DNA from: Cornus controversa
Taxonomy: Eukaryota; Streptophyta; Magnoliopsida; Cornales; Cornaceae
Length of the DNA: 64,000 nucleotides
NCBI GenBank assembly: GCA_026545225.1
Contig: CM048853.1
Span: 41,494,755 to 41,558,754, forward strand
Reading direction: 5' to 3'
Below the pieces are notes generated by a model. It searched no databases and was not told where the DNA came from. It was given only the letters and a program-made list of their open reading frames with translations. The translations under genes and the position numbers were made by a program. Shown here piece by piece: positions 1 through 64,000 of this stretch. Each line of letters opens with the position of its first letter. The first letter of the stretch is position 1.

Positions 1-1013
1 AAGGTCTCATAAAAAATGGCCTGAATCGAAAACCCCCAATTCACAAGTTTTAGTGTTCTTCGCGAAATTTCAAAAACTTAAACTTAAATTCTTTTATGAT
101 TCATTCTCAAATGCTCAAGGGTGAGTTACCCAATCAACAACAACACAAAAATCATGAATTTGAAAACTTAATCAACCACATATTTGTTCAATATATTCTC
201 ATGTACATCATGTATATATATGTGCGTATACCTATATATATGTATGTATGTCCCAACACATATGTATATATATATATTCAACTGCCAATTCAAAAGCTCA
301 CAGAGATTGCATTATACATGAAATCACATATTACATAATCAATCTTATATCCAAAAATAATACATAAAAATTTAAACCATGCAAAAAAAAAAAAAACAAT
401 TAAACACTTTAGGACTTAGACTATGCATACAGATTCAAAGGGGAAGAGAAGAATCGAACTTGCTTCTTTGATGATTCAAACACTCATTCACCCGAACTCC
501 TTCTCTTTTTCGTTTACTCTCCTGATTTTTGTGCGTAATGCAAACGGCAGAAACCCTAATTTCTTATTATCTTTTGTCCTAAACATTTTATTCTATTATT
601 GTTTTTTTTTCTTTCTAAAAAACTAAAAAAATATATATAATAACAATAATAATATAATTATAACCCTGACCCAACAACTTAAGCATATCCTTAGCCCAAT
701 CATTCCAGCCCAGATTTCTCCCTAACCGAATCCAAAGCATTTAAAAGATTTAAATAAAACAATACATAATCAATAACAATTCACATAAAATGATAAAAAT
801 ATAAACAGAGAAATTTACATGAAATGATGGGAATCTATAAAACATAAGCAATTCACATAAAATGATAAAATGCATATAAAAGAAAAACAACTCACCTAAA
901 ACGATAAATTATAGAGATAAGGCATTTCACATGAATTAATAAAATAAAATAATAATATAAAGAAAATTCAATTTCTTTAAAATAATAGATCTCCAAATTC
1001 TCGGGGTATTACA
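1..1013 (-). mobile_element. Partial LTR-like sequence, minus orientation
   Basis: Read on the minus strand, the segment begins at 1013 with TGTAATACCCCGAGAATTT, which resembles the 5' end of many plant Ty3/gypsy (Tekay/Del-type) LTRs. The rest is AT-rich with short imperfect repeats of the form ACATAAAATGATAAAA between about 780 and 950 and no credible gene. The other end lies outside the window, so I cannot tell a solo LTR from the edge of a full element. The TG start is seen directly; the family assignment is inference. Confidence 0.45.
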
Positions 1014-1738
1014 CCCAACCTCCAAGTTATGAGGTGAAAGTATTTGCCATAAGGCTATTCTCATGGATTAACTTAAAGTACTGATTGATAATTGAATTTA
1101 GCACTTAATTCTGAATGGATTAAGGGTTCATTTCGCATGCATTTTGTTTTCGTGTTTTTTTTGTTTTTGTTTTAAAAAAATGCGAAACAAAACACTTAAA
1201 CGTGTTTGGTAATTTTTGTTTTGTTTTGAATAGTACCGAAAACGTTTTTTAAAAAAAGGTTCAAATTGAAAATAAGAAATTGATATTTTTATTTGTTTTT
1301 ACACTGTAGCAAGAACACTTTAGTGATGAACAGGGAGGAAAAAAAGCCTTTAAATGATCTTTTTAACTAGTCATTTTATTTTTCAAACTTGTAACACTTT
1401 TTTGCCAAACATGTTTTCATGTTTTTGCTTCCAAAAATTTTACATTACCAAACATACTTCTAAATACTATTGAAACAATGTCACAACAAAAACGTTGTTT
1501 CTGTTTCAAATGAAAACAAATACGCAAAATAAAAGTGGTCCCAAACAGACCCAAATGCTTATCAAATTAAGTGTTTTGATAAAGTAATTTATGTATCACT
1601 TAAGAAAGGTAAGCGTCACTTAAAATAAGGTATTATTTTAAGTGACGATGATTTTTTTTTCTTATCACTAAATCATGAGCACTTAAAATTCAAAATTATA
1701 TAAAAAAATCTTAATTTTTATTACTAAAAAGTTTCATC
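1014..1738. other. Non-coding gap with a possible fold-back MITE
   Basis: No coding region is seen. Between about 1125 and 1553 the two ends look loosely inverted: GTGTTTGGTAATTTTTG near 1203 faces ATGTTTGGTAATG read on the minus strand near 1445, and the right edge on the minus strand reads GGGTCTGTTTGGG. Plant MITEs often have such ends, but no target duplication is visible, so this is a weak candidate. Confidence 0.25.
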
Positions 1739-1746
1739 ACTTGAAC

Positions 1747-2455
1747 TAGGGGTGACAAAATTGGACATTACAACACGACATGAGTTAAACGAGTTTGAGT
1801 TTAAGGTAAACTGACATGTTTAATAAACGGGTTAACACAAACACGACACGCAAAAATTGGGTTGGGTTTGAATTTAAACAGTTTAACCCGCGACATAATT
1901 ATGACATGATTACAACACGATTACGACATAAGCTATTCATATATTCTGGTTTTATTCAAACTTATAATTATATATACATAGTTATATATATTGCAATTGT
2001 TTGTAATTTATTTGTTTGTTTACAAGGTTGATGTAGGTATAAAATGCAAGGATAAGATTGTTATGATGTCTTCCCAGTTGTTGAATCATCTTAGTATGTT
2101 TTTAAGTTTATATATAGATACAAAATTTATAATATAATTTGATTTTATGATTTATGTATAGATATGTACTTTATTTTTTATATGATCTAGAGAGAGTTTT
2201 TTAGGAGTCGAGAAACTTATATCATATAAGTTAAACAAATTAAAAAAAGTTATTAAACAAGTAGTGTCATTATAGGACATGTTTATTAAACGAGTTACAC
2301 GGGTCGACACGTGTAACATGTTTAATAAACGGGTTAGTGTTGAGGGTCTCTGACACGATTATTAAATGGATCGTATTAGAGTTGAGTTGTTTAATAGAAT
2401 ACTCATAGATCAACACAACACAAATACGACATGGGAACACAAACTACCACCCCTA
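1747..2455. mobile_element. Non-autonomous hAT-type element (MITE), 709 bp
   Basis: The element starts TAGGGGTGACAAA and ends TACCACCCCTA, an inverted-repeat pair. It is flanked by identical 8-bp direct repeats ACTTGAAC at 1739-1746 and 2456-2463. An 8-bp target duplication and a TAGGGGTG terminus are typical of hAT elements. The interior has no transposase reading frame, so it must have been moved in trans. A diverged relative with the same interior lies at about 27277-27864. Confidence 0.85.
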
Positions 2456-2463
2456 ACTTGAAC

Positions 2464-3264
2464 ACACACCACCTTAGTATGTAAACCACCTTTTATAAAT
2501 ATTAATTTTTCATAAATAGATTCTTTTTATATAATTTTTACCTCTACTTGAAAAATATTTCAATTTTTAACTTTGGCTGAAACCTCTACTGAGGCAAAAT
2601 TTTCTGACTAAAAAGCAAATTTTATTTTATTTTTTATCAAACACATCTAAAAGAGAATTTTCAGACACTAAATAAAATACAAAAATATTCCTAATGGTTA
2701 TACTCTTATTTATAAATTTAAGAACAATAATATCATTTCATTTTAAAATTAAGTGCATTTATCAAGTAATAGTGTGTGAATTATTTGAGACGGTACTTGT
2801 GATTGTGTGATGAAATTTTATGGGAATCATGAAATTTCAACAAGTTTTCTAATAAATTAGGATGAATCAAGTATTTGGGTAAGTTTTGTTCATTTTTTTT
2901 GTTCTTTTATTTTATTTTATGTGTGTGATTAAACTGAGATATAAATGGTTGCTCTGTGTTGAATTTGAGGGAAAATCACAAAAAAATTGTAATAATTGGC
3001 CACAACTGTTATGCTTGGTGCTTATAAAATGATATTTGATTGTAACTTTTAAGTTGAATGTGTTTTGGAATCATTGCAAATCGGTACTTTTCAATAATGG
3101 GCCACGGCAATGTTCCGCTTTGGGATAAATTTTGTAATATATGTTTTTTTCTTAGTGGCTAGCTTTGGAGTTGCAGGGAAACGCTTCTTTAATCTTCAAT
3201 TTTCTGGTTACATGGAATCCTTGCTACATAAAGTTCAAGAAATGACCAATCTTACTGGATTTAT
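2464..3264. other. Non-coding gap
   Basis: AT-rich sequence with T and A runs. No conserved reading frame, RNA gene or element end was recognised. A short plus-strand open frame from about 3110 runs into the LINE scrap that follows, and its upstream part resembles nothing I know. Confidence 0.5.
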
Positions 3265-3480
3265 TTGGGGAATGACTAAGACAAGAACTTTCACAGTAAG
3301 TGTCCTTATGCGCAGGCTATATGGAGGTGAAGTCCTCTGCAATTAGATTTCTCCGAATCAAATGATAAGTCTTGGCAAATGAAATGGATCTACTTGGGAT
3401 GACACCTATTTGGAGCATGTGAATCCGATATTAGCCTCTTACTAACATTATGTGTTACAATCACATCCCCTCTCGTACCA
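3265..3480 (+). mobile_element. L1-type LINE scrap (duplicated segment)
   Basis: The translated stretch IWGMTKTRTFTVSVLM resembles the linker between the RT and zf-RVT regions of plant L1-type LINEs (pattern IWxxTKxGxFTV). The DNA matches 9632-9832 almost base for base, and its right part also matches 29630-29690 and 12270-12310. It therefore marks one edge of the unit that was duplicated several times in this locus. Stops follow at 3346, so it is dead. Confidence 0.55.
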
Positions 3481-4568
3481 TGTAACATTTCATCTGTAAG
3501 AGTTAGAATATACCCTCTCTTCAAAGATTGTCTTGGTTGCCAGAAAAGGTATGATCGCTATCACTAGAAGACATTTTCAGAAGAAAAAAAAAATGAAAGA
3601 AAACGGACGAGAACTAACCTGACAAGACTAATCACCACCAAAAAAGTTAAAAGAGAATGAATCTGGATAACAAGTCAGGTAGTTGCAGAAGATTTATGGC
3701 TGAAAATGACAAGTATGGTGACAAAGTGCAAAGAGGAAACGTGAGGATATACTTACTTGTTCTGCGCCATCGCTAGTACCCAACATTAAATGAGGAATAT
3801 CGATGCAAACAAAGAAATCATGATAGAACCCATACAAATTCCCTCCATTATGGCGAATTTCATAACTGAAGGGAATTGAGGGCAATGTGCAGGGGCAAAA
3901 TTATTACGCGGTCTAATGAGCTGGATTGGTACAAAAAAGGGACCAGACCCACATCGGTTTGAGCCTATGTATCAGCAGAAAGCCCAAAAGATTGAGTCGA
4001 TAATCACAAAGGGCCAAGTCGCCCCATCTTAAGGTTAGAAAACCCAAATCAAATGCAGACCTAAAACTCAAAAAAGTATTCAATTGAGAGAAAAGTTAGC
4101 TGCAAAATAAGAGAATTCAAATCCTAATAGGATTCGAATTCCATCTTGTATAAATATTCAAAGAATTATGAATAAAAGGGATCCTCGAATCCACCTCTCG
4201 TAATATTTTTCTCTCTTTCTGAAAACCTTGTGTTTTTAATTTTTGGGTGTGTGCATCGAATTGTTTGGAGGTAATAAGTTAAGCAATTTTTTGTACCTAC
4301 AAGGTGTTTGGATATATTCTAAGAGCCATGAGGCTTGGAATCGAGTTTCCGTAGTTGTAATTAACCTTCTAAATAGTGAAGAATCTGATTTCTTAAAAAT
4401 TTGAAATTTCATTTTGAAATATTTTAAACTAATTTTCTTCCAATTTCAATGTTGATTCAATGCTTTAACATTTTAGTTTCATTACAAAACCATTTGTCTA
4501 CTACATCTGCATAATTCAATTTTGACCAAAATCTTCTATTTTCTCACTATTTTCTCATATCATAACAG
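3481..4568. other. Non-coding gap; unrecognised short frame and possible LTR
   Basis: On the minus strand 3885-3756 reads an open stretch ending at a good splice donor (AA|GTAAGTATA near 3757). I do not recognise the peptide. From about 3890 to 4260 the sequence has a TATA-like TGTATAAATATTC near 4148 and an AATAAAAG signal near 4171, an arrangement common in LTRs, but neither boundary nor target repeat is clear. Confidence 0.25.
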
Positions 4569-4578
4569 TAGATTCAAC

Positions 4579-4581
<3 letters not shown>

Positions 4582-4612
<31 letters not shown>

Positions 4613-4788
4613 TGGTGAAACTCCTTAAAATATTAATCTTGAAGTAGTCTGGTAAAAGATGATATATATATTTGGTGAGACTCCTTAAACTATTTATCTT
4701 GAAGTAGTCTGGTAAAAGATGATATATATATTTGGTGAAACTCCTTAAACTATTAATCTTGAAGTAGTCTGGTAAAAGATGATACATC
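4582..4788. repeat. (TA)n followed by three 60-bp tandem repeats
   Basis: A TA run (4582-4610) is followed by three head-to-tail copies of a 60-base unit containing TTTGGTGAAACTCCTTAAA and GAAGTAGTCTGGTAAAAGATG, each separated by a short TA run. The copies differ by only a few bases. The minus strand is open through them, giving a 20-residue repeated peptide, but this follows from the unit being a multiple of three. Confidence 0.85.
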
Positions 4789-6400
4789 AACTACTTGATG
4801 CATAAATTACTTTTGAAAAAGTCATTGGTCCTGGCACATGATGCCTTTGCCTCTTTCTTAAAAAAAATTTCTTATAAACGAAAGGAAGTAAAATTCGCAC
4901 TCTATTAATTGATAAATATATTTTAAAAAAATAAAATGATATTATTATTTCTAAATTTCTAAATAACCGAATAAGTATTAATTTTTTTTTGTCATTTAGT
5001 TTAGAAAAAAAAATACAAAAGTAAATTACATTTATAAAGTAGTAGAGTGTAAAAATTATCTTTATGATAAAATAAAATATGTGAAGAGTTCATGGTCTCC
5101 AATTTATTATTGGCTTGTGTGGTCCATAAATTATTTAATTACACATAATTTGTACGCTCGATTTTTGGCCTAAAAAACTAGTTTTTGGACTAAATAAATA
5201 AATAATTAATTTAAAGTTAACCCAAACTTATTTTTTAAAGCATATTCTGACCTAACAAGATTAATATAATTTTATTACAATTTTTCATAATTTTATGATA
5301 TTTTTAAATATATATTTTCCTATTTTTTATATATTTTTTCAATTAAAAATTCTTATTAATTATTTATTTAATGCGAAACCCATCACCTCCTCCATCCATC
5401 ATACCCGGATCGCAAACCCCTGTTCTATTTTCACGACCAGCTACTTCGACCTCTAATTTTGACCACTAATCAAACTCAAATTTGATGTCAATCTACTCCC
5501 CTTGGATTCAAATTTATTTTGAAATAAAAATCTCCTCTAACCATGGCCTAGATCAAGAGTTCCCAAATTTGAAGTTTTATAGGGTTTCATACAACTACTG
5601 CAAAATTTCTTCAAACCGCCATTCCTTACTTCAATTTATCACAATAAATCACTATGGATGTTCCATGAAACACTAAAAATCCTCATATAAACAACTAATT
5701 TCTCGGTTCAAAGCAACAATATATAATTTCACATATGTTTATCCAGGTTATATATGCTACATATATAGCGCATATATATACAGAAATGATCTCTTGCTCA
5801 TCGGTGAGAAAGAAATTTTTTCACTACATGGTAACTATTAGATATGATTACAATAATTTTTGAAAGTTACATTTTTTACACTTATGTCATATCCAACGGT
5901 TATTATGCTTAGTGTGTAAAAAATTTCTTGTTTAGTGGTGAGCAATGACACAATAGTTACCTAAATTTAGAATCGAAGCAGTTCCATTAATATCTAAATA
6001 TTTGTGTTATTTATGATATAATTTTCTTTCATATGTCTTGTATAGTGTGTATGCTGACGAATAAAAATAAAATAAAATATTTTTATGTATCTAGTAAAAA
6101 CTTCTTAGATCCGATTCTGATTCCAACATTGAGAGTATCAACAGAGGAAAGACTCAACAAATAGATTCTGATCCATTTTTGGGTATCAGAAACCTTCCTT
6201 GAATGACACCTTCCTTATTTTAAGTCATTATTTGGTCTTTGGCATATTTGGTGATAAAATATGTTACTATAGAGTCACCATTATAGACACGTATGTTTCA
6301 TAAATTATTTCAAATGGCTGGAGTGGAGTGTGGATTTTGATTCGACATGCCTATGTCAATGCATCATCCAAGGTTTTGTTGGTATTTCTTTCTTGGTCTG
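4789..6400. other. AT-rich gap upstream of CNL1
   Basis: No gene or element end was recognised. From about 6185 the sequence (ending in a block around GATGCATCATCCAAGG read from either gene) is shared with the region upstream of CNL2 at 26300-26460, so the last 300 bases are conserved promoter sequence of this gene family. Confidence 0.5.
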
Positions 6401-6488
6401 AAGAAGTCTCACTCTCACTCTCTCTCTCTCTCTCTCTGGGGCTTTTTGCAGCTACTCTGGCTCTCTCTACTCAGCAAAAGAAAAGAAC
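6185..6488 (+). promoter_or_regulatory. Promoter and CT-rich leader of CNL1
   Basis: About 300 bases upstream of the start codon align with the reverse complement of 26105-26460 upstream of CNL2, including the TATTTGGTGATAAAATATG and ATGCATCATCCAAGG blocks. A (CT)n tract (6411-6437) and GGGCTTTTTGCAGCTACTC just before the ATG are also shared. CNL3 shares only the part nearest the ATG. The extent is inferred from paralog conservation; no TATA box was fixed. Confidence 0.55.
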
Positions 6489-9487
6489 ATGGCTGAAACT
6501 TTGGTAGGTGGAGCTTTTCTCTCGGCTTCCCTTCAGGTGTTGTTTGATCGGCTGGCTTCTGGCGAGCTCATCGGCATATTTTCCAAACGGAAGTTTGATG
6601 ATGGACTCATAAAAAAGCTAAAGATAACTTTGCTGGCCCTTCAAGCAGTGCTAGATGATGCAGAAGACAAGCAGATTACCAACAAATCTGTGAAAGCTTG
6701 GCTCGATGATCTCCAACATGTTATCTACCAAGCTGATGACTTGCTGGATGAGATCGCTACCAAAGCCTTGAGTGTCAGGTTGGAAGCTGATCATCATCAC
6801 TCCCTAACCCAAAGCAGAAAGGTTGGTTTCAGTCGATTTTTTCGTCCCATCAATCAATTCTGCATTAATCATTCAGTCTCGACTTCTGTTTATCTTTCTG
6901 ATGAAGAGATAGAGTCCAGGATGAAAGAGATCATTAATAAGTTGGAGAGTTTTGTTGAGCAAATTTGTTTTCTTAATCTAAGAGATTATGTTGGAAGGAA
7001 ACCATCACAAAGGCTGCCAACCGCATCATTGGTATATGAATATGAGGTCTGTGGTAGGAAGGATGACAAAGACAAGATAGTTGAATTGTTGTTGTTTGGC
7101 AACACAACAGGGACTGAGATCCGTGTGATCCCCATTGTAGGCATGGGTGGGATGGGCAAGACAACCCTTGCCCAGTTTGTATACAATGATGCTCGAGTAA
7201 ATGAGAATTTTCCTATGAAATCATGGGTTTACGTTTCTGATGCATTTGATATTTCCATGATAACAAAGAAAATTTTGGACGATATAACCTCATCAAACAA
7301 TGACATCAATAGCCTTGATCAACTTCAGATCAAGTTGAAAGAGAGCGTGGCTGGGAAGAAATTTCTAATTGTTTTAAACGATGTTTGGAATGACAGTTAC
7401 ATTGATTGGGACCTCTTAAGAAGACCTTTCAGAGCTGGATCACATGAAAGTAGAATCATCGTAACAACACGCATTACCAACGTCGCATCAGTGATGGGCA
7501 CAGTTCCTACGCATCTTTTGGAGTAGTTATTGTTTGAAGATTGTTGGTCATTATTTGCAAAGCACGCTTTTGTGGATGGAGATTATATGGCTTTTCCAGA
7601 GCTAGACAGTATTGGCAAAGAAATTGTGAAGAAGTGTGGAGGCCAGCCTTTGGCAATAAAATCACTTGGAGGTCTCTTGCGGTCTAAATTGAAAATTGAG
7701 GAATGGAAAAATATATTAAAAAACGAGATATGGAATTTGGATCGGAACACTCCTCCAACTCTAAGATTGAGTTATCATTATCTTCCTTCGCATTTAAAGC
7801 GCTGCTTTGCATACTGTTCGATATTTCCTAAAGATCACAAACTTGAAAAGGAAAAGTTAGTCCATTTATGGATAGCCTTAAATCTTGTGCAGCAACCCAA
7901 AAGCAACAAGTCAGTGGAAGATCAAGGTAATGACTACTTTCTTGAATTATTATCAAGGTCTTTCTTTAAGAGATTAAGTCATGATACCGATTCTTATTTT
8001 GTAATGCACGACCTTATCCATGACTTAGCTCAAGATATCTCTGGAGAATTTTGTTTTAGGCTAGATTATGGCAAGCCACTTGATCATCTATATGAAAAAG
8101 TTTGCCATTTCTCATATCTTCATGGCAAATACGATGCATTTGAAAAATTCAAGGCTCTTAATGAGGTTAAGTGTTTAAGGACATTCATATCATTTTCAAG
8201 AAACCAATCGCCATATTGTTACTTAGCCAATAAGGTACTGCATGATATGTTGCCAATCTTGAGATGCTTAAGGGTTCTATCTTTGTCAAATTATCATATT
8301 TTTGAATTGCCTCAATCAATCAAAAATTTGATACATTTACGCTATTTGAATCTTTCTCAGACAAGAATCAAACAGTTACCTGATTCGGTAACAACCTTAT
8401 ACAATTTACAAGTTTTAGATTTGTCATATTGTTACTCTCTTGTTGAGTTATCGGTGAACATGGGAAAACTAATAAACTTGCTCCATCTTGATATCAGAGA
8501 AACTAGATTGACTGAAATGCCAACACAAATGAGCAGACTGAAACATCTTCAACATTTAACATATTTTGTTGTTGGCAAGAATAGTGGGTCAAGGATTAGT
8601 GAATTGAAGGAACTCAGTCAACTTCGGGGTCAAATTCGCATTTTAGGACTTCAAAATGTAACAAGTGGTTTAGATGCATCAGAGGCCAATTTGAAAGGAA
8701 AGGAGCCCTTCAAGTGGTAGAGCTTAAATGGGATGGTGATACAAATGATTCGCAAAAGGAAAGAGATGTACTTGACAAACTACGACCTCATGAAGGAGTG
8801 AAGACTCTCAGCATCTTCAACTATGGGAGCACAAAATTTCCGGATTGGTTTGAAGGAGCTCATTCATTTCGTAACATGGTGTCCTTAGAACTTATAAGGT
8901 GTGCAAATTGCTATTTCTTGCCATCAATTGGGCAGCTACCTTCTCTAAAAGATCTAAGAATTGAAGGAATGAAAGCAATAACAAAGGTGGGTCTAGAATT
9001 CTTTGGGGGCGCTTCTTCTTCAATCAAACCATTTCAATCTCTGGAGAAACTAAGCTTTAAGCAAATGGATGAGTGGGAGGAATGGAATGCATTAGGGGCC
9101 GGAGAGTTCTCTTGCCTTTTAAGGCTTTCTTTAGTCGATTGTCCCAAGCTGACCGGTGAATTATCCATCTGCTTCCCATATCTAAGGAAACTTGAAATTT
9201 CCAAATGCCAACAGCTCGTGTCCAATCAAGTTGGGCTGTTGCTGCAAGGCCTGCCTTCTCTTCAAGAATTGAAGATATCAGATATGAAAAACTTAATGAG
9301 AATGCCGCAACAGTTGCAACACCTGTCTTCTCTTCAGGAATTGACGATTTCAGATATTCCAATCTTGACGGAATTGCCTCTGGAATTGTGCAGATTAATT
9401 AAACTTGAAAGGTTGAAGGTAGAGGAATGCCTTGAAAATTGGCATTCCCGGAAGCGAAAGTTTGTCAACTCCAAAACCAGTCAATGA
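6489..9487 (+). pseudogene. CNL1: broken CC-NB-ARC-LRR resistance gene
   Basis: A paralog of the two intact CNLs here, of the RPP13-like 1/R1-type CNL class of cytoplasmic immune receptors. Visible features are an N-terminal coiled-coil domain (about 1-165, with the QADDLLDEIA motif at 81-90), P-loop GMGGMGKTT at about 218-226, GGQPLA in the GLPL position, MHDLIHDLA and LRRs. It carries several lesions. An in-frame TAG at 7524-7526 replaces the Gln that follows HLLE in the paralogs. A net 2-base loss near 8690-8710 shifts the frame. Kinase-2 reads VLNDVW instead of VLDDVW. The LRR region stops after about nine tenths of its first half and runs into LINE-derived sequence from about 9425. Only two of the 72-base LRR modules found four times in the paralogs are present. 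A truncated CC-NB product ending at residue 345 remains possible if the gene is transcribed. Confidence 0.93.
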
Positions 9488-9832
9488 AGTCAACCTTGAG
9501 CTGGGGGATTTAATTGATCATAGTTGTAAAGCCTGGAAGAGGGAGGCAATCAACTCTGTTCAATCATAAAGATAACAATCTAATATTGCAAATCCCTTTA
9601 AGATTGAAGGTGCTCGAGATCATAAGATTTGGGGAATGACTAAGAAAAGAACTTTCACAGTAAGTATCCTTATGCGCAGGCTATATGGAAGTTAAGTCCT
9701 CTGCAATTAGATTTCTCCGAATCAAATGGTAAATCTTGGGAAATGAAATGGATCTACTTGGGATGACACCTATTTGGAGCATGTGAATCCAATTTACTTG
9801 GGATTATAAATCCACCACTGTTAGCCTCCTAC
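9425..9832 (+). mobile_element. L1-type LINE fragment fused to the CNL1 3' end
   Basis: After the LRR residue pair VEEC the reading changes character. Frames here give GDLIDHSCKAWKREAINSV and, one frame away, IWGMTKKRTFTVSIL, matching the RT to zf-RVT linker of plant L1-type LINEs. From 9632 the DNA is nearly identical to 3265-3435. Stops and a shifted frame show that it is dead. The junction gives CNL1 a chimeric tail of about 20 residues. Confidence 0.55.
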
Positions 9833-9833
9833 T
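9829..9833. repeat. Target-site duplication CTACT (left)
   Basis: CTACT immediately precedes the TGTGCCGG start of the LTR element and recurs at 12269-12273 directly after its CA end. Paralogous sites at 3435-3455 and 29630-29650 carry the uninterrupted sequence TTAGCC..TTACTAACATT. Confidence 0.85.
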
Positions 9834-10301
9834 TGTGCCGGGAGCCTAGAAATTTAACAAACAAAACACCATCACACACAAATAGACAAAGATTTACGTG
9901 ATTCAGCAATTATCTACGTTTACGGGAGGCAACAAATTCACTATGAGAGAAAATATGCAGATACAGATACAAATTTTCTCTCTCAGATTCTCATTCTCTG
10001 TCTCAGACTGAATTGTCACACTTCAGTTGCACATGATTTGCAACTGGCTGATTTGTATACACTATTTGTGGACACTGATTATGGCTACATTTGTATTTGC
10101 GTCTCTACTACTGCTCACACAACTACTGCCTCAATACTGATATAGAGGAGGAGCTCAAATAGGCAAGAAGGGGAGAGAGCTTGTGGGAATTGCGGAAAAC
10201 TTTTAGTTGGAGTCATCCACAATTTCGGGGCACCTTTTCTTTTTTTTCTTGTCCGCGCCTTTCAGTGCCATTGTCTCCCACTATTCGAGTCATTACCAAC
10301 A
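9834..10301 (-). repeat. LTR (3' LTR in element orientation)
   Basis: 468 bp; aligns with 11732-12268 from GTGCCGGGAG to ATTACCAACA. The right LTR is longer mainly because it duplicates a segment of about 85 bases containing CTCTACTGCTGCTCACACAG. Point differences are scattered, so the insertion is not very recent. Confidence 0.9.
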
Positions 10302-10612
10302 ATCTTCACTTTGGTGAGAATCCACCGATCAACGATCTTCACCTTGGTGAAAAATCCTAAACGCTCTCCACCTTGGTGAGAATCCACCAATCAACGCTCT
10401 CCACCTTGGCGAGAATCCACCAATTAACGATCTCTACCTTGGCAAGAATTCTGAACGCTCTCCAACTTGGTGGGAATCCACTAATCAACGATCTCCACCT
10501 TAGTGAAAATCCTGAACGATCTCCAACTTGGCGGAAATCCACCAATCAACGATCTCCACTTCAGTGAAAATCTTGAACGCTCTCCAACTTGGCGGGAATC
10601 CATCAATCAACG
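10302..10612. repeat. Minisatellite with alternating 33- and 28-bp units
   Basis: Ten units lie head to tail. Each begins with a block like CTCCACCTTGGTGA. The long form ends AATCCACCAATCAACG (33 bp) and the short form ends AATCCTGAACG (28-29 bp). The order, long L and short S, is L S L L S L S L S L. It starts directly at the LTR edge, inside the retrotransposon. Confidence 0.88.
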
Positions 10613-11194
10613 TTGCCTCCACCAATGCGCCCTTAGGTGCCACAATAAATGTTAGTGCTGAACTTGACTCTTTTCTGCTTGCTCATAGAAAGCCCAAACC
10701 ATCAACCATATTGGACCAACTCACAACTCAAACAAGACCCAAACCAACTTCAAATTCAGCCCAATTCATTATAAAGGCCCAAAACAAATTGATTTCTGAA
10801 ATCAACCCAATTAAACTCAATATGACAGTCCACCAAAACTATCACCAACTTTTGTTGAGTCAGAACATCCAAAACTTCGCATTGCCACATGCTAAAGTTG
10901 TCCAAACCAAACACCAAAGAATACCCAGTGTTTGAACCATGGCAGCTCACTGTCCAAATTAAACCAAATATGATAACCCACCAAGCCTATCACTAACTTT
11001 TGTTAAGTCAAAACAAATTGATTTCTAAAATCAACCTAATTATCAATCCACTTCAAACCCAAACACAAATTCAGCTCAATGGCAGCATAAACCTAGTTGA
11101 ACCACATTCACCATAAACTAACCTCAAGTCCCACACCACATAGCCAAAACCACCCCAAACATAAGCTTCAATTTCCATTTTATTAGAAAGTTTA
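10613..11194. other. Interior of the LTR element, non-coding
   Basis: C- and A-rich sequence with repeated phrases such as CACCAACTTTTGTTGAGTC and AAACAAATTGATTTCT (two diverged copies near 10785 and 11010). No gag or pol domain is seen in any frame. Confidence 0.6.
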
Positions 11195-11464
11195 GGAGCA
11201 AAATTGAAATTTTTGGGAACTTTAAGGGCTAAATTGCAATTATTAAAAAGTTCAGGGGCAAAATTACAATTTTTAAAAACTCAAGGACTGAATTAAAATT
11301 TTCAAAAACTACAGAGGCTAAATTGCAATTATAATAAAGTTTAGGTGCATAACTATAATTTCCAAAAAGTTCAAGGGCAAAATTGAAATTACAAAGAAGT
11401 TTAGGGACATAATTGTAGTTACCATAAAATAAAGGGACTAAACTGCCATTTTCAGAAAGTCCAG
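11195..11464. repeat. Nine tandem units of about 30 bp
   Basis: Each unit follows the pattern GGGSCAAAATTGCAATT...AAAAGTTYAG. Nine units fit the 270 bases. Because the period is about 30 bases the minus strand stays partly open and gives a 10-residue repeat rich in N, F and L; this is not evidence of a real protein. Confidence 0.85.
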
Positions 11465-11731
11465 CACGCGGGTGACACGTGGCACCTACTGACATGGTTG
11501 TGTATGGTTGCTGACATGGTGGATGAGTCAAATGCTTGGTCAGTAGGTCACGCAATTCCTTCTGGCGACGCCGTCAAGGTTCTTCCAATCTCCGTTTGAC
11601 CTCCGGTTTGTTCCGTTGGACTCGTATCAGTGAGATTTACCATTCAGTATTCTCAAAACCTAATTTTGAGCACTTTGAGTTTCTAGGCAGTGAGCAAAAA
11701 TGCTCTGAACCAGGCTCTGATACCAATTTGT

Positions 11732-12268
11732 TGTGCCGGGAGTCCAGAAATTCAACAAACAAAATACCACCACACAAATACACATAGACAGAGATTTTCA
11801 TGGTTCGGCAATTGCCTACGTCCACGGAGGCAACGGATTCACTATGGGAGAATATATACAGATACAAATTTTCTCTCTGAGATTCTCACTCTTTCTGTCT
11901 CAGACTGAATTGCCACACTTCAGTTGTACAGGATTTGCAATTGGCCGATTTGTGCACACTGAGTATGGCTACATCTGTATTTGCCTCTCTACTGCTGCTC
12001 ACACAGCTACTACCTCACTAATACTGATTTGTGCACACTAATTATGGCAGCATCTATATTTGCCTCTCTACTGCTGCTCACACAGCTACTGCCTCACTAA
12101 TACTGATGCGGAGGAGGAGCTCAAATAGGCAAGAAGGGGAGAGACAGCTTGCGGGAATTGCGGGAAACTTGCAGCTGGAGCTGTCCACAATTTCAGCACA
12201 CCTTTTCCTTTTTTCTTGTCGGCGCCTTTTGGTGCCATTGTCTCCCACTATTCGAGCCATTACCAACA
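11732..12268 (-). repeat. LTR (5' LTR in element orientation)
   Basis: 537 bp. It shares both ends with the left LTR and contains an internal duplication around CTCTCTACTGCTGCTCACACAGCTACT (about 11980-12100). The tRNA-Met primer-site complement GCTCTGATACCA lies at 11714-11725, six bases from its inner edge. Confidence 0.9.
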
Positions 12269-12384
12269 CTACTAACATTGTGTTACAATCACATCTCTTA
12301 TACCATGTAACATTCAGAATCCTTGCAAGAGTTAGAATACACCCTCTCATTCCTCTCTCCAGATTACGAAGACAGTAGCTCCCA

Positions 12385-12860
12385 AAATGAGTTTAATAAG
12401 AGTAGAGTTTAACGCCTCTCTCTTAAGATTCTAGGCACAACAGGAAAGCATACCCTGAAGGCTGTCCGAGGGCCCTTGCATATTACATTAGTGGCCTAAG
12501 GAAGTTCAGATTCTGGACGAAAAGGAGCAGTTAAAGAAAATGTGACTATGATCTTCAATGTTAAGCCAGCAAAACACACTACTCATCCTTTCAAGTAAGC
12601 CAAATTGCATCAATCTGTCCTGAGTGGAGAGTTGACCTTTGACAGCCATCCATAGGATGAGGGAATGCCTAGGAACATTCCCTTTAAACCACAGAACTTC
12701 AGGACGTTACCACCACATTCCCTCTAGGTCTGATTTCATTCCAGAAAGAGTCTACAGAAAATGTACCACCAGTAGGTTCCCAAATAATCTTATCAGGATT
12801 GCTTGGGTTAGCAATAAGACCTGCTCATGAACATAAGTGGAAGTTCTTATCTGTTATCTT
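12385..12860 (-). mobile_element. L1-type LINE zf-RVT fragment (block A)
   Basis: Minus-strand frames read GNVPRHSLILWMAVKGQLS, then TQDRLMQFGLLERMS, then a Cys-rich stretch: the zinc-binding region (zf-RVT) that ends the reverse transcriptase of plant L1-type LINEs. Frames are interrupted, so it is inactive. The same fragment recurs in block B at 30000-30560 with the neighbouring transposase relic. Confidence 0.65.
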
Positions 12861-13089
12861 GCTTTTCTGCCTTGACTAGTCCTGCATTTCAACAGAACAT
12901 AATAAGAATCATAACACCAACATGTGAAAACGACTTTTAGGGTGCTCACCAAAGGTGGAGTGTCATGACTAGAACCAAAATATGGGGAGTCTCCTAGAGT
13001 GGCAGAAGAGTCCAAAACCTATTACCATAAATTTTACTTATAAATTATTACTTACAAAGAAAAAATTGTTACATGTATAAGAACACAAG

Positions 13090-13450
13090 ATTTTTAATAA
13101 CTATACCGGTCCACTAGAAATTCTGAGTCTACATATGATGATGCAATAACATGGCCATTTGTGGTTTTAGACTTTCAAGATTTTCATCATACTTAGCCTT
13201 CAAATTAGACAGTTTCTCTTGAAATTCTGCACATACAACCCGCACCTCTTCCTCAGACTATGTTGCCCTCAACAGCTCCACCCGAGTAGGAGATGGACCA
13301 CAAATGTCAGTTGGTGTAGGACCCAGACATACATACGAACACGGCCCTTTTTTCTTTTCCCATTACTTGGGAGTACAAATCACGAGAGGATGTACCACCA
13401 TCCGAGTTAGAGGTCTATTGAGGTTCGATTTGCAGCAAGTTGCTTTAGTT
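13090..13450 (-). pseudogene. Relic of the 3' exons of a Ptta/En/Spm-type transposase (block A)
   Basis: Minus-strand frames give DLYSQVMGKEKR, then a block equivalent to GTTPTDIWGPSP (clearer in block B at 31290-31330), then the coiled segment NLKAKYDENLESLKPQMAML. These resemble the C-terminal part of plant Transposase_24 (PF03004) proteins. Frameshifts and stops break it. The 5' exons of the same gene are probably those at 16534-16979. Confidence 0.55.
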
Positions 13451-13516
13451 GTGACTGCAAATAGGAGAAAAAATTAAGCAACATGATGAATATATGAAGC
13501 AAAAAAGATGATGAAT

Positions 13517-13630
13517 ACCACCAAAGGTTACCTAGTAGTACTTCTTCAACTTTCAAAGTGGAAGGTCAAGGGTTCAAATTAATCCTCATACGAACAAAGT
13601 GAGTGCATGAGTTTCAACTAGGAAAAAAAA
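13517..13630 (+). mobile_element. tRNA-derived SINE, copy A (114 bp)
   Basis: Flanked by ATGAAT at 13511-13516 and 13631-13636 and ending in an A run. It is the same insertion as at 31505-31618. Its A box has decayed (TACCTAGTAGT) and its B box holds a 4-base insertion (GGTTCAAATTAATCC). Paralogous blocks at 21680 and 34800 lack it and read straight through GATGAATTAATTACAAC. Confidence 0.75.
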
Positions 13631-13636
13631 ATGAAT

Positions 13637-16500
13637 TGATTACAACAATATTCATAATGATGATGCAGCAAAAATATTACGATTTAAATGGACACATATG
13701 CATGCTATTATCTGCTGAAGTTTCTGGCTGTTGTTTCTTTTGTTTTGGTTGTTCTTAACAAATCTATTCTCTAGCAATACTTGTTTAGTTGGTCAAGAAT
13801 TAAAATTCCATGAAACTAAAAGTTCAAAAACAAAGCATAGATTAAATGCCTTTCAGATGATACATGAAAGTAGTTAACCATCCACATTACAATTCATAGT
13901 ATAAACTCTTATGGCTAACAAAAAACTTCGTTTAAAATATGTTTGCATAATTAGAAATTAAACGGAAGCCTAAAGGGAATTTGGTGTAATTTATCCCCCA
14001 AAAACAAAATCTAATGCTCCGCACAACAAGAAACCTTACATGGTTTCTGAATCATTTTATATTATATCAGAACCATAAATCGATCAGAATCAATAAACCA
14101 TCATACATAGAGAAACAAAGTGAGAAGCCAACATTTTCCTTCAGCTGCAGCATACTAAAAATTATCATTCAAAGAAAAATCATGAAGAGTATCATTTACA
14201 TAGCACTACCTGAGAAGAAAATTGAAGCAGGTCCTCTAACATAATCTAACCATTAATAGTTAGTAGTTTTCTCAAAAAACAATCTTAGTTGCTAATACAC
14301 ATATGAGAGTTGCATTTAGGTTGCTCAAATTCTTACCATCATCGTAAACTAAAAAAATAAAAAGTGGCATCTGCGTCCTGAATGGATAACTAATTAAGGG
14401 TAAGAGAACTCATGCCATCAACCATCTAAAGACAGCAAGAGCATTCTCAATTTCTTATTATAGCTTTTTGTATAAAAATATTAGATAGTTACTTTATTAC
14501 TGGAATGCTAAGGATAATTGCCCACTCAATAATGTCAATTGTGAGCAATGATACCCACTTCACTCCAGGGATTGCAGCTAACGCAGACTTCAATATTGAA
14601 CTACATAAAGCAGGAAATAAAGCTAGGAAGCAGCAGTAAGTACAAGAAGAATAGTACAGAGAATCTAACATTAATCCTCAGTGCAATAATTCTTCTAGAC
14701 AGTAAGTGCAAGAAGAATGCATGCCATTTGTAATTATAAAGCTCATACAAGTATTTACAGAGGATGGAGATGAAGAACCAGTACAGTGCACTAATTCTTC
14801 TAGACAGTTTCATTATCTTGAGGTGCACCAGAAACTAGATACAGAGGAATGAGTGAATTAATTAATAAAATGTTTTTCAGTTCCAAATAGATTGCCCTGT
14901 CATACTCCTTGCAAAACCCTGTTTTCATTCTCTCTGTTCCCAATGGAGGAGATACAGAGAAAAGGAGAAGAGAGATATGAAGCTTCTATGGACATGGAGT
15001 ATTCCATCCATGACATTTTCTCGGAAAATCCTGTTTTCATCTCAGCTGCTCCAGTGGTCATCTGTGTGTGTGTGTGTTTGTGCATGCATCTGAAACTGTG
15101 TTTATGCATCTCCATGTCTGAATTCTTATATAGAACAGACTTCTCATAGTATATATGATACATATTTTTCCTTTGTAAGGTGGAACACAAAATCTAAGCA
15201 AAAAATTAATTCCTCTCCTGTAGTTATCACAGTTTCAAGTTTGAGAATTCCACCATAGGATTCAAGGGAAGTTTTGTTTGGTGGTTTCATGCCAAAGTTG
15301 CATGGTGGTTACAAGGTGTATCTCAGTAGATTTAGAACTCAATAATGAGAAATATTTTTTCCTTGTATGAGAATAAAAAAATCAGAGTATATGAAAGTGG
15401 TATTTGAACTTGGTAAATATGCTGGCAACTGTCTTACCTGAAATGCATAATTCTTATCAGAGATCAAAAGCTGGAACTGGTTGAGAAAGAGGGATTTTGG
15501 AGAGTGCCATTCATGAGTGAATATAAAAATCAAGGTGAGAGTGACCATAAAGGCCTTGCACTCCACGGCAAGTCGACTCATTCTGATTCCTTGTTAAAGA
15601 TGTGCAGAATATAGGAATTAGGCACGTTACGGAAGACAAGGACCAGTAAACATTAGGACAAAAATTGTATGACTTGAAGGAAATATAGGTTTAAGAAGAT
15701 TATGAAGAAAAACCAGAAAAAAATATATATAGGGAATGTGCCAATTCAGTGTCCCTTTCTCTGTGCTTCTTCTTTTTAATGTTGTTTTAAGCCTCTGAAA
15801 GGAAACTCATTGCAATTGGCAGTAACTAAAAATACAATATAATGATCAACGTAAGCTCATCATCATTTGGGCAGCAGCATCATCATTGGGGGGTTCCATC
15901 CTTATGTATGTGGGTCTGGCAAAATAGGTCAGCACGTGAAGGGGTTTTGCCAGTTTCTTGCTTCATCTAACATGAAAAGAAAAGATTTGAGTTGAGTTGG
16001 GGGAGAGAACATATATATGGGGTCGTACTATTGTTAACATGAAAAGAATAGTGCAGAGAATCTAACATGCTGACATATTGTTAACATTTTATTACAATCA
16101 AGATACTCTGTGTAGATTGCTAAATTGCAATTCAACCAACTCCTTATTGGTGGCAAATCTTTATTCTAACAAGCCTTATCTATGTGTAGATTCAAAAAGG
16201 AACTCCTGAATTGGGGGAAAAAATACCAAGATGCTAGTTGGTATAATTTGTATCAGCTGCAACTGAGCTCATCCCAGAATGTTGTGTTAACCAACTGAGC
16301 TCATTCCAAAAAGCTTTATTCTACAATTTCACGAAGTACACAATCCATGAAAAAAGCCAAGATGCTAACCAACTCAGCTACACATGTGTAGCTCCTTGTT
16401 CCCATGGTATGAAGGATGGTTTGCTTTGAGCAGTTTTTTTTAATTTCGTTCACTTCGAGTCTACAAAAGTAGAGCAATGTTGGATATTTAGTGAAGTAAA
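13637..16500. other. Block A: non-coding sequence paralogous to 31620-34130
   Basis: This stretch aligns over nearly its whole length with block B, with small indels. Parts also match blocks C (34700-35780) and D (21600-22030). It probably represents introns and decayed exons of the Ptta/En/Spm-type transposase gene. Short open frames such as 15581-15339 (-) have a counterpart at 33493-33290 but match no family I know. A (GT)n tract lies near 15063-15080. Confidence 0.55.
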
Positions 16501-16533
16501 CTAGTTGCATAAACCAATAAAAGGGCGCATTAC

Positions 16534-16979
16534 CTTCCCTTCCTTGGAGCTAAAGAACTTCACAAGATACTCCCAATCCTTCTTATTAACGCGAGGTGGT
16601 CGGTGGAACAAATGTTCCTCATCAGTGTCCCAAATAGCATAGTAGTCCCACTTTAGATCAGATTTGAAATCCTTCCATTTTCTTCCAATGGAAGCAATTG
16701 TCCATCTTTTTTTGCTACAAATAAAATGAAAAGATATCAATTTGATATTATATCTTTAATTTTTCTGGAGATAAAACATGAAAATAAATTAATAATGTAT
16801 CTAGCTTCAAAGCATTTTAACCTGGACAAGATTCCAGATGTCCTATTTAGAGTGCGAGGGAAATGTCTCCAATTAGTGTAGCATAATGGTGCTACTTTCC
16901 CATTCTTCACCATTGTGCCTAGGTAATTGGCGAACTCTGCAGCCTCTTCACCATTTGGCTGCCCAAACTCATTAACACT
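16534..16979 (-). pseudogene. Ptta/En/Spm-type transposase, two 5' exons (block A)
   Basis: Two exons can be drawn: 16979-16822 (acceptor TTTTGCAG, donor CAG|GTTAAA) and 16714-16534 (acceptor TTTGTAG, donor AAG|GTAATG), with a 107-base intron. They encode NEFGQPNGEEAAEFANYLGT and YTNWRHFP, then GRKWKDFKSDLKWDYYA and RPPRVNKKDWEYLVKFFSS. This is the conserved core of plant Transposase_24 (PF03004) proteins linked to CACTA (En/Spm) elements. The exons are open, but the rest of the gene (13.1-13.45 kb) is broken. Confidence 0.72.
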
Positions 16980-16989
16980 GCAAAACAAT

Positions 16990-18730
16990 TAGAAATCTCA
17001 TATTGTAAAGAGAATGTGATACTTAGCACCATTGATAGTACAAGAGTTTCAAAGGTTGAAAAGAACTGTTGAGAACAGAATTTTAAAAAGAATGCTCTTT
17101 AACATAGTGTTTGAAAAAAACTGTTTGATCTGTTCAGAACTTCCAAGTCCTGTGCATTCTGAAAATAACCAGATCAATCTTTTTAATTAATACAATAGTA
17201 AATAGGCTGAACTGCCATGAGCTAGCATCATTGGCATTGGACCACCCCAGATGCATTTTCCTATCAATAACTTGAAGTGAAACTATTAACCATAAAGTAT
17301 ACTATAAATAAATACTTATAAAGAAATTATGGTACACGTATAAGAATACAAGGTTGTTAATAACTGTACCGCTCCACGAGAATTCTGAGTCTGCATATGA
17401 TGATGCAATTACATGGCCATTTGTTGTTTTATACTCTCAAATTTTTCATTATACTGCACCTTCATATTAGATACTCTTGAAATTCTGGATGAATAAAGTA
17501 TTGTGATCACGCAATACTTTATTCTCACTATTCCCTTTAATCCCGTCTTGCTTTAATTCCATAAACCAAAATCATTGCAGTCACTCCCTACCTTTGTATA
17601 ATCGAGTCTCGGTAACTAAACAGTCATATCTTTGGTATCTTCTGTTCTTCATTTTCACATTCTCATTTGTACTTTAATTTTGCTGAAGTTACATTGTGTG
17701 TTTGTTACCAGAAAACACTACATCTAGTGATTTTAGAACATGCATTCCAAAAATTTATTTGTCGTTTCTCCTGTTGGTTTCCAAAAATTAAGAACCCAAC
17801 ATAAATAGGACGTGTAATTCAATGCTTTTAGTTTCATTCCAATATAATAAATTCACATAACTATGTTCACAATTTGTGCCCTTCAATAATAATCTCATTA
17901 TTCATCCCTAGACTAAATGAAAGAGAATCATGATCAATACTACCTCATCGTATTATAATACACAACAATGACAACTACCGAAATTGTAGTCTTACCATAT
18001 TTATAACATGCGTACTTCATTCACTTTCATGTTCTTGGTCTACATTCCATAATAATTTGCAATGGGAAATTGTTCCATAAATTCAATTTTCGTCTTACTT
18101 ATCTTAAAATCCTTCGTTTCTAGACTCCTTGCAAAATTTAGAATTTAGAATTTGCTCCTACTTTAGCTTAAAAAGTGCAGTACTTAGTCTATGTCTCAAC
18201 TACACTAGATGTTCGACAGTGATTGGAAAATTTACTTGTTTCATGGGTAATTGTTCTTAATGTGCCTATAGCTCTGTCATACATTAAGCCCAATATATAA
18301 TTATTTGTGGCTTCCTAACCATATGGTATATCTATTTTAGACTAAAAAAAAAAAATCACTGTATTTATTTATTTTCAGGGGATTCTATCATAGGCATAAA
18401 AAACATATAAAAATCATTCGTCTTTTCATACACCTTCCTATTAGTCTTCATAATTAGTGGATAGGGTCCATTATTAACCTCCACATAAATTCAAATGGAA
18501 CTTCTGTATTGTTTTATAACTTATCATCACTGCCAGACAACCACTTTGCCTGAGTTTCGCAATATGACTATAATTTTATCATCGTCATCGTCATCATCAT
18601 CATCATCCTTTCCTTTGTCCCATATGGATGTAGTCGGACACATGAATTCTCTTTTTCCATTCTTTCCTATTATAAACCATGTCTCTTATAATATTTAGTT
18701 TTTTAAAATCAATTTTAAATACTTCATCTC
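16990..18730. other. Non-coding; 17490-18330 is a duplicated block
   Basis: From about 17490 to 18330 the sequence aligns with 52310-52728, 54116-54282 and 55757-55820, shared phrases being TATAATCGAGTC, TTGGTATCTTCTGTTCTT and AGCTTAAAAAGTGCA. Here the block is continuous, whereas at 52-56 kb it is split by two insertions. A (TCA)n run lies at about 18576-18607. No gene was recognised. Confidence 0.6.
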
Positions 18731-18734
18731 ATGT

Positions 18735-20520
18735 AAGTTTTGGTTGGCTACTTTGTCGTTTACCTTCAATGGAAACAATTCGTCCTCTCCTAACCAGTGC
18801 ATCTTTGGTTCTACGATGTATATGACCATACCACCTAAGCCTACTCTATCTAATTTTATCACTAATAGGAGTCACTCCTAACTTGCCCCTCATTTGTTCA
18901 TTGAAAATTCTATCTCTTCTAGTTACTCCTATCATCCATCGTAGCATACTAATTTCTGCTGCATAAATGTGTTTTTCTTGTTTCTTTTTCAACACCCAAC
19001 ACTTTGCTCCATACAACATAGGTGGCTTAGTAACTATCCTATATAATCTTTCTTTTAATTTATTTGAAATTCATCTGTCACATAGGATACAACTAGCTTG
19101 TCTCCATTTTGTCCACCCTGCTCGAATCCTACTTACTATATCATCATCTATCTCCCTATCTTTTTGTTATATTGGATCTTGTAGAGAAAATAAGCCATCA
19201 ATCACATACCACCAAGTATTACGATGTGACGATAAATAAACAAGTACGAAGCAATTTGAAATAACACACCAAGAATTATACGTGGTTCAGCTAAACAAGC
19301 CTACGCCCACGGAAAAACCGATTTCACTATATAGATTGTAAAAGTACAAGTTGAAGTATTACACTCAACTCTCAACCCTTATACACCCAACCTCACGAAG
19401 TGCCCTCTCAAAAACAATAAGATCGAGTATTGCCTCTACGTAAGAGTTGTGACCTCTCAATTAAAATGAGTATTGCCTCTACACAAAAGTTCTTTCATAA
19501 GACTACATCTCTCTCAACCTCACACAAGTCTCAACCCATTACCTAGGTATCTATTTATAGAGTTCCAAACCCAATTCTTTGTTACACAAGGATTACAATC
19601 CCTTGTAGCCCAATTTTGTATATCACATTTGTTTTTATAAATTGGTGCTATAGTGCTTTTCCTCTATTCACTTGACATTTTTTCTTCTTTTAGAATTTTG
19701 TTAAATAGCTTTGTTATCCATTCAATTCCTATTTTTCCTAAAATTCTCCATACCTAATAGGTATGTTACCTAGTCCTACAGCTTTGTTCTTACCCATTTT
19801 TTTTAATGTGTCTGCTACTTTCTTATTATTGATCTTATTTACCACTCCCATATGAGGCTCATCACTTACAATTTCTTCTCTAGAATATTCTTCATTTAGC
19901 AAGTGTTGAAAGTAATTTTTTTATCTTTCTAATATATCTTTTTCTTTAACTAATATTGTTTGATCTATATCCTTCATACATCTAACTTGATTCATGTCTT
20001 TAGTCAACCCTCCCTATTTTTTGCTAATTTGTAAATAGTCATTTCACCCTCTTTTGTTCTTAATTTTTCGTATACATCATTTAATGCATTTTGTATAGCG
20101 TTAGCTACCATCTTTTTAGCTCAATCACTGTGTTTATTTTTTAATAAATTTCTTCCACTTTGTCTCTCCCAAGGTTTCCTTTGCTCCGTTCCTAATACAT
20201 TCTGTCATTTTTGTCCGTAAATTATTTTATATTATCATTCCACTCCCATTGTCATTCTTGTAATATTTTTGCTCTAAATGTTGTCCCTTCATTGCCTTTC
20301 AATTCTTTCCATTTTATGTGTTTATGTCCTTTTACTATTTTTGATCCTTTAATTGTTTAATCAATAGGTCTAATACTAGTAATCGGTGTTGGTTTGTTAA
20401 ACTTTCTCGGGGGATGACCTTACAATCTTTACATGTTCCCCATTCTCCTCTTCTATATAGGCAATAATCAAATTTTATTTTAATTGTGCTCCTTTTAAAA
20501 GTGATTAAATGCTCTTTTCG
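18735..20520 (-). mobile_element. RTE-clade LINE relic, interrupted
   Basis: On the minus strand, in order: CKDCKVIP (end of the endonuclease domain, near 20430), GKIGIEWITKLFNKILKEEK (near 19700), RKSTIAPIYKNKCDIQ (near 19640), then PMLYGAKCWVLKKKQEKH (near 18990), AAEISMLRWMIGVTRRDRI (near 18930) and SRLRWYGHIHRRTKDALVRR (near 18810). These blocks match plant RTE LINE proteins. The core RT between DIQ and the C-terminal part is missing, and many stops are present. An LTR-like segment sits inside at about 19184-19600. Confidence 0.75.
19184..19600 (-). mobile_element. LTR-like insertion inside the RTE relic
   Basis: The segment contains ACGTGGTTCAGCTAAACAAG and CCTACGCCCACGG..TTTCACTAT, the same conserved phrase as in the LTRs at 9890-9950 and 11795-11850. 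On the minus strand it has a TATA-like CTCTATAAATAG near 19552. It interrupts LINE sequence. Exact ends and a target duplication are not clear, though TTGTAG occurs at both edges. Confidence 0.5.
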
Positions 20521-21599
20521 TTTCTTAAAGTGATAATATAATTTTATAGCGTATTAATTTGAAATCTTTTAAAACCCCATTTATTTTTTTATGTATAGTA
20601 TTGTTAGGAATATTGGAAATTATATATTAAATTGATTGATAAATGAACAATAAATAAGGTCCTTTATATGGGCTATGTGAAACTATAGAAGGAATGTGGT
20701 AGGTGAGGTTATACAAGGAAGGTGATAGGTGAGTGTAGCACAAAAAAACGTATTATGTGCCTAGGTAAATATAACAAGTGTAAAATATGAATAATACACA
20801 TTAACATATATTAAAATACACTTTTGCTACTCATCAGCCGATTATTAGTTGTTATGATCTTATAATTTTTTTTTTTTTTTACCAAAACATGATGTCATCC
20901 CTTAAAACATTTTCAAGACTCAATAAAAAATACGATCTGGTCATAGAGTTGTTCTGGTTTTCCTCTTCTTGATATAATTTTAACCTCAGATATCCTTATC
21001 CTATTAATTTTTTCCCCCTCTAATTGTGGTTGTCAGTCAACGACATATAAAGTAACTTTTCCATCTCTCTGGTCATAGAGTTGTCAAGGTTGGTTGGCGA
21101 TATTTCCAGGAGCTGAGAAACAAGGCATATATAGCAGCACAGTCAGGTCCATTTTGAGCCAATTTGCAGACCCATGAAATGTCAAAAAGTGAATGAAGCC
21201 TCAAGATATAAATTCGGACACATGAGAGAAAATCTGGGAGAAGCTTTGAGATTTACAGCATTTTGATTCAGATTCTTTGGCATTTACTTCAATTATATTC
21301 TTATATTTCCGTAAACTGCTTTGAAAATATTTATGTCCATCAATCACTTAGATACGCGTAATTGAGAACTTGTACTGATTCTTATGGTCTTGTCAGATTT
21401 CAAAACTGGGACAGGCGAACGACTTTGCTTAAGCCATGAATTCTGGAGTTATCTAAGACTTTTAGCAGAGTCATGAATGCTGGAGTTATTTAAGATTCTT
21501 GCCCTGCGGAAGGATGCTTCATGTATATTGGTTTTGGATGACCTGAAGATTCAATCTTGTTGTATATATACTTGTCTTTTCCATATTTCTGAGAAAAAA
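20521..21599. other. Non-coding gap
   Basis: AT-rich. The segment 21515-21580, around ATTGGTTTTGGATGACCTGAAG, matches 56310-56345, so this region belongs to the same duplicated block as 17.5-18.3 kb. No gene was recognised. Confidence 0.5.
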
Positions 21600-22035
21600 A
21601 CAACATTCTTGCCTTTTTTAGTTGTGACTGCAAATAAGAAAAAATTAAAATGAAGCAACACAAAATATATATATCAAGTAAAAAAGATAATGAATTAATT
21701 ACAACAATATTCATAATGATGATGCAGTAAAAATATTGGAGTATGATGTAAATGGCCATATGTGTTGTATAATTTGTTTTGGTATTCTTATCAGATACGA
21801 TACGATACATTCTCTAGCATACTTGTTTAGTTAGTCAAGAATTAAAGTTGATGAAATTAAAATTCAAAAGTAAAGCATAGATTAAATTGGCTTTTAGAAG
21901 ATGCATATATAAAAATAGTTAACCATCCAGCAATTCATAGTCTAAACTCTTTTGTCTAGCAAAAACATTGTTTAAAAAATGTGTGAATAATCAGATATTA
22001 AACATGAACCTCAAAGGAATTTGGTGAGTCTTTAG
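21600..22035. repeat. Block D, paralogous to 13440-13990
   Basis: It begins TTAGTTGTGACTGCAAATA and runs to AAAGGAATTTGGTG with small indels against blocks A, B and C. It lacks the SINE found in A and B, so it preserves the empty site GATAATGAATTAATTACAAC. It abuts the 3' end of CNL2. Confidence 0.7.
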
Positions 22036-22045
22036 TACCTGAGAG

Positions 22046-25000
22046 TCACTCTAAGATTACGATGAAGTCTTCTTCCCAAGAATCAATCTCTATGTGGCGG
22101 ATTCGGGAAATCTTTGGCCAATCTTCCCCTTTCTCCCTTTGGCAACGTGGTTTCAGCAATGGACAGTCGTATATAAACAGGTAAGAGAGGGAGTTGGGCA
22201 GGCCTTCTTCTGGCAAGGACTGGAGCTTAGGGCATCTAGAGATGCGTAGATGTGTAAGAGAGGTGAGGTGTTGAAGTCCCTTGTGGTTCAGCAATTTCAG
22301 ATTTGGAAGATCATTAATCCAAAGTTCAGTAAGAGTGGTGGGCAATAGCCACTCCTCTGGAAATGATTCCAACGCTTCTTCTTCTTCATAGATACCCCTG
22401 ATGGTGAATTCTACAAGAGATGGTAGTGTTTGCTGCAAACCCCACCTCATCCTGCCCTTCATCAGTTTCTTGCAATAATAGATCTCAAGTTGACGTATGT
22501 TGGATGGCAAACCACCTCCGTCTGTAAATGATTCGACTTCTGGGCAACTTACTATCTTCAATGATTGAAGAGATGGGAGGAGGGTGTGCATCCGTTGCGG
22601 AAGCGACTTTAGATTCTTGCAGTTACCGACATAAATAGAGGTCAGATTGGAAGCGACCAGTAATCCTCCTCCATCTCCATGGAGAAAGGATACCATTTTA
22701 GGGCAATGACTTATATGAAGGCGCCTCAGATTTTGAAGCCCGTTGTCTGGAATTGAAAGCGTTTCTAAATTTATACACCCCGAGATCTCTAGAAAACGAA
22801 GCTTTGGGAACAAGTCCAACGACAGCGATTTCAGAAGATCACAACTACGAGATATCTCCAAAATTTCAATGGAACACGTCGTGTGGTAATTATTATGCTC
22901 CTCCTCCTCTAACAAGGGGGGAAACTCTAAACTCCTACAATTGGAGATCTCAAGTGTTTTCAATGTAGGAGGAAGAAAAGACACCTGAACCAGAGATGAA
23001 CAATCACAGATGCGCAACTCGTCAAGTTTTATCAATCTGCACAATTCGGGAGGCAATTCCTTCAAGTTTTGCATCCTTGAAATCTCTAATTTCTGAAGAG
23101 AAGACAGGTTTTGCAACTGCAGTGGCAATTCAGTCAAGTTTGGAATATATGAGATTATCAATTTCTGAAGAGAAGACAGGTTTTGCAACTGCGGCGGCAA
23201 TTCCATCATGTTTGGAATATCTAACATCATCAATTCTTGAAGAGAAGAAAGGTGTTGCAGCTGCAGCGGCAATTCCATCAAGTTTGTCATCTCTGACATC
23301 GTCAATTCTTGAAGGGAAGGCAAGCCTTGCAGCAACAACTCAACTTGATTGGGCACGAGCCGTTGGCATTTGGAAATTTCAAGTTTCCTTAGATTTGGGA
23401 AGGGGATGGATAATTCATTGGTCAGCTTGGGACAATCGACCAAAGAAAGTTCTAAAAGACAAAAGAACTCTCCAACCCCTAATGTATGCCATTCTTCCCA
23501 GTGTGACATTCCTTCAAACCTTAGTCTCTCCAGAGATTGAAATGGTTTGATAGAAGAAGAAGCATCCCCATAGAACTCCAGACCCACCTCTGTTATTGCT
23601 TTCATTCCTTCAATTCTTAGATCTTTTAGAGAGGGTAGTTGCCCAATTGACGGTAAGGAATAGCAATTTGCACACCTGATAAGCTCTAAGGACACCATGT
23701 TACGAAATGAATTAGCTCCTTCTAACCAATCTGGAAATTTTGTGCTCCCATAGTTGAAGATGCTGAGAGTCTTCACCCCTTCATGAGGCTGTAGCTTGTC
23801 AAGCACATCTCTTTCCTTTTGTGAATCATCCGTATTGCCACCCCATTTCAACACTAATCCTTCAAGATGCCTCTTATCCTTCATATTGGCCTCTAATGCA
23901 TCTTGACCACTGACTACATTTTCCAGCCCTAAAATACTGAGTTTTCCCCCAAGATGGCACAATTCCTTCAACTCCCTAATCCTTGACCCACTGTTCTTGC
24001 CAACTACAAAACATGTTAAATGTTGAAGATCTTTCAGTCTGCTCATTTGCGTTGCCATTTCAGTCAAATTAGTTTCTCTGATATTGAGATGACGCAACTT
24101 GATTAATTTTCCCATATGCATGGGCAACTCAGTCAAATTGAAACAATGTGACAAATCTAAAATTTGTAAATTGCACAAGGTTGTTACCGAATCAGGTAAC
24201 TGTCGGATTCTAGTATGAGAGAGATCTAAATAACGTAAATGTATCAAATTTTTGATCGACTCAGGCAATTCAGAAATCACATAATGAGCCAGAGATAACA
24301 CCCTTAAGCATCTCAAGCTTGGCAACAAGTCATGTAGTACCTTATTGCCTAACAAATAATTCCAAGCTTTCGAAAATGATATGAAAGTTCGTAAATACTC
24401 ACCCTCCTTAACAGCCTTTAATTTCTCAAATCCGTCATATTTGCCCTTAACATATGAGAAATGACGAACTTTTTCACAGATATGATCAAGTGGCTTGTCA
24501 TAATCTAGCCTAAAATAAAACTCTCCAGATATATCTTGAGCTAAGTCATGGTTCAGGTCATGCATTAGAAAATCATAATTTGTGTCATGACTTAATCTTT
24601 GAAAGAAATACCTTGATAATAGTTCATGAAAGTAGTTGTTACCTTCATCTTCCACTGATTTGTGGCTTTTGGATTGCTGCACAAGATCTAAGGCTATCCA
24701 TAACTGGACCAACTTTTTCTTTTCAAATTTGTAATCTTTAGGAAATATCGAAGAGTATGCAAAGCATCGCTTTAAATGTGAAGGAAGATAGTGATAACTC
24801 AATCTTAGGGCTGGAGGAACGCTGCAATCCAAATCCCATATTTCGCTTTTGAATATATTTTCCCACTCCCCAATTTCCAATTTAGACCGCAAGAGACCTC
24901 CAAGTGATTTTACAGCTAAAGGCAAGCCTCCACATTTCTTCACAATTTCTCTGCCAATACTCTCTAGCTCTGGATTAGCCATATAATCTTCATTTACAAA

Positions 25001-26104
25001 TGCGTGCTTTGTAAATAATGACCAACAATCCTCAAAGGGCAACTGCTCCAAGAGATGACTAGGAATTGTGCCCATCACCGATGCAACATTGTTAATGCGT
25101 GTCGTTACGATGATCATACTTTCCTGTGCCCCAGCTCTTAAAGGTGTTGTTAAGAGGTCCCAATCCATGTAGCTGTCATTCCAAACATCATCTAAAACAA
25201 TTAGAAATTTCTTCCCTGCCATGCTCTCTTTCAACTTGATCTGGAGTTGGTCGAGACTCTTGATGTCATTGTTTGATGAGGTGACATCGTCCAAAATTTT
25301 CTTTGTTATCATGAAAATATCAAATGTATCGGAAACACAAACCCATGATTTCACAGGAAAATTCTCATTTACTACAGCATCGTTGTATACAAACTGGGCC
25401 AGGGTTGTCTTGCCCATACCACCCATGGCTACAATGGGGATCACACCGATCTCATTCCCAATAGCATTGCCAGACAATAATAGTCCAATTATCTTCTCTT
25501 TGTCGTCCTTCCTACCACAGACGTCAGATTCATATATCAAAGATGTAGTTGACAGCCTTTGTGATAGTTTCCTTCCAACATAATCTCTCAATTTAAGAGA
25601 TTTTTTTTGGTCGACAAAACGCTCCAACTTACTAATGATCTCTTTCATCGTGGACTCAATCTCATCATCAGACAGATAAACGGAAGTTGAGACGGATTGA
25701 TTGAAGCGTAACAGAGATTGCTTGATCGGACGAAAAAATCGACTGACCTGATCATGAGTTGTGCTGCTTTGGGTCTGGGACTGGGACTGGGACTGATCAT
25801 AATCAGCTTCCAACCTGTTCCTCAAGGCTTTAGTAGCGATCTCATCCAACAAATCGTCAGCTTGGTAGATAACATGTTGGAGCTCGTTGAGCCAAGCTTT
25901 CACATTTTCATTGGAAATCTGCTTGTCCTCGGCATCATCCAACACTGCTTGGAGGGCCAGCAAGGTTGACTTCAGCTTGTCTTTGAGTCCATCATCAAAC
26001 TTTGGTTTGGAAAAGAAGCTTATCAACTCGCGAGAAGCCAACCGATCAAACAGCACATCAAGGGAAGCCGAGAGAAAAGCTCCACCCACCAAAGCTTCAG
26101 CCAT
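22046..26104 (-). CDS. CNL2: CC-NB-ARC-LRR disease-resistance protein (1352 aa)
   Basis: Uninterrupted intronless frame with ATG at 26104, the same start as both paralogs. Such receptors act in the cytoplasm, bind ADP or ATP through NB-ARC and trigger immune responses on sensing pathogen effectors. Order: coiled-coil domain about 1-170 (QADDLLDEIA 81-90); a Ser-Gln repeat linker 103-113; P-loop region 226-234; kinase-2 KKFLIVLDDVW 298-308; RNBS-B IIVTTR 331-336; CGGLPLA 391-397; MHD 514-516; LRRs to the end. Odd residues: the first P-loop glycine is Ala (AMGGMGKTT), RNBS-D reads CFAYSSIFPKD where CNL3 has CFAYCSIFPKD, and MHDLNHDLA replaces MHDLIHDLA. Four 24-residue LRR modules lie between 23340 and 23052. 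Shortly after the stop a CTCAG|GTAC donor (near 22037) suggests an intron in the 3' UTR. Whether it works as a receptor is open. Confidence 0.95.
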   Translation of the reverse strand: MAEALVGGAFLSASLDVLFDRLASRELISFFSKPKFDDGLKDKLKSTLLALQAVLDDAEDKQISNENVKAWLNELQHVIYQADDLLDEIATKALRNRLEADYDQSQSQSQTQSSTTHDQVSRFFRPIKQSLLRFNQSVSTSVYLSDDEIESTMKEIISKLERFVDQKKSLKLRDYVGRKLSQRLSTTSLIYESDVCGRKDDKEKIIGLLLSGNAIGNEIGVIPIVAMGGMGKTTLAQFVYNDAVVNENFPVKSWVCVSDTFDIFMITKKILDDVTSSNNDIKSLDQLQIKLKESMAGKKFLIVLDDVWNDSYMDWDLLTTPLRAGAQESMIIVTTRINNVASVMGTIPSHLLEQLPFEDCWSLFTKHAFVNEDYMANPELESIGREIVKKCGGLPLAVKSLGGLLRSKLEIGEWENIFKSEIWDLDCSVPPALRLSYHYLPSHLKRCFAYSSIFPKDYKFEKKKLVQLWIALDLVQQSKSHKSVEDEGNNYFHELLSRYFFQRLSHDTNYDFLMHDLNHDLAQDISGEFYFRLDYDKPLDHICEKVRHFSYVKGKYDGFEKLKAVKEGEYLRTFISFSKAWNYLLGNKVLHDLLPSLRCLRVLSLAHYVISELPESIKNLIHLRYLDLSHTRIRQLPDSVTTLCNLQILDLSHCFNLTELPMHMGKLIKLRHLNIRETNLTEMATQMSRLKDLQHLTCFVVGKNSGSRIRELKELCHLGGKLSILGLENVVSGQDALEANMKDKRHLEGLVLKWGGNTDDSQKERDVLDKLQPHEGVKTLSIFNYGSTKFPDWLEGANSFRNMVSLELIRCANCYSLPSIGQLPSLKDLRIEGMKAITEVGLEFYGDASSSIKPFQSLERLRFEGMSHWEEWHTLGVGEFFCLLELSLVDCPKLTNELSIPFPNLRKLEISKCQRLVPNQVELLLQGLPSLQELTMSEMTNLMELPLQLQHLSSLQELMMLDIPNMMELPPQLQNLSSLQKLIISYIPNLTELPLQLQNLSSLQKLEISRMQNLKELPPELCRLIKLDELRICDCSSLVQVSFLPPTLKTLEISNCRSLEFPPLLEEEEHNNYHTTCSIEILEISRSCDLLKSLSLDLFPKLRFLEISGCINLETLSIPDNGLQNLRRLHISHCPKMVSFLHGDGGGLLVASNLTSIYVGNCKNLKSLPQRMHTLLPSLQSLKIVSCPEVESFTDGGGLPSNIRQLEIYYCKKLMKGRMRWGLQQTLPSLVEFTIRGIYEEEEALESFPEEWLLPTTLTELWINDLPNLKLLNHKGLQHLTSLTHLRISRCPKLQSLPEEGLPNSLSYLFIYDCPLLKPRCQREKGEDWPKISRIRHIEIDSWEEDFIVILE

Positions 26105-26460
26105 GTTCCTTTTTTTCTTTTCTTTTTTCCTGCAGAGTAGAGAGAGAAACAGAGTAGCTGCAAAAAGCCCTTTAGATCGAGAGAGAGAGAGAGAGTGTGA
26201 AAGTAGTTGTGAAGGAGGAGACTAGACCAAGAAAGGAGGCGTATTGGAGCAGTAGAGCAAGAGAATAGAATATTAATCCATCTACCAAAAGAAATGCCAA
26301 CAATTCAACCTTGGATGATGCATTCACCTGCTTCTTCCAATCAAAATCCACAGTCCAGCAATTTGGAATAATTTAAGGAACATACACGTCGATAATGGAG
26401 ACTCTGTACTCTTTTAACATATTTTATCACTAAATATGCCAAAGACCAATGACTTAAAAT
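26105..26460 (-). promoter_or_regulatory. Promoter and GA-rich leader of CNL2
   Basis: Aligns with the 300 bases before CNL1, including a GA/CT microsatellite (26181-26196), a GATGCATC block near 26320 and ATATTTTATCACTAAATATG near 26420. The shared part indicates retained promoter sequence from the common ancestor. No TATA box was fixed. Confidence 0.5.
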
Positions 26461-26518
26461 AAGCCAATAATGGAGACTCTGTAAGTCAATAAAATATAAA
26501 GTCAATGCAACATTATAG

Positions 26519-26665
26519 TTGTTAGCCCCATTGTCATTGGCCGAAGCTTGGTGGAGAGTTGTTGGAAGTTACACTAGGGTTTTTGGTGTCGTTCACAGAA
26601 GGTTCCTCATACTCAAGGATAGACCTGTCCAGTCTTTGTTTGACGTGCGGTGCAGAGCTCGATGT
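26519..26665. repeat. Duplicated marker segment upstream of CNL2
   Basis: The phrases GAAGCTTGGTGGAGAGTTGTTG, AGGGTTTTTGGTGT and TCTTTGTTTGA..GTGCAGAGCTCG recur at 44920-45060 upstream of CNL3. It marks the same relative position in two duplication units, but 0.4 kb from one gene and 3.7 kb from the other. Confidence 0.6.
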
Positions 26666-27019
26666 AGACGACAGATCTGGGTCGTCCGATCGCCCTCTGT
26701 TTATACTCTCGATAACTCTTTGTCGGTATGAGTAGAATATCTCTTTTCTTTTGATAAACCAGACGAAAAAGAAAGAAAATATAATAACCTAGTATTTTAA
26801 CGAATTTACTATTATGCACTTTTATTATTATGACCCATATATATATATATATATATATATATTTAAAAAAAATCTTTTTAAATGCTAAAGTTATTTTTTG
26901 GTATTACGAAAATTTCACTTTTGAAGTGTCCTCTTTTCTATTTAATTTTTTTCATTTTTAAAAATTATATCAAATGGACCTCCAAATCTCACCTTTATCT
27001 TTTATTTTCTTTCCTCAAT
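26666..27019. other. AT-rich gap with (TA)n
   Basis: Contains a TA run at about 26836-26861. No gene or element end was recognised. Confidence 0.5.
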
Positions 27020-27270
27020 AGTAAATCAAACTTAAAAATAACTATCCCTCCATTTACTTTTCCTTTCCTTCCCTTTTCTTTATTTTCAATTCTATCAATC
27101 CAAATTATAGTAAATCAAACTTAAAAATCACTATTCCTCCCTTTCGTTTCAATTCCTTTTCTTTCAATTATATCAATCCAAATTATAGTAAATCAAACTT
27201 AAAATCAATATCTCTCCGTTTCTTTTTCTTTCCTTTCCTTTATTTTCAATTCCATCAATTCAAATTATAT
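27020..27270. repeat. Three tandem copies of a pyrimidine-rich unit of about 80-90 bp
   Basis: Units start with GTAAATCAAACTTAAAA at 27021, 27110 and 27188 and continue through a CT-rich stretch to TCAATYCAAATTATA. The spacing varies (89 and 78 bases). Confidence 0.75.
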
Positions 27271-27276
27271 CGTGAA

Positions 27277-27864
27277 TATGGGTGGCAAAATTGGACACGA
27301 CGCAAACAAGTCGACGCGCAAAAATTATTTTAAGTTTGAGTCTAACCTGTCTAACCCAAAATACAATTACGATACGAATTATTCATATATTTTAATTTTA
27401 TTCAAAGTTATATATACATAATTATATATATTGCAATTGTTTGTAATTTATTTGTTTATTTACAGGACTGATGTAGACATAAAATAAAATTATTATGATG
27501 TCTTTCTAGTTGTTGAATCACCTTAGTATGTTTTTGGAGTTTAGATATAGGTACAAAATTTATAATATAGTTTGATTTTAGGATTTACATATAGATATAT
27601 ATTTTATTTTTTATATGATCTTCAAAATAATTTTCAGGAGTGGAGAAACTCATACCATATAATTTAAACAGATTAAAAATGGTTATTAAACGAGTTATAC
27701 GGATCAACACGTATAACACGTTCAATAAATGGATTAGATTAGTATTGAAAGTTTCTGACACGATTATTAAATGACTCAAATTAAAATTAAAATGTTTAAT
27801 GAAATACTCATATATCGACATGACATGGACACTACACGAAATCAAGAATTGGCATCCCAAACTA
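27277..27864. mobile_element. Diverged second copy of the hAT-type MITE
   Basis: The start (GGGTGGCAAAATTGGACACG) and interior, including ATATATTGCAATTGTTTGTAA and GATGTCTTTCTAGTTGTTGAATC, align with 1747-2455. Flanks ATCGTGAA and TTCATGAA could be a decayed 8-bp target duplication. Ends are more mutated than in the first copy. Confidence 0.6.
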
Positions 27865-28130
27865 TTCATGAATAACAGTGTCAAGAGACCTTCCCTTCAA
27901 TGCAAGAGGTCTGGCAACAACTCTCACCTAATACAAATCTTTAGCCCTTGGCCATTACGTAACCAATCGATAAGTATATACATACAAGAGATTAACAAAG
28001 TGAAAGAAAACATCTTCTTCTTTTTTCTTTTTTTCTTTTTGGAGAATGTAATAAATTAATGATTTTTATTAAACTATTACTACAGTTTTTATATTTTCCG
28101 GCACTAATTAGTGAATACTTGGTAAATCTG

Positions 28131-28650
28131 CAGATTGTGTTGAGCTGACCAAATGGGATTTAAGGGAGAAATAACGGCTCCAGTAGTGGTTTCAATGATT
28201 GTTTTTCTTTTGGGTTGAAATATAACCAACATTCTGATATTAAGCTTCTGAAAATCTGAAACTTTGTAGCAAGATTAGAATGAAATGAAATAGTTATTAT
28301 TGATTTCAAAATTGAATTTTTTCACGGAAATTAAATAATTTTGAAACAAGAATGAAATCAACAAGTAATATATTCATATGATTTTACACTGATAATTTTT
28401 ATTTTTTTTTATGTTTGTTGAACCAGTACTCGTTAAGCACAAAGCTAAGCAAAGCACAAAGAGAAGTTCAAAGCCATTGAAGCTCAAAGCATGTCTTTAA
28501 AACCTTATATCAGTTCCATATGAGCTATTTCAGCAAAAGAGATTACATTAACTGTTATTTTTTAATCTTTACAAATCAAATTTATTCAAAACAATCAACT
28601 AGTTCAAAGTCCAACAAAAGTCATGCTTCTTCAAACTGGGTAACAACTTA
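28131..28650. repeat. Duplicated segment, first copy (second at 28811-29290)
   Basis: Both copies share GTGTTGAGCTSACCA, TTTCAATGATT, GCTTCTGAAAATC, AACAAGTAATATATTCATATG and GTTCCATATGAG in the same order, about 680 bases apart. A shorter third copy lies at 42845-42930. No coding sequence was seen. Confidence 0.75.
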
Positions 28651-28695
28651 CTCATATAAGAGAAATGAGAGAAGTTGATAAATCTTGCTATTGAT

Positions 28696-28791
28696 ATTCA
28701 TATTCATTCCATCTGCTGATGATGCTACTGTTAGGGACTGTAGAGATTCACATCCATGGATGTTCAGAGTCTTAAGCATCAGCGGCAATCG
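28696..28791 (-). pseudogene. CNL relic: about 96 bases of LRR
   Basis: The minus strand reads LPLMLKTLNIHGCESLQSL and then VASSADGMNMN, matching the CNL3 stretch LPPMLKALKISECKALQTI/VASAEGMNMN (37965-38062). The relic is open but short. It lies between the two copies of a 0.5-kb repeat, so it is what remains of a fourth CNL copy. CNL2 lacks this LRR segment, so the relic descends from a CNL3-like gene. Confidence 0.75.
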
Positions 28792-28810
28792 AGTTTGCAC
28801 AAATTGAAAT

Positions 28811-29290
28811 TGACTGTGTTGAGCTCACCAGATGGTATTTAAGGGGGAAATAATGGCTGTAATTTGTGGTTTCAATGATTTGTTTTCCTTTCGGCTTCTG
28901 AAAATCCTAAACCTTGTACCAAGATTGGCATGCAGTGAAATAGTTCTTGTTGAATTCAAAATTGGGCTTTTTCATTGAAAACATATTAGTATCTTCAAAC
29001 AAGAATGATATCAACAAGTAATATATTCATATGATTTTATACTGATATGGATCTTCTTTTAAGTTTGTTGAACCATACTTATGAAGCACAAAGCTAAGCA
29101 AAGCACAATGACAAGTTCAAAGTCATGACATCTCAAACCATGTCCTTAAAACCTTATATCAGTTCCATATGAGTTATTTCAGGAAAAAGAGATTATTTTT
29201 TCATCTTTACAAATCAAATTTTATTTAAAACAATCAACTGGTACAAGGACCAGCCCAAAAGTCATGCTTCTTCAAACTGTGTAACACCTG
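28811..29290. repeat. Duplicated segment, second copy
   Basis: Aligns with 28131-28650, with many point differences and a few indels; see that entry for the shared phrases. Confidence 0.75.
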
Positions 29291-29980
29291 TAGCTATATG
29301 TTTTCTGCCTCATGCTGCAAGGAATCAAACAATAGAGTGAACAAATAACGCTACTCCAAAGCTGGGAAAAATAACCTTTATAGTAAATACAATTGGCATA
29401 CATCATTGGGTTGTCCAAAAATAAAAATAAAAATCAAGTTCATACAGTTTGTTAAAAGATTTCTAGTCACCTAGCTCGTCCACCCAATTCATCATTTGGA
29501 TCAAGCTTGGTCCCAGCAGTGTTTAAACACCCAAGGGTAGCAAAAGATCAGTTTGAATGTTGGGCAAGGCATGACGGCTATTTGAAGCATGCGAACCAAA
29601 TCTACTCAAGATTATAAATCCACCTCTATTAGCCTATTACTAACATTTATGTGTGTTACGTACAATCACATTTCCTCTTGTACCATGTAACATTCGACCT
29701 ATGGAGCATCACGGATGATCCAATTCTGAACTATCAACCTAAGGGCGCTATTCACAGAAACAAATATACAATCTGCATACGCCTGGCTCAAACCCATGAA
29801 GGTAACAAGCATGTACAAGACAGAGACCACTACCCACAAAAAAAGGAGACAAAAGCAGCTAGCAGGAAGCCTACCACAAAATGCCAACAGGAAATCAAAG
29901 GCAATCAGCAGCATTGAATTAAACCTTGAACACTGAAACTGGGATGTCCCATTCCCTCCTCATAGACCAAGATCCGAGCC
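29291..29980. other. Start of block B, non-coding
   Basis: From about 29590, ATTATAAATCCACCTCTATTAGCC and the following TACTAACATT to ACCATGTAACATT match the flanks of the LTR element at 9.8/12.3 kb and the 3435-3490 region. This is an empty site for that element. The segment 29700-29980 has no counterpart in block A and no recognisable gene. Confidence 0.55.
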
Positions 29981-29989
29981 TTGCTAACT

Positions 29990-30600
29990 CCGAGATTTCC
30001 TTCTGAACTGAGCCCACATTGTTGCATGTGTTAGAATACATCCTCTCATTCCTCTCTCCAGATTACAGACTGTAGCTCCCAAAATGAGTTTAATGAGAGT
30101 AGATTTTAATGTCCTTCTCTTAAGATTCAAGGCACACCAGGAAATCATACCCTGAAGGCTGTCTGAGGGCCATAGCATATTACATTTGTGGCTTAAGGAA
30201 GTCCAGACGGAATGGAGAATTAAGTTAAAGAAAATATGATCATGAGCTTCAATGTTAAGCTTGCAAAACACACAACTCATCCTTTCAAGTAAGCCAAATT
30301 GCATCAATCTGTCCTGAGTGGAGAGTCAACCTTTGGCAGCCATCCATAGGATGAGGGAATGCCTAGGAACATTCCCTTTAAACCACAGAACTTCAGGCCA
30401 TTCCCTCTAGGTCTGATTTCATTCCACATAGAATCAACAGAAAATGTACCACCAGTGGGTTCCCAAATAATCTTATCAGGATTGCTTGAGTTTGGAATAA
30501 GAACTGCTCATGAACACAAGTGGAAGTCCTTATCTGTTGTCTTCTAGCTTTCCTGCCTTGACTGGTCCTGCATTTCAACAGAACATAATGAGAATCATAA
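29990..30600 (-). mobile_element. L1-type LINE zf-RVT fragment (block B)
   Basis: The minus frame beginning near 30307 reads MQFGLLERMSCVFCKLN and EAHDHIFFN, followed by VWTSLSHKC: the CxxC..HxxxF arrangement of zf-RVT in L1-type LINEs. It is the paralog of 12385-12860. Stops upstream and downstream show it is inactive. Confidence 0.7.
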
Positions 30601-30779
30601 AAGAATAATATATAAATTACAAGGCACCAACATGTGAAAACGACTTAAGGGTGCTCACCAAAGGTGAAGTGTCATGACTAGAACCAAAATGTGGGGAGTC
30701 TCCTAGAGTGGCGGAAGAGTCCAAAACCTATAACCATACAATTTAATTATAAATAAACACTTATAAAGAAAATATGGTT

Positions 30780-31440
30780 ACGTGTATAAGAACACAAGAT
30801 TTTGAATAATTATACCAGTCCACTAGAAATTCTGAGTCTGCATATGATGATGCAATAACATGGCCATTTGTTGTTTAGACTTTCAAGATTTTTATCATAC
30901 TGTCTTCAAACTAGACATTCTCTTGAAATTATGCACTTAAAACCCGCACCACTTCCTCAGACTATGTCACCCTCAACAGCTCCACCCGGTTCAAGAACCT
31001 TCTCTCATAGATTCTCTTCACCAAGTCATCACCAGCAATCAGCTCCTATCCCTTGGTGTCAAAGGGCGAGTTCCTAACTAGTCCTTTACTTACGGCATTC
31101 GGGAGAAAGACTCATCGCCTCCCATGAAAGCCTGGCAAACAAATGTTTTAGCTTTAGAGTCTCTGCATCTTATTGGTGAACATGAATACTTGAAATTCAA
31201 CAGACCCCCTCTTTTCTTTCTTCCTTTGTATGCAGGGAGGGCAAATTGTAAGAGCTCGGATCGAATCAGTATTGATAGGAGATGGGCCCCAAATGTCAGT
31301 TGGTGTAGTACCCAGACATACATATGAACACAGCAAGTTGCATACTATTAGCCGCTGGGAGTAAAAATCACGAAAGGATGTACCACCATCCGAGTTAGAG
31401 GTCAATTGTGGTTCGATTTGCAGCAAGTTGCTTTAGTTGT
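30780..31440 (-). pseudogene. Relic of the 3' exons of a Ptta/En/Spm-type transposase (block B)
   Basis: The minus frame 31426-31154 contains LTSNSDGGTSFRDFYSQ and CLGTTPTDIWGPSP, clearer than in block A. These are near the C terminus of Transposase_24-type proteins. Block B adds an unrelated segment of about 200 bases (30985-31230) inside the region relative to block A. Inactive. Confidence 0.6.
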
Positions 31441-31504
31441 GACTGCAAATAGGAAAAAAAATTAAGCAACACAAAAAATATATGAAGTAAAAAAGATGAT
31501 GAAT

Positions 31505-31618
31505 ACCACCAAAGGTTGTAGCCTAGTGGTACTTCCTCACCTTCCAAAGTCGAAGGTCAAGGGTTCAAATCCTCATAGGGACAAAGTGAGTGTATGAGTT
31601 TCAACTAGGAAAAAAGTA
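31505..31618 (+). mobile_element. tRNA-derived SINE, copy B (114 bp)
   Basis: It carries an RNA polymerase III A box TAGCCTAGTGG (31519-31529) and a B box GGTTCAAATCC (31562-31572), each fitting the tRNA consensus, 33 bases apart. It ends in an A-rich tail and is flanked by ATGAAT repeats. Because blocks A and B share it while C and D lack it, it inserted after C and D split off but before A and B separated. Confidence 0.82.
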
Positions 31619-31624
31619 ATGAAT

Positions 31625-34130
31625 TAATTACAGTAATATTCATAATGATGATGCAGCAAAAATATTATGATTTAAATGGCCACGTATGCACACTATTATT
31701 TGCTGAAGTTTCTGGCTGTTGTATCTTTTGTTTTGGTTGTTCTTAACAAATCTATTCTCTAGCAATACTTGTTTAGTTTGTCAAGAACTAAAATTCCACG
31801 AAACAAAAAATTCAAAAACAAAGCATAGATTAAATGCCTTTCAGATGATACATAAAAATAGTTAACCATCCACACAACAATTCATAGTCTAAACTCTTAT
31901 GGCTAACAAAAAACTTTGTTTAAAATATGTTCAAAATTAGAAATTAAACGAAAGCCTAAAGGGAATTTGGTGTAACTTATCTCCCAGAAACAAAATTTAA
32001 TGCTCCGCACAACAATAAACAATACATGGTTTTTGAATCATTTTATATTATATCAGAACCATATATCAGAATCAATAAACCATCATAAATAGAGAAAACA
32101 AAGTGAGGAGTCAACATTTTCCTACAGCTGCAGCATACTAAAAATTCTCATTCAAAGAAAAATCATGAAGAGTATCATTATACATAGCCCTACCTGAGAA
32201 GAAAATTGAAGCAGGTCCTCTAAGATAATCTAACCATTAATAGTAAGTAGTTTTCTCAGAAAACAATCTTAGTTGCTAATATACATATGAGACAGTTGTA
32301 ATTAGGTTGCTCAATTCTTACTATCATTGTAAACTAAAAATATAAAAAGTGGCATCTGTGTCACGATAACTAATTAAGGGTAAGAGAACTCATGCCATCA
32401 TCCATCTAAAGACAGCAAGAGCAATCTCAATTTCTTATTATAGCTTTTTGTATAAAAATATTAGATAGTTACTTTATTACTGGAATGCTAAGGATAATTG
32501 CCCACTCAATAATGTCAATTGTGAGCAATGATACCCACTTCACTCAGTCAGTGCAAGAAGAATAGTGCAGAGAATCTAACATTAATCCTCAGTGCACTAA
32601 TTCTTCTAGACAGTAAGTGCAAGAAGAATGCATGCCATTTGTAATTATAAAGCTCATAAAAATATTTACAGAGGATGGAGATGAAGAACCAGTACAGTGC
32701 ACTAATTCTTCTAGACAGTTTCATTGTCTTGAGGTGCACCAGATACTCGATACAGAGGAATGAGTGAATTAATTAATAAAATTCTTTTCAGTTCCTAATA
32801 GATTGCTCTGTCATACTCCAACCCTGCTTTAATTCTCTCTGTTCCCAATTGTGGAGATACAGAGAAAAGGAGAAGAGAGATATGAAGCTTCTATGGACAT
32901 GGAGAATTCCTTCCATGACATTTCCTTGGAAAACCCTGTTTTCATTCTTAGCTGCTCTCTCTCTCTGTGCATGTATCTGAACCTATGTTTATGCCATGTC
33001 TCAATTATCATATAGAACAGACTTCTCATAGTATATATGATATATATTTTTCCTTTGTATGGTGGAACTCAAAATAAAATTTCTAAGCAAAAACTTAATT
33101 CCTCTCCTGTAATAATAACAGTTTCAAGTTTGAGAATTCCACCATAGGATTCAAGGGAAGTTTTGTTTGGTGGTTTCATGCCAAAGTAGTTGCATGGTGG
33201 TTACAATGTGGATCTCATTAGATTTAGAACTCAATAATATGGTGCCAACTCAATGTCCCATTCTCTAAATATTGAGAAATATTTTTTTCTTATATGAGAA
33301 TAAAAAAATCAGAGTATATGAAAGTGGTATTTGAACTTGGTAAATATGCTGGCAACTTTCTTACTTGACCTGTATAATTCTTATCAGAGATCAAAAGCGG
33401 GAACTGCTTGAGAGTGAGGGGTTTTGGAGAGTGCCATTCACGAGTGAATATAAAAATCAAGGTGAGAGTGACCTTAAAGGCCTTGCACTCCACGGCAAAT
33501 CAACTCATTCTGATTCCTTGTTAAAGATGTGCAGAATATAGGGATTGGCATGTTAGGGAAGACAAGGAGCAGTAAACATTAGGACAAGAATTGTATGACT
33601 TGAAGGAAATAGAGGTTTAAGAAGATTGTGAAGAAAAACCAGAATAATATATGGCGTAGTACTATTGTTAACATGAAAAGAATAGTGCAGAGAATCTAAC
33701 ATCAGGACACATTGTTGACATTTTATTATAATCAAGATACTCTGTATAGATTGCTAAATTGCAACTCAGCCAATTCCTTGGTGGTGGCAAAGCTTTTTTC
33801 TAACAAGCCATAACAGTGTGTAGATTCAAAAAGGAACTCCTGAATGGGAAAAAAATGCCAAGATGCTAGTTAATAGAATTTGTATCAGCTGCAACTGAGC
33901 TCATTCCAAAAATCTTTATTCTACAATTTCATGTACACAATCCATGAAAAAAATTGCCATGATGCTAGCCAACTCAGCTACTCATGCGTAGCTCCTTGTT
34001 CCCGTGGTATGAAGCATGGTTTGCTTTGAGCTTTTTTTATTTTATTTTATTTCACTCACTTCGAGTCTATGAAAGTAGAGCAATATTAGATATTTAGTAA
34101 AGTAAACTAGTTACATAAACTAATAAAAGT
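31625..34130. other. Block B: non-coding sequence paralogous to 13637-16500
   Basis: Collinear with block A including the phrase TTCTTCTAGACAGTAAGTGCAAGAAG, which also occurs twice in part within each block. No intact gene was found. A short minus frame, 33493-33290, matches 15581-15339 and remains unidentified. Confidence 0.55.
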
Positions 34131-34139
34131 TCGCCTTAC

Positions 34140-34600
34140 CTCCCCTTCCTTGGAGCTAAAGAACTTCACAAGAGACTCCTACTCCTCATTAACGAGGTGG
34201 TCGGTGGAACAAATGTTCCTCATCAGTGTCCCAAATAGAATAGTAGTGCCAGATCAGATTTGAAACCCTTCCATTTTCTTCCAATAGAAGCAATTGTCCA
34301 CTTTTTTGATATATATGGCATCTCATATTTGTGCTACAAATGTTATGAAAAGATATCAATTGGATATTATATCTCTAATTTGCGAAAAGAAATTAATAAT
34401 GTACCTAGCTTTAAAGCAATAAAATTTTTACCTGGACAAGATTCCACATGTCCTATTTTAGAGTGCGAGGGAAATGTCTCCAGTCAGTGTAGCATAATGG
34501 AGCTACCATCCCATTCTTCGCCGGTGTGCCTAGGTAATTGGCGAACTCCGCAGCCTCTTCACCGTTTAGCTCTCCAAACTCATTAACACTTCAAAACAAT
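34140..34600 (-). pseudogene. Ptta/En/Spm-type transposase 5' exons, broken (block B)
   Basis: Paralog of 16534-16979. The exon 1 region (about 34591-34434) still encodes NEFGE..GEEAAEFANYLGT. The exon 2 region (34300-34140) has internal deletions and an inserted ATATATGGCATCTCATATTTG segment, so the frame is lost. Confidence 0.65.
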
Positions 34601-34699
34601 TAGAAATCTTGTATGGTAAAGAGAATATGATACTTACCACCATTGATAGTATAAGAGTTTCAAAGCTTGAAAAAAACTGTTGAGAACAGAATAGAGGCC

Positions 34700-35790
34700 T
34701 CTTCAGGCTGATTTGCAGCAAGTTGTTTTAGTTGTGTACTGCAAATAGAAAAAAAAAATGAAGCAACACAAAAAATATATGAAGTAAAAAAGATCATGAA
34801 TTAATTACAACAATGGCAGGAGCCTTGTGCACTGGGTTTTGCCCTTTTATTTGTACTGATGATGCAGCAAATATATTATGACCTAAATGGCCACATATTC
34901 ATACTTTTACCTGCTGAAGTTTCTGACTGATGTATCTTTTGTTTCGGTTGTACTGAACAGATTGATTCTCTAGCAAATACTAATTGTTTAGTTTGTCGAG
35001 AATTAAAATTTCAAAAAGAAAGAATAATTTAAATGCCTTTTAGAAGATAAATAAAAATGGTTAACCATCCACACAGCAATTCATAGTCTAAACTCTTATG
35101 GTTGACAAAAACTTCTTTTAAAATATGCTTGAATAATCAGAAATTAAACAGAAACCTCGAGGGAATTTGTTGTAATTTATCTCCCAGAAGCAAAATTTAA
35201 TGCTCAGTACAACAAGAAACCATACATGGCTTTCAAATCATTTATATTATATCAGAACCATATATCAGAATCAATAAACCATCATACATAGAGAAACAAA
35301 GTGAGAAGCCAACATTTTCTTCAGCTGCAGAATACTGAAATTTCTCATTCAAAGAAAAATCATGAATATCATTTTACATAGCTCTACCTGAGAAGAAAAT
35401 TGAAGTAGGTCCCTAACATAATCTAGCCATTAATAGTAAGTAGTTTTCTCAGAAAACAATCTTAGTTGCTAATACACATAAGACAGGTGCAATTAGGTTG
35501 CTCAAATTCTCATTATCATCGTAAAAAAAAAAGTGGCATCCGCATCATGAATGGATAACTAATTAGGGGTGAGAGAACTCATGCCATATCTAAAGACAGT
35601 AAAAGCATTCTTAATTTCTTATTATAGCTTTTTGTATAAAAATATTAGAGAGTTACATTTTACTGGAATGCTAAGGATAATTGGCCACTTAATAATGTCA
35701 ATTGTGAGCAATGATACCCACTTCACTCCAGGGATGGTAACTAACACAGAGTTCAATATTGCTAAATGTCTTTAAAAAGCGAACTTATAT
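34700..35790. repeat. Block C, paralogous to 13430-14620 and 31420-32540
   Basis: Starts with a transposase exon remnant (GATTTGCAGCAAGTTG) and runs to ACTTCACTCCAGGGATGG. It lacks the SINE. An unrelated piece (GGCAGGAGCCTTGTGCACTGGG, 34816-34850) replaces a few bases of the other blocks. Confidence 0.7.
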
Positions 35791-36969
35791 TTTCTCATCT
35801 TAAAATTGCAAAAGCGTGAATTCAAAAACAAAAATCCCTGAATAGAATAGCATAACAAAAAAATTAAAACCTAAATCTCTTGCACTAATCTCTCATTTCA
35901 AGGCTTGTGATGCCATTGCACATGGGGCTAGTTGCGCACATTGTAGTCTCCAAAGAGATGGTTCTCAATTTTGCATACCTTATTATAGTATGAGCTCCAA
36001 AGGCACATGAATCTCATATTGGTTCTCTTCCAGCATGCACATACTATAGACGGCAACTAATAGAACACTGAGGGATTTCCTGTATCTATCATCGGCAATC
36101 ATAGTGCTGGTGGAAGATACCAAGAGTACAAGCATGTCAAGAATTGTATCAAATAAATAAAAGTAATTAAACTCATACAAACTAGAATTCCAACATGTAC
36201 CTGAGTGGCTCATGTAGAATAAATAGAGAGAAGTTGATAAATCTTGCTATTGATGTTTGTGATCAAATATTGTATTTGAAAATGTGACTTGCCCTCTGGT
36301 AACGGTGCAAGTTCCAAGTAAATCGGATGTTAAGCAAGCAGCTCTTTGGAGAATCCATTGAAAAACTGAAACAAAAAAAAAAGGAAAGAAAAAGAAGTTA
36401 ATAGAGTATTTCATTAATTTAGTCTTGTTTGATTGTAATTTGTAATGGAAAACTGTGAGAAAATAAAATATTAAGGAAAATTAAATAGGACTTTTATAAC
36501 TTATAAGAAAACAATATATGTTTATTTTATTGGGGTAAGGATAAGAAAAGAATTTACCATACATAGAAATAAGGATATGTTTAGGAACCTGTAAAGAAAT
36601 CAAAAACTTTTACCTAAGGAATGTTTTCTTTAACTTCTGCTTTCTTTTTCCACATTCAGTTGCCTTCCATCATTATTTCTGAGAATCAAACAGAGACCTA
36701 AGGGTCTTTGGCTGCAAAAGAATATAATACATATTAGTCTACAACAGTCCATCAAAATAAAATCAGATTTATTGTACATGTCGTGGCCGGTTAAAAACTT
36801 GTTAGAATCATCATCATCATCTTGTATGCTTTAGAATGGACATTAATTCAAGTAACAATTTTGGTATAGTGTGTAGAACAATTACGTACCTGAGTGGAAG
36901 GAAGGGATTCCAGCACGAATAGTAAACAGATAGAGGAATCCATCCAATGCGAGGATGAATGATCATCTG
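35791..36969. other. 3' flank of CNL3, no gene recognised
   Basis: Downstream of CNL3 on its own strand. A CACTCAG|GTACGTAATT donor at about 36885-36895, a short way past the stop, suggests an intron in the 3' UTR, as in CNL2. Sequence near 36220-36262 matches 28655-28690 beside the CNL relic. An open minus frame 36213-35983 is unidentified. Confidence 0.45.
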
Positions 36970-39900
36970 TCACTCCAAGTTTATGATGATTTCACTCAAA
37001 TCCATCCTTATGTGGCGGATTTGAGAAATGGTGGGCCAATCTTCTCCTTTCTCCCTTTGGCAACGTGGTTTCAGCAGTGGACAATCCCGTATACACAGGT
37101 AAGAGAGGGAGTTGGGCAGGCCCTCTTCTGGTAAGGACTGGAGCTTAGGACAGTTGGTGATGTACAGACGTTGAAGAGAGGTGAGGTGTTGAAGGCCCTT
37201 GTGGTTCAGTGATTTCAGATTTCGAAGGCCCTCTATGCCAAGATTGGTAAGAGTGGTGGGCAATAGCCACTCCTCTGGAAATGTCTCCAACTCTTCTTCA
37301 TCATATTCACCGCCAATATCTATCTCTCGAAGAGATCGGAGTGTTCGCTGCAAACCCCACCCCATCCGACCCTTCATCAGTTTCTCGCAATTACCTACGA
37401 TGTCAAGTCGATGTAGGTTGGATGGCAAACCTCCATCTGGAAATGATTCAACTTCTGGGCAGTCATATATCGACAATCTTTCAAGAGATGGGAGGAGGGT
37501 GTGCATTCGTTGCGGCAGCGACTTCAGATTCTCACAATTCCCAACATAAAAGGAGGTCAGATTTGGAGCGCGCAGTCCAGCTTGGGCAAAGAATACCATT
37601 CTAGGGCAACCCTGTATTCTAAGCTCCATCAGATTTTGGAGCTCTTCGTCCTCTGGAATTGAAAGTGTTTCAAAATTTATACACCCCCGGATCTCTAGAG
37701 AACGAAGCTTTGGGAAGAAGCCTAACGACAGCGATTTGAGAAGATCACAGCTATTACATATCTTCAAATCTTCAATGGAACATGTCATGTGGTCATTAGG
37801 CCCTTCCGACGATGACAAGAGGGGAAACTCTAAACTCTTAGAGTCGAAGATGTAAAGTGTTTTCAATGTAGGAGGAGGTAGACCACCAATGAGGAAAGAC
37901 ACCTGAAGAAGAGATGAACAACTCGAGATCTGCAACTCTTCAAGGCAAATATTGTTGATCCCCATCATCATATTCATATTCATCCCCTCTGCTGATGCTA
38001 CTTTTATGGTCTGCAGAGCTTTACATTCACTGATCTTTAGAGCCTTAAGCATCGGCGGCAATCCTCCGTCTGAAAATGACACGAGGCTTGGACATTTCTT
38101 TATCTCCATCCTTTCAACTTTCATCAATCTGCACATTTCGGAAGGCAATTCCTTCAAGTTTGGCATCCTTGAAATCTCTAATTTCTGAAGAGAATACAGG
38201 TTTTGCAACTGCGGTGGCAATTCAGTCAAGTTTGGAATATCTGAGATTATCAATTTCTGAAGAGAAGACAGGTTTTGCAACTGCGGCGGCAATTCGGTCG
38301 AGTTTGGAATATGTGACATCATCAATTCTTCAAGGGAAGAAAGGTGTTGCAGCTGCAGCGGCAATTCCATCAAGTTTGTCATATTTGACATCTTCAATTC
38401 TTCAAGGGAAGGCAGGCCTTGCAGCAACAGCCCAACTTGATTGGACACGAGCTGTTGGCATTTGGAAATTTCAAGTTTCCTTAGAGATGGAAAGGGGATG
38501 GATAATTCATTGGTCAGCTTGGGACAATCCACCAAAGAAAGTTCTAAAAGACAAGAGAACTCTCCAACCCCTAATGCATGCCATTCTTCCCAGTGTGACA
38601 TTCTTACAAACCTTAGTCTCTCTAGAGATTGAAATGGTTTGTTAAAAGAAGAAGAAGAAGCATCTCCATAGAACTCTCGACCCACCTTTGTTATTGATTT
38701 CATTTCTTCAAATCTTAGAACTTTTAGAGAGGGTAGCTGCCCAATTGAAGGCAAGGAATAGCAATTTGCACACCTGATAAGCTTTAAGGACACCATGTTA
38801 CGAAATGAATGAGCTCCCTCTAACCAATCTGGAAATTTTGTGCTCCTATAGTTGAAGATGCGGAGAGTCTTCACCCCTTCATGAGGCTCTAACTTGTCAA
38901 GTACATTTCTTTCCTTTTGTGAATCATCAGTATCGCCATCCCATTCCAACACTAATCCTTCAAGATGCCTCTTATCCTTTATATTGGCCTCTGATGCATC
39001 TTGACCACTGACTACATTTTCCAACCCTAAAATACTGAGTTTTCCCCCAAGATGGCACAATTCCTTCAACTCCCTAATCCTTGACCCACTGTTCTTGCCA
39101 ACTACAAAACATGTTAAGTGTTGAAGATTCTTCAGTCTACTCATTTGCGTTGGCATTTCAGTCAAATTAGTTTCTCTGATATCGAGATGACGCAACTTGA
39201 TTAATTTTTCCATATGCATGGGCAACTCAGTCAAATTGAAACAATATGACAAATCTAAAATTTGTAAATTGTACAAGGTTGTTACCGAATCAGGTAATTG
39301 TTGGATTCTAGTATGAGACAGATCTAAGTAACGTAAATGTATCAAATTTTTTATTGACTCAGGCAGTTCAGAAATCTGATAATGAGACAAAGATAGCACC
39401 CTTAAGCATCTCAAACTCGGCAACAAGTTATGTAATACCTTATTGCCTAAGAAAGAATTCCAAACTTTAGAAAATGATATGAAAGTCCGCAAATACTCAC
39501 CCTCATTAATAGCCTTGAATTTCTCAAATGCATCATACTTGCCCTTAACATATGAGAAATGACGAACTTTTTCACAGATATGATCAAGTGGCTTGTCATA
39601 ATCTAGCCTTAAACAAAACTCTCCAGATATATCTTGAGCTAAGTCATGGATCAGGTCATGCATTAGAAAATCATAATTTGTGTCATGACTTAATCTTTGA
39701 AAGAAAGACCTTGATAATAGTTCATGAAAGTAGTAGTTACCTTCATCTTCCACTGATTTGTTGCCTTTGGATTGCTGCACAAGATCTAAGGCTATCCATA
39801 ACCGGATTAACTTTTTCTTTTCAAATTTGTAATCTTTCGGAAATATCGAACAGTATGCAAAACATCGCTTTAAATGTGAAGGAAGATATTGATAACTCAA

Positions 39901-41190
39901 TCTTAGGGCTGGAGGAACGCTGCAATCCAAATCCCATATCTCACTTTTGAATATATTTTCCCACTCTTCAATTTCCAATTTAGACCGCAAGAGACCTCCA
40001 AGTGATTTTACAGCTAAAGGCAAGCCTCCACATTTCTTCACAATTTCTCTACCAATACTCTCTTGCTCTGGATTAGCCATATAATCTTTATTCACAAATG
40101 CGTGCTTTGTAAATAATGACCAACAATCTTCAAACGGCAACTGCTCCAAGAGATGACTAGGAACTGTGCCCATCACGAATGCAACATTGTTAATGCGTGT
40201 CGTTACGATGATCCTACTTTCATGTGCTCCAGCTCTGAAAGGTCTTCTTAAGAGGTCCCAATCAATGTAACTGTCATTCCAAACATCATCTAAAACCATT
40301 AGAAATTTCTTTCCAGCCACGCTCTCTTTCAACTTGGTCTGAAGTTGATCAAGGTTGTTGATGCTATTGCCTATTGAGGTGACATCGTCCAAAATTTTCT
40401 TTGTTATCATGGAAATATCAAATGCGTCAGCAACACAAACCCATGATTTCATAGGAAAATTCTCATTTACTCGAGCATCATTATATACAAACTGGGCAAG
40501 GGTTGTCTTGCCTATCCCACCCATGCCTACAATGGGGATCACAGGAATCTCATTCCCAGTTGTGTTGCCGGACAACAACAATTCGATTATCTTCTCTTTG
40601 TCATCATTCCTACCACAGACCTCAGATTCATATACCAAAGATGCGGTTGGCAGCCTTTGTAATTGTTTCCTTCCTACATTATCTTTCAATTTAAGAATTT
40701 TTTTTTGCTCTACAAAACGCTCCAACTCCCTAATGATCCCTTTCATCCTGGACTCTATCTCTTCATCAGACAAATAAACGGGAGTCGAGACAGATTGATT
40801 AATGCTTAACAGAGATTGCTTGATCGAACTGAAAAATCGACTGAAACCAACCTGAGTTGTGCTGCTGTGGGTTACGGACTCATCATGATCATCTTCCAAC
40901 CTGTCTCTCATGGCTTTGGTAGCGATCTCATCCAGCAAGTCGTCGGCTTGGTATATAACATGTTGGAGCTTGTCAATCCAATCTTTTACGGATTTATTGG
41001 TAATCTGCTTGTCCTCCGCATCATCCAGCACTGCTTGGAGGGCCAGCAAGGATGTCTCCAGCTTGTCTCTGAGTTCATCATCAAGCTTTGGTTTGGAAAA
41101 GAAGCTTATGAACTCGCGAGAAGCCAACCGATCAAACAACACTTGAAGGGAAGCTGAGAGAAATGCTCCACCCACCAATGTTCCAGCCAT
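36970..41190 (-). CDS. CNL3: CC-NB-ARC-LRR disease-resistance protein (1406 aa)
   Basis: Uninterrupted intronless frame; ATG at 41190 is conserved with both paralogs. It is of the RPP13-like 1/R1-type CNL class, an intracellular ATP/ADP-binding immune receptor. Order: coiled-coil domain about 1-165 (QADDLLDEIA 81-90); P-loop GMGGIGKTT 222-230; kinase-2 KKFLMVLDDVW 294-304; IIVTTR 327-332; CGGLPLA 387-393; RNBS-D CFAYCSIFPKD 443-453; MHDLIHDLA 510-518; LRRs to about 1380. All key nucleotide-binding residues are canonical, so this is the best candidate for a working receptor. Four exact-period 72-base LRR modules lie between 38432 and 38144. An LRR stretch containing VASAEGMNMN and a Met-rich run is absent from CNL2 and accounts for most of the length difference. 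Confidence 0.96.
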   Translation of the reverse strand: MAGTLVGGAFLSASLQVLFDRLASREFISFFSKPKLDDELRDKLETSLLALQAVLDDAEDKQITNKSVKDWIDKLQHVIYQADDLLDEIATKAMRDRLEDDHDESVTHSSTTQVGFSRFFSSIKQSLLSINQSVSTPVYLSDEEIESRMKGIIRELERFVEQKKILKLKDNVGRKQLQRLPTASLVYESEVCGRNDDKEKIIELLLSGNTTGNEIPVIPIVGMGGIGKTTLAQFVYNDARVNENFPMKSWVCVADAFDISMITKKILDDVTSIGNSINNLDQLQTKLKESVAGKKFLMVLDDVWNDSYIDWDLLRRPFRAGAHESRIIVTTRINNVAFVMGTVPSHLLEQLPFEDCWSLFTKHAFVNKDYMANPEQESIGREIVKKCGGLPLAVKSLGGLLRSKLEIEEWENIFKSEIWDLDCSVPPALRLSYQYLPSHLKRCFAYCSIFPKDYKFEKKKLIRLWIALDLVQQSKGNKSVEDEGNYYFHELLSRSFFQRLSHDTNYDFLMHDLIHDLAQDISGEFCLRLDYDKPLDHICEKVRHFSYVKGKYDAFEKFKAINEGEYLRTFISFSKVWNSFLGNKVLHNLLPSLRCLRVLSLSHYQISELPESIKNLIHLRYLDLSHTRIQQLPDSVTTLYNLQILDLSYCFNLTELPMHMEKLIKLRHLDIRETNLTEMPTQMSRLKNLQHLTCFVVGKNSGSRIRELKELCHLGGKLSILGLENVVSGQDASEANIKDKRHLEGLVLEWDGDTDDSQKERNVLDKLEPHEGVKTLRIFNYRSTKFPDWLEGAHSFRNMVSLKLIRCANCYSLPSIGQLPSLKVLRFEEMKSITKVGREFYGDASSSSFNKPFQSLERLRFVRMSHWEEWHALGVGEFSCLLELSLVDCPKLTNELSIPFPSLRKLEISKCQQLVSNQVGLLLQGLPSLEELKMSNMTNLMELPLQLQHLSSLEELMMSHIPNSTELPPQLQNLSSLQKLIISDIPNLTELPPQLQNLYSLQKLEISRMPNLKELPSEMCRLMKVERMEIKKCPSLVSFSDGGLPPMLKALKISECKALQTIKVASAEGMNMNMMMGINNICLEELQISSCSSLLQVSFLIGGLPPPTLKTLYIFDSKSLEFPLLSSSEGPNDHMTCSIEDLKICNSCDLLKSLSLGFFPKLRSLEIRGCINFETLSIPEDEELQNLMELRIQGCPRMVFFAQAGLRAPNLTSFYVGNCENLKSLPQRMHTLLPSLERLSIYDCPEVESFPDGGLPSNLHRLDIVGNCEKLMKGRMGWGLQRTLRSLREIDIGGEYDEEELETFPEEWLLPTTLTNLGIEGLRNLKSLNHKGLQHLTSLQRLYITNCPKLQSLPEEGLPNSLSYLCIRDCPLLKPRCQREKGEDWPTISQIRHIRMDLSEIIINLE

Positions 41191-41310
41191 GTTCTCTTCT
41201 GTTCAGAGAGAGAGAGAGAGAGAGTTCTCTTCTTTTCACACACACAGAGGGAAAAAAGTAGCTGTGAAGAGCCTTTAGAGATGGAGAGAGAGAGGGAGCA
41301 CTGAAGAGCC
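41191..41310 (-). promoter_or_regulatory. Leader of CNL3 with GA tract
   Basis: A GA microsatellite (41206-41222), GTAGCTGTGAAGAGCCTTTAGAG and a second GA tract resemble the leaders of CNL1 and CNL2. Beyond about 41310 the similarity to the other two promoters ends, so CNL3 is driven by different upstream DNA. Confidence 0.45.
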
Positions 41311-41684
41311 TCTTGAGTGTTCAATATTCTGGTTAAGAAGGATGAAATAAAGTTTAATGGTAAATTGCACAAAAGCATAATATGAATGGTGCAATATGCC
41401 TCCACACGGCTAATTAACATTGGCCAGAGTAAAGCAACTTTGGATTCCAAAACAGCTTATGAAAGATGACGAATGAGTCAATGAGACAATGACCAAGAAC
41501 TATGCACCGACAAATGTTGTACATCAAAAGGCACACAAATTTATCCAAAAAAAAATTTGGCACATCAGCTTTTTCATATGAAGTCCAAAATTCATGAATG
41601 GTCAACGATAAAAACAAAATAAAAAGAAAAGAAAGGCCAGAACAAAGAGAAAAAGCGTTGAAAGAGAAGTGTTTGATTTTTTTT
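41311..41684. other. Non-coding gap upstream of CNL3
   Basis: No gene or element end recognised; the short minus-strand frames here overlap the leader and are not supported by paralogs. Confidence 0.4.
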
Positions 41685-42224
41685 AGAGGGGATATTCGTA
41701 TTTTTATTTTTATAGATTGCACTTTATTTATTATTTTTTTTTAAAAAAAAATAATAAGAAGACTTTTAAATTAATTAATACATTATCCTTTATTTTATAA
41801 TACCACAATTACCTTTTATATTATAAACTTAAATTTTTTTTTAGTTTCTTTATTTTTTATATTACTTTTATTTATTTTTGATTTCAGTCAAAAACAATAA
41901 TTTTTTTACTTTTTTAATACTTTTTTTTTTAAACTTGTCAAAAGAGATAATTTATTCAACAAATATTACTTTTTTTTAAACTTTTCTTTCACTCCTTTCA
42001 AAATAGATCATTTCTTTTTTTAATTCTATCAAAAGATATAATTTATTAAAAAAATATAACTTATTTTTGGATCCTCTCAATGGAGATAATTTATTTAACA
42101 AGAGTAAATTTTTTTCAGGTACCTTTTTTTTTGGGTCCTGTCAAAAGATATATTTATTGAACTGGATAACTTTTTTTTAGGTATTTTTTATTTTTTTATT
42201 CTTGCCAAAAGAGATAATTTATTT

Positions 42225-42265
<41 letters not shown>

Positions 42266-42534
42266 TTGTCTTGTCAAAAGATAATTTATTCAACATATAT
42301 AACTTTTTTTGGGTCTAGAACTTTTTTTTTTTGGATATTTTTTTGTATTTTTTGATTTATTTTGTCGAAAGAATCCAGAAAAATTAAAGATTGGATACAA
42401 AGAGAGGATATCTAAAAGAGTAGTTTAGTATTTTGAAAAAAAATAATCGTTCACATATGAAGTTAAGGTTAAAAGTGGCATTTCTTTTAAAATAGAAGTG
42501 CAACTGGAGAAAAGGGAGTGCGAATATCGCCTCT
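41685..42534. mobile_element. Candidate MITE-like element with 13-bp inverted ends
   Basis: Left end GAGGGGATATTCG and right end CGAATATCGCCTC are inverted copies. The interior is made of T runs separated by GATAATTTATTCAAC-like phrases, with a (TA)n run at 42228-42261. A second, shorter copy lies at 44160-44730. T runs at both edges make the target duplication ambiguous. Confidence 0.5.
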
Positions 42535-44159
42535 CTTTTTTTTTATGAAAAATGTTAAATTTTATAAAATGTCTATCATAAATGATGTGTCAGATGATAA
42601 TCATTAAGATTCCGTGTACGTGAAGAATTCCACCAATACTAACTCACCATTTATTTTTATCTCCTAAAATAATTAAAAATAATAATGAAAAATAAAAATT
42701 TATTGTTGGTGAGATTCTTATAAATATAAAATTATTATCCGTCATATCATTTATATAAAAAATTATAAAATAATTTCATAATGCGTAACATTGTTGTTTT
42801 TTTATTACATTAATGGGATGGGATGAATGATATGTAAAATTACAGATTGTGTGGAATCACAAATGGGATTTGGTGGATAAATAACAGCTCTAGTTTTAGT
42901 TTTTAATAATTTGTTTCCTTTTTAGATTAACAAATAGAGATTACAAATGGTATCTTTTTATAATCAATGGACCCCAGCACTTAATAGAGGCTGGTGCTCG
43001 TTCCCGCGAACAAAAAACATAGGACTCTAGCTTCACTTTGTTGAGGCAGTGTGATGCTTTTCCTTTTACTCCTACTTTTTCTTTTTTTCTTTTTTCCCTG
43101 CTCTCTCTCTCTCTCTCTCTCTCTCTTACCTTATCTTTCTTCTCTCTCCCTACATTATCATCACCGTGCCAGATTCTTGAACAACCATCGATCGGAACAT
43201 CGGCTCACCCAAGATTCAACAACGATCGTGGAAGATCCTCACAAACTCTTCCTACGCTGTCGGCGCCGGTGACGCTTCCATCGCCGGTAAAAGCAATAAA
43301 AAGAAAAAAGGAAAAAAAAAACATAAAAGTAAAAGCAAAAGCATGTGATTGAAAGAGATTGCAGTCCTCTCTATCTATTGTTAGAAAGAGACAGCACGCA
43401 AAGAGATTTGTTGACATTACTATGGAGCACATATGGTTGTACGAGTACATGTATCGTGTTCCTATTTAATATCAATACTCTTTGAAGATTTTTGAATACT
43501 TGTGAAATATTTTTTAAAAGTATTTATAATTTTAAAATATTTTTTTATTTTTAACACATATCTATACTTTTCAGATACTTCAAAATACATTTTTAACAAA
43601 TTTTTAACAAATTTTGAACATAAAAATGTAATTTTTTTAATAATAATATCATATTATAACTATTAAAAAAAGTTAAAATTTATTTAAAACAAAAGAATTG
43701 AGATACATATCACGATTTAGTGCAAAATTTATCCATGTTAATTATACAATGACTTTTAATTCTTATTTTGTTTGTTAATGATAATATTTTATAAAAAAAT
43801 GTTAATAACTATTTTTTACTTATATAAAAATATAATTTATTATCTTTATATTGTCGTATCTTACCCGTACTTGTATCTTATTTTTTTTAAATTTGTCTTA
43901 TTGTCTTACTCGTGTTCTGTATTCGTATTCATGTTTTCTATGTTGACAAGGACTTGAAAGAAGATTTTAATAGAACGAATTCAAGAGCAAAAAAATGTTT
44001 GGCAAGTATATTTCTTAGATGTACTCTGACTATTAAATTTTCTTTTCTTGACAAAAGTACCACTTATACTTAATGACTACTTATGTTACCATTTAAATAA
44101 TTACCTTTACACTCATATTTTTTTCTATTGCACTCCACTTGTCTTTTTTTTTTTTTTAA
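42535..44159. other. Non-coding gap
   Basis: Contains a third copy of the 28131 repeat (42845-42930, ACAGATTGTGTGGAATCAC onward) and a (CT)n tract (43101-43127). A plus-strand open stretch 43038-43350 after the CT tract looks like a gene leader but has no recognisable domain. Confidence 0.45.
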
Positions 44160-44730
44160 GAAAATGACAAGCAGGTCCTTAAACTAATTAATACATCATC
44201 CTTTATTTTATAATACCACAATTACCCTTTATATTATAAACTTAAATTTTTTTTTTTTTTTTGCTTATTTACTTTCTATATTACTTTTATATTTTTGATT
44301 TTTGTTAAAAAAATAATTTTTTTACCTTCTTTAGTACTTTTTTTTTTTGCTCTTGTCAACATGATAACATTTTTTTAGGTACTTTTTAATTTTTGGTTCT
44401 TGCCAAAAGAGATAATTTATTTAATAAAGATATTTTTTTTGGTCTTGTTAAAAGATAATTTATTCAACATATATAACTTTTTTTGAGTCATGTAAAAATA
44501 GAACTTTTTTTTTTGGTTATTTTTTTCAAGTATTTTTTTTTTTTGGTATTTTTTGTTTATTCTGTCAAAAAAATTCCAAAACATTAAAAATTGAAGATAC
44601 AGAGAAGATATTTAAAAGGGTAGTTTAGTATTTTAAAAAAAGGTAATCATTCACATGTGAAGTTAAGGTTAGAAGTGATATTTCTTTTAAAATGGAATTC
44701 CAACAATAGAAAAAGAAAGCGCGAATATGT
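44160..44730. mobile_element. Second copy of the T-rich MITE-like element
   Basis: Aligns with 41750-42520 in the same orientation: shared TAATACCACAATTACC, CAACATATATAACTTTTTTTG and GTGAAGTTAAGGTTA. Its right end reads GCGCGAATATG; the left inverted end has been lost. Confidence 0.5.
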
Positions 44731-45965
44731 AAATAATTACCTTCAATAATAATGTTTAAGTATCTCTCCTAGTTTTAGAGCTCAATTCACAATGGCACGT
44801 TTCTAGAGAATCAAGCCTATACTGCACAAACATTGCCTAGCTCCATCAAGACTCCATTAAGTGAGGGAGAAATCCATGCTGAAAGATGTTGTACTCTGAT
44901 AGGGTGTACCACTGGGCACTGGCTGAAGCTTGGTGGAGAGTTGTTGAAGTTAGGCTAGGGTTTTTGGTGTAGTTCAAAAAAGGTTTCTGATTACCCAAAA
45001 ATGGATCAGTAATCAATATGTCGACTCTTTGTTTGATGGGCAGTGCAAAGCTCGGTGAATTTATTTATTTTATTTTATTTTCTGAGAAAAATAAAATATT
45101 TTATTCAATAAGCAGACACTATACATAACACATGAAAGAAAATTACATAATGAATAAAATAAATATCTACATTAAGGCTCTCTTTATTTTGACCTAAAAA
45201 TGGTTTCCAAAAAAAAAAGGAAAATTAGTACTTTCTTTGTGTAAATGTTATACCTGTAAATTATTTTTCAAGAAAAAACACCTTTGATATCTATCACTTG
45301 TGCCTATGCAGCAATGATTTTCTGAATTTTGACACTCTCTCTCTCCGTCTTGAAAAAGCCGTCTTCTTACTTATTAAAAAAAGAAAAGAAAAGTAAAGCT
45401 TGAATCCCTTTGTGCATTAACTTGTTACATGATTATAAGATATTGTTTTTTTTTTTGAGTGATGAAATTTAGGATCAAATATTTTTTAAGTGAAAATTTT
45501 AATATGGGTTCTGCAATATGACTCCTCATGAGTGATTATCAAGGAACAAGTAAAGGAGAGCAAGTAGTCCTGTCATTTTGAAGGGAGTACCGTGTAGCGT
45601 TTTGAATCCAAGATGAAAAAAGAAATAGGGTTGGAATATATATATTTTTATTTGACCCAAACCGTAAAATCTTGATTGTAAAGGCTGGGTTTATGATAGG
45701 AATTTTAATTTAATCCTTTATTTATATATTTTACTTTTCTGGAGTCTTAGTTTTAGTTAGGGTAAATAACTCTGACTTTTTTTAAAGTTTGACTTAATTA
45801 TCTTCAAATTAAAGTTTTTTTCAAAATTATTTTGACACTTCTGTCAAATTAACGATTCGTTAAACAAAATCATATCTAATATACAATTACAAATGTATTC
45901 TCAAGTTATAAAATTTTTGTACAAAAATAACCTCAATTTATAATTCTACAAGTGAGATTAACATG

Positions 45966-46012
<47 letters not shown>
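44731..46012. other. Non-coding gap; CNL2-upstream marker and (TA)n
   Basis: 44920-45060 matches 26519-26665. The gap ends in a TA run of about 45 bases (45968-46012) into which the Mutator-like element has inserted. No gene recognised. Confidence 0.5.
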
Positions 46013-46015
<3 letters not shown>

Positions 46016-46193
46016 TAGTGTTCAAATGCTCCCTGGTGAGTAGGGAGTAGTCTACACACTTTTAATTCTAGCCTTCGGATTTAATCCTAAGGCTGTTAAT
46101 TAAAATAAGGTTCTCCACTCTTATATTAGGAAACTTATCAAAATTTAATTTCTATTAAACACTAATAATGTAAAATGACAATAATAGACATTA
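46013..46193 (+). repeat. MULE left terminal inverted repeat
   Basis: Matches the reverse complement of 51394-51574. Visible mismatches are AATTCTAGCC against AACTCTAGCC, TTATCAAAA against TTACCAAAA, and AGACATT against AGGCATT at the inner edge. Confidence 0.93.
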
Positions 46194-47223
46194 CTTAAAA
46201 GAAAAAAAAAATGTTATGAAAATCCAATGACTTAATTGTATAACATATTCCCTGTATTAATCCACGCCATAAATATGTAATAATATATAAACGCTTCACT
46301 AACGTCGTGCGTCCGAGTTTTTCTCCATTTTCTTTCTCAGACAAGGAAAAAGAAAAAAAAAATAGCCTAAAGAAAATAAAACCAGCCCATCACAGTCTGT
46401 CTTACAAAAGAGATGGTGAAAAGAAACTAACGAGTGCAAATCTCCAAGTCATGCTTAGAAGATGCTTGAGGCGATCACCTCTGATCATGGAGTTTAGTCA
46501 TCACCAATATATAATACGATACAAAATTTGGAGGATTGTGAGTTTACAAAGGAAGACTATGAAGCAACGGAGGATGAAGAAAATTTCCATGCCAATGAAG
46601 CTAAAGAATTTTAGGAGACAAAAATTGATGAAAAATTTTTAGAGGCAAAAAAAGGTGGAAAAAGAAGAAATAGTTGAAACGGTGGAAGGGAAAAGGTGAA
46701 AGAAATTGGTGTTGGTGAGAAATTGAAAGAAGAAAATGTTAAAGATAAAGACAAAAATCAATCAACTTGAAGACTTCAACTTTTGAACTGTAAACAGTTT
46801 ACTTTGGAATGAAAAACTTTGTTTGGAGTGTTCCCATTGCATGAAAGTGAAAAAATGAGAATTAACACATTATAATTGGAATAAGAGACAGTTTTATAGT
46901 TTTATAGACAGTGACGAATCAGGATTCCAAAAAAAATGGTAGTGTAAAGGTAGAAAGAGAAATAAAACAATTTCAAAACATGATTTCACGGTACACACGT
47001 GGAGTCAAATCCTTCAAATAAAAATTGTACATTAAATTCATGATAAAGTAATATAAATAAACTACTCAAATTGTCCAATAAAGTTTATAGGAGACTTTTC
47101 TTCTTTGTTGCACCTCCAACAAACACCTGTAGAAAATGAAATAGTTATGTTCACCAAGTAAACTAATAAAAAAATTTTGTTAAAAAAAATAAAACAAGTT
47201 GAAATATATACCTTGGAAATGAT
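46194..47223. other. MULE interior downstream of the transposase
   Basis: Contains the probable 3' UTR of the transposase, with a further donor CCAAG|GTATATATTTC near 47211 and an acceptor CTACAG near 47128, suggesting an intron after the stop. At 46300-46790 the plus strand is rich in Glu and Lys codons (for example EDYEATEDEENFHANEA) but broken; a captured host fragment is possible and unproven. Confidence 0.4.
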
Positions 47224-49615
47224 TCACTCACAATCACCATCGATATGTTCTAACTCATTTGAAACATCATCATCGCTATTTTCAGTTGATCTGTTTAAGA
47301 GAAAAGAATGAATGTCACAAATCTTTTAATAAAAGTTAAGGAAAATAAATAAATAAATGAAACTAGGAAAAAATTTTGAAGGAAAAAACTAATGTGTAAA
47401 AGATAATACCTTACCTATTAGTAAGTATTGGACAATTTCTCTTATCATGAGATTGCCCAAATTTTCCACAACCATGACAACGCCTAACTTTTGTCTTTCC
47501 TTTCTCTCGCCATGATTTTAAACGTTTACCACACCCTTTGGCCCTAACTTGAAGGGGATCATTAAAGATTCGATGTTGAGGAATATCCAATTGCTTCTCT
47601 TGCACATAATCATTACTTTCTTCGACTCTACTTGCTTTCATCTCTCTGACTTGTTCACGAACCGTTTCCAATGCCCTTGTTAATAGCTCAGTCCCTTCTT
47701 CCATAATTGCAACTTCATCAATGACAGTAGATGCAAGTTGAGATAATTTAGTACGCCTTATCAAAACAGACTTATCCGACACATTTTTAATCTCCACACC
47801 ATCTTTACCTACTACGTTTCCTGTTCTTGCAAACTTCATCCATCTTTCCATGATATAATATTTTGGCAAAAACATGATTTGTTTTATTTTAAAAAATGCA
47901 AGAATGTGCCTACATGGGATGCCTTCAAATTCAAATTTTCGACAACTGCAGTTGACCACATCGACTTTATCATATAAAAGTCTTCGCACTTTAAAATCCC
48001 CACTGCACACTTTAGTAACCTCATAAGTACATTTATTTTCATCTTCTGATATAAAATTTATTATATAAGCACTACTTTCGTAAAGCTCAACTTGAAACAT
48101 ATGGAAGTATTTTTTTGTATACAAATCCATCATTTGCTTTTCCATAGGCATCATGGATTTTAACTTCGGCTGTTCATTGACATTAACATGGTCATCACTC
48201 ACCTCTTCATGCCTTAGATGACCAATTGCTCTATTGAATCTTATGATAAAATCCATTAACGAATTATTTTTAGAGCAATATTTTTTGAAGAATGCATGTG
48301 AACTTTCTGCTCTTTGACTGCTTGACATTCCGGCAGAAAAGTATTTATTAACAAATACAGGAACCCATTTATCACGCAATCCAAACATTTTTTTCAACCA
48401 ATGATTATCATGCTGCTTACTTGTTTCCAATGCATCATTCCAAGTTTCTTCAAACTCTTCTATCGTCTCTGAATTCCATATAGATGCTTTAAAAAGGTGA
48501 TAATGATCTCGAAAAATTATAGAATCTAACTTTTCTGAAATTTTTTTCAATATGTGCCAAATGCAGTACCTATGGAATGTGTGTGGAAGAGCTTGAGCTA
48601 TAGCCTTTTCCATTGCTGGATCTTGATCAGTGATAATAACATTCGGTGCACCTTTTGGCATTGCCTTTAGCCATGTCTCAAATAGCCAAATAAATGAATC
48701 AAACGTCTCATCACTTAAAAAACCATATCCAAAAATTGTTGTTTTTCCATGGTGGTTCACACCTATTAGTGGAGCGAATATCATACTGTAACGATTTGTG
48801 TTGTATGTTGTATCAAATACAACTACATCACCAAAAAAATTATATGCTCTTCTTGCAGTGGGGTCAACCCAAAAACACCTAGTCATCCGACCATTCTCAT
48901 CCGAGTCAAATTCAAAAAAGAAAGCAGAATTTTTTTCTTGCTCTATTTGAAAGTACTCATACAACATATCTGCATCATGACCTTTGAGTCTTTCCCTCAT
49001 ATCTCGCTTATAGTTTCTAAGATCTCTTTCTGTACAACCAACATTCTGAATTCCACCAGCTTGTGTTTCGAACATGTCAAACTGTTGATATGTAGGCACA
49101 TTTATACTTCCAAATTGTTGAACCAGTGCCTTTTTTGCATCTGAAACATTACGATGTGACCTCAAAAGGTGTACTTTGCTTGGGGTTGCAAGTGGATGGT
49201 TATGACCTTCAACAAATTGACTGACTATATAATTTTCTCCACGTTGAACTACAATCAATCTTGCTTTGCACCCTTCACGTACTTTCCCTCGCTGCCTTTC
49301 TAATTTCTTTGAACTGGATTCAACATTATCATTCATTTGTCTTTCTTTTTCTTTTTTTCTTTTGTAGGACATCTCATCTGTTTCTCCTTCTTTATAACAG
49401 ACATATTGTTTCCAGTATGTTTCACCGGTCTCCTTTTTTTTCTTACTCTTATCAATTCGCACACTGAAACCAGCTTCACGGGCATACTTGTTGTAAAAAT
49501 CGTATATCTCATCTAAAGATTTGAACTCTTGACCTTCTCTTGGTTTTTTCTGATAAGCAATTTGAGGAATATATGTTTCCTCTTTTTGATTTTTCCATAA
49601 TCCTATACTATCCAT
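47224..49615 (-). CDS. FAR1-type MULE transposase, two coding exons (about 755 aa)
   Basis: Catalyses cut-and-paste movement of the surrounding element, acting on its terminal repeats in the nucleus. Numbering from the ATG at 49615: FAR1-type DNA-binding domain about 31-141 (ending EGHNHPL); MULE transposase domain about 263-445 with candidate catalytic Asp268 (FDTTY), Asp330 (TDQD) and Glu437 (SSQRAESS); SWIM zinc finger with Cys556, Cys558, Cys568 and His570; a Cys-His zinc knuckle at 713-728. The upstream frame continues to a non-ATG codon at 49669, but an acceptor TTATTTAG just before 49615 supports the ATG chosen. The first exon reaches a stop at 47411 only if unspliced. A donor AATAG|GTAAGG at 47414 and an acceptor TTAAACAG at 47291 define a 124-base intron, and the in-phase exon 47290-47224 adds an acidic tail ending IDGDCE. 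A donor CTT|GTAAGTTTC near 50711 suggests a 5' UTR exon. Confidence 0.92.
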
Positions 49616-51393
49616 ACCTAAATAAGAATAAACATGCAATATATAAATTTTGATCATAACTCCCCCCAAAAAATATTAAATAAATGAGAAGCAAACCTAC
49701 ACGTAGACGTAATTGATATCGTAATCAATCAGAATTATAATTCTTTAACACATTTATAAAAAAATAATAGGCCTCAAATATGCATAAACTAAAGTTTACT
49801 GAAATAATCTTAAATGAATAAATAAGAATATATGGACAAATAATTAAAAATTAAATTTCTCAACTTTAAAATCACTAAATAAGTGAATCGAAAAGCTTTA
49901 ATTAAGTTGCATGACTTTATAATCACTTCACTACTGAGTTATTTAAAATTCATGTCTCTATTATAACATCACCTTACACTCTCAAATTCAACTTCAGTAC
50001 TCAAAATTTTATTTGAGCTCAAATTCATCATCTATCTAAAAGAAACACAATAATATTACCATTACTAACTGATAACGTCACTATCAATTAGTCAAAATAA
50101 AATAATAATATATACACAATTCCTTCTTAATTCTCTGTTTCCATCAAAAAATCAGACACTGATCTCGTCTACACTTTTCTTTTTTCTTTTCTTTTTGTTG
50201 CTTTTAGTAGTGAATGTTATGCATGAGCTAAAACCATTGCTCTATCTGATAATTGTGATCATGGGTCCATGTTACGTTACCTCAATACTTTAGTTCTTTA
50301 ACCTAAAACTATATATGGTCCAAATTAATTAGAACCATAAAGCAATTGTCTTTGCTTTACTGTTGTGTGATAATTATATGAAAATTTAGTATTTTCTGAT
50401 ATTTGATTGAGAGTTTGGTATGCTATTGCTTTTCCATTGTTCACAAGAGATTAAAACAGTTAGGGCGAGGAAACAAAACAGGGCCATCAGGTTATCACAA
50501 ATTTTAAACATCTTTAAATATTAATAGTTTTCAAAACACAATAACGTATAATCAAGTATATTAAGCTCCAGACAAACTCAAAGTAAGGAATCAAAACACA
50601 ATGACTAAAAGTTCATCTGCCTGACTCAAACTGTAACATAAAATATAGTCAAAACAGAACGATAATTAATTTATGAAAAAAAAAATTTTGACGAGTGAAC
50701 AGAGAAACTTACAAGTTAAAGATTGGAAAAGGGTTTCTTCTTTCGATTAGAAAAGGATTTCTTCTTATGATTAATACAGGAGTATGCAATTAGGACTTTA
50801 ATAAGGTCATTGAGTTTCCATAACAGTTTTTTTTCTAAGGTCATTGGTTTCCATAGTAGTTTTTTTTTTCTATAGTCTTGCGTCTGTGACGTCTAACTAC
50901 TAAGATGAAAATATTACATAGAAAGTCGATGGACACCTCAACTAACCCACCATCAAACCCATGGCTGAACCTACCTCCAGGGCGATCTTAAGTACGTTCA
51001 CCTGCTATGGTCTTCGCTGAAAAGGAATCCTTGAGAAGATTTTGGTACCCAGTCTTGGACCTGTTGGCCTAATATTGTATTTTTTTGGAAAGAGTGTCAC
51101 CACTGCTATTGGTACAAAAGTTTATAATCTTAACAAAAATTAACTAGTAATTTTTTCTTCTTAATTTCATGTTTGTATCTAGTTGTGTAAAGATATGAAA
51201 CAATCCTATTACATGTCAGTATGTCACTATAACAAATAATTAAATAAAATAGCATGTGACTAATCAGTGTGGTCAATTACGCAACCCTTTGTATTTTAAG
51301 AAAGAGTACTCCACTCTCCAGTCTCCACCAATTGGAAGGCTAATAAGAATAATAATTATTATAATAGTAATAATAATAATTATGATAAACAAA
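49616..51393 (-). other. 5' UTR intron and promoter region of the MULE transposase
   Basis: Between the coding start and the right inverted repeat. The minus strand has a good donor (AACTTGTAAGTTTCTC, about 50711) and the acceptor next to the ATG (about 49617), consistent with one leader intron of about 1.1 kb. No other gene is seen. A (TAA)n run lies at 51360-51382. Confidence 0.45.
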
Positions 51394-51574
51394 GAATGCC
51401 TATTATTGTCATTTTACATTATTAGTGTTTAATAGAAATTAAATTTTGGTAAGTTTCCTAATATAAGAGTGGAGAACCTTATTTTAATTAACAGCCTTAG
51501 GATTAAATCCGAAGGCTAGAGTTAAAAGTGTGTAGACTACTCCCTACTCACCAGGGAGCATTTGAACACTACTG
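51394..51574 (-). repeat. MULE right terminal inverted repeat
   Basis: Inverted partner of 46013-46193; ends GGGAGCATTTGAACACTACTG at 51574 and is followed by a (TA)n run to 51595. Confidence 0.93.
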
Positions 51575-51595
51575 TATATATATATATATATATAT

Positions 51596-52099
51596 TCTCT
51601 ATTAATGTCACATCAGCACTACTGCCATTGAGAGTAGTTTTGATTTTTTTATGCTAATTGACTTTAATAGAGCTGATTGTCAATTAATGATAAGAATACC
51701 TGAAATAAAGTCAACCAAATTTTAAGAAAGATTGACCACTATATTTTAAAATTTTTAATTCTAGAATAATTAGACAAAATCTTAGATAATGTTATACTAA
51801 TTTACCCTTTTAGTTAAGTGGGCTCCTACATTTTTTTTTTCTATATCTTTTTTCACGTACAGTTGATCTCTTCTTTCTTTTACCGTACCATTACCTCAAT
51901 GCGGACAATTTCACGATTTCTTACTGGTGGAGTTATTGTTTTTGCTTCACTCAATCAGTTTTTTTATCTTTATTACTCTGCTACTTCTATTCTCTAATGA
52001 ATTTATCTTTTCTCTGTTATGTTTCAGTTTTGATCCGACAAAGACTTAAACTCTCGACTTTTCTTTTTGGAATGGAGGAGGAGGAGATACTACTTAAAC

Positions 52100-52146
<47 letters not shown>

Positions 52147-52175
52147 TTATTGTTTCTTAATTGTACTACTTAAAC

Positions 52176-52216
<41 letters not shown>

Positions 52217-52309
52217 ATATATATATATATATTGTTTCTTAATTGTACAACACTGACTCCCATTGAGCTTGGCTAGTCTAATTGTAAAGTTTCCATTCAC
52301 TTTTATGGG
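51596..52309. other. Non-coding gap with duplicated (TA)n segments
   Basis: Two (TA)n tracts (52104-52141 and 52182-52232), each followed by TTGTTTCTTAATTGTAC and the first preceded by ACTTAAACTAATT as is the second, form a short tandem duplication. No gene recognised. Confidence 0.55.
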
Positions 52310-52728
52310 TCTGTGATCAGTCACACAATACTTAATTCTCACTATTCCCTTTAACCCCGTCATGCTTTAATTCAAACAAACAAAGCATTGCAATCTCTCC
52401 CTTTCTTTGTATAATCGAGTCTATATAACTAAATAGTCATATTTTTGGTATCTTCTGTTCTTTATTTTCATATTCTCATTTGTATTTTAGTTTTGCTGAA
52501 TTACGTTTTGAATATTTGTTACTCGAAAACATTACAGTGACCTGATAGTCATGAATACAGTCAGTCCAAGAACTTTACTCCGTCTTATTACATTTACGAC
52601 GTGTACTTCATTCACCTACCTGCTCTTGGTCTATATTCCATAATAATTTGCAATCCAACATTGTTCCAAAAATTCAATTTTAGTGTTACTTGTCTTTTGT
52701 CCTTCATTTTCTAGACATATGTTTATAG
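52310..52728. repeat. Duplicated block (paralog of 17500-18140), part 1
   Basis: Collinear with 17500-18140 (shared TTGTATAATCGAGTCT, TTGGTATCTTCTGTTCTT, TTCCATAATAATTTGCAAT), with an internal gap relative to it. It is interrupted at 52728 by an LTR-like insertion and resumes at 54116. Confidence 0.7.
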
Positions 52729-54115
52729 TGGGGTTCTAAAAATTGATGAGATGTTACTTGCAACATAATAGAGATTCAGAGTGAACAAAGAGAGGTAAAA
52801 ATCCAGGCAAATGAGAGAGAGAGAGAGAAAGATGGCAATCAACACAATACACCATTGACTCCCTTGGTGAAGTTTTGAATATTTGTGGATACGAGAGAAC
52901 TGAAAGTTGAAAAGTCTAAATATATCTCCTTATTCTGATCCCCCTTTTTGTTCCCCTGGCGATGTTCTTTTATAGGCCAAGAAATGAAGATGGAGTGATA
53001 TCATGATAAGGTAATAAATATGGATATATATAACAATAATTAAAAAAGAAAAGAATATTAAGTGATGGTAAACAATAACAAGGTGTATATTGGCAGATGT
53101 AACAAAGGTAAATATTTATAATATAAAATTAATATGGTCAGGTAGGGTGAAGATATAATATATGGGAGTCAAATAATATTTCTCTCTCTACAAGTCAGGT
53201 CGAGGATAGGCTAAACGGACCCTGGATTTCAGCCACCAAACCAAGTACTTCCTCGGATCCCAAATAATCCTGAGTCCTGCTCCCAACTCAAGTCTTCAAG
53301 TCGTCAATCTTTCATGAAAAGAGTTATTTCAAGAATAGAATTGTAGGACCTCGACAGGTAGATGAGGGTCCTCAGATGAAGAGAATGAGGACCACCTCGA
53401 CAAGTAGAGAAGGTCTTTGGAAGAGGAAGAGAAGGAGGACCACGACAGGGTAGAGGAAGTCCTTGGAAAAGGAAGAGGAGGAGGACCTCAAGGTAGAGGA
53501 GGTCCTTAGAAGAGAAAGAGAAGGAGGACCTCGATAGGGTAGAGGAGGGTCCTCAGAGGAGGACCGCGGTATATAGAGGAGGAGGAGCTCGACCGATAGA
53601 AGAGTGCTCGGAGGAAGATGAGGACCATTTCGATAGGTAGATCGAGCTAGGGTCCTCGGTGGAGGAGGAGGAGCTCGACCAATAGAAGAGAGTGCTCGGA
53701 GGAAGATTAAGACCACCTCGAGAGGTATATCAAGGATCCTCGGTGAAGGAGAAGGAAGAGCTCGGCCGATAGAAGAGAGTGCTCGGAGGAAGATGAGGAC
53801 CACCTCGATAGATAAATCGAGGGTCCTCGGTGGAGGAGGAGGAAAAGGACCACCTCGACAGGTAGATCGAGGGTCTTCGGTGGAAGAGGAGGACCACCTC
53901 GACAGGTAAATCAAGGGTCCTCGGTGGAGGAAGAGGAAGAGGAAGAGATCCTCAAAAAGACCAAAGATTTTGGTCCTTAATTAGACGTTTTACTGATGGC
54001 GTGACATGTGCAACGTAATTTGGCTGTTGACCGTTTGACCAAGCTAAAAAGGCCATTTTTGCTGATGTGGCATCAAAATATTGACTGAAATATTTGACTA
54101 CCTATACTAACAACA
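52729..54115 (-). mobile_element. Solo LTR-like insertion, 1.39 kb
   Basis: The insertion begins TGGGGTTC and ends TAACAACA, so on the minus strand it starts TGTTGTTA and ends CCCCA, the TG..CA form of LTRs. Flanks TATAG and TCTAG could be a 5-bp target repeat with one change. A minus-strand TATA-like CCTATAAAAG lies near 52970. The paralogous block at about 18140 lacks it, which shows that it is an insertion. No internal coding region. Confidence 0.65.
53340..53950. repeat. GA-rich minisatellite inside the LTR-like insertion
   Basis: About 600 bases of imperfect tandem units built from GAGGACCACCTCGACAGGTAG, ATCGAGGGTCCTCGGTGGAGG and GAGGAGGAGCTCGACCGATAG in changing order. The minus strand stays open for 180 codons (53914-53372), giving a repetitive Ser/Pro/Arg-rich peptide that I attribute to the repeat, not to a gene. 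Confidence 0.8.
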
Positions 54116-54282
54116 TCTAGTAGAACTTATAATAATTTAGCATTCGTTTCTGCTTTAGCTTAAAAAGTGCATTACTTAGTATATGTCTCACCTACAAGAG
54201 ATATTGGAAGGGACAGTGATGGAAAATTTCACTTTTTTCACTTGTTATTGTTCTTAATGTATCCGTACTAAGAAAAATTAAA
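54116..54282. repeat. Duplicated block, part 2 (paralog of 18140-18265)
   Basis: Shared AGCTTAAAAAGTGCATTACTTAG and ATTGTTCTTAATGT. The block breaks at about 54282, where the hAT remnant starts, and resumes at 55757 with GTAACTTTGTCATATATTAAGCCC. Confidence 0.7.
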
Positions 54283-54399
54283 AATGAACACAATAATTTT
54301 TATAACAAAGATATGTTATAAATATTCAAAAATAGACCAAAAAAAAAATGAGGACGTTCTCATATAAATAAATCAAGTACATGTACAAAAACAGATATA

Positions 54400-54720
54400 T
54401 CATTTTCTTAAGTAAGCTATTAAAGATGAACATTACGACCTTCTTCTTAAGAGAGTCAAATTCATTAACTACTGAATCTATATCAATATATTCACCGAAT
54501 TCTCTTTCAATGTTGAAAATGATACAATCTGCAAGAAATTTATCTTGTTGATTGTCAAAAAAGCTTGTTCTGTTGTCATAGAAACAGGGAGAGTCAACAT
54601 GAGACGGATCAATCTATCAATTAGATAATAGGTTTTTCTCTGTTTGTTCAACTCTTGAAATTTTTGAAGGAGACTATTATCGCTACTCATCAGAAGTTGC
54701 CCCATTTTTTGATCTATCAT
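54400..54720 (-). pseudogene. hAT transposase C-terminal dimerisation fragment
   Basis: The minus frame reads YYLIDRLIRLMLTLPVSMTT then EQAFLTINKIN, matching the hAT dimerisation signature (YxLIxRLxRLxLTLPVSTATxERAFS). A frame jump leads to IDSVVNEFDSLKKK, which fits the next part of plant zinc-finger MYM-type hAT transposases. The catalytic part is absent. Confidence 0.75.
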
Positions 54721-55094
54721 TTTTTAGTTTATGGAACGAAAATAAAATTTTCATCTTGCAACGAAAGTGTCTCGATAGTTTGAAACAATACAGGCCCTAA
54801 AATTCCTAAAAGGTTGAGAGGCCTAAGCGAACTTTCTAGTAGACATAACACAAATTTTATTTTTCTTAAAGGTGTTTGTTCACACTTCACAAATCACAAC
54901 AACAAGAAGTTTGCTAAGAAATAGTAATTATGCACATATATAAGATTTTTATAATAAAATTTTATTATAATAACAAATTAAAAATGTAAATAAAAAACAA
55001 ACAATTTATTGGAGAATGTCAGTGCCTTGTGTTGTTTAGCATCTTCTCCAATTTGTTAATAATTTAATGAATTGATGAGTATTTAATTATTTAT

Positions 55095-55100
55095 ACATAC

Positions 55101-55134
<34 letters not shown>

Positions 55135-55292
55135 TGCATACACATATATGTACATAAATATATACATATATATATATTGCATACGTATGTACATATATGT
55201 ATATATGTACATACATATATATATATGTATATATACATATCTACATACATATGTATATGTATGTATACATATACATATATGTATGTACATAC

Positions 55293-55339
<47 letters not shown>

Positions 55340-55340
55340 G
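55095..55340. repeat. (TACATA)n/(TA)n microsatellite, about 245 bp
   Basis: Alternating TACATA, TATGTA and TA runs, almost self-complementary. Open frames on both strands here are repeat artefacts. Confidence 0.85.
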
Positions 55341-55756
55341 AGTTAAGAACTATTGGGTGAAGAACTGAAAAAGAAGAAAAAAAATAGGGCTTTTAGAGAG
55401 AACTTACATATTTAATCTCTTTTAAATATTTTCACTAAAGGTCTAGAACCACCATGAATGATTGAATGAATAATTTTTTAAAAGGTCAAGTGGTCACATG
55501 GCTCGGTGCAATTATATAGTACTCTAATAATATACGTATATAAATGGTATGAGTTTAAATTCTAAAGTATATGATGCCATGCTTGAGTTTAAAACTAAAT
55601 AAGTCAATTAAATATATTATTAGAGGCTCAAAATATAAATAATATAATAAAATAATGGGCCGGGCTAATGGGCTGTGAACTAATAAATATAGTAGTAGTA
55701 ATTTTTTTTTTAGGACTTGACCTATAGCCCAAGTTAGCCCATTAGTAGTTCCGCCC

Positions 55757-56360
55757 CTACTCGTAACTTTGTCATATATTAAGCCCAATATATATCTATA
55801 TGTGACTTCCTAACCATATCATCTAAGACACGTATACGACACGATACGGATACAGTGACATGACAAATCGTAATAGTTGTTTTTTAAAATTAAAAAAAAA
55901 CTTGAAATATTATATGTTATGACCAAGATATTTTACTAAAATTTTTAAAAGAATCATCATATTTACTCTTTAAACTATCTTTCTTTTTAAAACTTTCTGA
56001 AAAATACCTACGATATGATATGCGTGTCGAACACGTATTCATGGCATGTCTATGTCGTGTCAATGGTGTGTGCAAAAATAAAAATTCAAGATATGTATTT
56101 TGGCGTGTCGGACACGTGTCGGCCCTTGTTCAACTTGTGTCTGTATTCGACACAGATTCTTCAACCTTTTAAGCAGAAGAAAGATGAAGTTTTGCCATAG
56201 TCATTAGACGTACTGGAGTATAATACACTGAAGTATGTGAATTACTGCATATACAAACAGAAACACACTTCATTTGTTCATTGTTGGAGTGCCTTCAATG
56301 AATTTTTATGTACATTGGTTTTGGGTGACCTGAAGCTTTATTCTTGTAATATACTTGTTT
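55757..56360. other. Duplicated block, part 3, and non-coding sequence
   Basis: 55757-55820 continues the duplicated block (TTAAGCCCAATATATA..GACTTCCTAACCATAT, as at 18280). 55830-56165 is rich in CGACACG and GTGTCGGACACGTGTCGG phrases, a dispersed plant repeat type I cannot name. 56310-56350 matches 21520-21560. Confidence 0.5.
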
Positions 56361-57043
56361 TGTTGGAATGTGTTTCAAAATTATATATATTTTAAACTTT
56401 TAGTTGTGACTTTTCGTCTCCCTTCATCGGTTACAAAATTAAATGGTCATAATTGGTTAATTAATTACGTAATTAAATATATCATTTAATCATCCATAAA
56501 TAATGAAACTCTTGGGTTACTTGTAACTCATGTCTCTTGGGATTCCGCAATTCATCCATCATTTATACCTGTTGTAACTCATGTCTCTTGGACTTCTGTT
56601 ATTATGTCTACATCAATATGTTTATATTTAATCACCCATAAATGAGTTACAACTCCTGACTCTTGGGTTACTTGATTAAATACATTTATTTAATCACCCA
56701 AAAATAAAGACCATAAATATGGAGCTTATATAAAGGGGGCCTAGGGTGAGCCTATACAAGACATACATATTGACACAATTCAGAAGTTGAGATAAGTCTA
56801 ATGTATAGTAAGTGAATTTACCAGGTCCAGAGAAGTTCTGGTGACTATGTTGGAGTCTCCGATGACCAAGTCTAGAATCTGGCGAGATTCTGATGAAGTT
56901 TCAGGCAGTCAAACTCAAGGTTTCGGAGAGGTTCTAGTGGAGCTTTGACAACGGAATTTTAGAATTTTGATTAGTTTTCTGGTAATGAAATTATGGAATT
57001 CTACAAATTTCATTCTGGTAATGTTTCTAACTTCTATGGTCAC

Positions 57044-57087
<44 letters not shown>

Positions 57088-57425
57088 AATATAATTTCTT
57101 AAAATTTTATTTTAATATAGATATATGATTGGACGGAGATGAATATATGGGTTCATAGAGAGTGCCACTTTATGGACATACAGATTGTTGAATCTGGCTT
57201 AGTTGAATCCCGAAGATAGTACTGTCATTTGATATTTCGATTGCACCTAGGAGAGGCTTCAACTATCCTCAAGAAACGATTGCGCGCCTCTAAGGTTTGA
57301 TTTGAAATTATTTATAATTTCTTAAATATGTTTTCGAGATATTATTATTTATCACATATTTATATTCATGTGTTGATCTCCTCTTAAAATTGAATATTGC
57401 CACTTTTGATTATCCGATTCCAACA
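56361..57425 (+). mobile_element. LTR-like segment, 1.07 kb
   Basis: Starts TGTTGGAAT and ends GATTCCAACA, matching inverted LTR termini. A TATA box GCTTATATAAAGGGGG lies near 56726. It contains a (GT)n run (57047-57084). It follows sequence paralogous to 21520-21560 that lacks it. No 5-bp target repeat is obvious and no primer site follows, so it may be a solo LTR with decayed flanks. Confidence 0.5.
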
Positions 57426-59500
57426 ATTTGAAGATATTTTTAGTTTTAGTGATATGAGGATCGAATAATTTGAAGATAGTTGTCTCGCATTTTATTATAT
57501 GTGATAAGTGACATTAACCAAATTTCGTAACTTTTGTGAGGACAACTTTTAAAGCTCTAGCAGGTTAGACTCCATCTGATTAGATCATTTTTGGTGATCA
57601 ATGACGAGATCACAAAAGAAGTTAATTATTTTTTGCTGGACACGTGTGATCGGGTGGATTGAAACTAGAGCATCTCTCTGCGCTCTAGTTAGTCAGAAAT
57701 CATTCATGATCTCTGAATTAATGGGGGATCAAAATGCAATAAAAGAGGAGAACTCTTCAACTTCTCAAGTGGCATGCACTAGCATAACTTGTTGTAATGT
57801 GATTTCTTTGAAAGATATCTTCAGATCTCTGATGTTCTTTTTGTTAAGTATGGTTTTGAGGTGAGTTTTAATCTGATCACTTCTTCGTCCAAAAGCGACA
57901 TGCATGTCGAAATAATCCAATCCATTAATGGTATGTTTACATTTATAAAATATTTCCTTTACAAGTTTCTTGATTCATGGTATTTCATAAACTTAGTTAT
58001 ATGAATCAAAAACCATTAATGTGAAAAATAGCCCATGACTAATCAAAAATTGAGGTAAGACTCATATCTTTCACTATTGTTGAAAGGACGCTAATGTTTT
58101 ATAATTGATCCATATTGACATGTCAGAAGTGGGTTAATTATTTTCGTGATAGAAAGTGTTATGTTATCATTTTTATTGATGATACTAATTTTTAATCTTT
58201 GGAAGCTCATTTTTTTTAAAGATGATAAGCGTTGAATCTTGTACATTCTCGTACCTTTATTTATGTATTCTTATCCTATAGTTGCACATATTGTATAGTT
58301 TTTGCATTGTTTTCTTATTTTTGGTGATTTCAAGTTCTATTTCGAAAAGCACCCAAATTTGACGCTATTAACATTTCAAGAATGAATTCCGAGTTCAAAG
58401 TCTACTTGGTTGAATGCCCACAGTGAGGATTAACAAATTGCGTACTAAAGCCGAAGCCGAGTGCAAGAAGGAATCCATTGCAAGCCATACAGCCAAGGCT
58501 TTTCGATGCATCAAAATGACGATATCGAAATGGTGATACATCGTAATAGCCATTTCGATGCATCGTAATTTTTTCATAAGACAGACAACTGACAGAAGAT
58601 ATTTCAGCCACTTATCACTTATCCCCAAACTTTCTCAAGAAGCTTTGCACGTGTTTTTCTTGATATTTTGAACTTGAAATCAGATATGTATATAATTTTA
58701 ATCTCATAGATAGATATAGACATATATTTTGTAATAGAGAGTAGTTTTAGTTTTTTAGAGAGAAAAGTTGAAGTTCTAGAGAGGGAAAGCTTCAAAGAAG
58801 GTTTTGACAAAGCCTTGAAGATCAAATGGAGCTGAGATTTCCTCTATCTATCAAGTGCTCTCACCTCACCATGATCAACTAATTCCTTCTCTAGGGTTTG
58901 GACGAAACCCTAACCATGTAACTATGCCAAAGTTATAATGAATTGGGGGTTTATGTATATATATATATATTTGTACCTTACCTTGTACATTGTTTTAATA
59001 CAAGTTTCATTCTCTATATTTTTATTTGATGCATGTTAATTATTCTTGTCTTAGAACTTTAATTTGCCTCAAATGAGTTCCTAACACTTATACTTTTAAA
59101 AGAAGTATAAGTGATGGCTTGGTATATGTTTTCACATGAACATGAAAAATTTGTCCTTGATAGTCCATGCTAAGATAAGTTAATTTTGATACACTTAGTT
59201 AATTAGGTAAGTAGATTAATGTAGGTAGGTAAGTAGATGAATTAATCCTATCGAAGATGGACTATGCTTAGCTAGGTTTCATGCAATTCTCTTAACGACG
59301 TCATTGTACGCCACAAGCCAAATCTGTCATTTGTACACTTTTGTATGCATTCCCTGATTTATTATGCAATGGACATGTTTATAAGGCTAATGATGAAGTA
59401 TAAGCCCTAATCCTTTATCATTTTCTCAAACTCTTTACATTTAACGTCATTTTCCTAATTTAAGTAACTTAAACACACAAACAAACATTGTTTGTGAATT
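57426..59500. other. Non-coding gap upstream of the gypsy element
   Basis: No gene recognised. 58830-58920 (ACCATGATCAACTAATTCC..CTAGGGTTTGGACGAAACCCTAA) is the kind of sequence seen in LTR or leader regions of plant gypsy elements, so the 5' LTR of the element beginning near 59500 may lie here, but I cannot set its ends. Confidence 0.35.
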
Positions 59501-60039
59501 AAATTGGACTTAATCTTCAATCATAACCATTAAACCAACGTAGTCTCTATGGGATCAACACCCTCTATATAAAGCCCTATCCTACCAATGATTCGTTCTA
59601 TTGTGAGTGGTAAATACACTTTGATTGTGAAAATAAAAGTACACATCAATGTTAAAATTGGAAGATTGAATCTAGTTTGATTCTTAACTTAGCTCATTCT
59701 TTAAATTCTTTACTTGTAAGTATTTTTGTTCTTACTTTTCAAGTGCTAAATTTTAGGTACTAATCACTCACTTATTGCTTCAAGACTTAAGTTTGGACCC
59801 TTTGTGAGTATTGTATCAAACTTTCTTGCACTTAAATGCTTTAATTTTGTTTTTGTATATATTTTAGGATAGTGCCCATTGCCAAGGTAGAAGATCTTTA
59901 TCGTTACCGTTGTTGCCATTTGATCTTGAACTTAAATGAACTTTTAGACAACATAGAGGCATTCCTAGGGACCCTATCTTGTTCAGAGAACATAGAAGAG
60001 AAAACATGGTTAATAATGATAATGTTAATGTGCAATAAA

Positions 60040-61690
60040 ATCCAATCCTTCAACCACCACCCCCTCCAAATGGGGAGGTTCTTAGGGATTTCTACGTTTC
60101 ATTTACCTATGCATCACCATCGTGTATTCATTTCCTTAATGTGGCGACGAATCACTTTAAAATTAAATCCTCTACTATTAGTCTTTTAAATTGTTTCCAC
60201 GGTATCAGGGACTTAGAGTTTGGGCTACCTAACGAAGATCTTTACAAACACATAGATGACTTCTTAAAAGTATGTTCAACCCTACGGTTGCACAACTTCA
60301 TAGAAGACGACTTAAGGCTTCGTCTATTCTCCTTCTCACTCAAGGATAAAGCCAAACAATGGCTCAATTCCTTAAAGCCCCATTCTATTAAATCTTGGGC
60401 AGAAATACAACGAGAGTTTCTAAAGAAATATTTTTCAATGGGAAAGACTAGTGATGTACGGAGAGCCGTCATCAATTTTTCTCAATGGGATGGAGAACTT
60501 TTCCATGAAATATGAAAGAGAATGAAAGACCTTTTGCGATCATGTTCACACCATACTATCTTTAAATAGAAATTGGTGCAAGGTTTCTATGATGGTCTAA
60601 GTGAACTCCATAAGCAAATAATAGAGACTAGTTATGGGGGTACGTTCAAAAATTTGTCTCAACGTTCTTTTGTTGAAAGGAAGGGTAAGAATATTGCTCC
60701 CTCTAATGCCAAAGCTGAGAGCATCTTTGAATTGTGCAAAGAACATGCAACCGACATGAAAATAGATGTTCTGTCAAAGAAACTTGACCAAGTTATATTG
60801 GTCAGGACTTATTCTTCTACCTTTCCTACTCCTCCGAATTCCATTCCTCGTCCTACTCATGATGTGTGTTCATTTTGTTCTAGTCCTGCTCATTATCTTG
60901 TGAATTGTCCTTATATGGGGCAATATCTCAAGTTTTCTCAAGAACAAGCGAATACACTTTACTCTAGGCCAGGGGCAAAATTCCTATCCAAATACTTATA
61001 ACCCAGGATAGATAAATCAAACCAATGTCTAATATGTGAACCAAGGTCAATATCAAATTCAAGGACCTTGGGGACCTCAAGGACAACAATGTCTATCTCA
61101 ATTCCAACCTAGACCTTATCAACCAAATTCAAGTTTCTACACTACTCCACCACCTCCTCCTCGAAATCCAAATTTTGAGGACAAGGTGTTGGCGGCATTA
61201 AATAACCTTGAGTCCAATACTCAATTGTTGCACTCCCTCTCTCAATCCATTTCAAAGTTAGAATCCCAAATGGGACAACTAGCAAATAAAATGAATAGAA
61301 GAGAAAGGGAAAATTGCCAAGCCAACTAGTGGTAAATCCTAAAGGAGCCCATGTAATTGATGAGACTTGCTCTTCACCTGAGTATTCTCAAGAACAAGCT
61401 CAATCAATTACTACCTTAAGGAGTGATAGAATCTTAGAAAACCAATTTGATATGCAAATAGAGAAAGAATGTGAGCACTCTACAAATCCAAATTTCTTCA
61501 CTTTAAATCCAAATCAAGCTCCTTCCATTCCAAATTCAAATGTTTCTTCTAAACATCCAAACTTTTCAAAAGATAAAGGAAAGGCAAATGAAACTCATTT
61601 ATCATTTGCTCCAAATCAAGAAGCTTCATTTGAGCCTAGAGCCCCATTTTCACAAAGATTGAGTGAGTCTTCTCATTTTTTGAAGCAATG
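60040..61690 (+). pseudogene. gypsy gag relic
   Basis: The frame through PPPPPNGEVLRDFYVSFTYA into FKIKSSTISLLNCFHG and LFSFSLKDKAKQWLNSL is the retrotransposon gag domain (PF03732 type). A zinc knuckle with Cys-x2-Cys-x4-His-x4-Cys spacing (CSFCSSPAHYLVNC) lies near 60867-60910. In-frame stops near 60513, 60567, 61001 and 61329, and frame changes, disable it. Confidence 0.75.
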
Positions 61691-61904
61691 AGAGAAAATT
61701 CAAGATATGAACGAGATCTTTAAATAAGTTAAAATCAATCTCCCTCTCTTTGATGCAATAAGGCAAATCCCCCCTTATGCTAATTCTAAAGGACTTATGC
61801 ACGCAAAAGCGTAACTAGTAATCAAGTTCCTAAGAAAGTCCTTTTAACCAAGCAAGTAAGTTCTATCTTTCAACATAACACTCCTTCTAAATATCCAAGT
61901 GCCC

Positions 61905-62395
61905 CAACAATTTCTTGTGTCATTGGTAACCAAGAATTCAACAGGGCCTTTCTTGATTTGGGAGCTAGTGTTAACTTACTTCCTTACTTGATATACGAGC
62001 AACTAGGGTTAGGGGAACTCAAGCCAACCACTATTGTGTTGCAACTTGCCGACCGCTCGATAAAGTAACCACGTGGTATAATTGAGGATGTCCTTATAAA
62101 AGTGGACAAATTTCACTTTCTGGTGGACTTCATAGTCCCTTATATGGAACCTATCCAAAACCCTACTAGACATATTTCGATCATTCTAGGTCATCTTTTC
62201 TTAGCTACGGCTAACGCTTGCGTTAATTGCCGTACCGGGGTGATGGTCATCTCATTCGGGAATATAAAGGTAATGTTGAACATCTTCAATGCTTCCCACC
62301 ACACTTCTAATGATGAAAGCGAGTGCTTTTGTGTGGATTTTGTGGATGAGCTTGTTAAAGAAGTGCTCCCTCATCTCTTAACCAAAGTCCTTTAG
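61905..62395 (+). pseudogene. gypsy aspartic protease relic
   Basis: The frame contains FLDLGASVNLLPY with the active-site triplet as Asp-Leu-Gly (61955-61963) rather than Asp-Ser/Thr-Gly, then YEQLGLGELKPT. A stop follows SIK near 62066 and the frame continues to 62395 (VDFIVPYMEP). Confidence 0.65.
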
Positions 62396-62859
62396 AGGCG
62401 TGCCGAAGTCAATTCAATTGTGACGACTTTGACATCGAGGAATCAATTCAAGATGTAAATGCAATACTTGATGCCACCATTATAAATGACTTTTTGAAAT
62501 GGAGGGCACCAATAAAGCCTCTTCCTCATCTTTCAAGTACTCCACCAATTCCATCCCTTGTATCTCCCGCACAACTTGAGCTTAAGCTTTTATCGGATAC
62601 TCTTAAGTATGTGTTCCTCGGCCCAAGTGACACTCTTTCGGTCATCATAACTTTAAGTCTATCAAATGACTGAGAGTGTTCACTAATAACGATACTTAAG
62701 GAACACAAATGAGCTATAGGGTGGAGCGTTATAGATCTTAAAGGCATAGATCCCTCCATTTGTATGCACTGCATACATTTGGAAGATGATGCAAAGACCT
62801 CAAGAGAGGCGCAGCGTAGGCTTAAACTTAATATAAAGGAAGTAGTAATAAAGGAGGTT

Positions 62860-63503
62860 GTAAAATTGCTAGATGTCAATATTATATACCCTATCTTTGA
62901 TAGCAAGTGGGTAAGCCCCACATAAGTGGTGCCAAAGAAATCCGGTATCACCGTGCTCTTAAACGAACAAGGAGAGTTAGTTCCTCAATGCACAACCACC
63001 AATTAGAGGGTGTGTATTGATTATAAGAAGCTAAATTCTTCTACTAGGAAAGATCACTTACCACTTCCATTTATTGATCAAATCCTAGAGAGGCTTACGG
63101 GCCAAAGCTTTTATTGCTTCCTAGACATATATTTCGACTATAATCAAGTGGCCATAGACCCGCAAGACCAAGAGAAAATAACATTCATATATCCATTCAG
63201 AACATTCACATATAGACGCATGTCATTTGGGCTATGCAATGCGACGATAACTTTTCAACGGTGCATGATGTCTATCTTTTTAGATGTGGTGGAGAAGTTC
63301 CTAGAAGTGTCTATGGATGATTTTTTCATCTTTGGACCTTCTTTTGATTCGTGCCTTCATAATCTTACACTTGTACTTAAGTGTTATAAGGACACAAATT
63401 TAATCCTTAATTGGAAAAAGAGCCATTTCATGGTTCAAGAGGATATTATCCTTGGGCACATTATGTCCAAAAGAGAAATATAGGTTGATAGAGCCAAGCT
63501 ATA
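62860..63503 (+). pseudogene. gypsy reverse transcriptase relic
   Basis: Domain landmarks in order: IIYPIFDSKWVSP, VVPKKSGITV, VCIDYKKLNSS, MSFGLCNATITFQRCM, VSMDDFFIFG (the YxDD catalytic box with Met in place of the aromatic residue) and LGHIMSKREI. A TAG replaces the Trp before VCIDY, and the reading stops at 63483. The preceding 62400-62860 region lacks a continuous frame. Confidence 0.75.
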
Positions 63504-63507
63504 ATAA

Positions 63508-64000
63508 ATAAGGGTTTCACCGGCGGTGAAAACTGCCGCTCCATATATCCAAAATCGTCGCTAAAACATTTACTGGCGTATGACCGACGTTTTGAGTAAA
63601 CCACCGATAAATACACCGCCGCTGACTTTCACCGGCACTTTTAAATTGACCATCGGTGTTTATTTAATTATCGGCGAGCACACTAGCCTGCCGATAATAT
63701 AAATTTGTACCGGCGGTCAGAAAATGCCAGAATAGAATAGACATATTGTCGTTAATAACCATATACAATGGCAGTTTATGACTGCCGGTATATATACATT
63801 ATATCCAGCAGCTGTGTAGACCGCTGGTATATATCCTATGCTGACGGTTTTAACCACCGGTAATTATTTTCATTTGCAGTAAACCTATGCCAGCGGTGAT
63901 TTTTGGTTGTCGGTAAGTTTTATTTTATTTTATTTAAAAAATTGAATATTTTGCTTGCTTAATATGCAAATGAGCAGATCATTATGTTGTTCTTGTTCAA
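63508..64000. mobile_element. CACTA-like subterminal repeat array, runs off the window
   Basis: A dense set of ACCGGCGGT-, TGCCGGTA- and ACCGCCGCT-like motifs in both orientations fills about 63510-63915, in contrast to the AT-rich surroundings. CACTA (En/Spm) elements carry such subterminal arrays for transposase binding. On the minus strand a CTGCAAATGAAAATAATTAC segment near 63875 resembles CACTA ends. The full element lies outside the window. Confidence 0.5.

What the first reader, a model, noticed from the sequence alone, without database searches (positions are those of the whole stretch)
46013..51574. Near-intact FAR1-type Mutator element beside a resistance-gene cluster
Seen: inverted repeats of about 180 bp with about three differences, and a transposase with FAR1-type, DDE-type, SWIM and zinc-knuckle features and no internal stop. 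Known: FAR1/FHY3 transcription factors derive from this MULE class. Inference: recent arrival and possible autonomy. The TIRs allow a host FRS gene to be told apart from a live transposon here.
Basis: partly seen in the sequence, partly recalled or inferred. Interest (0 to 1): 0.8.

Follow-up and report, generated by a model that had tools for sequence, protein, structure and literature searches.

The report
Jumping gene inside a TA microsatellite
A largely intact plant Mutator-type jumping gene, with the same protein design as the light-signalling regulators FAR1/FHY3, sits in a run of TATATA repeats, probably in the middle of an older, smaller jumping gene; it is a good new example of a known kind of element, not a new kind.

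Summary
Inverted repeats 46013-46192 and 51395-51574 are 180 bp with 3 differences. Between them a minus-strand gene encodes a 755-aa transposase (two predicted coding exons, no internal stop) with FAR1, MULE and SWIM domains above Pfam cut-offs and a D-D-E triad spaced 62/107. By architecture it is a Jittery/FAR1-type MULE, not a host FRS gene.

First, both ends abut (TA)n tracts, so no unique 8-11 bp target repeat can be read; this puts the element beside TA-associated MULEs (AutoMuTAnT, SaTar-MULEs). With symmetric ends only an even-length duplication (8 or 10 bp) fits, not 9. Second, the TA tract lies at the centre of an apparently older palindrome: GGGTAAAT at 45760, ATTTACCC at 51807, arms 74% identical over aligned bases, flanked by a perfect 9-bp duplication. 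The likeliest history is nested: a foldback MULE-MITE, then this MULE into its central TA tract.

Recency and autonomy stay plausible but unshown: TIR identity is not a clock, the genome search did not complete, and no second copy, transcript or empty allele was seen. New member of a known kind.

The parts
46013..51574 (-). FAR1/Jittery-type MULE, 5562 bp (orientation of the transposase gene)
   Evidence: TIRs and transposase
46013..46192 (+). terminal inverted repeat, arm at the 3' side of the gene
   Evidence: 180 bp, 177 of 180 matching the other arm
51395..51574 (-). terminal inverted repeat, arm at the 5' side of the gene
47415..49615 (-). transposase exon 1 (start codon at 49615): FAR1 finger, RNase H-like MULE domain with D268-D330-E437, SWIM, zinc-knuckle motif
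47291..47414 (-). predicted 124-bp intron, GTAAGG...ACAG, 78% A+T; it removes the TAA that ends the open frame
   Evidence: sequence-based prediction; no transcript seen
47224..47290 (-). predicted transposase exon 2 with acidic C-terminus and stop codon; protein 755 aa in all
49618..50712 (-). predicted leader intron, 1095 bp (GTAAGT donor, TTATTTAG acceptor just before the start codon)
   Evidence: sequence-based prediction; no transcript seen
45967..46012 (.). (TA)23 tract abutting the left end of the MULE
51575..51595 (.). (TA)10.5 tract abutting the right end of the MULE
45760..45966 (+). left arm of the enclosing, apparently older palindromic element (starts GGGTAAAT)
   Evidence: 142 of 191 aligned bases match the right arm, 37 gap columns
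51596..51807 (-). right arm of the enclosing element (ends ATTTACCC)
45751..45759 (+). 9-bp target site duplication of the enclosing element, TTTTAGTTA, left copy
51808..51816 (+). 9-bp target site duplication of the enclosing element, right copy

Best explanation
A FAR1/Jittery-type Mutator-like transposon (5562 bp, 180-bp TIRs, one transposase gene) inserted into a TA microsatellite. Inferred mechanism, by analogy with studied MULEs: the FAR1 zinc finger of the transposase binds the long TIRs, the RNase H-like D-D-E domain cuts the element out and joins it to staggered cuts in a target (TA)n tract, and host repair fills the gaps into a duplication that is hidden within the TA repeat. The target tract lay at the centre of an older foldback MULE-type MITE that had earlier inserted with its own 9-bp duplication. 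Shown here: the TIRs, the domains, the open frame, the TA flanks, the enclosing palindrome and its 9-bp duplication. Inferred: splicing, transposase activity, TA targeting as a habit of the family, and the order of insertion.
For: TIRs 177 of 180 matching. FAR1, MULE, ZSWIM1-3 RNase H-like, SWIM and Transposase_mut Pfam matches above cut-off. D-D-E spacing 62/107 against Jittery 62/110 and TED 62/99, worked out from residue numbers in PMC9569675 (passages). Domain order and TIR length fit the plant Jittery subgroup of PMC6446971 (FAR1 at N-terminus, SWIM or CCHC at C-terminus, TIR 39-292 bp or none, one ORF; passages). Only 249 of 58,371 bases of the window outside the element and its two flanking tracts lie in TA tracts of 14 nt or more (0.43%), so a random insertion would rarely be flanked by TA on both sides. 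AutoMuTAnT has the same layout: 4873 bp, single Jittery-like gene, 59 and 27 TA repeats at its ends (PMC4486113). Enclosing element: the only GGGTAAA...TTTACCC pair within 12 kb in the window, with a 9 of 9 duplication; an 8-bp inverted repeat with adjoining 9-bp direct repeat was found once in the real flanks and 0 times in 200 single-base shuffles; arm symmetry without the 8-bp ends scored 33.5 against a maximum of 27.5 in 1000 dinucleotide shuffles, and the arms score 41.5 inverted but 11.0 in direct orientation. Inner against outer arm differences 3/180 and 49/191, Fisher p = 1.7e-12.
Against: No second copy of the element or of the enclosing MITE was seen; the host genome search did not complete. 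The duplication of the MULE itself cannot be read. A single insertion in a TA tract does not prove targeting, and the 0.43% was worked out after the TA flanks were seen; so were the shuffle tests of the enclosing element. In the arm-symmetry control, 2 of 544 scores (both from one 13% G+C segment at 43467) exceeded the observed value, and in the folded empty site only 49 of 141 pairs join the two arms, so the symmetry by itself is not overwhelming; the duplication carries more weight. The guayule study saw no nested insertions in its TA-associated arrays (PMC5907723), so nesting would be unusual for that kind of element. FAR1 also occurs in half the members of the plant Hop subgroup (PMC6446971), so Jittery rather than Hop is not settled. 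The zinc knuckle is supported by motif only.
Confidence: 0.75

Rival explanations
1. One single 6048-bp MULE (45760-51807) with TIRs of somewhat over 400 bp, each made of an outer 207-212 bp block, a TA tract and the inner 180-bp block, inserted once with the 9-bp duplication TTTTAGTTA.
For: It explains why TA tracts sit at symmetric places in both arms and gives the element an ordinary 9-bp MULE duplication. A guayule TA-linked MULE of 5.3 kb has 400-bp TIRs (PMC5907723 passages).
Against: The outer blocks are 74% identical over aligned bases and the inner blocks 98% (Fisher p = 1.7e-12); arms of one element should have aged together unless only the inner part was converted.
Confidence: 0.12
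2. A domesticated FAR1/FRS host gene that lies between chance or captured inverted repeats.
For: Intact FAR1-MULE-SWIM protein; FHY3/FAR1 genes share this layout (PMC2528002 passages).
Against: Near-identical 180-bp TIRs bracket the gene at both ends; domesticated copies in general lack TIRs (same paper). A D-D-E triad is kept.
Confidence: 0.03
3. The MULE is as described but dead: silenced, or carrying a hidden missense or splice defect. (This does not exclude the best explanation; it bears on autonomy.)
For: No transcript evidence. From the divergence of the TIRs about 18 substitutions would be expected in exon 1, and 5.4% of single-base changes make a stop (360 of 6606), so an open frame is only a weak sign of function. 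Putatively intact transposases are a minority among candidate coding MULEs of maize (31 of 530) and rice (168 of 476) (PMC3903597 passages).
Against: The domains and the triad are present with no frameshift or stop.
Confidence: 0.4
4. The TA flanks were made or lengthened by the element (slippage after insertion) instead of being its target.
For: In Medicago occupied sites carry more TA repeats per flank (15 on average in ecotypes) than empty sites (nine on average) (PMC4486113).
Against: Empty Medicago sites were themselves TA tracts (same source), and both flanks here are TA.
Confidence: 0.1

Closest known systems
AutoMuTAnT / MuTAnT of Medicago truncatula (PMC4486113)
   Same: Putative autonomous MULE of about 5 kb, one Jittery-like transposase gene, both ends in long TA tracts
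   Different: AutoMuTAnT has five exons and 833 aa, and the TIR mask used to find it was GGGGTTTGCTAGAACA; here two predicted coding exons, 755 aa, termini CAGTAGTG. MuTAnTs make 9-nt duplications; here the TA phase fits only an even length if the ends are symmetric. The sequences themselves were not compared
AgS-MULE / SaTar elements of guayule and rice (PMC5907723)
   Same: MULEs flanked by microsatellites, TA among them; 10-bp duplications in guayule fit the even-length rule found here
   Different: Those lie in ordered arrays and the authors saw none nested in the clusters; here the element interrupts another one
Jittery of maize and the plant Jittery group of MULEs (PMC9569675, PMC6446971)
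   Same: FAR1 at the N-terminus, D-D spacing of 62, SWIM, no mudrB found, TIRs near 200 bp
   Different: D-E spacing 107 against 110; no sequence of Jittery was at hand, so no tree was built; the TED/Jittery paper gives 9-bp duplications
FHY3/FAR1/FRS host genes
   Same: Domain layout (PMC2528002)
   Different: Host genes in general lack TIRs

Membership tests
Mutator superfamily (MULE) | MULE/Mutator D-D-E transposase | tested here: met
   PF10551 over its whole length, PF00872 above cut-off; D268, D330, E437
Mutator superfamily (MULE) | long terminal inverted repeats | tested here: met
   180 bp, 3 mismatches
Mutator superfamily (MULE) | 8-11 bp target site duplication | tested here: inconclusive
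   TA on both sides: of the lengths 2 to 24 tried, every even one from 2 to 20 fits and no odd one does with symmetric ends; 7, 9 and 11 fit if one end is shifted by one base
Jittery/FAR1 clade | FAR1 domain at the N-terminus and SWIM/CCHC at the C-terminus, single ORF | tested here: met
   PF03101 and PF04434; the longest other ORF of the element, 132 aa on the plus strand at 46244-46642, has no Pfam match, the shorter ones listed were not scanned; CCHC by motif only; FAR1 is shared with half of the plant Hop subgroup
Jittery/FAR1 clade | transposase groups with Jittery in a tree | not tested
   no plant transposase sequences were available; two collection scans gave no relatives
TA-microsatellite-targeting MULEs (MuTAnT, SaTar) | both ends abut (TA)n tracts | tested here: met
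   (TA)23 and (TA)10.5
TA-microsatellite-targeting MULEs (MuTAnT, SaTar) | many family members in independent TA tracts | not testable with these tools
   host genome search unanswered at 8 of 8 tries
FRS/FHY3 host gene | no TIRs, conserved place in related species | tested here: not met
   TIRs present; conserved place not tested
MULE-type MITE (enclosing element) | inverted-repeat ends with a 9-bp duplication | tested here: met
   GGGTAAAT ends, 9 of 9 duplication, arms 74% identical over aligned bases
MULE-type MITE (enclosing element) | many short copies in the genome | not testable with these tools
   no further copy in the window by blastn of the two arms; genome search unanswered

The most novel reading that the evidence does not exclude
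The MULE did not merely hit a TA tract: it chose the apex of a palindrome. The (TA)n loop of a foldback MULE-MITE (hairpin or cruciform) would be the preferred landing structure, so that small foldback MITEs act as docking sites for autonomous MULEs, and the FAR1 finger or the catalytic domain would read an extruded TA hairpin instead of sequence alone.
Probability: 0.08. Interest if true: 0.65.

Novelty: new member of a known kind. Interest (0 to 1): 0.4.

Why it matters
Small MULE-type MITEs in TA repeats can be very abundant (21,994 full-length copies in pineapple, where the authors found no autonomous partner; PMC8449440 passages). Coding TA-associated MULEs named in the passages I saw are few: one in Medicago, six families in guayule and four, called defective, in rice (PMC5907723 passages). 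A copy with an open FAR1-type transposase, near-identical TIRs and TA flanks is a candidate source enzyme, so that one could ask how a MULE transposase reaches TA microsatellites. The nesting also gives an order of events and an empty-site prediction that a single PCR could test.

Tried and rejected
An 8-11 bp duplication next to the MULE ends: not resolvable in TA repeats. Further copies inside the window: the TIR matched only its two places and the transposase only itself; the whole element had one extra match of 45 bp at 84% (window 927-969, E=5e-5), not followed up; the enclosing arms had no match better than E=0.01 apart from themselves. An empty site among the duplicated parts of the NLR cluster: matches to the flanks exist (for example 42338-42527, 17507-17722) but none spans the insertion. 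Relatives in viral contigs and in bacterial and archaeal genome contigs, by six exact peptides each: 0 confirmed of 2 and of 6 pattern matches. Solved structures by sequence: one match, E = 0.11, to an oxidoreductase, taken as chance. A structure prediction was asked for four times and never accepted. A text search for the end sequences of the two elements: 10 of 11 papers listed, none on transposons by title, none opened. The plus-strand 132-aa ORF 46244-46642 has no Pfam match. All three TIR differences are transitions with T or A in the left arm and C or G in the right, which would fit deamination of methylated cytosines in the left arm; three sites are too few to say.

Full report
Check of the observation. 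The inverted repeats are at the stated coordinates to the base: 180 bp, mismatches at positions 54, 126 and 176, and no clear similarity further inward. The gene between them is on the minus strand. Its open frame runs from an ATG at 49615; an intron prediction from the sequence (GTAAGG donor at 47414, ACAG acceptor ending at 47291, 124 bp, 78% A+T) removes the TAA that ends the frame and adds a short acidic exon ending at 47224, giving 755 aa. A GTAAGT donor at 50712 and an acceptor two bases before the ATG suggest a leader intron of 1095 bp. Neither intron has transcript support here. Pfam places FAR1 (E=3e-18), MULE (E=8e-30, whole length), an RNase H-like ZSWIM1-3 domain, SWIM and Transposase_mut above their cut-offs. 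The triad is D268, D330, E437, assigned by motif and spacing, not by an alignment to Jittery. The zinc knuckle is a motif match only.

What it is. Domain order, single gene, TIR length and D-D spacing are those of Jittery-type MULEs: Jittery 62/110, TED 62/99, here 62/107 (residue numbers in PMC9569675, passages; group table of PMC6446971, passages, 12 of 17 places shown). The same table lists FAR1 in half the members of the plant Hop subgroup, and no plant transposase sequences were available for a tree, so membership of the Jittery clade rests on architecture. TIRs speak against an ordinary host FRS gene, since domesticated copies in general lack them (PMC2528002, passages, 12 of 29 places shown).

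The TA flanks. The left end abuts (TA)23 and the right end (TA)10.5. Outside the element and these two tracts, 249 of 58,371 bases of the window lie in TA tracts of at least 14 nt (0.43%), so TA on both sides is unlikely for random insertion, although this figure was worked out after the fact and for one insertion only. The same layout is described for AutoMuTAnT of Medicago (PMC4486113, parts 1 and 2 of 4 read), for guayule and rice SaTar-MULEs (PMC5907723, 12 of 27 passages and section 17) and for pineapple MITEs (PMC8449440, passages). The phase of the TA repeat still says something: with symmetric ends, every even duplication length from 2 to 20 fits and no odd one does (2 to 24 tried); 7, 9 and 11 fit only if one end is shifted by a base. 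That favours 8 or 10 bp over the 9 bp reported for Jittery, TED and MuTAnT, and agrees with the 10 bp of guayule elements and the 8 bp listed for part of the plant Jittery subgroup.

The enclosing element. Beyond the TA tracts, GGGTAAAT at 45760 and ATTTACCC at 51807 are flanked by TTTTAGTTA on both sides, 9 of 9. It is the only GGGTAAA...TTTACCC pair within 12 kb in the window; an 8-bp inverted repeat with adjoining 9-bp direct repeat occurred once in the real flanks and in 0 of 200 single-base shuffles. The two arms (207 and 212 bp) align end to end as an imperfect palindrome, 142 of 191 aligned bases with 37 gap columns; they score 41.5 inverted and 11.0 direct. Without the 8-bp ends the score is 33.5 against a mean of 12.6 and a maximum of 27.5 in 1000 dinucleotide shuffles, while 2 of 544 window controls, both from one very A+T-rich segment, exceeded it (38.0 and 36.0). 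Folded as DNA, the joined arms are more stable than shuffles (z = -3.6 without and -3.3 with nine TA units, 60 shuffles each), but only 49 of 141 and 49 of 148 pairs join the two arms, so the hairpin is weak today. These tests were made after the feature was seen by eye. A 9-bp duplication fits a MULE, and foldback structure is described for MuTAnTs.

Order of events. Inner arms differ at 3 of 180 positions, outer arms at 49 of 191 aligned ones (Fisher p = 1.7e-12). The simplest history is a foldback MITE with a central TA tract, then insertion of the FAR1-type MULE into that tract. The rival is one 6048-bp element with composite TIRs; it needs conversion of the inner block alone. The guayule study reports that nesting was not observed in its clusters, so this arrangement is either an exception or a different situation, because here the TA tract belongs to the interior of a MITE.

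Recency and autonomy. TIRs are not identical by necessity at insertion, so 3 of 180 is no date. From that divergence (halved per arm) about 18 substitutions would be expected in exon 1; 5.4% of single-base changes make a stop (360 of 6606), so about one stop would be expected and its absence is only weakly informative. The coding parts expected of an autonomous Jittery-type element are present; nothing shows that they work.

Limits. The host genome search was unanswered eight times of eight, structure prediction four times of four. The host is not identified; NLR genes and the FAR1 gene point to a flowering plant (recalled knowledge). What I say about earlier work rests on six text searches of an open-licence library and on passages of seven papers; the papers on Micron and the original one on Jittery were not read.

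Noticed in passing
6402-9487 (+): A third NLR-like gene, 77-88% alike in blocks to the other two, is split over three stop-to-stop frames and looks like a pseudogene, while those at 22046-26221 and 36970-41202 are open over 1391 and 1410 codons.
   Followed up: partly
12936-17081 and 30645-34692, with a partial third copy at 35122-35761: Segmental duplication of about 4 kb beside the NLR genes; the listed matching blocks are mostly 89-99% alike, some 68-75%.
   Followed up: no
51617-51624: CACTACTG, the terminal 8-mer of the MULE, recurs just outside its right end inside the arm of the enclosing element; it also occurs at 49929 and, reversed, at 28181, so probably chance.
   Followed up: partly
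52088-52251: Tandem duplication (89% alike) of a TA tract plus about 40 bp just outside the enclosing element.
   Followed up: no
60039-60515 and 63007-63483 (+): Fragments of a retrotransposon: a gag domain and a reverse transcriptase domain in separate open frames.
   Followed up: no
11172-11469 and 53600-53943: Minisatellites: 30-bp units in the first, copies 44-88 bp apart in the second.
   Followed up: no
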